64,000 bases of DNA from Voacanga thouarsii (Eukaryota; Streptophyta; Magnoliopsida; Gentianales; Apocynaceae): NCBI GenBank assembly GCA_026120185.1, contig JANUWF010001614.1:3087501-3151500 (forward strand). The letters are read 5' to 3'. This document shows, piece after piece, positions 1-64,000 of this stretch. Position numbers and translations under genes: made by a program. Numbering within the stretch: the stretch's first letter is position 1; every line of letters begins with the position of its first letter. The notes beneath the pieces were generated by a model that did not search any database, was not told the DNA's origin, and was given only the letters and a program-made list of their open reading frames with translations.

Positions 1-1110
1 CATCCAACCAATCTATAAAAATACACTATCCTGTCTCTATAATTATCCTAAGCTCCATCATTCGTCTAATATGTTATCATAATCCTTAAAGAATACACAA
101 ATTACATTCCTTGGCAAATTTATTTCGCCAACTAGAACTTTTACATCCCAAAAAATCTTATGAATTCTACCTCCAAGTATGGAAGAGTGTACCTATAATT
201 TATAAGCCAATTCCCAATCACCACGATTTAAGCGAGTGGTACACTACACCATATATAAAATGTGTGGTACTAAGATCAAAGAGCCTATTCCTATAAATAA
301 TTAAAATAGAAAGCTTACCATGCTGCATCCAATCTCAAGTCCCCTCTGCTTGACGCAAATACTTTGGTCTTCACTCGCAGCCTTGACTTATTTCCTTTAT
401 TAGTTGCATTTCCTTAGTTGTTGATTATGTTGGTGAGATAGAATTTGTTTTCTTAGGTCGGAATAACATTTCTAAGTGCCTTTCTTAGAATAATATGGTT
501 GCAAGTGTTATAATAACATTGAGACCGCACCTTCTTACAACAATGGTCACATTCTTATTACTAATGCATACAGGAAATGCTCATGTACTAACTAAATACT
601 AAAGACAAGTCAAATGACATACTAAAAAGAAAGAGCAGCAATTTTCATATAAAGTATTTGCACGCTAGATTTAAAGCAGTTAAGAAAATTTTCAAAAGTA
701 ATAATCTCACCGAATATCATCTATTGCTTGCATGAACATATAACTCCTAAAAGAAATAGATATTGTACTTGATACTTGTATTTCATAAACATATTTTGTA
801 AAAAAATAAGTATATATCTAAAATATAAGAATTTATGCAATTATGGCAAGCAAAAGCAATAATAATATTTCATGAATGTGTATTATTATTTTTAACTCAT
901 GAAGCCTTTGTATATTAAATGAGTTAAAGAAACTTTGAACCTAATTGGCTATAAGAGATAAGCAACTAACATATGAAAAGAAAATGTTTTACAAAGGAAA
1001 GGAATATCACACGGATATCCTTATTTCATAGCAAAATATCTTTAAATGAATAGAAAACCATCAAGTAAATGACCAAGTACTAAATTTATTTAGTCCATCT
1101 AAGAAAGAAG
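1..1110. other. AT-rich intergenic stretch, nothing recognised
   Basis: No conserved protein, RNA gene or repeat boundary could be identified here. Short ORFs exist, the longest about 61 codons at 111-296 on the plus strand, but they have no recognisable motif and look random. The Copia-H relic to the right becomes recognisable from about position 1110. This stretch could be the flank of that relic or a decayed part of it. I see nothing else in it. Confidence 0.5.
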
Positions 1111-1776
1111 AAAGGTCCATCTAAGTGTGGCTTTCCAAGATTTGATTGGAACCTGCTCATCATGATTAATGCATATGAGATATCTGGTCAGGTGCATAAC
1201 ATGGCATACATAATAGATCTTATAGTAGAAGCATATAGTATCTTATTCATGCGCTCTTGTTTATCCTTCGTTGAAGGACTTTGTGATTTGCTAAACTTAA
1301 TGCTATGTGACATAGGCAAGAAACCTCTATTTGATTCTTAGATACTAAATCTTTTCAGTACTTTATCAATATATGCATTTTGAGTTAGGCCAATTAGCTT
1401 TCTAGATCTATCTCTATAGATCCTAATGCCTAAAATATAAGCAGCTTTACCAAAATCTTTTATCGAGAAACAATTTCCCAACCATGTCTTTACACATTAT
1501 AAAGTTGAAATGTCATTTCCAATAAGTAAAATGTCATCAACATAGAGCACTAAAAAGGCAATTACATTCCCATTTGTTTTCTTATAGATACAAGGTTTAT
1601 CTTTATTTTTAATAAAGTTAAATTCTTTAATTTTTTTTATCAAAAATGAATATTCCAACTTCGATATGCTTATTTTAACCCATAAATAGATATTTATAGT
1701 TTGCACACTTTACTAGAATTCGAATGATTAACAAAATCCTCAAGTTATATCATATATACATCCCCAAGTAAGTTTC
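1110..1776 (-). pseudogene. Copia-H relic: C-terminal reverse transcriptase part
   Basis: This is the distal half of an old Ty1/Copia pol on the minus strand. At 1497-1706 it encodes the Copia RT active-site block LYVDDILLIGND, so the YVDD catalytic motif is intact. Towards 1140-1330 a frame with stops still reads MYAMLCT and PDISYAL, the conserved segment between Copia RT and RNase H. The relic stops being recognisable near 1110, so RNase H and the 3' LTR are missing. Its N-terminal half lies at 8531-8998: the two halves meet inside the AFLNGN motif, and Copia-1 sits between them. Many stops and frameshifts make it non-functional. What is seen is the motif content and the interrupted frame; the identity follows from established Copia RT motifs. 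Confidence 0.85.
1772..1776 (+). repeat. Target-site duplication of Copia-1 (left copy, GTTTC)
   Basis: GTTTC lies immediately outside the low-coordinate end of Copia-1 and is repeated at 8531-8535, immediately outside its other end. A 5-bp duplication is typical of Copia integrase. It fixes the element's boundaries and shows that the flanking RT halves were once continuous. Confidence 0.9.
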
Positions 1777-2517
1777 TAAAGGTTTAAAAGGGGGAAGCAA
1801 AGCACGCAGCTGAAGCAAAAACTGGAAAACTGACGAACAAGAAACACACAGGCCTGAGCCGGCACCAATTCCGGCGGCATAGCCGGGCCTAGTCATGGCC
1901 TGGCGGAACTCCAACGCAAAATTTTTTTTACCTCTTTTTCTCGTTCTCATAATTGGCTCCATCGGAATGTGTGAAACTGGGGTAGGAGCACTAGTGGAAA
2001 CCTCTTGCGCGATTCTTGTAAGCCTCCTACTCCGTCTATGCATGTATGTGAATGCCAACCTCTCAATCTTTCAATATATGGCCAGCCAAATCTCATTTGG
2101 TGAACAACTCACAGGGCTAAGGAATATTTTCGAGAGAGAGAGAAAGGAGGCATCTGTTTTTTTCTCACACAAGGAAAAACACAGCGTTATCCCTAGACCC
2201 AAAGAAGAGGCAGTAAAAAACAATGTACTTCTGTATTCTCTTATTTAACCTAAATAAAATCCTAAATTAAATCGGATTGGCCCATTAGACTCTTAGTTTA
2301 GCCTTTTGGACTTAAATTAATTATTCTAATTAGAACCAAATAAATGACCCAATAAATAATTAATTTTCTAGCCCAAATAAACTAGTCCAATCAACAAGCC
2401 TACATTAATTTAGTCCCAGGTCAATCTCTAATTATTCAAACTGGGCCAAAGCCCTAAACAATTAATTAACCCACGAAATGAATTTAATTAATTATCTCTC
2501 TCTGTGGACCTTTATTT
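1777..2517 (-). repeat. Copia-1 3' LTR, truncated
   Basis: This aligns by eye with the low-coordinate 740 bases of the LTRs at 6739, 8999 and 19672. Shared landmarks are the GC-rich segment with GCAAAGCACGCAGC near its start and the blocks of AATTAATTATTCTAATTAGAACC type further in. It ends after GGACCTTTATTTTT, where the other LTRs continue for about 1 kb more. What follows is pol sequence, so the rest of the LTR was deleted. Confidence 0.88.
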
Positions 2518-4072
2518 TTCTGAGGATACCCTTTTGCCACAAGCCTAGCTTTAAAGGTTTCTACCTTCCTATCCGCTCTCCTCTTTCCCTTGTATACCCA
2601 CTTACACCCAATGGATTCTATCCCTTCAGGTGAAGCTACAAGATCCCAAACCTGATTGAAGTACATAGACTCAATCTCAGCTTTCATTACTTCATGCCAT
2701 AGATTTGCATTAGCATCAACAATACCCTCATCGTATCTAGTGGGGCCGGAGACTAGCTCGAAAGCTTCTCTAGTCTATCTCTCCGGAACCCTAGACATTC
2801 TCCCACTACAATAAAGCTCCATTTGTATAGGCTCTTGAGGCTGCGCCTCTTCTTGTTCCACAATCGGGTTAGAAGAAGTTGATTCCAAAGATAATTTCTC
2901 CTCAAGTTCCAACCTAATTGAACCTTTTGTAGAAGTACTCTAATCAACCTCTAAGTATCTAGCATTGGTACTTACCAGTACTTTCTGCTCCTTAGGATGA
3001 TAAAAGTAACCACCCTTTGTCCTTTTTGGATATCCAACAAAATAGCATAATTCTGATCTTAATTCCAACTTGTCTCTCTTAACAAGTACATAAGCTGGAC
3101 AACCCCATATCCTGAGATGATTCAGACTTGGTTTAGGTCCAATCCACATCCCATAGAAAGTCCTAGGTATTGACTTAGAAGGCACCAAGTTTAGAATATA
3201 TGCTGCTGTTTACATGGTATATCCCCAAAAAGACACTGGAAGAGTAGCATGAGACATCATGCTTCGGACTATTTCCATCAATGTCCTATTCCTTCTCTCA
3301 GCTACTCTGTTCTGGTGGGGAGTCCCTGGCACAGAGAGCTGGGATACTATCCCATGATGTACCATGTAGTTCTTAAATTTACCAAAGAGATACTCTCCAC
3401 CACGATCTGATCGTAAGGTTTTCATTAATTTACCTGTTCGACGCTCCACTTCAGCCTTAAACTCCTTGAACTTGTCAAAAGAGTCAGATTTTCGTCTCAT
3501 CTGGTAAATATAACTAAACCTTGTACAATCATCCGTGAAAGTGATGAAGTACTCAAAACCCCCTCTAACTGGTGTAGACAAGGGACCACACACATCAGTG
3601 TGAACAAGACTCAATACCTCATTGGCTCTATCCGCCTTAGGGGTAAAAGACCTTTTGGTCATCTTTCCCATTAAGTAGGATTCACACTAAGGCCATTTTC
3701 CAATCTCCATGAGCCCAAAGGCCTATCATGGATTAACCTCTAAATCTTGGTTGAGTTGATATGACCTAACCTTAGATGCCAAAGATACAAGTCATTAACA
3801 TTGGTCTTTCTCTTCTTTGTTAGAGGTTTAGATTGAGTGTTTTTTAATTGATTATTAATAGAGTTTAAGAAGAATAGATTTCCATACATGTGCCCAGTAC
3901 ATAAAATTTCTCCATCTCTATAGATAGAAATACTAGAATTGAAAGATACAGAATATCCTTGAGTTATTAGTTTCGCAACTAAAATCAAATTCTGTCGAAA
4001 TCTAGGTACATATAAAATATTCTTTAAAACCACTATTCTGTTACAATCAAATATAAGATCCAGCTCTCCCAC
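2518..4072 (-). pseudogene. Copia-1 integrase and start of RT (degenerate)
   Basis: From high to low coordinates, 3740-4072 encodes the pre-integrase region ending in LYLWHLRLGHINS, which supplies the histidine part of the HHCC zinc motif. Next, 3210-3671 encodes the integrase core with VHTDVCGP, LRSDRGGEY and VAERRN, so the three DDE acidic positions are visible. 2940-3188 carries the C-terminal GKKP-like region (WGCPAYVL and VGYPKRTKGG). 2484-2687 holds the segment just before the RT core (WDLVASPEG and GCKWVYKGK). The coding is split by stops and frame changes. The RT catalytic core is absent because of the deletion near 2517. The order Gag-PR-IN-RT is diagnostic of Ty1/Copia rather than Ty3/Gypsy. 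Confidence 0.88.
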
Positions 4073-4233
4073 TGCAAGGGCTCAGTCTTGTGCTCTATTT
4101 CCCACACGTAGCCCATGTTCGCCCTTCTTGAGTATTCTAATCTTTTTAAACCCCTGCAAGAAGTTACAAATGTGATCAGTGGCTCCTGAATCAACAATCC
4201 AAGTAGAATTTGATCAAACCATTGATATAGACT

Positions 4234-5061
4234 CTAGATAGAAAATATTACCTTTGGGGTTTTTCTTAGCTTGAAGATTTGGACACTACTTTTCCTAATC
4301 TCCCTTTTGTCCACATTTGAAGCACTTGCCATTGGGTTTGTCATTGGTCTGGGTCTTGGGCTGGGCCGTTGCATTTCCCTTCTTCTTCTTGAACTTTCTG
4401 AGCTTAGGCCTAGTTCTAGAAGATGAAGCCTTAGCAATCATATCCTTAAACTGTGGCTTCATAACCCTCTCCACCATCTGGAGTTCCTTCATCAACTCAG
4501 TTAAACTCATGTTTAACTCATTCATGCTGTAATTCAACTTGAACTAAGTAAAAGAACCTGATAGAGATTCGAGAACCATGTCCACTTGGTTCTCGGGGTC
4601 AATAACAGCCCTTAAGATTTCTGCCTCCCCGAAAGCAGCAATCATCTTGAGCATATGCACTCTGACTGATGCTCCCTCAACCATCTTAGTGTTTATGATA
4701 GTTCGAAGAGCCTCCTACCTTGCGGGCCGGCTCTTGTCCGCGAACATTATGACCAATGATTGACTTATGTAATACGCAGTGGCCATGTGCTCGTGTTTTG
4801 ACTGGAGCACATTAGACATGGAGGCTAACATATAGCAATGTGCCATTTTGTCAGCCTTCTTCCATGCCTTCTCAGCCTCTCGCTCTTCGGCGGTGGAACC
4901 TTCCCCGATAACATGGCAGGTCTCGTAAAGGACATACTTATACTCTTCCACTGTGAGTATTATGTCCAAATTCCCCTTTCAGTCCACATAGTTTAGTTCT
5001 ATTAGCTTATTCTCTCGGAAAATAACGGCTAATGGACTAAAAGAACCTCCCACCATTTCTA
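4234..5061 (-). pseudogene. Copia-1 gag and protease remnant
   Basis: The frame beginning near 5061 encodes a Copia gag related to that of Copia-2 at 17280-18044. Shared segments include VEEYKYVLYETC (4715-4969), FADKSRPAR and LNMSLTELMKELQMVE (4295-4537). The nucleocapsid zinc knuckle starts as CFKCGQKGD near 4300 and is then lost by a frameshift; a complete knuckle would be CX2CX4HX4C. Several in-frame stops separate the pieces. The protease between 4073 and 4290 is barely recognisable. In a working element, Gag packages the RNA in cytoplasmic virus-like particles. Confidence 0.82.
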
Positions 5062-6738
5062 AAAAATAAAAAATAAAAGAAAAAATTTAGTTTGTGAAAA
5101 CAAAACAAATTTGTGCGCTTTATCCTTATATCAAAACTGATAATAATTAATTTAGCTCTCAGGGAAACTGACATAGCTTCTTGGGAAGATTAACAATTCT
5201 CTAAGCTAAGTGTATTAACACCACAAATTAATTTCTCTTCTAGGTAATGATCTAGAGGATAATTCCATCGAGGAGATAGCCATTTCCACTTATTTCCTAT
5301 GGACATACATCGTACTATAACCTCCAATATGGGCTGGCCGATCATAGTACGTGTCTCAGGTTATTAATTACATCCCTCCATTAGATCTAGATCCTTGTGG
5401 TATCCCAATCCTATATGGGTTCACTCCCAGGGTGACGCGAGGAGATCCACGATCTCTAATGAGGATCGTGATGGAAGCCGTGGGGCTATTGGAATCCCTC
5501 TCCCATTTAGTCTTTTAAAGTAAGGGTTTTCTGAAAAATATCCTTTTGAAAATTTCCATTAAGTTTTCCCTTAACTCAAAAATAAAATGTCTAAATCCAT
5601 TAAAATCTCTATGTCAAGGTATATATCCTTTGAGAGATTTTTCCATGGACTAATTTTATTTAAGTTAAAAACTTAATGATTTAAAAAATTTTCCAATCAA
5701 AACTTTTAAGAGACTTTGGTCTCAAGTTTATTTGACAAAACAATTTTGCTTGTGCAAAAATAAAACAAAATGGCTTTCTATTTGAATTTATAAAAATATC
5801 TAAATTCAATATATTTTCTATGTCAAGGAATAAATCCTTTGAGAAAATATCTAAGGATTAATTTTTGTTCAAGTTAAAATAACCATTTAATTTGTAGAAA
5901 AAATATTTTTCTTGTCAAAAATATTCCCAAAGACTTTGGTCATTGAGAAAGCATACTCATAGGTACTTAAACAATAAATAGCATGCTAAAAAATAGTAGA
6001 CATTTTCATATTTTTCTATTTTTAAACCTAAGTGCCCAGATAATAGAATTAACACATTAATTAATTAATTAATTAATTAATGGTCTTGTTTAATCCTAAA
6101 ATCCCTTACTAATATTTTTCATGCAAAAATATTCTATGAATATTAACTATTGTAAAAATATTAACTTCGCCTGATATGGACCCCCCAAAAAAAAATGTAA
6201 GAAAATTACAAGGAAAAATAAAAAAATTTCTCCCTAGTCCACTGCACCCGCCGCACTGGATCGAGCACCCATCTGCACTGCGATCCACCGCACCCGCTGC
6301 ATAGAACCAAACCTCACGAGCGACCAGTGTGCAGACTGGACCCAGACCCAAGCTGGCACCGGTTTGGACGGCCTCAATTGGTGTCGGTTCCGGTCTGGCC
6401 AGGCTCTTCTTTGATTTTTGCTGTAATTTTCTTCTGCGAATTTTCTCTATTTTTCTGCAACTTTCTTCCTCCATTAGCTCTCTGATTTCAATCCAAACAC
6501 AATAAAATTAACAAAAATCAACAATGGCCTATACCCATTAACATTGGGCTTATACGATTTGCTAAGGAAAAACTATATTACATCTCACCTATAGCTCATT
6601 GAGAGAGGTTTAACAGAGAATCTATCCATACCAAAAATAGCGAAGGATCACAGTTTAATCACAAATATGTGTCCAGTTTTATTCAACTAGATGCATGCTT
6701 CCAATATTTTCACAAAACCTTCATGTTGTGATACCAAT
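5062..6738 (-). other. Copia-1 untranslated leader with primer-binding site
   Basis: This is the stretch between gag and the 5' LTR. The primer-binding site lies next to the LTR at about 6725-6737, reading TGGTATCAC on the minus strand. That is close to the plant initiator tRNA-Met complement TGGTATCAGAGC but decayed at its end. Most of the rest is AT-rich with no protein homology, apart from a GC-richer patch at 6240-6420. This patch also occurs in the Copia-2 leader (19190-19340) and is open on the minus strand in both copies. Whether it is a real upstream ORF or a conserved RNA structure is unknown. Confidence 0.7.
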
Positions 6739-8530
6739 TGAAGGTTTAAAGGGGGGAGGCAAAGCACGCAGCGGAAGCAAAAACTAGGAAACTGAAGAAC
6801 AGGAAACACACAGGCCGGAGTCGGCTCCGGTCATGGCCTGGCGGGACTCTGAGGGAAAATTTTTTTTACCTCTTTTTCTCGTTCTCAAAATTGGTTGGAC
6901 CAGAATGTGTGAAACTAGGGTAGGTACGCTAGTGGAAACCTTTGGTGCGATTCCTACAAGCCTCCTACTCCGTCTATGCATGTATATGAACACTAGCCTC
7001 TCGATCTTCCAGTATATGACCTGCCTAATCCCATTTGGTGAACAACTTACAGGGCTAAGGAATATTTTTGAGAAAAAGAAAGGAGGCGTCTGTTTTTTTC
7101 TCACACAAGGAAAAAAACAACGTTCTCCCTAGACCTAGAGAAGAGCCAGTAAAAAACAACGTACTTCTGTATTCTCCTATTTAACCTAAATAAAACCCTA
7201 AGTTAAACTGGATTAGCTTGGACTCTTAGTTTAGCTTTTTGGACTTAAATTAATTATTCTAATTAGAACCAAATAAATGGCCCAATAAATAATTAATTTT
7301 CCAGCCCAAATAAACGAGTCTAATTAACAAGCATACATTAGTTTAGTCCCAAGTCAATCTTTAATTATTCAAACTGAGCTAAAGCCCTGAACAATTAATT
7401 AACCCACTAAACTAATTTAATTATTTCACACTCTCTATGGACCTTTATTTTATTCTAACCCAATAATTAAATCAGGTTACTTAAATAAAATAAATTCCAT
7501 TTAATTTAAGACCAATTCCTTGGCCTGTATATAATTAGGACTCACAGTCTATACAGGGGATCAAAAGACATACTGTCTTGGATACTAAAATAACCAAAAT
7601 ACCCTTGCCATATAAATAGCTGTATTTTGCATTTTAAATATTTCCTAATATCACCATAAGGAAATATTGACCCCAACGACAATGCTGCGTTAGCAAAGTC
7701 TTCGACCTACAGGTGTAATGACTAAAATACCCCTATATACATCGCCGTACATTTAGAGAGGAAGAAATGTACTAACATCTCTCTAAATAACATCTACCAT
7801 CCTTAGGCTTCAAGTTCAATGATCCACGACTTCATGGATTGTTTCTGCTTTCCAAGGGAGTTTACCTAAAGCAAACATCTAAGTCATATTTCCCAGGGCC
7901 CTAGATATTTAGATCATTTAGGCAACCACAAGGGGAGATATAGTATAGAAACTATCTTGTATAAGTTTGTCTTAACTAACTAGTCACACATACCCAACAT
8001 GCAAGTATATTGGTTCGACGATAAAATCTCAACTATTGCATATCAAAGTACATGCTTCCAGCTTCGTCAGACCACCAACTCATACTCAAGTTGTAGAGTA
8101 CTAGTCCACGCTGTAGCAGTAGTAGTCTAGGTTTCTACCATATAGTACTTTTAAGAAACCACTACTACAGGTCCTGTTCTACGTATTTGAAATACGCTTA
8201 TGTCATGAAGTGAGTGGACTACTCACTGGCTAAAGGTAAGCCACTCCCTATTTAGAATTCATAACATAATAACCTGGACATGATGAGATTTCTATTCTCA
8301 TCAATCATTTAAGAACGAATGTTTATGTGTTAATTAACTGTGATCCATACCTTACTGTGAAAGACCATCATTCACATGGACTACTTACTTAAGCATAATG
8401 GGTCTTTTCCAAACGTAATTGTGCATAAATAAAATGTAAATTTATAAACAATTTCTAAAAATAAATTCTTTTATTAAAACATTCGATGTTTGCATTAGAA
8501 ACCTAGTCTAAGAGGATATATTTCCCAACA
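6739..8530 (-). repeat. Copia-1 5' LTR (1792 bp, full length)
   Basis: On the plus strand it starts TGAAGGTTTAAAGG and ends ATATTTCCCAACA, so the ends have the TG...CA form required by integrase. The same start and end occur at 8999-10800, and the same start occurs at 19672. It abuts the primer-binding site on the low side and the duplication GTTTC on the high side. On the transcribed (minus) strand it begins TGTTGGGAAATATG. Confidence 0.92.
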
Positions 8531-8535
8531 GTTTC
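8531..8535 (+). repeat. Target-site duplication of Copia-1 (right copy, GTTTC)
   Basis: GTTTC directly follows the CCAACA terminus of the 5' LTR and matches 1772-1776 exactly. It lies within the asparagine-glycine-asparagine codons of the Copia-H RT motif. Confidence 0.9.
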
Positions 8536-8998
8536 CATTAAGAAATGCTATTTTGACATTCATCTGCCAAATCTCATAGTTATAATATGTTGCTATGGCA
8601 AGAAGAATTCTAATAGATTTAAGTATTGCAACTGATGAAAATGTTTCATCATAGCCTATACCATGCCTTTGTGTATAACCTTTTGCTATTAGCCGTTCTT
8701 TGTAAGTCTCTCCATGTATATTTTCTTTTTGAAAACCCATTTGCACCCAATCGTTTTTGAACCTTCAGGTGGATTAACCAAAGTCCAAAGTTGGTTATCA
8801 AACATGGATTGCATCTCAGATTTCTTGGCCTCTAACCATTTTTCATGGTCAGAACTCGTAATAGCTTCTTGATAGGAAGTGAGCTCATCATTATCCATGA
8901 GCTCCACATTATGATAATCACTTATAAGAAATCTATATCTTTCAGGTGATTGACGAACTCCTATCAGAACTTCAAGGATCTTGTTCTATAGAAATAGG
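8531..8998 (-). pseudogene. Copia-H relic: N-terminal reverse transcriptase part
   Basis: At 8689-8907 the minus strand encodes the conserved segment ahead of the Copia RT core (EKWLEAKKSEMQSM, WTLVNPPEG, GCKWVFKKK). At 8536-8690 it encodes IAKGYTQ, GIGYDETFS and the KIAFLNGN motif. The frame breaks off at that motif because Copia-1 is inserted exactly there; it resumes at 1776. Upstream pol, gag and the 5' LTR of this copy are missing, because Copia-2 begins at 8999. It is the oldest element in this part of the window, being host to both neighbours. Confidence 0.87.
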
Positions 8999-10800
8999 TG
9001 AAGGCTTAAATGGGGTAAAACACAGAGCACGCAGCGGAAGCAAAAACTGAAAAATTGGAAAAACTAAAGAACTGGTGAACTGCCAAACAGAGCCGACGCC
9101 GGCTCTGGCAGCCCTAGCCGGCGCCAGTTGTGCTCTGTCCAGATTCCTATGGGAAAATTTTTTAACCTTGTCTCTTTGTTCTCAAAGTTAGCTGGACCAG
9201 AATGTGTGGAACTGAGGTAGGTGTGCTGGTGGAAACCTCTGGTGCAATTCCTACAACCCTCCTACTCCATCGTTGCATGTAGATGAACGCCAAACTCTCG
9301 ATCTTTCAGTATATGGCCTGTCTAATCTCGTTTGGTGAACAACTTACAGGGCTAAGGAACTTTCTTGGAGAGAGAGTGAGAGAGGCGTGTCTTTTTTCAC
9401 AGAGAAGAAGCAGTGAAAACTATGTTGTATTCAATCCTCCTGTTTAACCTAAATAAAACCCTAGGTTAAACTAGACTGGCCTATTGGACTCTTAGTTTAG
9501 CCTTTTGGACTAAATTAATTATTCTAATTAGAACTAAATAATGGCCTAACAAATAATTAATTTCCCAGCCCAAATAAACTAGTCCAATTAACAAGCTTAT
9601 TTTAGTTTAGTCCCAGGTTAATCTTTAATTGTTCAAACTGGGCCAAATCCCTGAACAATTAATTAACCCGCTAAACTAATTTAATTAATTCTCTCTCTTC
9701 ATGGACCTTTATTTTATTCAAGCCCAACAATTAAATCATGCTACTTAAATAAAATAAATTCCATTTAATTTAATTTAAGATCAATTCCTTAGCTTGTATT
9801 TAATTAGGACTCACGATCTATACTAGGGACCAAAAGACTCACTGCCTTGGCTACTAAAATGACCAAAATACCCTTGCTATATAAATAGCTATATTTTGCA
9901 TTTTAAATATTTCCTAATATCACCGAAAGGAAACATTGACCCCAAGGACAATGCTGCATTAGCAACATCTCCGACCTACAGGTGTAATGACTAAAATAAC
10001 TCTATATACATCGCTGTACATTTAGAGAGGAAGAAATGTACTAACACCTCTCTAAATGATATCTACTATCCTTAGGCTTTAAGTCCAATATTTCATGACT
10101 TCATGGATTGTTTCCGCTTTCCAAGGGAGCTACTCTAAAGCAAACATCCAAGTCATGTGTTCCCAAGGCCTTGGATATTTAGATTAATTAGACAACCACA
10201 AGGGGCGATATAGTATAAAAACTATCTTGTATAAGTTTGTCTTAACTAACTAGTCACACATACCCAACATGCAAGTATATTGGTCCTACGATAGAACCTC
10301 AACTATAGCATATCAAAGTGCATGCTTCCAGCTTCGTTAAACCACCAACTCATACTCAAGTCATAGAGTACTAGTCCACGCTGTAGCAGTAGTAGTCTAC
10401 ATTTCTACCATATAGTACTTTTAAGAAACTACTACTGCAAGTCCTGTTCTACGTATTCGAAATACGCTTATGTCATGAAGTGAGTGGACTACTCACTGGC
10501 TAAAGGTAAGCCATTCCTCATTTGGAATTCATAACATAATAACCTAAACATGACGAGATTCCCATTCTTATCAATCGGTTAAGAATGAACGTTTATGTGT
10601 TAAGTAATCCGTGATCCATACCTTAATGTGGAAGACCTCCATTCACAAGGACCACTTACTTAAACATAATGGGTCTTTTCCAAATGTAATTATGCATAAA
10701 TAATGTGTAAATTCATAAATAATTTTCGAAAATAAATTCTTTGTTAAAACATTGGAAGTTTACATCAGAAATCTAGCCTAAGAGGGCATATTTCCCAACA
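8999..10800 (-). repeat. Copia-2 3' LTR (1802 bp)
   Basis: It starts TGAAGGCTTAAATGG and ends CATATTTCCCAACA on the plus strand, in full agreement with the LTR at 6739-8530. Next to it, at 10801-10811, the minus strand reads AAGTGGGAAAT, the purine-rich tract that primes second-strand synthesis. This identifies it as the downstream LTR. Confidence 0.92.
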
Positions 10801-10864
10801 ATTTCCCACTTGCACTCTGAGTCTAAGTAAGTCCGTATATGCCCATTCCTATGACGTCTAAGTG
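10801..10864 (-). other. Copia-2 polypurine tract and 3' end of internal region
   Basis: The purine-rich AAGTGGGAAAT on the minus strand abuts the 3' LTR, as expected for the plus-strand primer of an LTR retrotransposon. The last bases, AAGTG at 10860-10864, are duplicated at 14178-14182 on the other side of the nested element. The internal region therefore continues there. Confidence 0.8.
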
Positions 10865-13800
10865 TGTAACACCCCCTACTATGTACCCTAAAAAGGGCGG
10901 GGATGTCGCCCCATCCCGAGGACAAGGGGTCTTTAAAATGAGTTATAATATAAAGACAACCCAAGAACTCAATCTCAGATAAATAAAGGAAAACTCTTAT
11001 TACATCAAGCTCAAACTGGAGCAAAACCAAATAAAAGCAAACATCTGATCCAGAAGCATAAATCAACAACTATCTCTCAAAACATAATGAAAATAACAAA
11101 AGCTTCTACTATTACACATCCTGCCTGTTCAACATAATCAATGTCCTGAAAACATGATATAAAACAGTGTGAAATTAACATCTCAGTAAGTCCTGTGTGT
11201 GCACATGGTACTTTGAACAGTTCGTGAATGCATAGTTGAAAATATTTATAGAAATATTTGGCAAGTCATATATAATTTCTCTTTGCAAGGAGTGGAGTTT
11301 TCTCATTGTCACACTTTGTACAAAATAAATCATCCACTCAAATAAACCGTCATGGTGCCACACTTTAAGCCCTATGACAAGAAAACGGTCAAGGCACCAC
11401 ACTTTGTGCACCTTGACAAGATCAGATTACCATACTTTGGGCGTTCTGATCAAAGATGGGTGTACGGCCCACCGGGTGAAATACTTCTCCATCTCTACAC
11501 CCAACAAAACCATCCGGGTGTCCATGCCAGGAAAATAATACCTTACCAAGTAAAAATGCTAGCTCAGACCGGCTTGACCAATCAATACTGTCGTCTTTTC
11601 AAGCAGAGCTTATCTTCTGGAGCTGGCCACCTGCCAGAAGACTCACTCACGCCCTCCAAGACTAGTATTATTAGCCTACCCTTATTGAGTACTCAACGAA
11701 TATAACCGTTAATTCCTGGTTTATAATAATACCATACCTTGGCTTTGTAAAACGTAGTTTTCTTTAAAAAGAGTTTTCTAAAATGTTTAAGAGAAAGAAC
11801 AGTTCTTGATAAAGGTATTAGTTTGTCAAAACCATTTAGAGAATACTCATCCACGTTTACATCCCAAATAATCATATATCAACAATAGCTTTACAAATAT
11901 TTACAACATTCGACTTGCCACCACAAGCATTTAACAAAAGAGTAAATGCAAGGACTTACTTGATAAGCCTCAAATAAAGAAGATAAAAATCAACTGCTCG
12001 CTTCCTTTAGATAACCTTCTGATCTAGAATCACATAATATTATGATCAGGGTCTCAATCGACTCAAGCTTGCATTTAAAATCATTTATTCCCATAACAAC
12101 TCATGATCCATTATCTAAGTTCAAATAAATTACCCCCTTCCTCAAAGTACATACACCAAGACCATATATCCATCAAAGATATGAACAATATATCAAAAAG
12201 GTCTTGACTTAACCATCACAATTCAAATTCATCATTATCACATCAAACATAGCATTGCTATCTATTGAACATGCTTAATTCATTACCTGATTCAAAATAT
12301 TCATCTATCCCAACTAAGCACATTTATCATGCTATCATACTTCCATAGACATCATCAATCTCATTAAACCTTAGCTTCGACCTCAAGGGTAAGAATTCCT
12401 TTACCTTACAACCACCGGATTAACAAGATCTCGATGCTCCAATAGTGATCGTCCCGAGTTTGTTTGAGATGAAGAGAAAAGTTGCCTTCTTTGCTCCTCT
12501 TGAACGAAAGTTAAGAAAAAAAGGTGAGATTAGCCCTTATATGGCATGGTTCAAGAGAAGAAAAAGAAAAGAATCAATGGAAGAAAGGAATCAAGAGGCT
12601 GAGAGGATTTTTTTCTTACCATAAGGTGTGCTTGATTTTTGCTAGGGAATGCTCTTGTGTTTTTCAAAAATTGCAGGAGAGAGTTTGCTGGAATTTCGTG
12701 CAGCAAGGAGGGAGTGGACGGCTAACTTGGTTTAGGGTTAGGAAAGTTTGATCTAGGGTTGGAAGTTGATGTTATGAAGGTCTCCTAACCGCTCTAAACT
12801 TCCTTGGCAGCAAGGCCAAAAATCTGGCAGCTTGCTGTACCTAATTGCTGGCCGAAATTTAGAGAGGTTAAGGGGAGAAAAATAATCTGGGATTGCTCCC
12901 CTAGGCTAGCCAAAATAGTGCCCAAGGATAGGGCTATGCGTGTTCAGGTTTTTGTCCAAAACTAGAAGGAGTTTGAGTGAGTTTTGACAACCAGAAATTC
13001 TGTGTGAAATCTGTAACAAAAGAGAGAAAATTCTGGGCTGTTTTGGTTGCTGTTCTGCTTCAAATCAGAGAGGAAAAGTGAGAGTTTCAGGTTCTGTAGT
13101 TTGGCTTGATCAACAAGGAGTTTTGGTATGTTTTGGAATGCAAAATTTCGTGTGATATGGTGTGTGCAAGCTGATCGAAATTCTGTGCACAAGCTGGCCA
13201 AAATTCTGGAAAAAGAAGGGGATAAAAATCTGGTTTGTATAGCTAAAATAATCTGAATTGGTGAGAGGTGTTTTAGGTGATTTAAGCTAGGTTTAGAAGG
13301 GTTTGGATACCCTTAGGAGTGCAGTATTTTCATGCAGCATATGCATGCGCAAGGCTGCCGAAAATCTGTAAGAAAAGAAGGAACAAAACCTAATTGGTTT
13401 AGAAAGGAAATAAAATCTGATTTGCTAAAGGATTTAGGATAAGATTCCCTAGTCTTGGAAAAGTTTGTATTGAGCTAGGAGTGCTCCAAAGGTGGCGGCA
13501 CAAAGCTGGAAAACTTTTTAGATTTTCAGCTAGGGTTCTATGTTCAAAATCAACAAGATATTTTGCTAGGAAAATAACAAATTAATTCAAGCTAACTAAT
13601 ATAAAATCTGATTAATTAAATACAAGTTGGAATTTAATTATCCTAGCTAAGATTTTCGAAAATTAAAGAGGATAAAAGCTAAAATAAAATTTAGTCTTTA
13701 TTCTTATAAAAAATCCTTGAATTTAGGAGCTAAATATGGAGACTTATCCCCTAAGAAGATGGCGCTGAAATTCAAGAGAATAGCTAGGATTTTCGGCCAA

Positions 13801-14177
13801 GGCATAAAGAAATCTAGAAAAAGAATTCAAAAAGAAAGCTAAGATTCGCAAGAGATAAGATTTGAACTCGGGTCACTAAGGGATAATCACCAACCCTAAC
13901 CACTATTCCAAATCAACTCCGATACTAATATATCTCTAAGAAATTCTTTTCACCTTAGTTCTTATCCCTCCATTTCCTCTACTAAATTTTACCCAAAACA
14001 ATTTCCAATCAATGCGACAACACAATTATTTCCCTCAAATAAATTAATGCAAGAGCAACTTTGAAAATCACATGCACCTATGCAAGCATAATTTTAAAAT
14101 ATCATATGAAATGCAAAATACTATGCAATGCATGACTTTTCCCCCTAGGTCAAAGGTGGTTTTGGTGGGGTATTACA
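10865..14177. mobile_element. TGTAACACCCC element 1 (3313 bp, non-coding LTR-like)
   Basis: The ends read TGTAACACCCC and GGGGTATTACA, forming imperfect terminal inverted repeats of TG...CA type. A perfect 5-bp duplication AAGTG flanks it (10860-10864, 14178-14182). It interrupts Copia-2 between its RNase H and polypurine tract. No gag, pol or transposase motif is visible in any frame. A related element occurs at 32453-36741; both share the segment GAGGACAAGGGGTCTTTA and relatives, the CTCCATCTCTACACCCAA block, and a TACCCTTATTGAGTACT block. The structure fits a very long solo LTR or a large retrotransposon derivative rather than a DNA transposon, but the parental family cannot be named from the sequence. 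A tRNA-like segment lies about 300 bp from the right end. Confidence 0.85.
13856..13925 (-). other. tRNA-like segment with Pol III A/B-box similarity in element 1
   Basis: On the minus strand GGAATAGTGGTTAGGG (complement of 13894-13909) resembles a D-arm/A-box. GAGTTCAAATCT (complement of 13858-13869) resembles the T-arm/B-box consensus GGTTCGAATCC. Spacing is tRNA-like. The same pair occurs at the same distance from the right end of the related element at 32453-36741. It is not predicted to fold as a complete functional tRNA. It may be a tRNA relic or an internal Pol III promoter. Confidence 0.5.
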
Positions 14178-14182
14178 AAGTG

Positions 14183-15061
14183 TCTTTTGAAGACTCTCTC
14201 AGCCAAACTCTTAGTGAATGGATCTACTAGATTGTTCTCTAAGGCAATCTGTTCCACCATAACTTCCCGTCTTTGCATGAAATCCCGGATTAGGTGGTAC
14301 TTCCTCTTGATGTGCTTCCCCTTCTTGTGGTTCCTGGATTCTTTGGAATATGATACTGCTCCAGTGTTATCACAATGCATCACAATCGGCCTGTCAATGT
14401 GTGGTACGACTCCAAGTTCTGAATGGAACTTCCAGAGCCAGACTGCTTCCTAGGATGCCTCTGATGCTACCACATACTCAGTTTCCATAGTTGAGCCAGC
14501 AATACAAGATTGCTTGATACTCCTCCATGAAATAGCTCCTCCAGACAAGGTGAAAACAGATCTACTAGTGGATTTTCTCTCATCCTTATCCGCTTATAAG
14601 TCTGAGTCTGTGTATCCTGTAGAAACCAAGTCATTAGCCCTATAAACCAGCATATAATCTCTAGTTCCCTGGAGGTACTTGAGAAAATACTTTATAGCTT
14701 GCCAATGAACCTTCCCAGGGTTTGACTGATATCTGCTAACCAACCTTATGGCAAACCAGATATCTGGCCTAGTACATAGCATGGCATACATGAGATTTCC
14801 GATAGCCAAAGCATAAGGAATCCTACTCATTCTGTCTTTTTCTTCTTGAGACTTAGGACAGTCCCTTGAAGAAAATGACAACCCATGTCTACAACGAATT
14901 AGAGTTCCCTTACATAAGTCCATGCGGTACCTAGCCAGCATCTTGTCAATGTATGCCACTTGGGATAATCCTAAAATTCTCTGCTTCCTATTTCTAAGAA
15001 GTCTAATCTTGGAAATGTAGCTGGCTTCTCCCAAGTCCATCATACTGAATTGACTATACAA
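14183..15061 (-). pseudogene. Copia-2 RT C-terminus and RNase H
   Basis: 14594-15061 carries the RT C-terminal region: LGEASYISKIRL, YIDKMLARY, then MYAMLCTRPDI and SRYQSNPGKVHWQAIK, ending in the first RNase H residues (GYTDSDL, which includes the YxDSDxA-type catalytic aspartate). After an interruption, 14183-14383 gives the RNase H end with MHCDNTGAV, HIKRKYHLIRDF and VDPFTKSLAE. RNase H removes the RNA strand of the cDNA hybrid. Breaks occur at about 14450 and 14590. The arrangement RT-RNase H at the 3' end of pol, followed by the polypurine tract, is standard for Copia. Confidence 0.88.
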
Positions 15062-15810
15062 CCAACCTTTGTAGATAACAATGACCCTACATTATTTCCA
15101 TTGAGTAGAATATCATCCACATAGAGGACAAAAAAAACCACATTTATGCCTTCAAGTTTCCTGTACACGTATGGTTCATCCTCATTTTGAGTGAAACCGT
15201 AAGACTTTATAGTCTCGTCAAAATGAATATTCCATGCTCTTGATGCCTTCTTAAGTCCATCAATGGACTTCTTAAGCTTACAAACCATATATTCTTGGCC
15301 TTCAGCAATCAAGCCTTCCGGTTGGGACATATAGATGTCTTCGCTAAGATGGCCATTTAAAAATGCCGTCTTGACATCCATTTGCCATATCTCGTAGTCA
15401 TAATGACATGTGATGACAAGGAGGATACGGATGATCTTAAGCATGGCTACCGAGAAAAAGGTTTCCTAATACGATATCGATTCCCTCTTTCTGAGTATAC
15501 GATTTTGCCACAAGCCTAGCATTGAAGGTATTCACCTTCCCATCCGTTCCCCTCTTCCTCTTGTACACCCACTTGCACCCAATGGGTTTTATCCCTTCAG
15601 GTGAAACTACAAGATCTCAAACCTAATTGAAGTACATAGACTCAATCTCGGCTTTCATTACTTTATACCATAGATTTGCATCAGCATCAGCAATTGCCTC
15701 CTTGTATCTAGTGGGGTCTTGTTCCTGATAGTCAGAGACCAGCTCAAAAGCTTCTCCATAATATCTATCCGGAACCCTAGACACTCTCCCACTACGACGA
15801 TGCACCATTT
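15040..15810 (-). pseudogene. Copia-2 reverse transcriptase core
   Basis: 15040-15444 encodes IRILLVITCHYDYEIWQMDVKTAFLNGHL, EDIYMSQPEG, KLKKSIDGLKKASRAWN and the catalytic LYVDDILL, so the YVDD motif is intact. Upstream, 15480-15808 encodes the leading segment (YKEAIADADANLW, MKAEIESMYFN, then a frame with GCKWVYKRKR) broken by stops. The copy retains nearly the whole RT domain but not in one frame, so it is inactive. RT makes cDNA inside the virus-like particle. Confidence 0.88.
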
Positions 15811-15826
15811 GTACAGGCTCTTGAGG

Positions 15827-16811
15827 CTATGCCTCTTCTTGTTCCACAATCGGGTCAGAAGAAGTTGCTTCCGAAGATAGCTTCTCCTCGAGTTCCAACC
15901 TAGTTGAACCTTTCGTGGAAGTACTTTGATCATCCTCTAAGTATCTAGCATTGGTACTAACCAGTACCTTTTGCTCCTTAGGATGATAAAAGTAACCACC
16001 CTTTGTTCCTTTTGGATACCCAACAAAATAGCATAATTCTGATCTTGGTTCCAACTTGTCTTCCTTGATCAGTACATAAGCTGGACAACCCCATATCCTG
16101 AGATGATTCAGACTTGGCTTAAGCTCAGTCCATATCTCATAGGGAGTCCTAGGTACTGACTTGGAAGGCACCAAGTTCAAAATGTATGCCGCTGTTTCCA
16201 GGGTATATCCCTAGAAAGACACTGGAAGAGTAGCATGAGACATCATGCTTTGGACCATTTCCATCAATGTCCCATTCCTTCTCTCAGCTACTCCGTTCTG
16301 CTGGGGTATCCCTGGCTCAGAGAACTGGGATACTATCCCATGATGTACCATGTAGTCCTTGAATTCACCTAGGAAGTACTCTCCACCACGATCCAATCGT
16401 AAGGTCTTGATTAATTTACTTGTCTGATGCTCCACTTCAGCCTTAAACTCCTTGAATTTATCAAAAGAGTCAGACTTGTGCCTCATCAGATAAATATAAC
16501 CAAACCTTGTACAATCATCCGTGAAAGTGATGAAGTACTCAAAACCATTCTCTAGTTGGTGTAGACAAGGGACCACACACATCAGTATGAACAAGACTCA
16601 ATACCTCCTTGGTCCTATCCACCTTTAGGATAAAAGACCTTTTGATCATCTTTCCCATTAGGCAGGATTCACACTGAGGCCAATTTTTCAATCTCAATGA
16701 ACCCAAAGGCCCATCATGGATTAGCCTCTGAATCCTAATTGAGTTGATATGACCCAACCTTAGATGCCAAAGATATAAGTCTTTGACGTTGGTCTTTCTC
16801 TTCTTAGTCAA
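15827..16811 (-). pseudogene. Copia-2 integrase
   Basis: 16539-16811 holds the pre-integrase and zinc part (LYLWHLRLGHINS for the two histidines, CESCLMGK for the cysteine pair). 16211-16594 holds the catalytic core. The acidic residues are visible in VHTDVCGP, LRLDRGGEY and VAERRN. 15827-16180 is the C-terminal domain with PYEIWTELKPSLNHLRIWGC and FVGYPKGTKGG. Frame changes occur around 16190 and 16560. Integrase inserts the cDNA and gives 5-bp duplications, which agrees with those seen in this window. Confidence 0.9.
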
Positions 16812-17075
16812 AGGTTTAGATTGAGTGTTATTTAATTAATTGTTAATAGGGTTTAAATAGAATAGATTTCCATACATGTACCCAGTACATAAAATTTCTC
16901 CATCTCTACTGATAGAAATAACAGAATGGAAAGATACAGAATATCATTGATTTATTAATTTTGCAACTAAAATCAAATTATGATGAAAACCAGGTACATA
17001 TAAAATATCTATTAAAACCACTTTTTTATTTCAATAAAAAATAAGATCTAGCACTCCCACTGCAAGGGCCCAGAC

Positions 17076-18044
17076 TTATGCTCCATTTCCCACGTGTAAT
17101 CCATGTTTGCCCTTCTTGAGTCTTCTTATCTTTTTAAACCCCTGCAAGGAGTTATAGATATAATCAGTGGCTCCTAAATCAACAATCCCAGTGGAAGTTA
17201 ATCCAACCATTGATATAGACTCAAGATAGAAAACAATTCCAGTGGGGTTTTTCTTGGCTTGAAGATCTGGATACTCATTTTTCAAGTGTCCCTTCTTCCC
17301 ATATCTAAAGCACTTGCCCTTTGGTTTGTCTTTGGGTTAGGTCTTGGGCTGGGCTGCTGCGTTTCCCTTCTTCCTTTCGAACTTTTTGGTCTTGGACTTA
17401 GTTCTTGAGGAAGAAGCCTTAGCAATCAGGGACTTTGACTGTAGCTTCATGACCTTCTCTACCATCTGGAGTTCCTTCATTAACTCATTCAAACTCATGT
17501 TTAACTTGTTCATATTATAATTTTGTTTGAACTGAGTAAAGGAACTCGGTAGAAATTCGAGAACCATGTCCACTTGGTTCCCATGGTCAATGATAGCCCC
17601 GAAGATTTCTGTCTCCTTAAAAGCAGCAATCATCTTGAGCATATGCTCTCTGACTGATGCTCCCTCAGCCATCTTAGTATTTATTATAGTTCGAAGAGCC
17701 TCCTGCCTTGTGGGCCGGCTCTTGTCCGCGAACATAGTGGCCAATGACTGACTAATGTTACACACAGAAGCCATGTGCTCATGTTTTGACTCGAGCACAT
17801 TAGACATGGAGGCTAACATCTAGCAACGTGCCATTTCATTAGCCTTCTTCCACGTCTTCTCAGCCTCTCGCTCTTTGGAGGTGGAACCTTCCCCGATCAC
17901 AGGGCAGGTCTCGTAAAGGACATACTTATACTCCTCAACTGTGAGTATTATGTCTAGATTCCTCTTCCAATCCACAGAGCTTGGCCCCGTTAACTTATTC
18001 TCTCGGAGAATAACGACTAAAGGACTAAAAGAACCTTGCACCAT
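17076..18044 (-). pseudogene. Copia-2 gag and protease
   Basis: The gag start is the ATG at 18044 (MVQGSFSPLVV), the first in-frame start after the leader. Coding continues with one stop at about 17820 into 17337-17819, which includes FADKSRPTRQEALRTIINTK and LNMSLNELMKELQMVEKVMK, followed by a lysine-rich tail. The zinc knuckle around 17300 reads CFRYGKKGH, with the second cysteine changed to tyrosine. 17076-17285 is the protease start, where VDLGATDYI replaces the usual DSGAS/T-type motif. Both changes would impair the proteins. In a working element gag forms the particle and the protease matures the polyprotein. Confidence 0.87.
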
Positions 18045-19671
18045 TTCTAAAAAATCAAAACATAAAAAAAAGGATTTAGTTTGTGAAAATAAATTTGTGC
18101 ACTGAAATTAATTTGGCTCTTAGAAAAACTGACATAACTTCTTTGGAAGATTAACAGTTTCCTAAGCTAAGTGTAGTAACCACCACAAATTAATTCCCCT
18201 TCTAGGTAATGATCTAGAGGATAACTCCATCATGGGATGGTCATTTCCTCTCATTTCCTATGGACATTCCTCGCACTATAACCTTCAACGTGGGCTGGCC
18301 AATTATAGAATGTGTCCTGGGTTATTAATTACATCATTCCATTAGATTTAGATCCTTGTGGTATCCCCAACCTGTATGGGTTCACTCCCAGGGTGATGCG
18401 AGGGGACCCACGATCTCTAATGAGGATCGTGATGGAAGCCGTGGAGCCGTTGGAACCCCTCTCCCACTTAGTCTTTTAAAATAAAGTTTTCTTGAAAAAT
18501 ACCCTTTTGAAATTTCCATTAAATTTTTCCTTAACTCAAAAATAAAATATCCAAATCCATTAAAATCACCATTTCAAGAATTATATCCTTTGAGAGATTT
18601 TTTCATAGACTAATTTTATTTAAGTTAAAACTTAATGATTTCAAAAATTCTCCAATTAAAACTTTCTAGAGACTTTGGTCTCAAGTTTATTTAACAAAAC
18701 AATTTTTCTTGTACAAAATAAAATAAAATGGTTTTCTATTTTAACTTACAAAAATATCTAAATCCAATATATTTTCTATATCAAGGATTAAATCCTTTTG
18801 AGAAAATATCTAAGGATTAATTTTTGTTCAAGTTAAAATATCCATTTAATTTTTTAAAGAAAAATGTTTTCCTTGCATAAATATTTCCAAAGACTTTGGT
18901 CTTTGAGAAAACACGCACATAGGTACACAAAAAAAAAATAATAGCATGCCTGAAAACAATAAACGTTTTCATGCTTTTCTATTTTTAAACCTAAGTGCCC
19001 AAATAATAGAATTAAACACATTAATTAATTAATGGTCTTATTTAATCCTAAAATCCCTTACTAATATTTTTCATGCAAAAATATTCCTTGAATATTAACT
19101 ATTGCAAAAATATTAACTTCGCCTGGTATGGACCCCAAAACCAAAAAGAAAATGCAAGAAAAAATTACAAGGAAAAATAAAAATTTCTCCTTGGTCCACT
19201 GCACCCGCCGCACTGGATCGAGCACCAATCTGCACTGCGGTCTTCTGCACCCGCCGCACAGAACCAGACCCCGCGGGCGGCCAGCGTTGGACCGGATCCC
19301 ATACCCGAGCCAGTGCCGGTTTCGATCTGTCGGGTCATCCTTCTGCGATTTTCTTGCAATTTTTCTACAACTTTCTTTTTGGTTTCCTGCAACTTTCTTC
19401 CTCCATTGACTCTCTGATTTCAACCCAAATATAATGAAATCAACCAAAACCAACAATCGCCTACACCCTTTAATATTGGGCTTACATGATTTGCTAAGGA
19501 AAACAATAAATTACAAATCTCCTATACCTCCATCGAAAAGGTTTAACAGAGAATCTATCCATATCAAAAACAGCGAAGAATCACGGTTTAATCACACATA
19601 TGTGTCCAGTTTTATTCAACTAGATGCATGCACTCTATATTTTCATAAAACCATCATACTCTGATACCAAT
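18045..19671 (-). other. Copia-2 leader and primer-binding site
   Basis: The primer-binding site is at 19658-19671; on the minus strand it reads TTGGTATCAGAGT, matching the initiator tRNA-Met complement for eleven bases after the first T. The leader is AT-rich, contains no recognised protein, and matches the Copia-1 leader in order. A GC-rich patch around 19190-19340 is shared with Copia-1 at 6240-6420. An open frame spans it in both. Confidence 0.78.
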
Positions 19672-21448
19672 TGAAGGCTTAAAAGGGGGAAAATACAGAG
19701 CACGTAGCGGAAGCAAAAATTGAAAAATTGAAAAAATTGAAGAATAGGGGAACTCCCGAATAGAGCCGGCGTCGGCTCTGGCAGCCCTAGCCGGTGCCGG
19801 TTGCGCTCTATCCAGATTCCGAGGGGAAAATTTTCTAAACTTTTCTCCTTGTTCTCAAAGTTGGCTGGACCGGAATGTGTGGAATTGGGGTAGGTATGCT
19901 AGTGGAAACCTCTGATGCGATTCCTGCAATCCTCCTACTCCGTCTTTGCATGTAGATGAACGCCAAACTCTCAATCTTCAGTATATGACCTGCCTAATCC
20001 CGTTTGGTGAACAACTTACAAGGCTAAGGAACTTTCTTGGAGAGAGTGTGAGACAGGCATCTCGTTTTTCACAGAGAAGAAGCAGTGAAAACAATGTTGT
20101 ATTCAAACCTCCTGTTTAACCTAAATAAAACCCTAGGTTAAACTAGACTGGCCCATTAGACTCTTAGTTTAGCCTTTTGGACTAAATTAATTATTCTAAT
20201 TAGAACCAAATACATGGCCCAACAAATAATTAATTTTTCAGCCCAAATAAACTAGTCTAATTAACAAGCCTATATTAGTTTAGTCTAGGTTAATCCTTAA
20301 TTATTCAAACTGGACCAAAGCCCCGAACAATTAATTAACCTACCAAACTAATTTAATTAATTCTCTCTCTCTATGGACCTTTATTTTATTCAAGCCCAAC
20401 AATTAAATCATGCTACTTAAATAAAATAAATTTCATTTAATTTAATTTAAGATCAATTTCTTAGCCTGTATTTAATTAAGACTTACAGTCTATACTGAAG
20501 ACCAAAAGACACACTGTCTTGGCTACTAAAATGACCAAAATACCGTTGCCATATAAATCACTGTATTTTGCATTTTAAATATTTCCTAATATCACCATAA
20601 GGAAACATTGACCCCAAGGACAGTGCTGTGTTTGCAAAGTCTCCGACCTACAGGTGTAATGACTAAAATACCCCTCTATACATTGCCGTACATTTAGAGA
20701 GGAAGAAATGTAATAACACCTCTCTAAATGACATCTACCATCCTTAGGCTTCTAGTCCAATGATCCATGACTTCCTGGATTGTTTTCGCTTTCCAAGGGA
20801 GCTACCCTAAAACAAACATCTAAATCATGTTTCCTAGGGCCCTGGATATTTAGATCATTTAGGCAACCACAAGGGGCGATATAGTATAGAAACTATCTTG
20901 TATATGTCTGTCTTAACCAACTAGTCACGCATACCCAACATGCAAGTATATTGGTCCGACGATAGAACCTCAACTATAGTATATCAAAGTACATGCTTCC
21001 AGCTTCGTCAGACTACCAACTCATACTCAAGTTGTAGAGTACTAGTCCATGCCTGTAGTAGTAGTAGTCTAGGTTTCTACCATATAGTACTTTTAAGAAA
21101 CCACTACTACATGTCCTATTCTGCGTATTCGAAATACAGTTATATCATGAAGTGAGTGGACTACTCATTGGCTAAAGGTAAGCCATTCTCCATTTGGAAT
21201 TCATAACATAATAACTTAAACATGATGAGATTCACATTCTCATCAATCGGTTAAGAACGAACGTTTATGTGTCAAGTAACCCGTGATCCATACCTTACTA
21301 TGAAAGACCTCCATTCACATGAACCACTTACTTAAACACAATGGGTCTTTTCCAAACGTAATTGTGCACAAATAATATGTAAATTCACAAACAATTTCTG
21401 AAAATAAATTCTTTTATTAAAACATTCGATATTTACATCAGAAATCTA
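19672..21448 (-). repeat. Copia-2 5' LTR, missing its outer end
   Basis: It starts TGAAGGCTTAAAAGG on the plus strand and stays alignable with the LTR at 8999-10800 as far as CATCAGAAATCT (21437-21447). There the sibling continues with about 33 bases to its CCAACA end, while this copy switches to unrelated sequence. The terminal bases and the target duplication are therefore lost. Confidence 0.88.
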
Positions 21449-23563
21449 CTCTAGCCCACGGGGGTCCTTCTGAATAATCGACCGGCTATCGGCTGCTGCA
21501 GGTCCCTCTGAATACTACTTCTGCTGAAACCATCGTCTTGTACCTTTACCAATGTCAAGACTTCCATGTTACTATATTTTTTTCGTATGCTGCTCACCAA
21601 GAAGGCCCCCTCTGGTTGAAAGACCTGTCGGAAAGCCCCGAAGCAACACAAGAAACTCTATGGGCCTGAATTCTGTGTCCTCAAGAAATTCTTCTGGGGG
21701 CCAAGCCTGGGGCCTGAAGTGCTAAGACCTCCTGTGAGAGGTACAATCCTCATTGTTTCTCCCGCCAGTTTGGGCTAATACAAAATATCCCTGCCGATCC
21801 GGAGCACATTTCTTCCTTCTCCGTGAAACTGGTGCTATCGGCTGAGGATGTACAAACTTTAGCCAATAGCACCCAGGCCATCTTGCAATCCTTCCAATTC
21901 AAGCCCTTCCAAGTGGACTGGAGACTTCTCCAAACTTCAATGCATGGTGGAGGCTACTGAGTGGGGCCTTGTTTTCTGACCCCGTAGGTGTTTGGCTTCT
22001 GCGAATTCCTTGGCCGACCACCATTTTTGCCTGAGACATCATCTGCTAAGAAAGGAAAACAGGTAAAACAGCCTGTAAGTCCTATAATAAAGTCGGCCTT
22101 ACGTAGTCTTTTAGTGCAGAAAAGTACTGCTACTGCTCCCGCTGTCCCAGAGGAAGAAGAAGAAGAGGTCGAGGTCCCGTCCCTACTCCGGTGATCAAAA
22201 AGGAAGCATGAGACACTGACTCCTCATGTTTCCATGGTTTGCTTCTATCAATTCTTGTTTTGCTACGCTTCCCTAATATTTCCTTTGTCTAACTATTAAT
22301 TTAATCTTTTCTACAGAAGCGTAAACAAGGGATAGGTCATCCTATTATCATCGACACTTCTTCTTATTCAGAGGAAGACATTCCGCTCTGATCTCTAGCC
22401 GAAAGGGCAGCTGAAAAAGCTGTTCTCTTGATGGCAGACACCTTATTGGTGGAGGCTACGGCTCCTCTTCCTCCGGCTGATGCGTTGGCTTTCCCTCCAA
22501 CAGCAGACCTTCCGTCAACTGCAGCACCGGCTTCCGAAAGTCCATCCACTATTCTGCCAAGGCCAGAAAAAGAACCAGTAACCGTTGTTACATAAGCAAC
22601 TCTGCCTCCCCCAACTAAGGAACTAAAAAGGTTGCTGCTCCCCTGCCGATGCTGACGTTAGCCTTAGCGCTGGATTTTCTTGATGGCCTCATCGGGGCCT
22701 CCTTGCCTACTGAGAAGTCCACCCTTAACAACGTGAGTCGTGCCCTTTTGCAGATTGTACAGTCAGCCAACCCAGACAGGCCCTCTACGCTTTGGGACTT
22801 GGCAATTGGGTGTCTAGGGCAGATACACTTCACGAGGCGCTTCCTCTTCAACACACAGCATCGTCAAGATGAAGCTCATGATCAATTAGAGCTTCTAAAA
22901 CTACACTGAGCAAATGCAGTGCTTGCAGAGAAGGACCGCCGGGAGTCCATTAATCATTTGACGCTTCTGCGAGCTGATATTGCAGAGGGAATAGGGAAGA
23001 TTGAACGGCTCGAGCATCAGTAACTGGAACTCCAGGAAGAACTTACTTCTGAGAAAGAGGCCTTAGAGGAACGGTTGGAGTCAGAGAAAGGGTTCCAAGA
23101 AACAGTCAAGGCCATCGACGCCTCTCTTCTCGAACATAATGACGAACAGCTACTGCTGGAAGCAGAAAAGGGATTCCTCGAAGCTGAACTGACAAACTCA
23201 ACTGTTCTAGTGAATAAGATGAAGTCTAGGTGGGACCGCTTTGTGACCGAGCTAAACAAAGTTCTTCATCCTTCGACTACTAACGAAACTGGTCCTTTCG
23301 AAACTCAAACTGAGAAAACTGTCACTACGACAGTCGAGATAGAGGTTCTAAAGACATCTACTGATGAGATTGACCTGCCCCCTGAGAAGAAAATAGAGTC
23401 TGAACCTGAGATGGCTGAGGCAGAGCTTCCCGTTCCTGATCTACAGCTAACGGGAACTAGCATGGTGGCTCGCCGAGATTTCGAATCAGAAGACCCTAAT
23501 CGACTAGCGATTATTCCGTATCGGTCGATGCTACTGCCCAACTTCCCTTCTGATGATAGCTAA
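21449..23563 (+). pseudogene. Antisense extra ORF, plant-mobile-domain-like with coiled coil
   Basis: This is opposite in strand to the surrounding Gypsy element. The first part (21449-22200), spread over frames with stops, contains FSRQFGLIQNIP (around 21760-21800) and FNAWWRLLSG (around 21940), which recall the QFGxDQDIP and F..WW segments of plant aminotransferase-like mobile-domain proteins. The middle has a low-complexity acidic run (PEEEEEEVEVP, 22149-22190). The last part, open from at least 23075 to 23563, is rich in Glu, Leu and Lys (EKGFLEAELTNSTVL), suggesting a coiled coil, and ends at a clear stop. It lies downstream of pol, as antisense extra ORFs of Tat elements do. Function is unknown. 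The assignment to the mobile-domain family rests on short motifs only. Confidence 0.5.
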
Positions 23564-23700
23564 TCCTCTGTTGTAATGATGCTTATGGCTATCTGATCGG
23601 CCTCTTGTGATCAGCTCATCAATATATTGGAACTCTTTTAACAAAAACTTCTCTCTCTCTTTTTTTTTTTTTTTTTTTACTCTCTAGTTCCTTCCCAGAA
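23564..23700. other. Convergent 3' ends with poly-T tract
   Basis: This short spacer lies between the stop of the plus-strand extra ORF and the last recognisable integrase codons on the minus strand. It contains CTCTCTCTC followed by a run of about twenty T at 23661-23679. The tract may be a mononucleotide repeat or a decayed processing signal. No coding is visible. Confidence 0.5.
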
Positions 23701-25038
23701 TGCCGGATAATAATATTTTAAGAACTTACCATTGATCGCCTTATCTGCTTCTTTTCGTCGGGTGTCATCAAGCGATAAACCCCTCTATAAAAAACTTATG
23801 AGACCAGGAACGGACCTTCCCATGAAGCAAACCACTTGCCATATCTTAGGTCTTTTGGTGCGAAGGGTAAAATAGTCTTCTATACCATTTCCCTTTCTTG
23901 AAAGCTTCTTTCACGAACTTTCCGATTGTACGCCCTCGCCACCTTCTCGTTGTGTCGTTTTATGTTCTCCAAGGTGATCCAGCAATCCTCCTCAATTTGA
24001 TCTAAGCTTCGGGCCAATGCTGTCTGATATTCTTCGGTCATTAGACCATGCTAATAGGCTATCCGGGTGGATTGCAATGATAACTCCATAGGTAACACAG
24101 CATCCTGCCCATAAGTTAGTCTAAATAGAGTAAAGCCAGTAGCAGTCTTAGCAGCATTTCGATGGGCCCATAACACCTCCTGTAATGTCTCATGCCATCT
24201 CCTTGGATTGTCTTGTACTGCCTTACGGATCATGCCGATTAGAGTTTTATTTGTTGTTTCTGCTTATCCGTTGGCCTATACATAATAAGGAGAAGAGTGA
24301 AGCAACTTAACTTTAAATTGGGTTAGAAAGTTACGTACCTGATCCCCTATAAACATTATGCCTTGATCCGTTGTCACTATTTTTGGGATTTCGAAATGGA
24401 AGAGAATGCTCTATCAGAGAAAGTTGATGACTGTTGTTTGTGTCACCTTGATCAATGGTTGCGCTTCTATCCACTTAGTGAAGTAATCCGTTGCCACCAA
24501 TATGAACGTATGTCTTTTTGCTGAAAGTGGATGAATCTTTTCGATAATGTCCAGAGCCCATCCGTGGAAAGGCCAAGGCTTAATAATCGGATGCAACTCT
24601 GTGGAAAGAGTGTGCAATAGAGGGCCATGCTTTTGGCAGGCTTTGCAACCCACAGCATAAGCATTACACTCTGTGGTCATTGATGGCCAAAAGAAACCAT
24701 GGCGCTGAAGTGTCCATTTCAGTTTTGGGCCCGCTTGATGCGCTCCACATAGGCCTTCATGTAATTCTGTCATAGCTCGCAATGCTTCTTCTTTTGAGAG
24801 ACACTTTAAAAGAACCCCGGTGTGGCTTTGTCGGAACAAATTACCGTCTGTTAAGGTAAAGTTGAGGGCCTTCCGCTTCAAGTCACGAGACACCTGACCA
24901 ATTGGGTTTCGTAGGTAAGAAACAATCTCCTGTCGCTAATTATCATGATATTACGTCTTTGATATCTGTTGGTATATTACGGCTTTCTTAAAACCTAAGG
25001 CCATCTAAGCTAGATCATTAGCACCTTAATTTTCTGAT
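23700..25038 (-). pseudogene. Tat element integrase
   Basis: 24414-24893 encodes the zinc-binding and first core part: LHEGLCGAHQAGPKL gives the histidines, GCKACQKHG the cysteine pair, then WALDIIEKIHP with the first catalytic aspartate and VATDYFTKWIEAQPL. Further on (24240-24400) a frame with IVTTDQGIMF supplies the second aspartate, and after a stop the catalytic glutamate region is degenerate. 24051-24233 encodes NPRRWHETLQEVLWAHRNA and TGFTLFRLTYGQDAVLP, the usual post-core segment. Coding traces persist to about 23700, including YKTILP and GKWFASWEGPF. No chromodomain is seen, which agrees with the Tat group. Several stops separate the parts. Confidence 0.88.
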
Positions 25039-25043
25039 CTGTG
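25039..25043 (+). repeat. Target-site duplication CTGTG (left copy)
   Basis: CTGTG precedes the solo LTR and is repeated at 26478-26482. The perfect 5-bp match defines the insertion. Confidence 0.92.
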
Positions 25044-26477
25044 TGTCGGGGATATGCCCTAGAGTCAATTTGTACTTCTACTAGTGTCATTATGTTTTAT
25101 ATAATAATATGAGGCTTTCCTTTCCATGAATAGTGAGTTTTGTTTTGTGGTCATCAAGTACGTGACTTGATAGTAAAACCCTACAATGAATACAATGACT
25201 ATTCTAAAAACTGTCCCTGATCGATTATTATTATTGGAATAATAATAAATTAAGATTAGTATGTTTGTGACTTGATGGCTATGTTTTACTGGCCATGGAT
25301 ATTTGTGATATCGAGTCAAGACATAAATAAATGTTAGAGAACATTGTATTGGACATGACCCACTGTGAGAGTACTTCATGGAATATGTCATAAGTACTTT
25401 CTAGCCATAATAATATTGAAAGTCCTTCGACCTAAATTCATCATAGTTTCCTACTTGATAAATTCTATATTTTGGACATTGTCTAAAGTTGTCTTTAACC
25501 AGATAATAAATTAGACTATTGTTGGATATAGAATAAATCAAGGAGAGGAATATGATTGATTGTGAAGGAATTTGTCCCTCTCAGTTATGGGAGAGATATC
25601 CATGGGCCCCTTGATAAGTTAGACTGTTAAAAATGCATGGCTCAAATATATCAATCTAAGATATTGATATCATTTGTTTGAACAGTCTACTATGAAATCA
25701 AGAAATAATTGATTAAGCTTAATAAGGATGACATGCTCTGTGCCTTATGCTTAATTTGGATATCGTGTGACAAAAGGACTAAATATAAAATTATAATTTG
25801 GTTCAAAGAGATCACCGATCTTTATTTAACCTAGATAGTTATAATTTTTTGCTAGAAACCGCTTATAACTTGTGGGCCATTTAAATATGATTTAGGCACA
25901 CTGCCAGTGTTAAATGAACCTATATGGTCACACAATAAGCAAACTTGTTAGGTTATTTTTCTGGTGACCAGGTTCGATGTATCTGGATGATGTCCAGATT
26001 ATAAGAATCTGACTCGGTAAATTAATTAGTTAAATTACCGAGATAATGGCAGAATCTTATCATATCAGTTTTAATTTAATTTGAATTTAAATTAGAATAT
26101 GATAAGATATTATTAGGGTTGGACTCTAAGATGTTCGAGGGTTTTTAAGAAAACCCTAGCCGTCTTTTCAATAGTCTAATTTTTCGGTTGAGAACATTCG
26201 TGCCAGAAAAAAAAAAAAAAACCTCTCAAACCCTAGGCGCTAGCACTCCCCGGGTATCGAGTGAGTTCGCGGTGTGTATCCGATAGAGGACGTTCACATA
26301 CTGCAGCGTCTGGTGATTGTTCGGGTTGAACGTGCAACAGTGCAACCAGAATCGAAGGATTTCAATTACAGCAACCAGAGGTAATTCTTAAACCTTAGAT
26401 CTTCTTAATTGTTTACTTGGGTCCTCGGGAGGGATTCTTGGATGTTTTCCGCGTTTAGGAGTCCACGAATTCTGACA
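25044..26477 (+). mobile_element. Solo Copia LTR (1434 bp) inside the Gypsy element
   Basis: It starts TGTCGGGGATATGCCC and ends CACGAATTCTGACA, with TG...CA termini and 5-bp duplications CTGTG on both sides. A near-identical copy lies at 59885-61330. There is no internal region, so it is a solo LTR produced by LTR-LTR recombination. It sits between the archaeal-type RNase H and integrase of the Tat element. Strand is given relative to the TGTTGGGG start. Its reversed end resembles the start of the Copia-4 LTR at 51146, which suggests a related Copia family, in which case the transcribed strand here may be the plus strand. Confidence 0.93.
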
Positions 26478-26482
26478 CTGTG
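26478..26482 (+). repeat. Target-site duplication CTGTG (right copy)
   Basis: CTGTG directly follows the solo LTR end and equals 25039-25043. Confidence 0.92.
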
Positions 26483-26912
26483 AACATGAACCAGAACAAC
26501 CTCCTGAAAAAGCTAAAGCAACCATTTTACCTCCTGTAATGTCTGACAGAAATGGGTTAGCGCATTTATAATCTCCTAATACCTGTCTGACAACCACCTG
26601 GGAATCTCCTAAAATTTTGACTACTTGGACCTCCAATGCCTTCAGAATTCATAGCCCTAATAAAAGGGCGTCATACTCTGCCTGATTATTGGTTGTTCTT
26701 TTTTTCAGCTCAAAGTGAATTTTACCCTGGTGTCCATTTGGAGATTTGATAACCAAACCAATACCGGCCTTTTGTTGGGTGCTTGAGCCATCAAACCGCA
26801 AAATCCACGGTTTCAAAGATATGTACCTCTGTGTTGAGTTTCTTTCTGTTGGTGGTACTTCTTGTGGTACTTCTAAAGGAGGGTGTTCGGCTAAAAAATC
26901 TGCAATAGCTTG
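26483..26912 (-). pseudogene. Tat element archaeal-type RNase H (second RNase H)
   Basis: On the minus strand the segment around 26660-26800 reads DGSSTQQKAGIGLVIK and TTNNQAEYDALLLGL with small interruptions; 26483-26636 then gives VKILGDSQVVVRQVLGDYKCANP. These are the catalytic aspartate, glutamate and aspartate surroundings of the archaeal-type RNase H that Tat elements carry in addition to their own RNase H. The ORF runs into the solo LTR near 26482. Stops break the frame at about 26640. Confidence 0.82.
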
Positions 26913-27440
26913 TCATTTGACTGCTTTCAACGACACATGGATTAGGAAAAAAACATGTAATTTGACTGCCCATTTCATAATCCATCCATTTAACAAAGGA
27001 CGATTCAGTAGGAATTTAACTAAATCTACCTTACACAAGAAATGTACTTCCCTAAACAACAAATAATGTTCCAACTTTGAACACACATAGTAGAGAGATA
27101 AGTACAATTTTTCAATAGGGGTGTACCTGGTCTCTATGTCCGATAGATTTCGACTAATATAGTATACTGCTCTTTCAATCCCATGTTGGTCATCCTGAGC
27201 TAATAAGCTGCCAATGGATTCTTGCGCAGCTGAGATGTACAGCTTCATGGGCGACCAGTTGTGGGGAGGTGCTATCACCGGTGGATGGGACACAGCTATC
27301 TTTATCTGATCAAATGCCTCCTGATGCTCAGGCTGCCAAATAAACTCTTGAGATAACTTCAATTGTAACAAAGAGGAAAAGCTCTTCTGTTTACCTTCAG
27401 AATTCACTAAAAAACATCGTAAGAAATTTATTTTCCCCAA
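26913..27440 (-). pseudogene. Tat element RT connection and RNase H
   Basis: A 175-codon open stretch starts shortly after the RT core. It reads FIWQPEHQEAFDQIKIAVSHPP (thumb/connection), then LYISAAQESIGSLLAQ, in which the RNase H catalytic DAS is replaced by SAA, and ERAVYYISRNLSDIETRYTPIEKLYLSLYY, the conserved Gypsy segment with the catalytic E equivalent. The loss of the catalytic aspartate suggests that this RNase H is inactive in this copy, whereas the second RNase H keeps its motifs. Confidence 0.85.
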
Positions 27441-28030
27441 GAAGCTCTGAAGCTCCTTCTTTGTCTAAGGAGGTCTTGCTTGTTCTGATCTATTTCAATT
27501 ACCCTCTGGTGTACCAAAAAACCAAGGAAATTACCGGTGGTAACTCCAAATGCACATTTAGCTGGATTGATCTTCAAATGGTGTTTGCGTATTCGGAGGA
27601 ACGCCTACTCCAAATCAGTTAAGTGCTATAAGAAATCGGAGGATTTCACGACCAAATCATCTATGTAGACCTCCATTATACTACCAATAAGATCGTGAAA
27701 GATGAGGTTCATAGCCCACTAAAAAGTTGCCCCAGTGTTCTTCAAACCGAATGGCATAACTACCCATTCGAATAGGCCGATGAACCCTGGACAACGGAAC
27801 GCTATTTTATGCGTGTCCTCCTCAGCTATAAATATCTGATTATACCATAAATAGCCATCCATGAAACTTAAAAACTGGTTGCCTGCAGCAGAATCCACCA
27901 ACATATCTGCCATTGGCATAGCATACTTGTCTTTTGGAGTAGCCAAATTTAAGTTTCTAAAATCTATGCGATACGTAGTTGACCATTCTTTTTAATGATC
28001 GGCACAATGTTAGATATCCAGTCTACGTAC
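27441..28030 (-). pseudogene. Tat element reverse transcriptase core
   Basis: 27719-27946 encodes DKYAMPMADMLVDSAAGNQFLSFMDGYLWYNQI and FEWVVMPFGLKNTGATF. After a stop near 27719 the frame gives MEVYIDDLVVKS (about 27660-27680), so the YIDD active site is intact. The upstream IDFRNLNLATP lies at 27940-27990 after a frame change. Downstream, AKCAFGVTTGNFLGF marks the RT end around 27530. RT of this Gypsy form precedes RNase H and integrase. Confidence 0.88.
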
Positions 28031-28399
28031 CGGCACGCACAGATGAAACCACACCGAAGCAATGGGATTAAATTGTCTAGCCGGTTGTTTATGTGGCTTA
28101 AAGCCCTCTTTGATAGGTAGACGATACTCCACAATACCTCTGTTCAGTCCTGGCATCTCATGATAGTCCTACACAAAGAAATCCTTATACCTACGGATTA
28201 GACATGTCAACTTATCTCTCTGCACACTAGATAAACGTAGGCTAACCTTAATTGTTCTGTTCTCCCCAGGATCCCCTATGTCTGCTTCCTCTAATGGGTC
28301 TCGAGTGACAAAACCAGGAGCTCGTCGGACTTCTGGATCCTCAAGTCATAAGCCATTTCCCCTTGGCTCCTCAATGGTGATAAGGTTGTAAGCCATAGT

Positions 28400-28975
28400 T
28401 AGCTTAGCATACTAGCTTGGATTAAAGGTTGGGTGATAAAACAGAGCTTCGTTCATGTGAACCTTTGCTAAAAATGGATTGGGATCGGCTGGGATTTGCT
28501 CTACCCATTCTCCATTCTAGATCAGCATCATTTGGTGTAAAGTGGATGGTACACAACAGTTTGCATGAATCCAATCCCTGCCCAATAAAATAGAATAAGT
28601 TGGCTTTGCATCAATTATAAAAAAAAAGACCATTTTACTAGTTTTGGACCCGACTGTGACTTCACAGGTGATAACGTCTTCTGCCGCAACTGCTTCTCCA
28701 GTGAAATTAACCATCTGCACATCAGTAGGGGACAAATCCGTCCTATCTTTTTCCAATCATTTCAAGGTAAAGAAAGGCATTACGTTCAAGATAGCTCTAC
28801 CATCAACAAAAATCCGAGTAAATGGCTTGCCGTTGATATGTGCTTTGATATTCAAGGGCCTGAGGTGGTTAACACTTTGGGCTATCAGAATGGGAAAGAG
28901 CATCCCCTCTAGGGGAACTTTGACATCAACCAATTCCACTGCAACTTTTTCTTCTGCATAAAAATCCTCTTCCAT
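28400..28975 (-). pseudogene. Tat element aspartic protease
   Basis: 28757-28975 ends with FVDGRAILNVMP, corresponding to the VDGGSSxNVLP active-site loop of Gypsy proteases; the aspartate is kept. After a frame interruption, 28517-28756 includes VTCEVTVG-like and YSILLGRDWIHANCCVPSTLHQ segments, the standard protease end in this lineage. The protease would cut gag-pol in particles. The break at 28757 separates the two halves. Confidence 0.82.
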
Positions 28976-29592
28976 GGACTCTTGACGAGAGGTGGCTCAA
29001 AAACCTGACGGCAAGATGCTAAGCATGTTTTGGCCATTCTCATGGGGTAATTGTTCTTCAACCCAGGCATCAAGAAGCTGCCTTGTTGTGCCCGCTTCCG
29101 CTGTTCTCGTCTTTTTTGGAACTTTGACGGTCAGGAACAGCGGCTAGGCAGAAATGGCCTCCCTTGGGGCACCTGCACTGTTAGTTTCCCCTCTTTGCCA
29201 TGGAAATGTGCTGTAAAATAGGGAGAAGTTAAACGGGTAAAAACAGATGATTTACCATCTAATCGTTAGAATGCTTTCCCTATCCCCTTAGGCTTGTTGT
29301 TTTCTGTATGTTCTTCATGCTTCCTAATTGCCACTGTTTGTAGCATGTGTGCATCGGCTAACGGAAAAGGATCCGTGTCTACCAAAGTCTCTTCCTTTTT
29401 ATCTACAAACTTCAATCTTCCATCCTAAATAGCATTCTGAATGGTGTTTCTGAAAATAATACAACTGTTAGTATTATGCAAGAAAGAATTATGCCATTTA
29501 TAGTACCTTTTTCCTTTCAACTCTTCCTGGCTTGGGATCCTGTGTCCATAAGCCAGACGAATCTGCTTATCTACCACTAGTTGGTCAAAGAT
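28976..29592 (-). other. Gag-protease linker of the Tat element
   Basis: This lies between the gag and protease remnants on the minus strand. Fragments of open frame are present but no motif can be named. It is normal linker length for a Gypsy element of this lineage. Confidence 0.45.
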
Positions 29593-31221
29593 TTATTCAG
29601 CTTTTGAGACATCAAAAGAGTAAGATAGTCCTGATGTGGCAACTTTCTCCTTCCCTTTGCCGGGTTTCAAATGGGGACAAGTATAGGATGCACCCTTTAC
29701 CAATTCTGCCGCCATTACCTCTATAGCCTGCCCCTCATCGTCCTCATTAGTATCGTCTATGACGGATATCATTGTCTGGCCATGGGAGAACTTAACAGAA
29801 TGCCTCTTCTCTTTCCCCTTGATCATCTCTTCTATTTTGACAGTATGAGACAATAAACGGGATAAGTCTGAGAAATCTTGGAGAATAAGTCGTTCTTTGA
29901 GTTGTGGATGCATTCTGCTAATAGCAATTCTTGTACATTTCATTTCAGGCAGCTGGGTTGTACATTTGGACTTAGTCTACCGAAAATGCTCAATAAAGTC
30001 CGGAACATCTTCTAATCCCTTCTGTTTTATTGCCAAAAGATCAGCGATGGAAACTTCCGGTGCCAGTTTAAAGAACCGTTGGTGAAACATTCTTTCCATG
30101 TCAGCCCATGAGTATACAGAATTAGGAACTAGATTGGCATACCATGTGAACGCTGCTCCTGTCAAAGACAATGAAAACAGTTGTAATTTATGCCATTCAT
30201 TATTCCCTAACTCACCGCACTATGCTGTGAATCTTCTGATATGTTCTATGGTGGACTTATTATCTTCACTGGAGAATGTTGAAAATTTCGGCAGCCTATA
30301 ACCCCAAGGGAGTACTGCCATGGAATCTACCCAATCAGGGTAAGGTTTTTGGTATACGAGCCAATCCCGTGACTACTGACGAAGTGTTTCCGTTACTATA
30401 TCAACCGGCTAGTATGGCTGTTGAATCTGAGGTGAAGGACTTTGCATGATAGGTCGGGGACCTTGCCCTATGGAAGGCTCAGTACTTCTGATCCCCTGCC
30501 TTAGGTAAGCCATTGTTGTTGCCGGATATACATGAGGGTAAGGAATAGAGTAATTTGGCTGCCCCCCGAAGGGTGGCATGTTCCCCCTAACAAAAGCTGG
30601 GGTTGTTTCATAAGTCATTGGTACTCCTATCATTGGAACCGAACTTCTACCTAGAAATATTTTTGCTGGCATAGTGTTCTGAGTCACTACTATTGGAACT
30701 TGATGCCCCCCGGTAGCAGGGAAAGGCACTTCTCTTCGCAGAAGGTGTACCAAACTATGAGAGGCTGCACCATCAGCGGACGGTATGGAGTATGCAGGTG
30801 CCATGGTTGTCCCTTGTGCAGGGTAACCTAATGGCTGAGTGAAAGTTTGCATATTTTACCTCTGTGCAAATTGTTAGAGCTCATTCTGAAGCAGAGGTCG
30901 AAAAATAGTAGCAAACTGCAGGATAAGACCCTGTAAGAGCTCGCCAGTGCATTGTTCCATAGTATGTCGGATGGCAGTCAGGGAGGTGGATGTCGACTAA
31001 GACACCGATGGTGGGAGGGAAGACTGACACCCTTGCTCCGTAGAAGTGACCTGAGTACAACTGGAGGTAGTAACAGAAGGATCAAAGACTCCTTGGAGAG
31101 CACGGACTGGGGGTCGCTTAGATGACTTCGGTGCAGGCGATTGCTGTGAATTGTTCGCCATCAATCGTCTTAATCGCAATAGCATTCGACAACTGACCTT
31201 GGGTCCTACTAGGCGTGCCAA
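29593..31221 (-). pseudogene. Tat element gag
   Basis: The likely start is ATG 31221 (MARLVGPKVSCRM), just inside the 5' LTR and primer region. 30409-30852 is proline/glutamine/serine rich (YPHVYPATTMAYLRQG). 29977-30171 holds the retrotransposon gag core: SLTGAAFTWYANLVPNSV, WADMERMFHQRFF, VSIADLLAIKQK. 29593-29943 continues with MKCTRIAISRMHPQLKERL and LSRLLSHTVKIEEMIKGK. No zinc knuckle is visible. Stops and frameshifts occur at about 29960, 30380 and 30990. Gag forms the cytoplasmic particle. Confidence 0.87.
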
Positions 31222-31225
31222 TCTA

Positions 31226-31916
31226 TGTTGCTGTCAAAATAATGAGCCGATGCAAACAGGTATCGGCGACACTTCCGATGAACACAAATGATCTAATATG
31301 GTGAGACAGAAAATGGTATCAAATCTTTTTTTTTTTTTTAATCAGGGATCGGATTCCTTGAACTTACTATAGAAAGGGTTCAAGAAAGTCAGCTGAAAAT
31401 ACCCAACGGAAGGACTTTTTGGAGCAATAAATTAATACTCGTATTACCTTGCTTAAAAGAAATTACAGAGAAGATCTTGACTTAGAAAGATGAATGGAAA
31501 GCTGTAAAGAAAGCTGGAAACAAAGCTATAAATAAAAGCTGTAACAAAGCTATAAGAAATTGAATTCCTAGATTAGAAAACTGTAAATGACGATAGAAGT
31601 AATCGAAATTTGAAGTTGTTGGTTGATGAGTGTTGTCCTCCATTCTGGACAATGCCCCCATTTTATACTGGCTGCAATCAAGTCGCTAACAGGTCGTGGA
31701 GTTTCTTTCGGCCAAAGAATGCTCCCAACAGTCGTGCAGAATTCCTTGCGCCGAAAGATTAGGAATCTGTTTTCCTTCTTATCAGCTTCGTGGTGCCGAC
31801 GTTGACCATGACTATCGGTTGCTCAAATTGTTGACCTTATCGGCTAGGTAAAACTTATCGAATCAGCAACGACTCAAAGTAACCATTGCGTCGGCTCAGC
31901 AAAGTTGACGTCAACA
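31226..31916 (-). repeat. Tat element 5' LTR (691 bp, inferred boundaries)
   Basis: The plus strand reads TGTTGCTGTC at the start and GACGTCAACA at the end, giving a perfect 5-bp inverted terminus TGTTG/CAACA of TG...CA form. Just below it the minus strand reads TTGGCACGCCTAGTAGGAC, a wording typical of the region following the LTR in Tat elements. A TATA box on the minus strand, TATAAAAT, is at 31660-31667. No partner LTR is in the window, so the boundaries are inferred from the termini and the switch to microsatellite at 31917. Confidence 0.65.
31660..31668 (-). promoter_or_regulatory. TATA box in Tat LTR
   Basis: The minus strand reads CCAGTATAAAATGGGGG around these positions. It is about 250 bp into the LTR on the transcribed strand and about 430 bp ahead of the gag side, a fitting place for the LTR promoter. 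Confidence 0.55.
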
Positions 31917-32174
31917 CATACATATATACATGTATGTATATATGTATTTATGTACATATATATACATATATATATACGTGTAGGTATGTATATATACATA
32001 TATATATACGTATATATATGTACGTATATACACATTTTTCTTATCCTTATGGGTATAAAGGCTGGAAACAAACAGCACAGCCAGAAGAGCTAACACGCTC
32101 GAGGAACGTACTTCCTTGCTATCAGCTACAAAGCCATGTATCTATTTGGTGCCAAAAAATTGTGCCTCTTTATC

Positions 32175-32222
<48 letters not shown>
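31917..32222. repeat. Compound microsatellite, left side of viral block
   Basis: 31917-32034 is made of ATAC/ATAT/GTAT repeats in alternating purine-pyrimidine order. 32035-32179 is non-repetitive. 32180-32222 is a (TG)n run of about 21 units. The tract lies directly against the Gypsy LTR on one side and the presumed viral block on the other. Confidence 0.9.
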
Positions 32223-32224
<2 letters not shown>

Positions 32225-32452
32225 AGTAGGGTATAGCAAATAAGCATGCATTCGTAAGAAAACATTCACCTACTATACAGTGGCTCCAGAAATAAGCCTG
32301 TTAGATGATCCCAAAGATGCATAGTCTTTCTACAGATACCAATCATGTAGACTGACTAGTTGAGCAAGTTTGTTGAAGTATAAGACTTCTTCGGTTTTGT
32401 ACTAGCAAAATTTTTCTTTGATAGATCAAACCCATCAATATGCATTTAAAAT
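32223..32452 (-). other. Possible leader part of the endogenous pararetrovirus
   Basis: No protein is seen. At 32331-32341 the minus strand reads TGGTATCTGTA; its first seven bases match the tRNA-Met primer site TGGTATCAGAGC used by caulimovirids. After discounting the nested element at 32453-36741, this position would lie about 950 bp downstream of the presumed viral TATA box, plausible for a leader. The match is short and could be chance. Confidence 0.3.
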
Positions 32453-34082
32453 TGTAACACCCCACTACCTAGGCTCAACAGGGCTAAGGATGTCACCTCG
32501 TCCATAGGACAAGGGGTCTTTATAACTAGGTCACATAAAAGAAAATAAAAGCAATACTTTAAAATTAAACTTATTACAACCCAAAAAATACATGAACAAA
32601 TCCAAAATAAATTATTTCCTACAATCTCTCAAAACAACACATAAGGAAATTAACATAACGTCTTCAAAGCATAGGCAACAAATCTAGCTATTGTCCTCCA
32701 TAGTAAGATCGACTTGAAAACATGGCATAAAGGGTGATGAGATAAAAATCTCAGTAAGCCTGTGTGTTCTTTGAGTGTTTCAGGAAAACAGTTCATGTAT
32801 GTAAGTTGTAATAATTTCATAAGAGAAAGTGCTGGCAAGCATTAAATAAATGACAAAAATAAAGAGTGGTGTTTTACTTTTCAAATCATACATGTGTGCA
32901 ATAAATACAACCACTCAAAGAGGCAACCATGGGTTACCACACGTTGGGCCCCATGACCATAAAACAGTTAAAATGCCACACGTTGAGCATGCTGACAAAA
33001 GGTAGGTGTACGGCCTACCGGGTGAGATACTCCTCCATCTCTACACCCAAACTTACCAGTTGTCCACTCCGAAAACACAGTCCACATGACTGAAACTTAC
33101 TAGCTCAGACTGGCATGACCTACCGAACTAGCATCCTATTCGGGAAGGACTCACCCCTCAGAGGTGGCCACCTGCTGAGAGACTTACCCTAACCCTTCAA
33201 AGACTAGTCCTAGTAGTCTACCCTTATTGAGTACTTAACGTTGATTATCCCACTTGGGAGAAAATTGATCATACAATGATTTACATGAAAATAACAATTA
33301 AGGGTTTCTTAAATTCTTGTCAAAGTTGGGTTTTAGAAAGAGTTTAGCATTTTATGTAAAACTACTTGTTTAATTTTGAAATGATTTGCTTGACTGAAAT
33401 AAAAAGGGAAAACAGTCCTTAATTGCCTTTACAAAATGAATGTCCATACATATCACATTTGGCTTACCACAGTAATTTTTTGTCTTTAAATAATTCCATG
33501 CAGGAGCTTACCTGATCCTTTGCTTGCTTGAATTCAAAAATCTTCCATGGCTGACCTAACCCTACTTGGGGTAAATACAAGGCATAAGGTTGTACTCGAG
33601 CTAAACTTGCTTACATAAATAATCCCTGATTCAACTAGTTACAATCATGACCTTAACCTAAGCTTTAAGGCTAGATGATAAAGAATTTTATAAAATAAAT
33701 CTTGCTCGATAAGTTAAAATAACTAGGGGTTGTAAAATAATTACTAATAAGTTAGAGGTTCAAATAATAAATCTTAAGTGTTATTATTATTAAGTAAACT
33801 AGTGTTTGAATATTGAATAATACTAAGTCCTAAATAATATTAATAAAAGGTAATTTTTAAATAGTATTACTATAAATAAATAAATAATTAATATTTAATA
33901 GATAATAAATAATTAGTAGTAAATGAAATTAATAATAAATGAATTATATTAAATTTTTTATTAATAGATAACAAATAAATTTTAATATAAATAATATTTA
34001 TGAATATAGGTAAAAGTTTTAACTATGGTCTACAAGGTCTTTAATATTTTATTTATTATTATTATCTATATAGAAGATCTTA

Positions 34083-34122
34083 TTTATTATTATACATACA
34101 TATATATATATATATATATATT
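34083..34122. repeat. (TA)n microsatellite
   Basis: An ATACATACATATATATATATAT-type run in the AT-rich part of element 2. It is absent from the related element 1. Confidence 0.85.
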
Positions 34123-36429
34123 ATTTTTAATAAAAGATATTATTTATTTGACTACTAAAATATCAGTATTTCATTTAATATTCCAATTCCGAAACTTCCT
34201 AAGAATTTTGAAATCTTTAGAGAAAAAATATAGTAATAATTTTAATTAAGGTAATAAAATTTGTTACTAAAAATAACCTTGGATTAACAAGAAAATAATC
34301 ATAATTTTCCTATTGCTAAACAAGATTCATGAACACATTGTCCAACATCAAACAATAAACTAATCCATTCATGAACATAGGCTAAAATCAACACATACTA
34401 TCACATGGCCTAATCCCTACTACGCATAATAATCAATCATGGCTTCAATGGAAATAAGAACATAAAATTCCTATTCACCAAAGGTGTCATAACATCTAAC
34501 ATGCTTTAAACATCCATAATTTTCTTAGGACATGATGAACATACATTGGTTCTCAAGAAAATCCATATAGCTTATCATGAACAACCATTCTCATGTCCTA
34601 ATCCCAACCCCTTCATTCACATGCATACACTCAATCCCTCATTCATATTCTATTCTTCCTATCAACATCTAAGAGACATGAATGCAGAATTAAAAAGGAG
34701 GATTAAGGAGAAATACTTGATTGATGATTACTTTGATGAAGACTTAAGAAGGTCCACGCGATTGAGAGTCTTGAATTCTCCAATAGCACAAAAAACAGCC
34801 ATGGTTGTTGATCAACCATTTCGGCCGAGAGAGAGAGAGAGAGCATTAGTAGGGTGCATTAAATCTTGAATGGAAGAAGATGAACAAATGAGTTGTTCTT
34901 GATTACCTTAATGATGTTCTTGAGACCTTCAAGAAAAAATTGGTTTTTGATCTGAATGCAATTTCTTGTTTTCAAGATTTTGTGTTATAAATACCAGAAA
35001 TGAACTCTAGGGAGTATGTAGGAGTAATCTAGAGTATTTGAGAGGGATTGGAGGTGATTAGGGTGGGTTTTGCCTTGAAGAAATGTAGTGTGTGTTCTTG
35101 GTGTTCTTGGTAAAAATTGAGAGAGTTTGAGAAAAAATGCTGCACGAAATCTGGGAGAATATTGGCCGAATGGTTTAGGGAGTTTAGGAGTTTCGATTGT
35201 CAGCTTAGAGAGGAAGAGAATAATCTGATTGTTTGAAATTCAAATGGAGAGATTTGAGGAGTGGTTTGAGGTATAGGATATGTTAATGGTGTTTGATGGA
35301 TGGAGGTTTCTTAGAGCTGCAATGGAGCCAGCTGGACTGGTTTGCTTTGCTAAAATGAAGAAAGATTGATGGAGCTTTAAGGTTGGCTGAAATTCAAAGC
35401 ATAATGGCAGAGGAATTTCTGGTTTTGAGGCCTAGTACAAGAGTGTTTTCATGGAGCAAAATGCTGAAATTTTTTTAAGTTCAAATATAGTTTGAATTGA
35501 GTGATCTTAGGAGATATTTGAGGTGTGGTTATGGAGTCCAAGTGTTCAAGGTAAGTGGAGAGGTTAATGTTATTCTTTTCATGGATGAACAAGGTTCATT
35601 TTACAGAGGTTTGAGGGTGGTTTTTCGGCCAAGGCTTAAGGGAACAAAGCTGGAAATTTTCTGGGTTCATGGTGTTCAAGGCTTCAAATGGTTTGCTGCT
35701 GCACTTCTTCAACCCGATTTGCAGAGGATTTGGAGAGGTGTTTGAGGGTCTTTTAAGGCTGGTTTTCCATCCTTCTTTTTGGAGGAAAAGCAGAGGAGTT
35801 TTGCTGAGTTGACGATAGAAGAAAATAGCTCTATTTCCAGGTTGTTGTGCAGCAAAACAACCCAAAATGTTTTTCCTGGTTTATGCTGTTTTTGTGCAAT
35901 GCGAATTTGCCCAGAAATTTCAGTCTTCAAGCTATATGAATTGGTCATTTTTCTGGCAGTAAATGAGTAAGAAAGCTGGCTGTGTTTTTTGAAAGTTAGG
36001 CTGGTCAAAAATTCTGGAAAATTTCCAGATTTTCTTCATCAAGAACATGAACACTATGAAGATGAGTTTGAAGGTTCAACCATGGTGATTGATTTCCCTT
36101 GGGAACCCTTCCTAACTCCTCTCCTATTTTTGGTCAACCCTCTAACTTCCAAGATCAATTTTTGAATTACAAAGCCAAAAAACCCTCACATAATTTTCTC
36201 GAATTAAAAGATGAATTTTGATGAATTTTGAACAATTTAAATTGTGAAGATGTTAGGACAAGCTAGAGGTAATAAAAGGATAAGAATTCCTCTAGAATTC
36301 TTTTTAGGACTTGATGATAGGATTAAGACATTCTTTTCATGTCTCCCCTAGAACAACATTCCTATCTTTAAGGAATGTAAGAAAACAAAAATTCAAACTT
36401 AACTAAGATAATCATGAATAAAACTTAAG

Positions 36430-36496
36430 TGATAGGATTTGAACTCATGACCTTAGAGGTTTATTCCAAAGCTCTAACCACTAAACCACAACAACC
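36430..36496 (-). other. tRNA-like segment with Pol III A/B-box similarity in element 2
   Basis: On the minus strand TGGTTTAGTGGTTAGAGC (complement of 36471-36488) is a good D-arm/A-box likeness. GAGTTCAAATCC (complement of 36434-36445) is a good B-box likeness. The segment is about 310 bp from the right end, as in element 1 (about 315 bp), so it belongs to the family rather than to a separate SINE insertion. Confidence 0.55.
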
Positions 36497-36741
36497 ATTG
36501 TTCTTATTTTCTCACCTAAATATTCTTCTTAGTTAATCCTCAAGTTATCTTCCTATTTTGTCCTCAAGCAAAATTACCATTTTGCCCTTCCTACTCAATA
36601 AGCATAAGTAAGCCTTTTAACCTATAAATCATAATTCTAAAGCACATAAAATCATTCAAAATATATATATACTCATGAAAAATAATATGATATGCATCCC
36701 AACCCCCTTACTCTAGGGTTGGCTTTAGGTGGGATTTCACA

Positions 36742-37437
36742 AAAACTATCCCAGGTTATTCTGGGATTGTTGAAAACATAGTCTAGAACCCAAGGATGAA
36801 AAGGAGATTCTTTCTTTGGAATTCTTTTGGAAAGTATTGAAAGTTGTTAGTACAAGTTTCTGCTTGGATCTGCAGATAAATGAGTTATTGATCACAAGCT
36901 CTTATTGTAGCCAATTGATTTAATTGATCTAAGTAATAGTAAGAACAAATGGGAGTTCTTGTCATAGATTCACATATTTGAATCATCCTATGATATTCAT
37001 ACTAAAGTAAACTTAAACAGACTTCTCGAGTCAATAAGTTTTTCAACCAGGGATTATCAAAACACATGAGAAATAAAGTAAGAGAGAATCAAGTTCTAGC
37101 AACCATCACGAAATAAGTATTCAACTATAATATGTCTTAATTTTAAAATCAAAATTCAGTTTCTTTAGATGACAAACTCTTTCTTGGATGAACTAGGTTC
37201 TTTTCATATTCAAATTCATAAATCTATTTATTTCAAACCCAAATAAACTCACCTTGTCAGCTTCCAACGGACGGTACTTTTTTTCCCTTAGCCTCCCTTC
37301 TAGGCTGTAGCAATTCTTTTTCCCAATTCCTCAGCTTTACGTCTTTTGTTTTTCTAGGTTTTAGACAAATAAATTTGTTTGAATAAGGTCCAACGCCCTT
37401 CAAGAAAAAGAGAGTGATAGAAAGATAGAAAATGGAT
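36742..37437 (-). other. Non-coding region beside the viral block, downstream of its promoter
   Basis: No protein motif was found. In the viral reading direction (minus) it follows the presumed TATA box and polyadenylation signal, so it may be viral leader sequence. An open stretch at 37257-37469 has no recognisable motif. Confidence 0.4.
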
Positions 37438-37445
37438 ATTTTATT
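37438..37445 (-). terminator. Possible viral polyadenylation signal AATAAAA
   Basis: The minus strand reads AATAAAA here, about 150 nt downstream of the TATA box at 37588-37600. Caulimovirids make a terminally redundant transcript with the poly(A) signal shortly after the start site, so the spacing fits. Such a short motif is common in AT-rich DNA. Confidence 0.35.
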
Positions 37446-37587
37446 AAAACATAGTATAAATGAGTACAAGTGGAGAAGGTTTCTAAAACCTTATCTCTCT
37501 TACAAAGTAGATTCAGCCTAGAAACATTGATGTACAAGGGAGAAGGATGAGAATGCTAAAAGCTGCTTCTTCTTGTGCCATCTGATT

Positions 37588-37600
37588 CCTTTTATAGAGG
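37588..37600 (-). promoter_or_regulatory. Presumed pararetroviral promoter (TATA box)
   Basis: The minus strand reads CCTCTATAAAAGG, a strong plant TATA box. It lies downstream of the last viral ORF (37910-38752), where caulimovirids carry the single promoter for the genomic transcript. About 190 bp upstream, at 37782-37790, is the palindrome ATGAGTCAT, a bZIP (GCN4-type) binding core. Position and motifs fit a 35S-like promoter; activity is not shown. Confidence 0.5.
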
Positions 37601-37909
37601 AAAATCTTAAGTTTTGCGGATTTTAATTGAACTTTTTGAATTTCAAAAGATGAGTGGAGGACACTTGTCCTGTCCTTAAAGTGGAGATTCCTTTACTTTT
37701 GACAAAGTAGGAAAAGTGAAGTCTACTTCTTATCTTTAATAGTGGTTGGCCTTTCAAAAAAGTAGAAGCCAGGTGCCAACTATGAGTCATTACTTGGGTG
37801 CAGTTGCTGGTGCTTTATCTTCATCTGTTTGGCTAGCTGAGTCAAATCTGGACATAGAAGCTATATCTTGTATATGTTGTGGATACTTTTCTTCATAATG
37901 TGATACTAA

Positions 37910-39160
37910 TCATGAATCAGCTGTTAAATGTTGAAATGGAAGAAATATGGTGCCAAATTCTTTAGGCCAATAGTATTTTTCCATCATGGTTTCTCCTGCT
38001 AAGCAAAATTCAAGTTTGTCATTTGCAGAAAAATTCCATTGAGTTCCAATGATCTTAGCACGCCAGTGTTTAAGTTGATAATCAAGTGTGGTGCCAGCTT
38101 CCCATTCTGGATCAGAGCTTAAATCAGGGAGTAAGCCTATTTCTAATGTACTGATTCTAATGAAGTGTTTTGCTGGCTCAATTTTTGAGGCTATCCATTC
38201 AGGTGGAAAGCTTTCACTAAATAAGTGGGTAGAGCCTTCAAAGGTCTGAAAGAGTTTTCTAAGAATCATATTCAGAGGATGATGAAGGTCCATGGTATAG
38301 GTTATATCATCCACAGTTAACGAATTTAATAACCCATAAGTCATTAGTGAACTGGGAGTAATTTCTACTCCTACAAAATAAAGTGTAGAAAATAGGCTCA
38401 TATCAATATTGGCTTTTCGAATGGAATAAACCAGTTGACATTTGCAATAAAAAAGTCCTGGATTAGATCCAAAAGTCTGCACCTTGCATTGGCTAAAATG
38501 GCCTTTACAAGATCTTTTCTATGCATACTCAACCTCATAAAAGAGTGAGATGCCTACGAGTTCAAGAATGGAATTCCTGTGAGCTTCCTTAAAGAAGTTA
38601 AAATGGGTTGTCATAGTAGAGATACTGATGTATTCTACAATGACCTTGATTTGGCTTACCAAAGGGTTAGGAAGTTTTTCCCACACTTCGATAGGACCTT
38701 TGGTTGATTCCCCATGACATGAGTTACCGAGACTTAAGTATTTTCCGTACACTATTTCAATTGAAGAACTGGATTTAGTGTTTGGCTCAAATGAAAAAGA
38801 TGTCTAGTGAGTAGGGGCCTTAGTAGAAGATGAAGAAGTAACAGTTTGAACAAATGTGCTTCCCTGCTGTCATATCAAACTATGGGGCCTGTTTTTCAAA
38901 TTTTGAGAAATGAAGAAGTTTGACCCTACGCATTGTCTGGTTGTTTCCAAAGCTTCTGATAAGTTATAGAATCCTCTGTAAGAGGTTCCTTTGAGGCCAT
39001 AAGGCTTAATTTTAGCCTAGTCTGAGTATACTCCTGCATGTTCACCTGTAAACAAGGCATAACAAGAGAATTTCTTTCCTTGGGGTTTTTCAGAAATGCC
39101 AAGAAAATTATTAAAATTACTTTTGAGTTTGATTGGTCTGGGGGAGTGACCAAATTCCAT
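37910..39160 (-). pseudogene. Endogenous pararetrovirus downstream ORF, unrecognised
   Basis: Open stretches at 38926-39153, 38519-38752 and 37910-38482 (190 codons) follow the RNase H on the same strand and precede the promoter. I do not recognise the protein. The longest piece is hydrophobic/acidic and tryptophan-containing (PPEWIASKIEP, LKHWRAKIIGTQWNF, EKYYWPKEFG) without metal-binding or membrane motifs. Tungroviruses and florendoviruses have an extra ORF in this place, and caulimoviruses have their transactivator there, so position alone suggests an accessory viral protein. The pieces are separated by stops near 38500 and 38900. The content between 39160 and 39300 is unclear. Confidence 0.5.
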
Positions 39161-39299
39161 AAGTTGTCAATGAGGCAACATTAGACTTCATCCAGCTATT
39201 TTCTCAGTTCTGAAGTAAACTATGTTTTTGGGTTTTGATGAATTAGAAGTTCACGAGTCCCAAATTTCATGGTTTTGAGTGTTTAGGCTTTCTTTTTAC

Positions 39300-39700
39300 C
39301 TCCTCTGTCAGCCATTCCTATTATTAAACAATCAAACAAGAAAGAATATCAGCAGCAGCATTTTGAGGACCTTTAATATGTTCCCAATTGATCTTATGTC
39401 CTTGTTTTAACAAACAATCAATAAATTTAAGCAATCTTTTATAAGATAAGCCTTTAGGTGTAATCTTAGATTGTTCTGCAAATTTAACTATTGCTTCACA
39501 ATCCATTCTGATAGTTATTTCAGGTCTGCCTAATAGACAGAATCTAAAACTATCCAAACAATATAATACTGCAAGTATTTTATAATCCAAAGAGGTTAAA
39601 TGTCCTCTCTCTGAATTTTCAAGAAGCATAACTGCATATAAGTTCAGTAGTTTTAGGAAAGTATTTGTTTTGCTTTTGCAATAACACACCACCCCATCCA
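39300..39700 (-). pseudogene. Endogenous pararetrovirus RNase H
   Basis: The open stretch 39324-39692 contains the caulimovirid RNase H signature: LTSLDYKILAVLYCLDSFRF (E replaced by D in the usual xxSYxKEILA-type segment), IRMDCEAIVKF with the catalytic aspartate, and INWEHIKGPQNAAADILSC with the HIKGxxNxxAD motif. Its start at the TD motif lies on the other side of the solo LTR (39706-41463). Discounting that LTR and one copy of its target duplication, the reading frame is continuous. It is an old integrated copy without an intact polyprotein. Confidence 0.85.
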
Positions 39701-39705
39701 GTTTC
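39701..39705 (+). repeat. Target-site duplication GTTTC (left copy)
   Basis: GTTTC immediately precedes the solo LTR and recurs at 41464-41468, splitting the viral RNase H coding region. Confidence 0.88.
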
Positions 39706-40052
39706 TGTTAGGTATCTCACGCATATCACATATGGCGCAGTGGAAAACTAAGAACGAGATGCCAACTCAGGATCCGTATATATGTGGAAAACAAGACATA
39801 AATAGAACAAAGCTAACAGCTTTACCTTTCTTTAAGCGTTTGAAAAATAAAATTTTTCCTTCTTCAAGTTGAGACGCGATTCAGCAATCCTCTTAATCAA
39901 ACACCATGAGAGTTGAATATCTAACCACTATAATCAAAGTGTGTGATTATCTCTAACAGACATCCACACGGAGGATGACACTCAAGCACCAAGATGTTTA
40001 TGTGCTAGCATAAACCAAAGTGGCGGCTAGGGTTCTTCTTGTTTTTTAGAAA

Positions 40053-40100
<48 letters not shown>

Positions 40101-41463
40101 TTTGGAGTTGTTTTTGGCGTTACACCCATCCAACTAGGGTTTCGTGTGTCTCATATATATGTTATAGGAAAATCTACTGAAAAAATATTCCAACTCAAGA
40201 TTCTAAAACAATTAGAATTGCCTAATTGTAATTGGAAACATCAAGTTTTCACAATTATAATTTAGACCATAAATTATAACTAATTATAATTTGGCCATAA
40301 CTTCTCTTTCTCGCAATTAATCCCACTATGTTATCAAATAACATCTTGAGTATATAATCTTTTATTGTGTATGACCTATTAGGTTTCCCAGTCAATTGGT
40401 AGAGAATATGAATTAATCCAAACGTCTTTGAGATTAATAATCCATAATTAATTAGAATTAATTATATTAATTCTAATCAGAATTGATTTATTAATTCATC
40501 AATTAATAAACTCATATTCTCAAATAATGAGTGGTATCTAGCAACACATCATGACCACCCAAGAGTCTAAGAAGTTAAGTGGCTTGACATGAATCCTTCA
40601 ATAACAAACTACAGTGCAATTAACTCATTTTACCACATAATATCTTATTCGGTTTGGAGTATGGAATTAGTGCTAACTACCTCCAGAATATATATTAATT
40701 CTGGCCCGAATATAATAGTACTTGTACCAGGAACCCACTACTCTAAATGTGTATCAATTGGAACTGTTTCCAATCCACAATTGCCTTGGCCAAGGACTTC
40801 TCGAGTAGTAATTCCTACAAATGGCCGTGAGATATTTGCACCTACTATTAGGAGTGGTGAATAATGTATTGACCGTCTCAACTACTTTCATTTACCTCAT
40901 AATGTACCCAATATCCCTCCCATAGGCGGCCCTTGATCAAGCTCCAGAGATTGGAATCAAAGCACAATGCTCAGCCAACAAAGTACTTTGGAGATCTCAA
41001 GTCTAAAGATACTTGCACGTTTGCTATATTGAGATTTTATCACTGGCACTAAATAGTTATCCATGTGATTATCTCAAATCTAGGTCATCCAATGAACTTG
41101 TTCTATTAACAAGCATTCACGTGTTAACTTTGAGTATCTCAATACTCATGGATATGAGAACCACTGCCTGATCAAATCAGAAAATCTAACACATGCTAGT
41201 CTTAATGCATTAATGATGTCCTGTCTCATTAATACTACGACTAGGGACTATTTAAGCACTAACACTATACAGTGTAGTAGGAATCTCATATCATGATCTC
41301 TATCATGATTTTCTTAACACAGTGTTGAACTAGGGATTTTATCTAACAGTTATATTACATAAAAGTAATCAAAAGAAACTTTCAGATAAATAACACCTTT
41401 TATTAAAATAAAATATGTCATATATAACGTACAAGTGATTGCCTCTAGAGCATAACAGTAACA
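39706..41463 (-). mobile_element. Solo LTR of the Copia-3 family (1758 bp)
   Basis: The plus strand starts TGTTAGGTATCTCACG and ends CATAACAGTAACA, with inverted TGTTA/TAACA termini and the duplication GTTTC on each side. It aligns through most of its length with the Copia-3 3' LTR at 58838-61933 once that LTR's nested insertion is ignored. That LTR also gives the orientation: the transcribed strand is minus. A (GA)n microsatellite occurs within it. Confidence 0.92.
40057..40098. repeat. (GA)n microsatellite in the solo LTR
   Basis: About twenty GA units. The same position in the Copia-3 LTR has only a short GA run (59138-59150), so the tract expanded in this copy. Confidence 0.9.
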
Positions 41464-41468
41464 GTTTC
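41464..41468 (+). repeat. Target-site duplication GTTTC (right copy)
   Basis: GTTTC follows the TAACA end of the solo LTR and equals 39701-39705. Confidence 0.88.
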
Positions 41469-42430
41469 ACATCCATCAGTTTCAACAATTAAGTAATCTG
41501 AATCTAGTGGAAGAGTAAGTTCAAGCAAAGTCCTACACATCTCTTTTATTTTCCTAACCAACTGCATATCTTCTTGGTTAAAATGTCTTTGTCCTTTTGG
41601 AGATGTTTTATTATAAAGAGGGCCAGTGAGTTTGCCAATATTTTTTAAATAAGGCTTGGCATAATTAAGAAGTTCAAGAAAACTTTGCAAAGTTTTGAGA
41701 TCTTCCATTTTATTTGGAAAAGTCAATTTTTTTGCTGAAATAGCAGGTTGAAGTTTAATCCTGCCTAGGCCAATTTCAGCTCCAAGGAAATCAATTTTTT
41801 CTTTGAACAAGGCCATTTTTTGTTTAGAAACAATCAATCCATATTTTTCAAATAATGAAAAGATTGTATGCAAGTATGCCTAATGTTAATTTTTCGTTTT
41901 ACAGAAAACTAGAACATGATCGATGTAAACACAAGTAAAACTAGAGTAAGGTCTAAAAATGTTGTCTATTTTCCTTTGGAAAACATGAGGTGCTATTTTT
42001 AGACCAAAAGGCATAACAAGCCATTCAAAATGTCCTTCAGGACAAGAGAATGCAACCCAACTTACTGATTCAGGATGAATTCTTACCTGTCAAAATCCTG
42101 ACTTTATGTCAAACTTACTGTATCATGAAGATCCTTGGATTTTATTGATGAGCTGATCCTTATCTGGAATCTTGTATTCGTCTTCATTACAATTATCATT
42201 AAGACGCTTGTAATTAAAAACCATTCGAGTTTGGCCCCGTTTTTGTTCTGATCCTTTATTTACAATAAAGGTGGCGGACCTATGCCTGGAGTCTGATCGT
42301 TGAATTGCTCCAAGACTAAGCAGTTCTTCCACATGCATCTTGCATTCCTACTGCTCAAAGTTAGAGTATTTCATATCCTGAGCTTTAATAGTTAGATCAG
42401 GATTGATAATATCAAGTTTGTAAAAAACCT
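41469..42430 (-). pseudogene. Endogenous pararetrovirus reverse transcriptase
   Basis: 42123-42338 encodes the start of the RT core: HVEELLSLGAIQRSDSRH, RMVFNYKRLND and DEYKIPDKDQLI. The middle (41880-42120), with stops, retains WVAFSCPEGHFEWLVMPFGL. The active site around 41915-41940 reads YIDH in place of YIDD, so a catalytic aspartate is lost. 41469-41873 covers the thumb (LFEKYGLIVSKQKMALF, IDFLGAEIG) and the first RNase H residues (LIVETDG). Motifs are those of Caulimoviridae rather than LTR retrotransposons, as shown by the LGAIxxSxSxHxS wording. At least three stops and the lost aspartate show that it is inactive. Confidence 0.88.
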
Positions 42431-43720
42431 TGTCTTTGTCCTAATATTTTAGGGGGTTTTCTCCTATAATTTCAAGTTTCTCAAGCTTAGAAATTAGGTC
42501 CTCAATAGACAAAATGGACTGTAAATTTTTTAGGATTATTTTAGGATGAACATAGCTATTTATTTCTTCCAGTATAACTCCTGATATACAGTTATCTTCT
42601 TCATGGAAGTCAATACATAGAAGATCAACATGATCATCTAATATTTCATAACAAGTTAAAGTCAATGCTATGGCTACAAGCCGCTTTCTTTTTAGCCTTT
42701 ATTCTAGTATTTAGATTACCTTTCCTTTTGCAAGCTCCAGGGGGTTTTCATAAACAGTCATTTCTAGGACCATCTAAAATTGGGACCAAAGCTAAATTAG
42801 GTTCAGGTTGGGGTGAAAAAAAAGGGGTATCACCACGATTAGCTCGTAACTCTAATGGACAGGATGAGAGAGTAGGTAAATGTTCAGTAATTACAGGGGT
42901 GAGGACCAAATGTTCAAAGAACAGGCAATAGTTGTTGGTTAACAAACAAGCCCTATCATTATGAGTAAGGAAATTTAATCCTAGAAGTAGATTGATATCC
43001 TTATAATTCAAAGGTCGGACCCATAATTCAGAAATAGAGATAGGTTTGGACAAGGAATCACAATTGTTCAAAAATCGAATATGGCAATTGGTTATATATG
43101 TATCTAAGGTACGTTGAGTACCATCAAATTAGGTACTATGGAGAGGAATTTTTTCATGTTTCAAAAATTTGTTTGGAACAAATTCTGCTAAAAGGTTTTG
43201 ATCAATGGTGGATCGAGAGGCACCATTATCAATAAAATCATCTATAAGTCGTGTAAAACCATGAACATTTATTTGACAAGCAACCTGAGTTAGTGTAAGA
43301 TTTGTTATCCGGTTCATTGATAACATACCTTTTTGTTTTTCTCCAAAAATGTTTGAAGGGTCAAAGTCATTAGTAGCTTTTTCTTCAAAATAATTTTCTT
43401 TAAATTGAATAAATTGAAGTTCTAAGTCATTAAATTGAGTTTCTAAAGTGGAAACCCTAGTTTCTAAAAGTTGGTTTCTTGTGGAGTTTTTCACACAAGG
43501 AGTCTGAGTAATATCTATTTGAAAATATTCTCTCAAACATAAATTACAAATTTGTTTTTTGCAAATAGAGCAAGTAGCTCTGCTTAAAACAGAGGGATAA
43601 TGGCTGCATTTGAAACATGGGACATAATCCATTCCTTGTTTTAGATGCCAAGTATGTGTACAATCAGACGTTAGAAGAGAAACAGATTTTTGTTTCAGTA
43701 AACACCATATCAATTTCTTC
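42431..43720 (-). pseudogene. Endogenous pararetrovirus aspartic protease and second Cys-rich motif
   Basis: 43129-43713 contains near its start a cysteine array CX2CX11CX2CX4CX2C (CFKC at about 43610, ATCSIC, ICNLC). This is the second cysteine motif described for bacilliform caulimovirids such as Badnavirus and Tungrovirus. A coiled-coil-like stretch (LETRVSTLETQFNDLELQF) follows, then the protease active-site DNGAS at about 43215. 42748-43071 continues with VRPLNYKDINLLLGLNFL, the protease end, then 42441-42665 leads to RT. The order CP-PR-RT-RNase H matches the family. Stops lie at about 43128, 42747 and 42440. Confidence 0.82.
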
Positions 43721-45117
43721 TTCAGAATATAAATGATTTATCTCATCAAATTCTGGAAAGTTGAAGTTTGTAGAATCATAGCTTAGAGATGTAAGGCCAT
43801 ATTTTTTGCCATAGATTGGGGCTTGGTTAGTTCATTCACCAAAGCATAGTTGGGTTCTGTACCTTCTTCCCGTTGAAGAGATTCTATCTCACAAGTGGAA
43901 TAAATAGAAGAAGAGTCAAAAACGTCTGAAATTACTTCCAACAGGTCACAGTTAATACAATTTACAAGTTTGGCTTCTCTTGTAAATAAGTTTTTCATGT
44001 CATGACAAATAGAGAAAATGTGTCCTAGCTTATTACAGGTATAACATGTAAGAGTAGATTAATAAGATTTATTAGGTTTAAATCTTCTCACATACTTCTT
44101 TTTGTCAAGATAGAGCTTTTTGGCCTTACTCTTGCGTAAATACAAAGTTTCTGAAGGTTTTACCTTTTGTTTGCTCTTCAGAGGTTTATATCTGGGTTTA
44201 CCAGAATAAATACCTCATTTAGTATGGAGTTGTTTTGCCCCATACTGCTGGGCAATATAGATTTGAGAGCAAAACCCATTTTTTTGTTTTTTCAACATCT
44301 TTTGAGTTGCAATATAAGTACATTTGTCCTTCAACTTACTGAGAATATGTTGGATTTGAATCCCAACATTATCAAAAGTTGGTGGAACAGTTATGGCTTT
44401 CCATGCTTCATGGATTTCTTTGCCAAGTTGATCCGGTAGTTTGGAGAAAAGCCTTTCTCCCATCTCAAGACTATAATAGTTTCCAGAAACTGCTGTTAGT
44501 GCCAAAAAGTCTAAACAAAATGGCTTAACATAATACCAGTTTAGTAATTGCAGCTGCTATAGGTCTCTTATAGCATCAATTTGTCTAAGATTGAGAACAG
44601 TGTTAGCATCTCTAGCAGTGAGTATTCTATCAATAGAATAGAAAAAATTGAGAATATTATTACCTTGTTGAGCAATACGAGTTACCTCATCAGGGAATTT
44701 GGCTTTGAATCCTTCTCAGGCTGCTCTTGCAACATCTCTTAGATAGTTTTCTGCTACCTGGATCATTGCTTCTCCTGAATCAATATCTAGTTCATGTTTT
44801 TGCTGATAGTCTCTTTTAACAAAGGCTGTCCATTGTTCAAGATAAGTATCAAATAATTGAGGGTCACATTCAATTATGTTGAGTAATACTACATCTTTTC
44901 CAAAAAAGGTTAGTTTTGGAAGTCTTCTTCTTCCAGTAGTTCTAAGTAAAGGATTAGGATTGGTGTAAGGATTTATAGCAGTCCTAGGTGGATGTCCTCC
45001 TTGGTCATAAACCATTGGTCTAGGCACTAATTCTGGATAGGAGACATTATAGGGTCTAGAATGGACATTCAAGTTAGGAGAAGAACAAGAAGTTCCTCTC
45101 AGACCTACTAAAAACAT
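43721..45117 (-). pseudogene. Endogenous pararetrovirus coat protein region
   Basis: 44716-45117, 44215-44505 and 43783-43998 are open pieces in one direction. The first has LLNIIECDPQLFDTYLEQWTAF and EAMIQVAENYLRD; the second LSKLKDKCTYIATQK. Between them the frame has ILNFFYSIDR. A lysine-rich segment precedes the zinc knuckle CX2CX4HX4C at about 44030-44050 (CYTCNKLGHIFSIC), the RNA-binding knuckle of caulimovirid and retroviral capsids. Stops lie near 44715, 44510, 44210 and 44058. The N-terminal movement protein is not visible on this strand. Confidence 0.8.
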
Positions 45118-45520
45118 TACTTATGAAAACCCGGATGGAACTTTAAGTGTTAGGTTTGCAAACTATATTAATTCAACACATCAGAATGAAGATGGGCTAG
45201 AAGAAGAATTGGATACTTATAACCCACCATTAGCTGATGGAATGAGGAGTATTTGATGATATAGAAGAATTCCTATACTTCCTAAAAGAAATAGAAAGAT
45301 ACTTTTCTCAGGAAGAACTATTCCAACAAGAACAAACTGATCTGGAGTCAGGAAAACTCCCAAAAGGATATAAACTTAGATTTGGAATAGACTTGGAAGT
45401 TATAGCCTATAAGGTTCCTATTTTTAGTCCAACTACTACTCTTAAAGATGAAACAGAACTAGAGGCGCCTTCTGAGACTCTTTCTACCATATCTGAAACA
45501 GATACAGATATTACTCATAT
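45010..45520 (+). pseudogene. Plus-strand open segment beside the coat region, possibly inverted viral piece
   Basis: On the plus strand a frame reads ENPDGTLSVRFANYINS and EEELDTYNPPLADGMRS (about 45120-45255); after one frame change, 45260-45515 reads EEFLYFLKEIERYFSQEELF, LPKGYKLRFGIDLEVIAYKV and ETLSTISETDTD. Upstream it overlaps the antisense coat-region ORF. The composition (acidic, no stops for long runs) looks coding. I cannot match it to a family. It may be movement-protein or N-terminal polyprotein sequence in inverted orientation, as happens in rearranged viral integrants. It ends at the microsatellite at 45525. Confidence 0.4.
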
Positions 45521-45524
45521 ATCA

Positions 45525-45525
45525 G

Positions 45526-45593
<68 letters not shown>

Positions 45594-45636
45594 GTGTGTA
45601 TATATATTTTTATTTGTGTGTTACACACACACACAC

Positions 45637-45682
<46 letters not shown>

Positions 45683-45739
45683 ATTGTGTGTATAGTTATA
45701 TATGTATATATATACATACACATATGACACACATACATA

Positions 45740-45770
<31 letters not shown>

Positions 45771-45885
45771 CATATGTGTATGTATACACACACACACACA
45801 CACACATATTAATGTACTTTTGAATATATTATTAAATATATATATTAATATATTATATACACATATATATTAATATACTATTTTA

Positions 45886-45941
<56 letters not shown>

Positions 45942-46128
45942 TAATACAACATATTAATATATATATATATATATACATATATATATTGATATATTTTTGA
46001 AGTATATTAATAAATATATATACATATATATACATACACATATATATTAATATACATATATATACACAATTAATATATATATATATATTAATTTATATAC
46101 CAATTACATACCAAAAACATATATATAG

Positions 46129-46165
<37 letters not shown>

Positions 46166-46256
46166 CGACATACTTTTTTAATATATTAATAAATACCTAT
46201 ATACATATACATATATATATATATATTTATATATACAAATAGCATATGAAATGCAT

Positions 46257-46297
<41 letters not shown>

Positions 46298-46320
46298 TAT
46301 AGCATATGAATATGTATTAA
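45525..46320. repeat. Compound dinucleotide microsatellite, right side of viral block
   Basis: About 800 bp of (TA)n, (GT)n, (CA)n and (TG)n blocks, including (TA)n at 45530-45570, (GT)n at 45571-45592, (TG)n at 45747-45768, (CA)n at 45786-45806 and 45888-45921, and (TA)n again at 46258-46291. ORFs predicted here are artefacts of the repeats. Some TG and CA blocks form inverted repeats. Confidence 0.93.
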
Positions 46321-46339
46321 GAATATACACCAAATACAT

Positions 46340-47660
46340 ATAGGCGTATTAAATTAACGATCCAACAGTTTGATTTGCTAAAATTGTTTTAAAAAAAAGT
46401 GTTATGACAAAAGTTGAAGGTAATCGGATATATTTTGTAACATAATCTAGCATAATATCTAAAATAATATCTAATACCTAATGCATTTATAAAGATAGGC
46501 ATATCTAATTAACGATGCAATCGTTCAATTTGTTAAAATTGCTTAGGAAAAATGTTATGACATAAGTTGAAGGTAATCATATATATTTTAGAGCATAATC
46601 TGGTATAATATCTTAAAAAACATCCAAAACCTAATTCATTTACAAAGATAAGCATATCAAGTTAACGATCCAACTGTTAGATTTGTTAAAATTGCTAGGA
46701 AAAGTATTATGACAATATTTGAAGGTAATCAGATATATTTTGAAACATTTTCTAGTATAATATCTAGAAAAATATCCAAAACATAATGCAATTACAAAGA
46801 TAGGTGTATCAAATTATTGATCCAACCGTTAGATTTGTTAAAATTACTAAGAAAAGTGTTATGACAAAATTTGAAGGTAATTGGATATATTTTGGTACCA
46901 ATTCTAGCATAATATCTATAAAAAAAATTCAAAACCTAATGCATTTAGAAAGATAGACATATAAAATTTATGATTCAACCATTATATTTGTTAAAATTGC
47001 CAAGAAAAATGTTATAACAAAATTTAAATGTAATCGAATATATTTTTGCACATTATCGACATTTCTATCGGCTCCCTTTATTGGCAATATCCAAAACCTA
47101 ACACATTTACAAATATAGGTGTATCACATTAATGGTCCAATCGTTAAATCTATTAAAATTACTAAGAAAAGTGTTATGACAAAATTTGAAAGTAATCAGA
47201 TATATTTTGATACATTATCGAGCACACTATCTAAAAAATACCCAAAATTTAACGCATTTACAAAGATAGGCATATAAAATTTACGACAAAATTTAATTGT
47301 ATTCAAATATATTTTAACACATTATCTCGCATAATATCTAGAAAAATATCCAAAACGTAACACATTTACAAATATAGGCGTATTACATTAATGGTCTAAT
47401 AGTTAGATTTATTAAAATTACTAAGAAAAGTGTTATGACAAAATTTGAAGGTAATCGGATATAGTTTGATACATTATCGAGTATGATATCTAGAAAAATA
47501 TCCAAATCCTAACGCGTTTACAAAGATAGGCATATCAAATTAACGATCTAACAGTTAGATTTATTGAATTTACTAAAAAATATATTATGACCAAATTTGA
47601 ATATAATCGGATATGTTTTGATACATAATCTAGGTTAATTTCTATAAATCAGCCCAAAAT
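46340..47660. repeat. Tandem array, unit about 152 bp, nine copies
   Basis: The landmark GTTATGACAAAATTTGAAGG and variants recur at 46401, 46554, 46706, 46858, 47011, 47173, 47280 (shortened unit), 47432 and 47584, so most spacings are 152-153 bp, with one of 162 and one of about 107. Each unit also has AAAGATAGGCATATCAAATT and GATCCAACCGTTAGATTTGTT. No coding is seen. The array lies between the microsatellite and a CACTA-like terminus and could be a subterminal or internal repeat of that element, or a local minisatellite. Confidence 0.88.
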
Positions 47661-47680
47661 ATAATGCATTTATAAATATT

Positions 47681-48010
47681 TAAAAATTTAGGGACTAATA
47701 TGTAAAATTTTTGGGATTATATTTTAAATATTCTAAAATTTAGTGGCCAATTTATAAATTTTTTGTTATCATTTTCTAATTTTACAAAATTTAAGGAGCA
47801 ATTTGTAAAATTTGGGGTCATATTTTATATATTTAAAAATTTAGAGACCAATTTATAAAATTTGTAGGGTCATATTACAAATATTTTTAAATTTAGAGAT
47901 CAATTTACAAATTTTTTAGGTCATTTTGTAATTGTACAAAATTTAAAGACCAATTTACAAAATTTTTCAAGCTATGTTGTAAATATTTAAAATTTTAAAG
48001 ACAGGTATTA
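47681..48010. repeat. Tandem array, unit about 52 bp, six to seven copies
   Basis: The motif AAATTTAGAGACCAATTTATAAAATTT followed by GGTCATATT repeats with variation. It is directly distal to the 152-bp array. Units are strongly diverged. Confidence 0.8.
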
Positions 48011-48332
48011 GTTAGAAAATATGAATTTTGTCGCTAAAAGTTATAGTTAATAGTGATAAAAGTTAGTATTTTTAGCTAGAAAATAAATTTTCGTCACTGA
48101 TGTTGCATCATGAGCGAGGAAACTTAAATTTTCTTCACTAAAACACTTATTTCCTAGCTAAAGCCATCATTTTTAGTTAGGAAATAAAAATTTGTTGCCA
48201 AAGGATTTAATCAATAGCAATAAAAAGTTTTTGTCGCTAAAGAAAATTTTTCCTCGCTAAAAGGTATTTTTTAGGGACAAAACTTTAGTTAGGAAAAAAA
48301 ATTGGTCACCAATGTATCATTTTCTTGTAGTG
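48011..48332. mobile_element. CACTA-like transposon terminus (right end)
   Basis: The sequence ends TCATTTTCTTGTAGTG at 48332; on the minus strand this is CACTACAAGAAAATGA, matching the conserved start of plant CACTA transposons. The preceding 300 bp has several GTCGCTAA, CTCGCTAA and TTAGTTAGGAAA-type subterminal motifs in both orientations, as expected for CACTA subterminal repeats. The other end was not found, so the element may be truncated. No transposase is seen. Confidence 0.6.
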
Positions 48333-48451
48333 CTAATAAATTAGTGGCCTTTTCATTTTATCCTTTAAAAAGTGCCTTAGTCATTTAGCCCAATACACAA
48401 GAGTCACACGTTTCGTAAGATTTTAAATCAAACGAATTTAGTAGCCCATTG
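48333..48451. other. Short spacer at truncated end of Copia-4
   Basis: No feature is recognised. Copia-4 coding becomes visible from 48452. Confidence 0.4.
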
Positions 48452-48990
48452 TTATGAAGCTTTGTTATGCGTCAAACGACAATGCCAGAAGTAAGTCTGA
48501 TTTAAATCATTACATTTCAATCTCTTAATATTAATGTTATAGATAAACTTCTTAGAAGATTCACAAAGATTAAGAATATAGAGTCCATTTGATAATGAAG
48601 CATCTTCATAGAAAGTACCATTTTTATTAATGGAGCAAATGTTATTTTGAATAACAAATTCAAAACCTTTCAAATCCAAACAAGAAGCTAAAATAATATT
48701 CCTACTCATAGCAAGAACATAAAAATAGTCATTCCATTCTAACACAAGTCCACTAGGCAAAATTAATTCAAAAGTTACTATAGTTACTACAACAACTTTT
48801 GCTCCATTCACAACTCCTAGGTCCACCTCACCTTTTGCCAAGGCTTTACTCCTTTTTAGACCCTACACATTTACATAATGAGATCAACAACCGATATCCA
48901 ATACCCATGAATTAAAAGTAGATAAATTAATTTCTATAACATAAATACCTAAAGTGGCAATCTCACTGTTCTTCTTTTTCTTTTCTTCTA
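48452..48990 (-). pseudogene. Copia-4 protease and pre-integrase
   Basis: 48840-48960 holds a protease start with WVLDIGC (active-site DTG-like, DIG) in a frame with stops. 48452-48841 reads MAKGEVDLGVVNGAK, NIILASCLDLKGFEF, and ends with YFWHCRLTH, the histidine pair that begins the integrase zinc motif. Coding stops at the truncation. Confidence 0.82.
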
Positions 48991-49006
48991 AATAGAGTTG
49001 GAAATT

Positions 49007-49792
49007 TCATAACCAATGACCTAGTTCACCACAATGATGGCAAGCTCCCTCCTTTGGTGCCTTGTCCTTATGTTTGGTCTTAAACTTAGACTTAGCCATG
49101 TCCTTGCCCTTATTAGCCATGATTTTGCTCTTTTGGTTTTTCTTTTTCCCTTTTCCCTTTTGAACCATAAGAACACTAGGAAAATTCTTCTTAATGTTCA
49201 ATTCATCTTGTTTTAGCATCCCATGCAACTCTGTAATAGAGTTCTCCATATTATTCATGTTAAAATATATGACAAATTGGTTATATTCAGGACGGAAAAA
49301 GCTCAAGATCAAATATGTGGCCTTATTATGATTTACGGGAGCACCAAGCTTTTCAAGATAGTTAAGATAGCTCTTCATCTTAAGGACATGGGTACTCACC
49401 AAGGTGCTAGAAGCCATCTCACAAGCATTTAATGCCTTATCAGTTTCAAACCTTTCTTGTTGTGCTTGCTCTTGGAACATTTTCTTAAGATGCACAATCA
49501 TATCAAATGCCTCTGCTTCTTCAAACTATTTTTGAAATTCAGCATTCATAGTGGCTAGCATGAGGCAAGTGCCATCATTAGAGTCATCTTTATGCTTACT
49601 ACAAGCATCTTTCTCAGCTCGCAGGGCATTATTTGCTAGTTCAGGAGGAATAGGTTTCTCAAGAACATAGAGCTTTTTTTCTTACTTAAGAACAATTCTT
49701 AAGTTGCATACCCAATCAAGAAAGTTAGTCCCACTAAGCTTATCTTTCTCGAGCATGAATTGCAATGAGTTATTCCAACTATTTGTTGCCAT
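49007..49792 (-). pseudogene. Copia-4 gag
   Basis: The start is ATG 49792 (MATNSWNNSLQFMLEKDKLS), with stops at about 49690 and 49535. 49007-49501 is open and includes LKKMFQEQAQQERFETDKAL, then a lysine-rich tail and the zinc knuckle CHHCGELGHW near 49020-49050, which then meets a stop instead of the final cysteine. The gag layout and knuckle are those of Copia. In a working element gag binds RNA and assembles the particle. Confidence 0.87.
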
Positions 49793-51145
49793 TATCTACA
49801 TGCAATAATATGCAAAGTAATTAATTTGAGGCTTTAATGAAAACTCCCACTAAAAGTATATAAACTTTTAAAACATCAACATTTTGATGTTTCGTAGTTG
49901 GTAAAACCTTTTTTTAATAATAAAATAATTTATCTAAATCATAAGTACGCTTTGACTTTAATCTTACAATTAAATAAAACTCAAATGTAATGAGATATAC
50001 ATCAAACATTCGGGCTAAAAATCTCATATAATACCCTAGGCCCAAAACCATTTTAATAGCCCAGTTAAGTCAAACTATATCAAACATATGAAAATTTATT
50101 TTTCATCTTGTCTCACGTAGATAATCAAAAGCATCCTACTTTGGTAGGAATGACTATATGATGATCTAAGTAATAACAAGTCTTTGATTTTAGAAAGTAT
50201 TTAAAACTTAATTTTTTTAATTTAAATTATAAAAATTTTGATTGTAGTAAGTATGAAATAAACATATCAAATATGTATATAAGACATAAATAAAAGTGAT
50301 ATAGCATGACCCGTAACCTATATTGATCTTCACGAGCAAAGTGAAGATCAAAGTGGTCAATCTAGGTAAATAAACTCCTTGAGTATTTTCCAATGCTTCG
50401 AGCATATTCCTTCTTGGTTGTAACTGTAGGCCTCCATCTTCCTTTTTTTTCCAATTGAATAGTAAAATAAAATAATTCCTATTCTAGAAAGCAGCTACAA
50501 TTTTACAACAATGAAAAACAAAACGCATGCTGTATTTAAAATATTATAGCCTAAAAACAACCAAAATAAACTTGCCAATCACATTAGGGGTAAAGAGAGC
50601 CATGCTATGCACTACGCAAAACAATCAAAATATCTAACAAATAACACACAACAAATAGTTAGATAGAGTCCCAGGGGTAGTGGCCTTAGCGGCGGTCCCG
50701 CTGGCCAGTCAGCCAACGGGGGTCAATGTGGCAGTGCCTTTTGTGATAGCTTGCCCCAAATGAAAAACTGAATTTTCCTTCTCTCATTGAATGAGATTTT
50801 GCCTTCCAACTACAGAACATTAATCATATTAACATTCATAAAACATCTTGTTTAGCTACCAGAAAATAACCCGTAAACATGTAATCATAGATAATTTGAA
50901 ATTATTCTAAACCAGTTTGCGGCTACCAGTTCAAACAATCTGATCTAATTACCAGTCGCAAGGATCACACAAAAACATAAAACGGTATAACTCTCTGAAA
51001 TAATCACATATCATATGAACAGAAAGTAAATACATTAACATGCTCTTTACTTAGGTTAGATTATGTATAAGCATCATGGATATATCACATATATATTCAT
51101 ACATGAACACATTATAGTCTCTAAAGCAAGTTGCTCTAATACCGT
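49793..51145 (-). other. Copia-4 leader and primer-binding site
   Basis: The primer site is at 51131-51145; the minus strand reads ACGGTATTAGAGCAA, near the tRNA-Met complement TGGTATCAGAGC with two changes. A GC-rich patch at 50670-50740 stands out from the AT-rich leader. No protein is recognised. Confidence 0.7.
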
Positions 51146-52406
51146 TGTTAGAATTCGAAGACTCTTTAAACACAGAAAACACCCTCGAATTCTTCTAGGA
51201 CCTATGCTAAAACGTATCGTTAGGGACTTGATAGAAGGTCATACCTCAAAATGCCATATAATATTTACTGATATGAAGAAGACTCTGTTGTCCAATAAGA
51301 CACATAGAGAATTTTGTTTTCAACCAAAGTGTGCTAGCACCCTTGGAAAGAAAAATACTTTTTGGAGATTTTTTGGGTTTCAGAGTGTTTGACAGAGAGA
51401 GAGTTTTGTGATGGCTAGGGTATTTACTTTATAATACCTAGCCTATATATATAACATCTGAACTCTTAAAACTATTTTAAGAGTTCTTCTCACAACCAAT
51501 CTCCCTATTTGGTGGATCATATTTTTTTTATATTGGTCATATCTTTATAAAACCAAATTTCAAAAGATATGAATTATCTTACTAGATAATATCGGTAACT
51601 ACTAATTAATCCATCAAATTAGATACAAGGTATCTGGACGTCTTTCAGATACCTCGAACTTAGATGCCTTTTCTAAATATAATGTATCTAGACATACTTC
51701 TAGATACAATAAATCTGGACATACTTTTAGACAAGATGAATCTAGCCACCAGAAAATAAAATAAGTTTTTTGCTTAATGTGTGACCCTGTAGGTTCATCT
51801 AATACTAGTAGTGTGCCCAAATCACATTTATAAGGCCCACAAGTTATAAGAGGTTCCTAGCAAAACATTACAAATACCCAAGTTAAAATAAAGATCCGTG
51901 ATCTTTTTAAACCAAACTAAAATTTGATATTTAATCCTTTTGTCTTATGATATCCTGATTATGTATAAGTCATGGAATATGTCATCCATGACTTGATTTC
52001 TTGATTTCTAAGTAAACTGTTCAAAGCAGTTATATCAATATCTTTAATTGACACATTTAAGTACGACTATACATTTTAATAGTTTAACTCATCAAGGGGC
52101 CCATAGATATCTCTCTCAATAATAAGTGGGACAAATTCCTTCACTTTCATTCATATTCCTCTCCCTGACTTATTCTATATGCAATAGTATCCTATTCAAT
52201 TATCTAGTTAAAGACATCTGATGATTATGTCAAGATATAAAATTTACTTAGTAGGAAACGATGATGAATTCAGGTTAAAGGACATATAATATCATAATTT
52301 GAGAGAGAAGTGCTTATGGCATGTCCCATTAAGTACTCTGATAGTGGGTCATGTTCAATACAATGTTCCTTAATATCTATTTAGGTTTTGACTTGATATC
52401 CCATTT
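51146..52406 (-). repeat. Copia-4 5' LTR, truncated at far side
   Basis: The plus strand begins TGTTAGAATTCG next to the primer site. The rest follows, in reverse, the order of landmarks of the solo LTRs at 25044-26477 and 59885-61330 (the ATGACCCACT, TCAAGGGGCCCAT and GACTTGAT blocks in opposite orientation). It is broken at 52406 by the next element, so its outer terminus is absent. Confidence 0.82.
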
Positions 52407-53816
52407 TGATAGGGGCTAATATCATCACTATTTTCCTAGTTATTTGAGGTTAAATTGAGATACTTTTTATGTAATAACTAGGCATATTTCTTACTATTTG
52501 ACATTTGAGTGTGGAAAGTATTTTTGATAAATTTGTGCAGATTTAAGTTGATTTCAAGAAAAAAAGGTAAAGTTTCCGTAATGCACCTAGCACCAGGTCC
52601 AACTAAGGCACCGGGTGCTAGGTCCAATCTGGAAAAACAGTGAAAACAGAGCAAAATTCAGGGCAAGAATAGAACACACCTGACGCCAGGTGGGTCAACT
52701 AGACCCGGTGCCAGGTCTGCTCTGGGTGCACAAATTCCGTTCATGAATTTGGTATTTTTCAAAGGATTTTGGTATTTTTTGAATCCTACTCGGCCAAGAC
52801 TTCTCAAGCAACAAATTTTAGCATCGAAGAAGCCTAAAAAAACAAGGAAAACATAAGAGAAAAGAGTGGAATTTAAGGAGCAAATCAGAAAATCACTTAT
52901 TGAAGGAGAAATTCATCAAATCAATAAGGGTTGTTCAAGAGAGTCTTCAAAGGATAAGAAGGAGTCTTGTCTATAAGTGCTTTCTTTTACCTTTATTTTC
53001 ATTTTCTTAAACAATCATATATTCAAAATTGTTATTATAATTTGACATTGTTTTTGGAATTCATGATTTATTGAGTTAATTTAGTTTTTTGATTAATTGA
53101 TTATTGTTCTTGGTATTTGATTACTTGTTTTTCTTTTGGAGTTGGTTGATTGATTTTAGTTATTAACTTGCTTGAAAAGGGAGTTGATAATGACTTTAAT
53201 TAATTAATTTTATATTTGTTATCTCTTGACTTGCTTGAAAAAGAGGTTAATTGTCTAGAACTTAGGTAATCAAAGATTGGTTGATGATTGCTAGAATATG
53301 GATTCATTGACTAATTTTAAGTTTTAAATCACCTAGAATATAGGGGTTTATATGAGGATTGATTTTAATGCATCTTTTAGATAAATTGGTTGAGGTTAAG
53401 ACATAATATGTCCACTAATTTAACTAAAAGATAGTGATTCCATAGATTGCAAATGAAGTGGGTCTATTTTAAATCCTTCATGAGACCAAGATGACAATTG
53501 ATTGTGATATGTGTTAAGTGATTCATTGTCATGTTTTCAAAAACCTTTGTCTAAATTTCATATTTTCACATCCTTAAGTTGTATATATTTATTTATTTTT
53601 TATTATCCTATCACTTTATTTAGTTAGTTAAATAATAAATAGAAAGTTATTAGTGTGTACTTGTTCTTTTGAGGATCAATACTCGTTAATTCTTTATACT
53701 ATACTTGAAATGAGTATATTTGCTCGTATGTGTATTTTGAAATTAATGTTTTAATTAAAACTTGACTAAAGGATGGATTTAAATTTGATGATTTTTATAC
53801 ACTCAAAATTTACACA
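52407..53816 (+). repeat. Left LTR of Athila-like element (1410 bp)
   Basis: It starts TGATAGGGGCTAATATC and ends AAATTTACACA just ahead of the primer site. It matches 56560-57331 in its first 770 bases. It includes GC-rich CACCAGGTCC-type repeats and an inverted repeat at 52585-52594/52614-52623. Confidence 0.85.
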
Positions 53817-56559
53817 TCGTTTTTGGCACCGTTGCCGGGGAACAATATCATGAGAGCTAGGATTTCATTGATTTAACCATGTTTATATGTTTATATATCT
53901 ATATGTCTATATGTCAATATGTATATGTATTCTTTGTGTAAATAGGTGCTATATCTTGTTATTTATAACATTGTGTGACTTAATTGACTAGCTTAGTTCA
54001 TGTTGTACTTGTAAATACCATTAACTTTTATGTTTAGATAGTTTGTGAATATATCTAATGTGTGTATTTTTCTTTTCTTTATTTTTCTATTATTTGTTTT
54101 TCCCTTTTATTTTTTCTTTTCTTTGTGTTTCTATTATTTTTGTTTATTTTTATTTTTATTTTTATTTTTGATTTAATTTTTCTTTTTCTTTGAGCGTGAG
54201 ATTGACATCATCATGGACAAATTACTTTTAGGCACAAGATAAAATGAGCTACAATTATGAGAATTTGGCAAATTTGCAAGCTCAAATTGACACTTTTTAT
54301 GAGACGTCACTTGAAGCCTTAATGCATTCTTTTGTCACTAATACAAAGTTATCTATTAAGTGGCATGAAGAAGCATCCCAATGAATGACCTATTGAAGAA
54401 CACAACTAGACAAGTTGGTTGAAGATGCCATAAAGTTCCAGACACTTGAACAAAAGGACCCCCAAGGAGAGGAGAGAGGATATAAAGAACAATTACACAA
54501 TGTGATGGGGAAATTTTTTTATTCTATTCTATGCTCTCATAGTTCTAATTTTTCTTTGTCACATAAATTTATGGATACCTCTCTACTCACGGAGACTAAT
54601 GATACCACTAATGATGTGTTGAATTTATCATGTCTCAAGAAGTTGGATCTTTCAACGCTACAACATAAGAAGTCCTTGGAGAATAGTGGTAATTTCTACC
54701 CTTCACCCCATTCAAAGGGGGGTAACTTGGTCTTTGTTTTTGTAGACCATAATTTGAAAAGCAAGGATTTCTTCATTCCATGTTTAAAATCTACATTACT
54801 AAGTCTAAAGGGGAATTTCAATTGTGACAAATCTTTTGAATAGATAAATGGTGATTCTCATGTTTACACACTTTTTAGACATAATTTACATCTTTGTGTT
54901 GAAAACTTAATTTGTATGTCTGAAAAAGTGTTACGGGAGGGGGGTCATGCATGTACATTCATTGCAACTACTATTTTCTATGCACCCTCCATTTTTCAAA
55001 ACCCTTTCTTATTTCTACATTCATCATGCCTACCTTTTTCAATGTGTATACATGTATTTTCCAAAGGTTTGATGACGAAGCATGATGGGTTGAAAGAGTT
55101 TGTATCATTGTTTTGTGTTTGGAGTTGTTAGGTGTTATTTCCCCCACATAAGGAAAATATTTTCCATCTTAAGTGTGGGGGAGTGAGTCGTGTCTTTATT
55201 TACTTTGTTAGGATTTTTACCAGTATTTTTCTTTAGTTTGTTTTATTTTATTTAGGTGTGTCTTTATTTTGTTATTATTTTTCTTGTGCTTTTATTTATG
55301 TTTTCTTTTGCAGGTAGGAATAAAGTCTTCTTAGACTAGACCTTTTCTCTATTTCTAGCTTTGACATCTAGGGGAACTAATCTGCCTTGGGGAATATTAT
55401 TTTCTTTTCCCTCTTTATATTTTTGGTCCCTTGGTTATGGTTTATTATGCTATTTTAAGCCATTGAGAACAATGTCTAATTTAAGTGTGGGGGAGGGATT
55501 TAGTATTTTCTCAAGTGCATCTTTTTTAGATTCAATGGATTTTCTTAACTATGGGAAATTTTTTTAAATTGCTATGAAATTGTTTTGCCTATGATAAGGT
55601 TGTAATTATCTTTCTTACTTGGATATAAATTTTTGTCATTCATTTGGTGGATTTTTATGAAATTGGTTTATTGGATAGGATATTTTTCATAACTCAAGTT
55701 TTTGGATTAATCTTATTTATGCATTGGTGTTTGCGTATTATTTGACTAATCTAGCTTGAATATGGAAAATATGATAAATGTGGGGAAAATTTGTTAGCTA
55801 ACTCTTATATTATGGGTTTAAACTTTGCTTAGCTTTGAATTGTGATAAGGAATGTGAGGAAATAAAAGATATTTGAGAGGAAAATTGTGAAAATTTGTGG
55901 AAAATTTTTGTGAGTTGAAGAATTGAGAAAAATGAGTTGATTGTTGTTTCCTCTTTGAAGATGAGAAAGTATTATTTTTGCTTAATTATGGGGGCCAATA
56001 AGGATAGTGAAGTATCCACTTTCTTGAGGCTATTAATTCCCAAAAGCAAAAGAGAGGGAAAATGTTGAAAATAATGATGAGTGGTGATTACAAGAGGGCC
56101 AATACGGTGAGTGAAGAGAAATACATGCACTTGAGACTATCAATTTCCTAAGTCATTGAAAAAATTAAGTGAAAAAAATTAAAGTGTTTTCATTACATCA
56201 TGACTTGAGTTGTGCAATTTTTGGATTTATAATACATAAGTTGGTAAATAGCTTGACTTGTGTAATTTATGTTATCTATGTTCTTACTTGAAGGGTGAAA
56301 TAATTTTCTTAGATTAAGGTATAAACTTGATTAATTTGATTTCAAGAGTTTTGTGATGTATTATCAAAAGTTTCAAAGTTTGACTTATTTTCAAAGGGTT
56401 TGATGAATGGCAAGAGTTTTATCTAAAGTTTGAAAGAAAGTTATAATTCTTGTTATGTTTCAAAATTTTTGGAAAAGTAAAAGCATGTATTTTCTCGATG
56501 ATTTTCTTGGCTTAAGTGTTTTTGCTTGAGAACAAGTAAAAGTTCAAGTGTGGGGCAAT
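53817..56559 (+). other. Internal region of Athila-like element
   Basis: The primer-site region is at 53820-53845. A weak coding trace begins at 54245 (MSYNYENLANLQAQIDTFYE) and continues after stops to 54415-54843, an open stretch of 142 codons without a recognised motif. It may be a gag remnant or a reading frame without function. AAGTGTGGGG occurs at 55171 and 55483 and again at the polypurine tract at 56546. The rest is AT-rich and non-coding. Confidence 0.55.
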
Positions 56560-57331
56560 TGATACGGCTAAAATTATCACTATTTTTCTAGTTATTTGAG
56601 GTTAAATTGAGATACTTTTGATGTAATAACTAGGCATATTCCTTCCTATTTGACATTTTACTTGTAAAAAGTGTTTTTGACAAATTTGTGTAGATTTGAG
56701 TTGATTTCGAGCAAAAATGTGAAGTTTCCAAAATGCACCTGGCACCAGGTCCCGCTAAGGCACCAGGCGCCAGGTCCAATATGGAAAATTAGTGAAAATA
56801 GAGCAAAATTCAAGGCAAGAATAGAAAACACCTGGCACTAAGTGGGTCGACTGGACACGGCGCCAGGTCCGCTCTAGATGCACGAATTCTGTGCACGAAT
56901 TTGGTATCTTCCAAAGGATTTTAGTATTTTCCGAATCCTACTCGGTCAAAACTCCTCAAGCAATGAATTTTAGCATCAAAGAATTTTATAAAAATAAGAA
57001 AAACACAAGAGAAAAGAGAGGAATTCAAGGAGTAAATAAAAAAATCACCCATTGAAGAAGGAATTCATCAAATCAAGGAGGGCTGTTCAAGAGAGTCTTC
57101 AAATGAGAAAAATGAGGCTTGTCTATGAATGGCTTTTTTACCTTTGTTTTCTTTTTCTTAAACAATGATGTATTCAATGTTTTCATTGTAATTTGACATT
57201 GTTTTTGGGATTCATGATTTATTGAGTTAATTTAGTCTTTTGATCAATTGATTATTGTTCTTGGTATTTGATTACTTGTTTTTCTTATAGAGTTGGTTGG
57301 TTAATTTTTGTTATTAATTTTCTTGAAAAAG
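56560..57331 (+). repeat. Right LTR of Athila-like element, truncated
   Basis: It begins TGATACGGCTAAAATTATC after the polypurine tract and aligns with the left LTR until about 57331 (TTTCTTGAAAAAG), where unrelated sequence starts. Only the first 772 bases are left. Confidence 0.85.
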
Positions 57332-58837
57332 GCACGGCTCGACAGTGAAGTGCGGGCAGAACAAATCCAGCACCAGGCCCAGCCCATGGGCCCTGCGCCA
57401 GGCCCATTCGGCTGCAACACACAAAACCGGCCCTCTTGGCCATTTTTGTTAAAAAACTTTCATCCCTCTCCAATTTTCTCTCAACCCATCGCCAGGTTCA
57501 TCTTTAAAACACCGCCAAATCACTTTCTATACCTCCGAAACATAAAAGCTTCACTTTGTTCTTGAAAGTTTGGATCAAAACCCATTTTTCAATCATTCTA
57601 TTGGAAGCATGATTTCTTCAAACTTTTTGCATAGAGTCATTGCCCATGTATTGGAGATCATTATAGTATGAATTTTCTACACTTTCTACGGTTAAATTCT
57701 TTCTGATGAATTTTAAGTAGTTTTCTATGCATTTTTGGGCGAAAATTCTTGAATATTTTCTGGTGAAGCATTTGATTGTTAAGATTACTTTATTTGAGCT
57801 TGCATTGGCATGAGAATATCATATATACTACCTGATTAATGTTATTGATATTTTGCATCTTTTTTAGAAGTGATTGAGTATGAATTCTTTGGAAGTAATT
57901 TTTGGGATAAAAGGATACTTGTCATGTTTAACTTCGACTTATGATTATAAGCTTTACATTGTGATCTAATTGGTATGGCTAATTGAGCATTTTGATTCTA
58001 AGTTGAATATGACTTCATTGAGCACTATTGAACATTGTGGATTTGATCAAGCTTGTTGATATTGTGTTTGGATTGGCATATCTCTATTCTTCTTACAAGT
58101 TTGTTGGAGGAAGTTGAGTGGTGTTTATTAATTATCTTGTGGTGTTTTGTGTTGAGTTGATGGTGTGCTGCAGTGTGCTGTAATTGTGAGAAGGTTGAGA
58201 GTTGAGCATTTGTTGTACAGAGTGCGTTAAGAACCTCATATCGTTCTATTTTGCCATCTTTCTTCATCCTCTCATCATGTCAAGATGACCTAGAGGGTTA
58301 GCACTGAGGGCTAAGATAGCTCGAGAGGCATCTTCAACCACACCTTCTTTCAAGCCTCTACCTATCCAACCTACCTAATTTTCTGATCCTATATGCCAAA
58401 TCTGGTATGATAGGCAACAACACAATAAGATTATAGTAGAAAAGCGATACAAGCCATCTTTAGACAATTCCCTACAGCTTTCTACTATATTTAGGTGCCT
58501 GGGGTAGGAGCCCATCATTAGAATGGAAGGTCCTTATTATCTGATGCACGTGAGAGAATTTTATGCCAACACGCAAGACAAAAAGAAAAATACTCTCCAA
58601 GTCGTCTCCACCATGGTCAAAAGGATTCCCATTAAGTTTAATAGGGCTAGACTAACTAGAATTTTGGGAGTCTCGGATGAGGGACAGTGGATAGCTGTGG
58701 ACTACAATAACCAAAAGATCATCTCAGAGCCTACATGGGATGCGGGAGCTGTAAGGGCTAGATTTCATATAAGAAGAAAAGGAAAAATAGGTCAATATCA
58801 GTATTACTCCAATAATGACCATGAGGCTTAGTGGCGT
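57332..58837 (+). pseudogene. Athila-type ORF fragment (putative plant transposon protein)
   Basis: 57332-58276 is leader-like with no recognised coding. From 58277 a frame with a few stops runs into 58523-58831, which reads EGPYYLMHVREFYANTQD, RIPIKFNRARLTRILGV and WDAGAVRARFH. The VREFYAN and following LGV wording is characteristic of the widespread 'putative plant transposon protein' domain found in Athila-type Gypsy elements. The fragment ends where the Copia-3 LTR begins at 58838, so the C-terminal part is missing. Assignment is by short motifs. Confidence 0.6.
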
Positions 58838-59879
58838 TGTTGGGTATCTTAGGCTCGTATCCCATACGACGCAGTGAAAAATAAATGAGATACCATCCCA
58901 GGATCCACATATGTGTGAAAAACAAGATATAAAGAGATCAAAGGTAACAGCTTTTTACCTTTCTATGATCGTCCGAAGAACAAAAAAAAATTTCTTCAAG
59001 TCAAAGCACGATCCAATAATTTTGTAGCCACATGTATGATTACCGCTAACAGTAATCCACACAGAGGAATACTCAAGCACCAAAATTTTCTGTGCTAGTA
59101 GAAAAGGATGGCGGCTAGGGTTTCTTAAGAATAATCGTGAGAGAGAGAGAAGAAAAGGTTTAGGTGGCTGCAATTTTCATGTGAATTCCACTCTAGGGTT
59201 TTTCGGTTATATTATCATAAAACTGAAAAATTCACTGAAAATCTGGAATTCTAAAATAATTAGAGTTCCCTAATTGTAATTGGAAACATCAAGTTCTCAC
59301 AATTACAATTTGGACTACAAATTATAACTAATTATAATTTATCCACAACAACTTCTCTTTCTCTCAATCAACCCCATTATATTATCAAATAACATCTTGA
59401 GTATATAATCCTCTATTGTGTGTGACCTATTGTGTTTCCCAGTCAATTGGTAGCGAACATGAATTAATCCAAACATCTTTGAGATTAATAATCCATAATT
59501 AATTAGAATTAATACTATTAACTCTAATCAAGATTAGTTTATTAATTCATCAATAATAAATCCATATTCCCAGATCATGAGCGGTATCTAGCAACACATC
59601 ATGACCACCCAAGAGTCCAGGAAGTCAAGTGGCTTAACATGAACCTTTCAATAACAAATTTCAGTGTAATTAACTCCTTTCACCATACAATATCTCATTC
59701 GGTTTGGAGTAGGAATTAGTGCCAACTCCCTCCAGAATTAATTTTGGCCCGAATGCGATAGTACTTGTACCAAGAACCTACTACTCTAGATGTGTATCAA
59801 TTGGAACTATTTCCAATACACAATCGCCTTGGCCAAGGACTTCTCGAGTAGTAATTCCTACAAGTAGCCGTGAGATATT

Positions 59880-59884
59880 CGCCC
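59880..59884 (+). repeat. Target-site duplication CGCCC (left copy)
   Basis: CGCCC precedes the nested solo LTR and is repeated at 61331-61335. The related LTR at 39706-41463 has the uninterrupted site near 40835-40860. Confidence 0.93.
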
Positions 59885-61330
59885 TGTTGGGGATATGCCC
59901 TAGAGTCAATTTGTACTTATACAATTGTCATTATGTTTTATATAATAATATGAGGCTTTCCTTTCCATGAATAGTGAGTTTTGTTTTGTTGGTCATCAAG
60001 TACGTGACTTAATAGTAAAACCCTACAATGAATACAATGACTATTCTAAAACTGTCCCTGATCGATTATTATTATTGGAATAATAATAAATTAAGATTAG
60101 TATGTTTGTGACTTGATTGCTATGTTTTACTGGCCATGGATATTTGTGATATCGAGTCAAGACATAAATAAATGTTAGAGAACATTGTATTGGACATGAC
60201 CCACTATGAGAGTACTTCATGGAATATGTCATAAGTACTTTCTAGCCATAATAATATTGAAAGTCCTTCGACCTAAATTCATCATAATTTCTTACTTGAT
60301 AAATTCTATATTTTGACATTGTCTAAAGTTGTCTTTAACCAGATAATAAATTAGACTACTGTTAGATATAGAATAAATCAAGGAGAGGAATATGATTGAT
60401 TGTGAAGGAATTTGTCCCTCTCAGTTATGGGAGAGATATTCATGGGCCCCTTGATAAGTTAGACTGTTAAAAATGCATGGCCGTGCTCAAATATATCAAT
60501 CTAAGATATTGATATCATTTGTTTGAACAGTCTACTATGAAATCAAGAAATAATTGATTAAACTTAATAAGGATGACATGCTCCGTGCCTTATGCTTAAT
60601 CTGGATATCGTGTGACAAAAGGACTAAATATAAAATTATGGTTTGGTTCAAAGAGATCACCGATCTTCATTTAACCTGGATAGTTATAATGTTTTGCTAG
60701 AAACCGCTTATAACTTGTGGGCCATTTAAATACGATTTAGGCACGCTGCCAGTGTTAAATGAACCTATAGGGTCACACAATAAGCGAACTTGTTAGGTTA
60801 TTTTTCTGGTGACCAGGTTCAATGAATCTGGATGATATCCAGATTATAAGAATTTGACTCGGTAAAATAATTAGTTAAATTACCGAGACAATGGCAGAAT
60901 CTTATCATATCAGTTTTAATTTAATTTGAATTTAAATTAGAATATGATAAGATATGATTAGGGTTGGACTCTAAGAGGTTCAAGGGTTTTTTAAGAAAAC
61001 CCTAGCCGTCTTTCAATAGTCCAATTTTTCGGGTTGAGAACATTCGTGTCATTCTCTACCAGAGGAAAAAAAAACCTCTCAAACCCTAGGCGCTAGCACT
61101 CCCCGGGTATCGAGTGAGTTCGCGGTGTGTATCCGATAGAGGACGTTCGCATACTGCAGCGTCTGGTGATTGTTCGGGTTGAACGTACAACAGCGCAACC
61201 AGAATCGAAGGATTTCGATTACAGCAACCAGAGGTAATTCTTAAACCTTAGATCTTCTTAATCGTTTACTTGGGTCCTCGGGAGGGATTCGTAGATGTTT
61301 TCCGCGTTTAGGAGTCCACGAATCCCAACA
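59885..61330 (+). mobile_element. Solo Copia LTR (1446 bp) inside Copia-3 LTR
   Basis: It starts TGTTGGGGATATGCCC and ends CACGAATCCCAACA, with 9-bp inverted termini and perfect 5-bp duplications CGCCC. It is nearly identical by eye to 25044-26477 over its whole length. There is no internal region. Confidence 0.94.
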
Positions 61331-61335
61331 CGCCC
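61331..61335 (+). repeat. Target-site duplication CGCCC (right copy)
   Basis: CGCCC follows the CCCAACA end of the nested solo LTR and equals 59880-59884. Confidence 0.93.
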
Positions 61336-61947
61336 CTACTATTAGGAGTGGTGAATCCTTTATTGACCCTCTCAACCACTTTCGTTTATCTCACAATGTA
61401 CCTAATATCCATCCCATAGGCGGCCCTCGATCGAGCTCCGGAGATTGGAATCAAAGTACAATGCTCAGCAAACAAAGTACCTTAGAGATCTCAAGTTTAA
61501 GAATACTTGCACGTTTGCTATATTGAGATTATATCACTGGCATAAAAATAGTTATCCATGTGATTATCTCAAAGCTAGGTCATCCAATGAACTTGTTCCA
61601 TTAACAAGCATCCATGTGTTAACTTTGAGTATCTCAATATTTACGGATATAAGAACCACCGCCTAATCAAATTAGGAAGTCTAACACATGCTGTCCCATT
61701 AATACTATGACTAGGGACTATTTAAGTACTAACACTATATAGTGTAGTAGGAATCTCATATCATGATCTCCATTATGATTTTCTTAATACAGTGTTGTAC
61801 TCGGGACTTTATCGAACAGTTATATTACTTAAAAGTAAATAAAAGAAACTGTAAGATAAATAATTCTTTTTATTAAAATAAAATGTGTCGTATACAATGT
61901 ACAAGTGATTGCCTGTCGGGCACAACACTAACAAACTCCCATTTGCA

Positions 61948-62703
61948 CTAGAGCCAATCATTCATGTATCTAATACCAAATAACTCAACATGGCAATCAT
62001 GTTTCTTTTGAGATAATGCTTTTGTAAGCGGGTCAGCGATGTTCTCATCCATGGGAACTCTCTCTATCTTTACATCATTCCTATCTATGATCTCCTGGAT
62101 CAGATGATAGCATCGCAGTACGTTTTTAGATCGTTGGTAAGACCGTGGCTCCTTTACTTGTGCAATGGCTCTGTTGTTGTCACAATACAAAGTTATTGGA
62201 CCAACAACACTAGGAACTACACCCAGTTCCATCAAGAACTTTTTGATCCAAACAGCCTCCTTAGCTGCTTCAAAAGCAGCTATATACTCAGCTTCTGTCG
62301 TAGAGTCGGCAATAGTCGCTTGTTTGGAACTCTTCCAACTTTTTGCCCCTCCGCACAACGTAAACATGTAGCTAGATTGTGATTTGAAATCATCTTTGTT
62401 AGATTGAAAACTGGCATCAGTATGCCTGTTTATTTTCAAATCACCTTCTCCATAGACTAAGAATATATCCTTAGTCCTTCGTAAGTACTTAAGAATGTTC
62501 TTTACAGGCACCCAATGACCCTTACCAGGGTCAGATTGGTATCTTCTCATCAAACTAAGAGCACAAGATACATCAGACCTAGTACATATCATAGCATACA
62601 TTATAGATCCAACTGCCGAGGCATATAGAATATTACTTATGTGATCCTTTTCAACTTGTGTCTTGGGAGATATCGACTTTGAAAGGCTTATACCATATGA
62701 CAT
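61948..62703 (-). pseudogene. Copia-3 RT C-terminus and RNase H
   Basis: A 251-codon open frame, the longest in the window. It reads ILYASAVGSIMYAMICTRSD, RYQSDPGKGHW, then RNase H with INRHTDASFQSN (first catalytic aspartate in TDAS), TTEAEYIAAFEAAKEAVW (catalytic glutamate), ITLYCDNNRAIAQ (catalytic aspartate) and VPMDENIADPLTKAL at the end. All the recognisable RNase H acidic residues are kept. It finishes close to the polypurine tract, as in intact Copia elements. Confidence 0.93.
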
Positions 62704-63600
62704 GGATAAGAATCCCTTTTTGGATTAATCCATGCTAAACCTCTTTAGCACTTTATCTATATATGTAGACTACGAATGGCCTAGCAACCTTTTGGATCTA
62801 TCCCTATAGATCCTTATTCCGAGAATATAGGTTGATTCTCCAAGGTCTTTCATGGAGAATCATTTGGACAACCAAATTTTAACCGTTTGCAAGACAAGTA
62901 TATCGTTTCCTATTAGCAATATGTTATCTACATAAAGCAGTAAGAAAATAATTACACTCCTACTAACCTTCTTGTATACACAAAGTTCATCCATATTTTG
63001 AATGAAACCAAACTCTTTGATTGTTTCATCAAAACGGATGTTCCAACTCCTAGAAGCTTACTTAAGTCCATAAATGGATCTTTGCAGCATGCACACCTTT
63101 GTGCTATCATTGGATGTGAAACCCTCAGGTTGTGTCATATACACTTCCTCAATCAGATTTCCATTTAAGAAAGCTATTTTTACATCCATTTGCCAAATCT
63201 CATAATCATGATGAGCAGCAATGGCTAGGAGTATCCTGATGGATTTCAACATAGCTATTGGCAAGAAGGTTTCATCATAGTCAATACCATGTTGTTAATG
63301 ATAATCCTTCGCCACTAATCATTCTTTATAAGTAACTAGGTTACCATCTATGTCCGTTTTCTTCTTGAAAACCCACCTGCACCCAATAGGTTTAATTCCT
63401 TTGGGTGGATCAACCAAAGTCCATACTTGGTTGTCAGACATGGAATCCATCTCTGACTTCATGCCCTCAAGCCATTTCCCAAATTCTGAACTGTTCAAAA
63501 CATCCTTGTAGGTAGTAGGCTTATCTTCATCTATAAGCAATACGTCATTGTGGTCACTAAAGAGAAAATTCATATCCCTCAGGTGCCACACGTGTCCTAC
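62704..63600 (-). pseudogene. Copia-3 reverse transcriptase core
   Basis: 63319-63591 encodes the leading segment (WLEGMKSEMDSMSDNQVW, GCRWVFKKKTDIDG). 63058-63264 encodes LKSIRILLAIAAHHDYEIW, MDVKIAFLNGNL, EEVYMTQPEGF and MLQRSIYGLK. Near 62915-62945 the active site reads YVDN instead of YVDD, a loss of one catalytic aspartate. Stops lie near 63057, 63300 and between 62704 and 62900. The copy is inactive. Confidence 0.88.
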
Positions 63601-63642
63601 TGATCTACGAGGTTCTTGTGTATTAGAAGGTTCATCTATTCT

Positions 63643-63844
63643 CTAAATAGATGTGGGATTAGACGGCTGATCCTCGTTTGTTTGATCTTCATGAACTTCG
63701 CTAAGTTCAATCTTACTCCCACTGTCCCCTTTGAGCATTTGCTCCTTCTCTAAGAAGACAGCATACTTCAAAACAAATAGTTTGTTTTCAGAGGGTTGGT
63801 AGAAGTAATATCCGAAAGATTCTTTCGGATATCCAACAAACAAA
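63643..63844 (-). pseudogene. Copia-3 integrase C-terminal region
   Basis: 63643-63843 reads FVGYPKESFGYYFYQPSENKLFV and FLEKEQMLKGD, the conserved Copia integrase C-terminal wording. It is broken off at 63844 by the LTR insertion. Confidence 0.83.
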
Positions 63845-64000
63845 TGCTGGGAATATGCCCTCTTAGACTAGTTTTCTGATGAAAATATCGAATATGTTAA
63901 TAAAAGAATTTATTTGTCAGAAATCGTTTGTGAAATAATTTTCTTCATTTGTGTACAATTTTGTTTAGAATAGACCTATTGTGTGTAAATAAGTGATCCA
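63845..64000 (+). repeat. Start of an LTR running out of the window
   Basis: It begins TGCTGGGAATATGCCCTCTTAGACTAG, which matches the transcribed-strand start of the Copia-1/Copia-2 LTR (TGTTGGGAAATATG, then CTTAGACTAGG). Here it is on the plus strand, so this copy is in the opposite direction. It interrupts Copia-3 integrase coding. The preceding ACAAA (63840-63844) would be its target duplication. Confidence 0.78.

What the first reader, a model, noticed from the sequence alone, without database searches (positions are those of the whole stretch)
31917..46320. Endogenous pararetrovirus block bracketed by dinucleotide microsatellites, about one genome long
Viral remnants lie between a compound ATAC/(TG)n tract (31917-32222) and a compound (TA)n/(GT)n tract (45525-46320). 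The interval of about 13.3 kb contains a 4289 bp element and a 1758 bp solo LTR, which leaves about 7.2 kb, near one caulimovirid genome. RTBV-like and florendovirus integrants in other plants are reported to favour AT-dinucleotide repeats. This looks like a single-unit integration into such a repeat that later received two insertions.
Basis: partly seen in the sequence, partly recalled or inferred. Interest (0 to 1): 0.75.

Follow-up and report, generated by a model that had tools for sequence, protein, structure and literature searches.

The report
Scrambled ancient plant virus beside repeats
This stretch of a plant chromosome holds the decayed, incomplete and apparently rearranged remains of a pararetrovirus next to simple repeats, later split by two retrotransposon leftovers: a familiar kind of viral fossil rather than a neat one-genome insertion.

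Summary
The viral block is real: Pfam finds a caulimovirid coat-protein domain (2.1e-16) and reverse transcriptase (6.2e-13). Minus-strand order: coat protein, zinc knuckle, protease-like motifs, RT, RNase H, second ORF, promoter-like sites. Both claimed inserts are confirmed and read as solo LTRs: 39706-41463 (TSD GTTTC; relative at 58838-61933 beside a copia-like pol) and 32453-36741 (TSD 4 of 5; relative at 10865-14177 shares both ends and has TSD AAGTG). The one-complete-unit model is not supported. No movement-protein match was found in 28 pieces scanned, minus-strand ORF1 is about 500 codons shorter than a florendovirus ORF1, and near 45120 the open frame switches to the plus strand (45121-45530), suggesting a head-to-head junction of two fragments, though no database match proves that piece viral. 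The right tract is a (TA)21 abutting that open frame; the left tract is GT/ATAC, 231 bp from the nearer insert, in sequence of unproven origin, and touching a gypsy-like LTR end. Repeat association and rearrangement of such integrants are already published (PMC4241990, PMC526188). Genus and host could not be tested. A new locus of a known kind.

The parts
31918..32035 (.). left ATAC/TATG-type repeat tract
32178..32221 (.). (GT)22, left repeat
32222..32452 (.). 231 bp of unproven origin, host or end of the viral leader
   Evidence: no coding signal, no Pfam match in 3 pieces, best other hit in the window E 0.038
32453..36741 (.). insert read as a solo LTR
   Evidence: TG...CA, flanks AAAAT/AAAAC; both ends match the relative at 10865-14177, which has a perfect AAGTG TSD
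36742..37439 (-). probable viral leader (non-coding), inferred from its position after the promoter-like and poly(A)-like sites
   Evidence: no coding signal; no primer-binding site within 3 mismatches
37440..37596 (-). TATA-like box 37588-37596 and AATAAA 37440-37445
   Evidence: function inferred
37910..39315 (-). broken second ORF, about 469 codons by span, no Pfam match in the pieces scanned
39324..39705 (-). RNase H region (partial)
   Evidence: PF17917 2.7e-4 and PF13456 1.7e-3, both below curated cut-offs
39706..41463 (-). solo LTR, copia-like, 1758 bp
   Evidence: TG...CA, TSD GTTTC; relative at 58838-61933
41464..42698 (-). reverse transcriptase region, broken
   Evidence: PF00078 6.2e-13 at 41889-42089; 0.026 at 41445-41873
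42751..43737 (-). protease region, broken
   Evidence: motif-like DNGAS 43216-43230 and LLGLNFL 42967-42987; motif meaning recalled; no Pfam protease match
43786..45117 (-). coat protein with zinc knuckle, broken
   Evidence: PF22909 2.1e-16 at 44215-44505; zf-CCHC 0.008, below cut-off
45121..45530 (+). piece open on the opposite strand, probably viral and inverted
   Evidence: 95-codon and 44-codon open stretches; shuffles and codon score; no database match
45530..46301 (.). right repeat tract, beginning with (TA)21

Best explanation
Circular caulimovirid DNA, florendovirus-like in gene order, was captured long ago as at least two pieces, probably as filler during repair of a double-strand break in or beside a TA-rich microsatellite. 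The main piece runs on the minus strand from the coat protein through protease, RT, RNase H, ORF2 and promoter into the leader. A short piece, probably from upstream of the coat protein, lies head-to-head in the opposite orientation against the (TA)n tract. The movement-protein region and primer-binding site were lost or never captured. Later two LTR retrotransposons inserted and each was reduced to a solo LTR, one in (or at the edge of) the leader and one in the RT-RNase H region. Shown: viral domains and order, the two LTR-like units, (TA)n at the right edge, the strand switch of open frames. Inferred: viral origin of the plus-strand piece, break-repair capture, and that the left repeat was part of the target.
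For: Coat protein and RT by Pfam and collinear order on the minus strand. Both inserts have TG...CA ends, target duplications (one perfect, one 4 of 5) and relatives in the window with matching ends. The plus-strand 95-codon open stretch before (TA)21 is matched on that strand in 15 of 5000 shuffles and on either strand in 56 of 5000; its codon score is reached by 3 of 850 non-coding windows, by 0 of 850 without a stop. No movement-protein match in 28 partly overlapping pieces. Precedent: inversions, deletions and AT-repeat flanks in rice integrants, TA association and break-repair hypothesis.
Against: The plus-strand piece has no database match, so it could be host DNA; its 44-codon part is weak (8 of 912 null windows do as well). 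The codon model is weak: in leave-one-out tests the true frame scored best of six in 8 of 14 training pieces. The left side is not a TA repeat, and 231 bp next to it are unassigned. Not every open stretch of the block was scanned with Pfam. An assembly error at 45120 cannot be excluded.
Confidence: 0.66

Rival explanations
1. One reading: one complete linear viral genome integrated as a single unit into a microsatellite and was later split by two insertions.
For: Length of 7,255 bp without inserts lies in the 7.2-8.5 kb range of florendoviruses; repeats on both sides; one collinear minus-strand gene series.
Against: No movement-protein match in 28 pieces; minus-strand ORF1 about 1,344 codons by span against 205-216 kDa in florendoviruses; strand switch at about 45120; 230 bp without any viral sign.
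Confidence: 0.1
2. The virus ends at about 45100; the plus-strand piece 45121-45530 is host DNA, so there is one truncated viral fragment without an inversion.
For: No Pfam or viral contigs match for the piece.
Against: Viral-like codon score without a stop, 0 of 850 null windows; it lies directly at the coat-protein start.
Confidence: 0.2
3. The repeats have nothing to do with the integration: the left tract is the surroundings of a gypsy insertion and the right tract the edge of a satellite array.
For: TTGACGTCAACA, a likely gypsy LTR end, abuts the left tract at 31905-31916; a 153-bp satellite begins at 46340; left tract is GT/ATAC, not TA.
Against: 14 of 17 perfect dinucleotide runs of the window lie in the two tracts and the other 3 inside the inserts; the right (TA)21 directly abuts the open frame; published TA association.
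Confidence: 0.25
4. The integrant is a component of a bipartite florendovirus and naturally lacked the movement protein.
For: Published components have a truncated ORF1 (section 7 of PMC4241990).
Against: There, component A loses part or all of the coat protein (sometimes also MP and protease), and component B keeps MP but loses RT; here coat protein and RT are both present. The strand switch is not explained.
Confidence: 0.04

Closest known systems
Endogenous florendoviruses (Caulimoviridae; PMC4241990, passages and sections 5, 6, 7, 9 seen)
   Same: Order coat protein with zinc finger, protease, RT, RNase H, then a second ORF without homologues (45-58 kDa there; about 469 codons here); often near TA repeats.
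   Different: Movement protein not found here; apparent inverted piece; RT-based clade membership not tested.
Petuvirus-like integrants such as the Carrizo citrange virus (mentioned in PMC4241990 section 6)
   Same: Said there to have an organisation that superficially resembles florendoviruses, so it could fit this block.
   Different: Cannot be told apart here without an RT-RNase H comparison.
[quoted passage not shown]
   Same: Rearranged, with deletions and inversions; ends in the intergenic region; AT repeats at 93% of ends.
   Different: Different virus genus by name; here only one end is at a TA repeat.

Membership tests
Caulimoviridae (endogenous) | caulimovirid coat-protein domain | tested here: met
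   PF22909 2.1e-16
Caulimoviridae (endogenous) | RT with RNase H | tested here: met
   RVT_1 6.2e-13; RNase H 2.7e-4 and 1.7e-3, below curated cut-offs
Caulimoviridae (endogenous) | movement protein | tested here: inconclusive
   no match in 28 pieces; may be lost by truncation, and not every stretch was scanned
Caulimoviridae (endogenous) | initiator-Met tRNA primer-binding site in the leader (consensus recalled) | tested here: not met
   no site within 3 mismatches at 36742-37437 or 32223-32452; may lie in the missing part of an incomplete copy
Florendovirus | two ORFs, second of 45-58 kDa without known homologues | tested here: inconclusive
   broken ORF2 span of 1,406 bp, no Pfam match; first ORF incomplete
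Florendovirus | monophyly in protease-RT-RNase H phylogeny | not testable with these tools
   no caulimovirid reference sequences found in six scans
Solo LTR, 39706-41463 | TG...CA ends, 5-bp TSD, related LTR beside a pol gene | tested here: met
Solo LTR, 32453-36741 | TG...CA ends, 5-bp TSD, relative with the same ends | tested here: inconclusive
   own TSD 4 of 5; relative 10865-14177 with perfect TSD; no internal retrotransposon region seen with either

The most novel reading that the evidence does not exclude
The locus records a caulimovirid lineage, perhaps an undescribed one, whose capture joined two viral molecules head-to-head at a TA microsatellite, so that the junction near 45120 preserves the end-joining step of virus capture.
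Probability: 0.12. Interest if true: 0.4.

Novelty: new member of a known kind. Interest (0 to 1): 0.2.

Why it matters
It is one more locus in which an ancient plant virus sits against a TA repeat, and it shows how length arithmetic can suggest a complete provirus where the sequence shows a partial, apparently rearranged one. If the inverted junction and an empty repeat allele were confirmed, it would add a case for capture of viral DNA as filler in break repair.

Tried and rejected
Rejected: the single complete unit model (see rivals). Rejected: 32453-36741 as some other kind of element; its ends, its 4-of-5 TSD and the relative at 10865-14177 fit an LTR best.

Led nowhere: six scans of viral contigs with three RT pieces, one coat-protein piece, one RNase H piece and the plus-strand piece found no relative. 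Protein searches with an ORF2 piece (38 candidates, none at E 10 or better) and a coat-protein piece (4 candidates, none at E 1 or better). That tool only takes proteins of 0.55-1.75 times the query length, so full-length polyproteins were out of reach; it does hold plant proteins, as the copia-like control shows (3559 proteins at E 1e-5 or better, best 120 listed). Structure models of an ORF2 piece (mean pLDDT 31.8) and a coat-protein piece (46.6) were too poor to use, and no fold search was made. Rfam found nothing at gathering thresholds in 31500-46500. Four paper searches; beyond the three papers cited, I saw only their listings.
Full report
What is there. The stretch 36742-45530 carries decayed genes of a caulimovirid. 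Pfam gives the caulimovirid coat-protein domain at 44215-44505 on the minus strand with E 2.1e-16, reverse transcriptase at 41889-42089 with E 6.2e-13, and weak RNase H matches at 39324-39692 (2.7e-4 and 1.7e-3, below the curated cut-offs). A zinc knuckle (0.008, below cut-off) and protease-like motifs (43216-43230 and 42967-42987; their meaning is recalled, and Pfam gave no protease) lie between coat protein and RT. A second ORF follows RNase H at 39315-37910, about 469 codons by span, with no Pfam match in the three pieces scanned. A TATA-like box at 37588-37596 and AATAAA at 37440-37445 follow in the same orientation. The genes are broken by stops and frame changes.

The two inserts. The unit 39706-41463 begins TG, ends CA and is flanked by GTTTC on both sides. 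Its sequence recurs at 58838-61933 in four pieces of 76-88% identity, interrupted there by a 1.4 kb stretch that also occurs at 25044-26470 with 95.6% identity. That relative lies 14 bp from the end of a copia-like pol ORF (61948-62703, minus strand; copia by the names of some of its protein hits; Pfam gave nothing for it at 1e-3). The unit 32453-36741 also has TG...CA ends and flanks AAAAT and AAAAC. Its left end matches 10865-10938 and its right end matches 13807-14177 up to the last base. The relative 10865-14177 is 3,313 bp, has TG...CA ends and a perfect AAGTG duplication; the two are about 60% identical over 3,077 aligned columns. I read both inserts as solo LTRs, the first securely, the second with good but not complete support.

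Is it one genome? The interval without the inserts is 7,255 bp, inside the 7.2-8.5 kb given for florendoviruses (PMC4241990 section 6). The content does not add up. Minus-strand ORF1, counted from 45117 to 39324 less the LTR and one TSD copy, is 4,031 bp or about 1,344 codons, while the paper gives 205-216 kDa for an ORF1 that includes the movement protein; that is roughly 1,850 codons by my conversion. No movement-protein family was found in the 28 partly overlapping pieces scanned (8, 10 and 10); some open stretches of the RT region were not scanned. No primer-binding site within three mismatches lies in 36742-37437 or 32223-32452. Upstream of the coat protein, where the movement protein would be expected, the plus strand is open instead: 44 codons at 45122-45253 and 95 codons at 45246-45530 in another frame. 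A stop-free run of 95 codons arose on the plus strand in 15 of 5000 dinucleotide shuffles and on either strand in 56 of 5000. With a codon model trained on 1,555 codons of the minus-strand open pieces, the 95-codon stretch scores 0.206 bits per codon without a stop; 3 of 850 non-coding windows reach that score and 0 of 850 are stop-free. In an earlier run with a different step, 0.3% of 666 null windows were stop-free and the highest null score was 0.245. The 44-codon part is less telling: 8 of 912 null windows do as well. The model itself is weak: left out of training, the true frame scored best of six in 8 of 14 pieces. No database match proves the piece viral. The simplest reading is two viral fragments joined head-to-head somewhere at 45053-45121, with the movement-protein region missing.

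The repeats. Of 17 perfect dinucleotide runs of 14 bp or more in the window, 13 lie at 45530-46290, one at 32178-32221, three inside the inserts and none elsewhere. The right edge is convincing: the plus-strand open frame runs straight into (TA)21. The left edge is not: (GT)22 is separated from the insert by 231 bp in which neither coding signal nor Pfam match was found, and the ATAC part abuts TTGACGTCAACA at 31905-31916, which looks like the LTR end of a gypsy-type element (integrase 24414-24893 and RNase H 26913-27440 by Pfam; the LTR reading is mine, and no second LTR copy was found). Neither non-coding part has a convincing copy in the window; the best hits have E 0.038 (32222-32452) and 0.048 (36742-37440). 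The host genome could not be searched, since genome search did not complete.

Comparison with what is known. Florendoviruses have the same gene order apart from the missing movement protein and a second ORF of 45-58 kDa without homologues; (TA)n-proximal loci made up 14-51% in the species named; capture as filler in break repair is proposed (PMC4241990: passages; sections 9, 5, 6, 7). Rice tungro-like integrants show deletions, insertions, inversions and duplications, ends in the intergenic region, and AT repeats at 93% of ends (PMC526188: passages; section 11). A review gives the repeat association, break-repair hypothesis and multicopy rearrangements (PMC10377300: passages). Florendovirus membership is not claimed: the RT phylogeny could not be run, and a petuvirus-like citrus virus is said to have a superficially similar organisation.

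Verdict. A real but ordinary fossil of a known kind. The mechanism I favour is capture of at least two viral pieces at a repeat-prone break, followed by two LTR insertions reduced to solo LTRs. The LTR at 39706-41463 came after the virus, since it interrupts viral coding sequence; the one at 32453-36741 did so too if 32223-32452 is viral, and otherwise sits at the edge.

Noticed in passing
46340-48002: Tandem array with units of about 153 bp (46340-47648), followed by a related-looking 52/102/153-bp array (47668-48002), directly beyond the right repeat tract.
   Followed up: no
25044-26470 and 59885-61323: A 1.4 kb stretch at 95.6% identity, once inside a gypsy-type element and once inside a copia-like LTR; weaker inverted relatives near 51712-52403.
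   Followed up: no
10865-14177: Relative of the 4.3 kb insert with the same ends and a perfect AAGTG duplication, read as another solo LTR.
   Followed up: yes
2517-6783 and 15488-19719: Two 4.3 kb stretches at 85% identity with copia-like ORFs.
   Followed up: no
32036-32177: 142 bp between the two left repeat parts, open on the plus strand over all 47 codons (82 of 1000 shuffles do as well); no Pfam match.
   Followed up: partly
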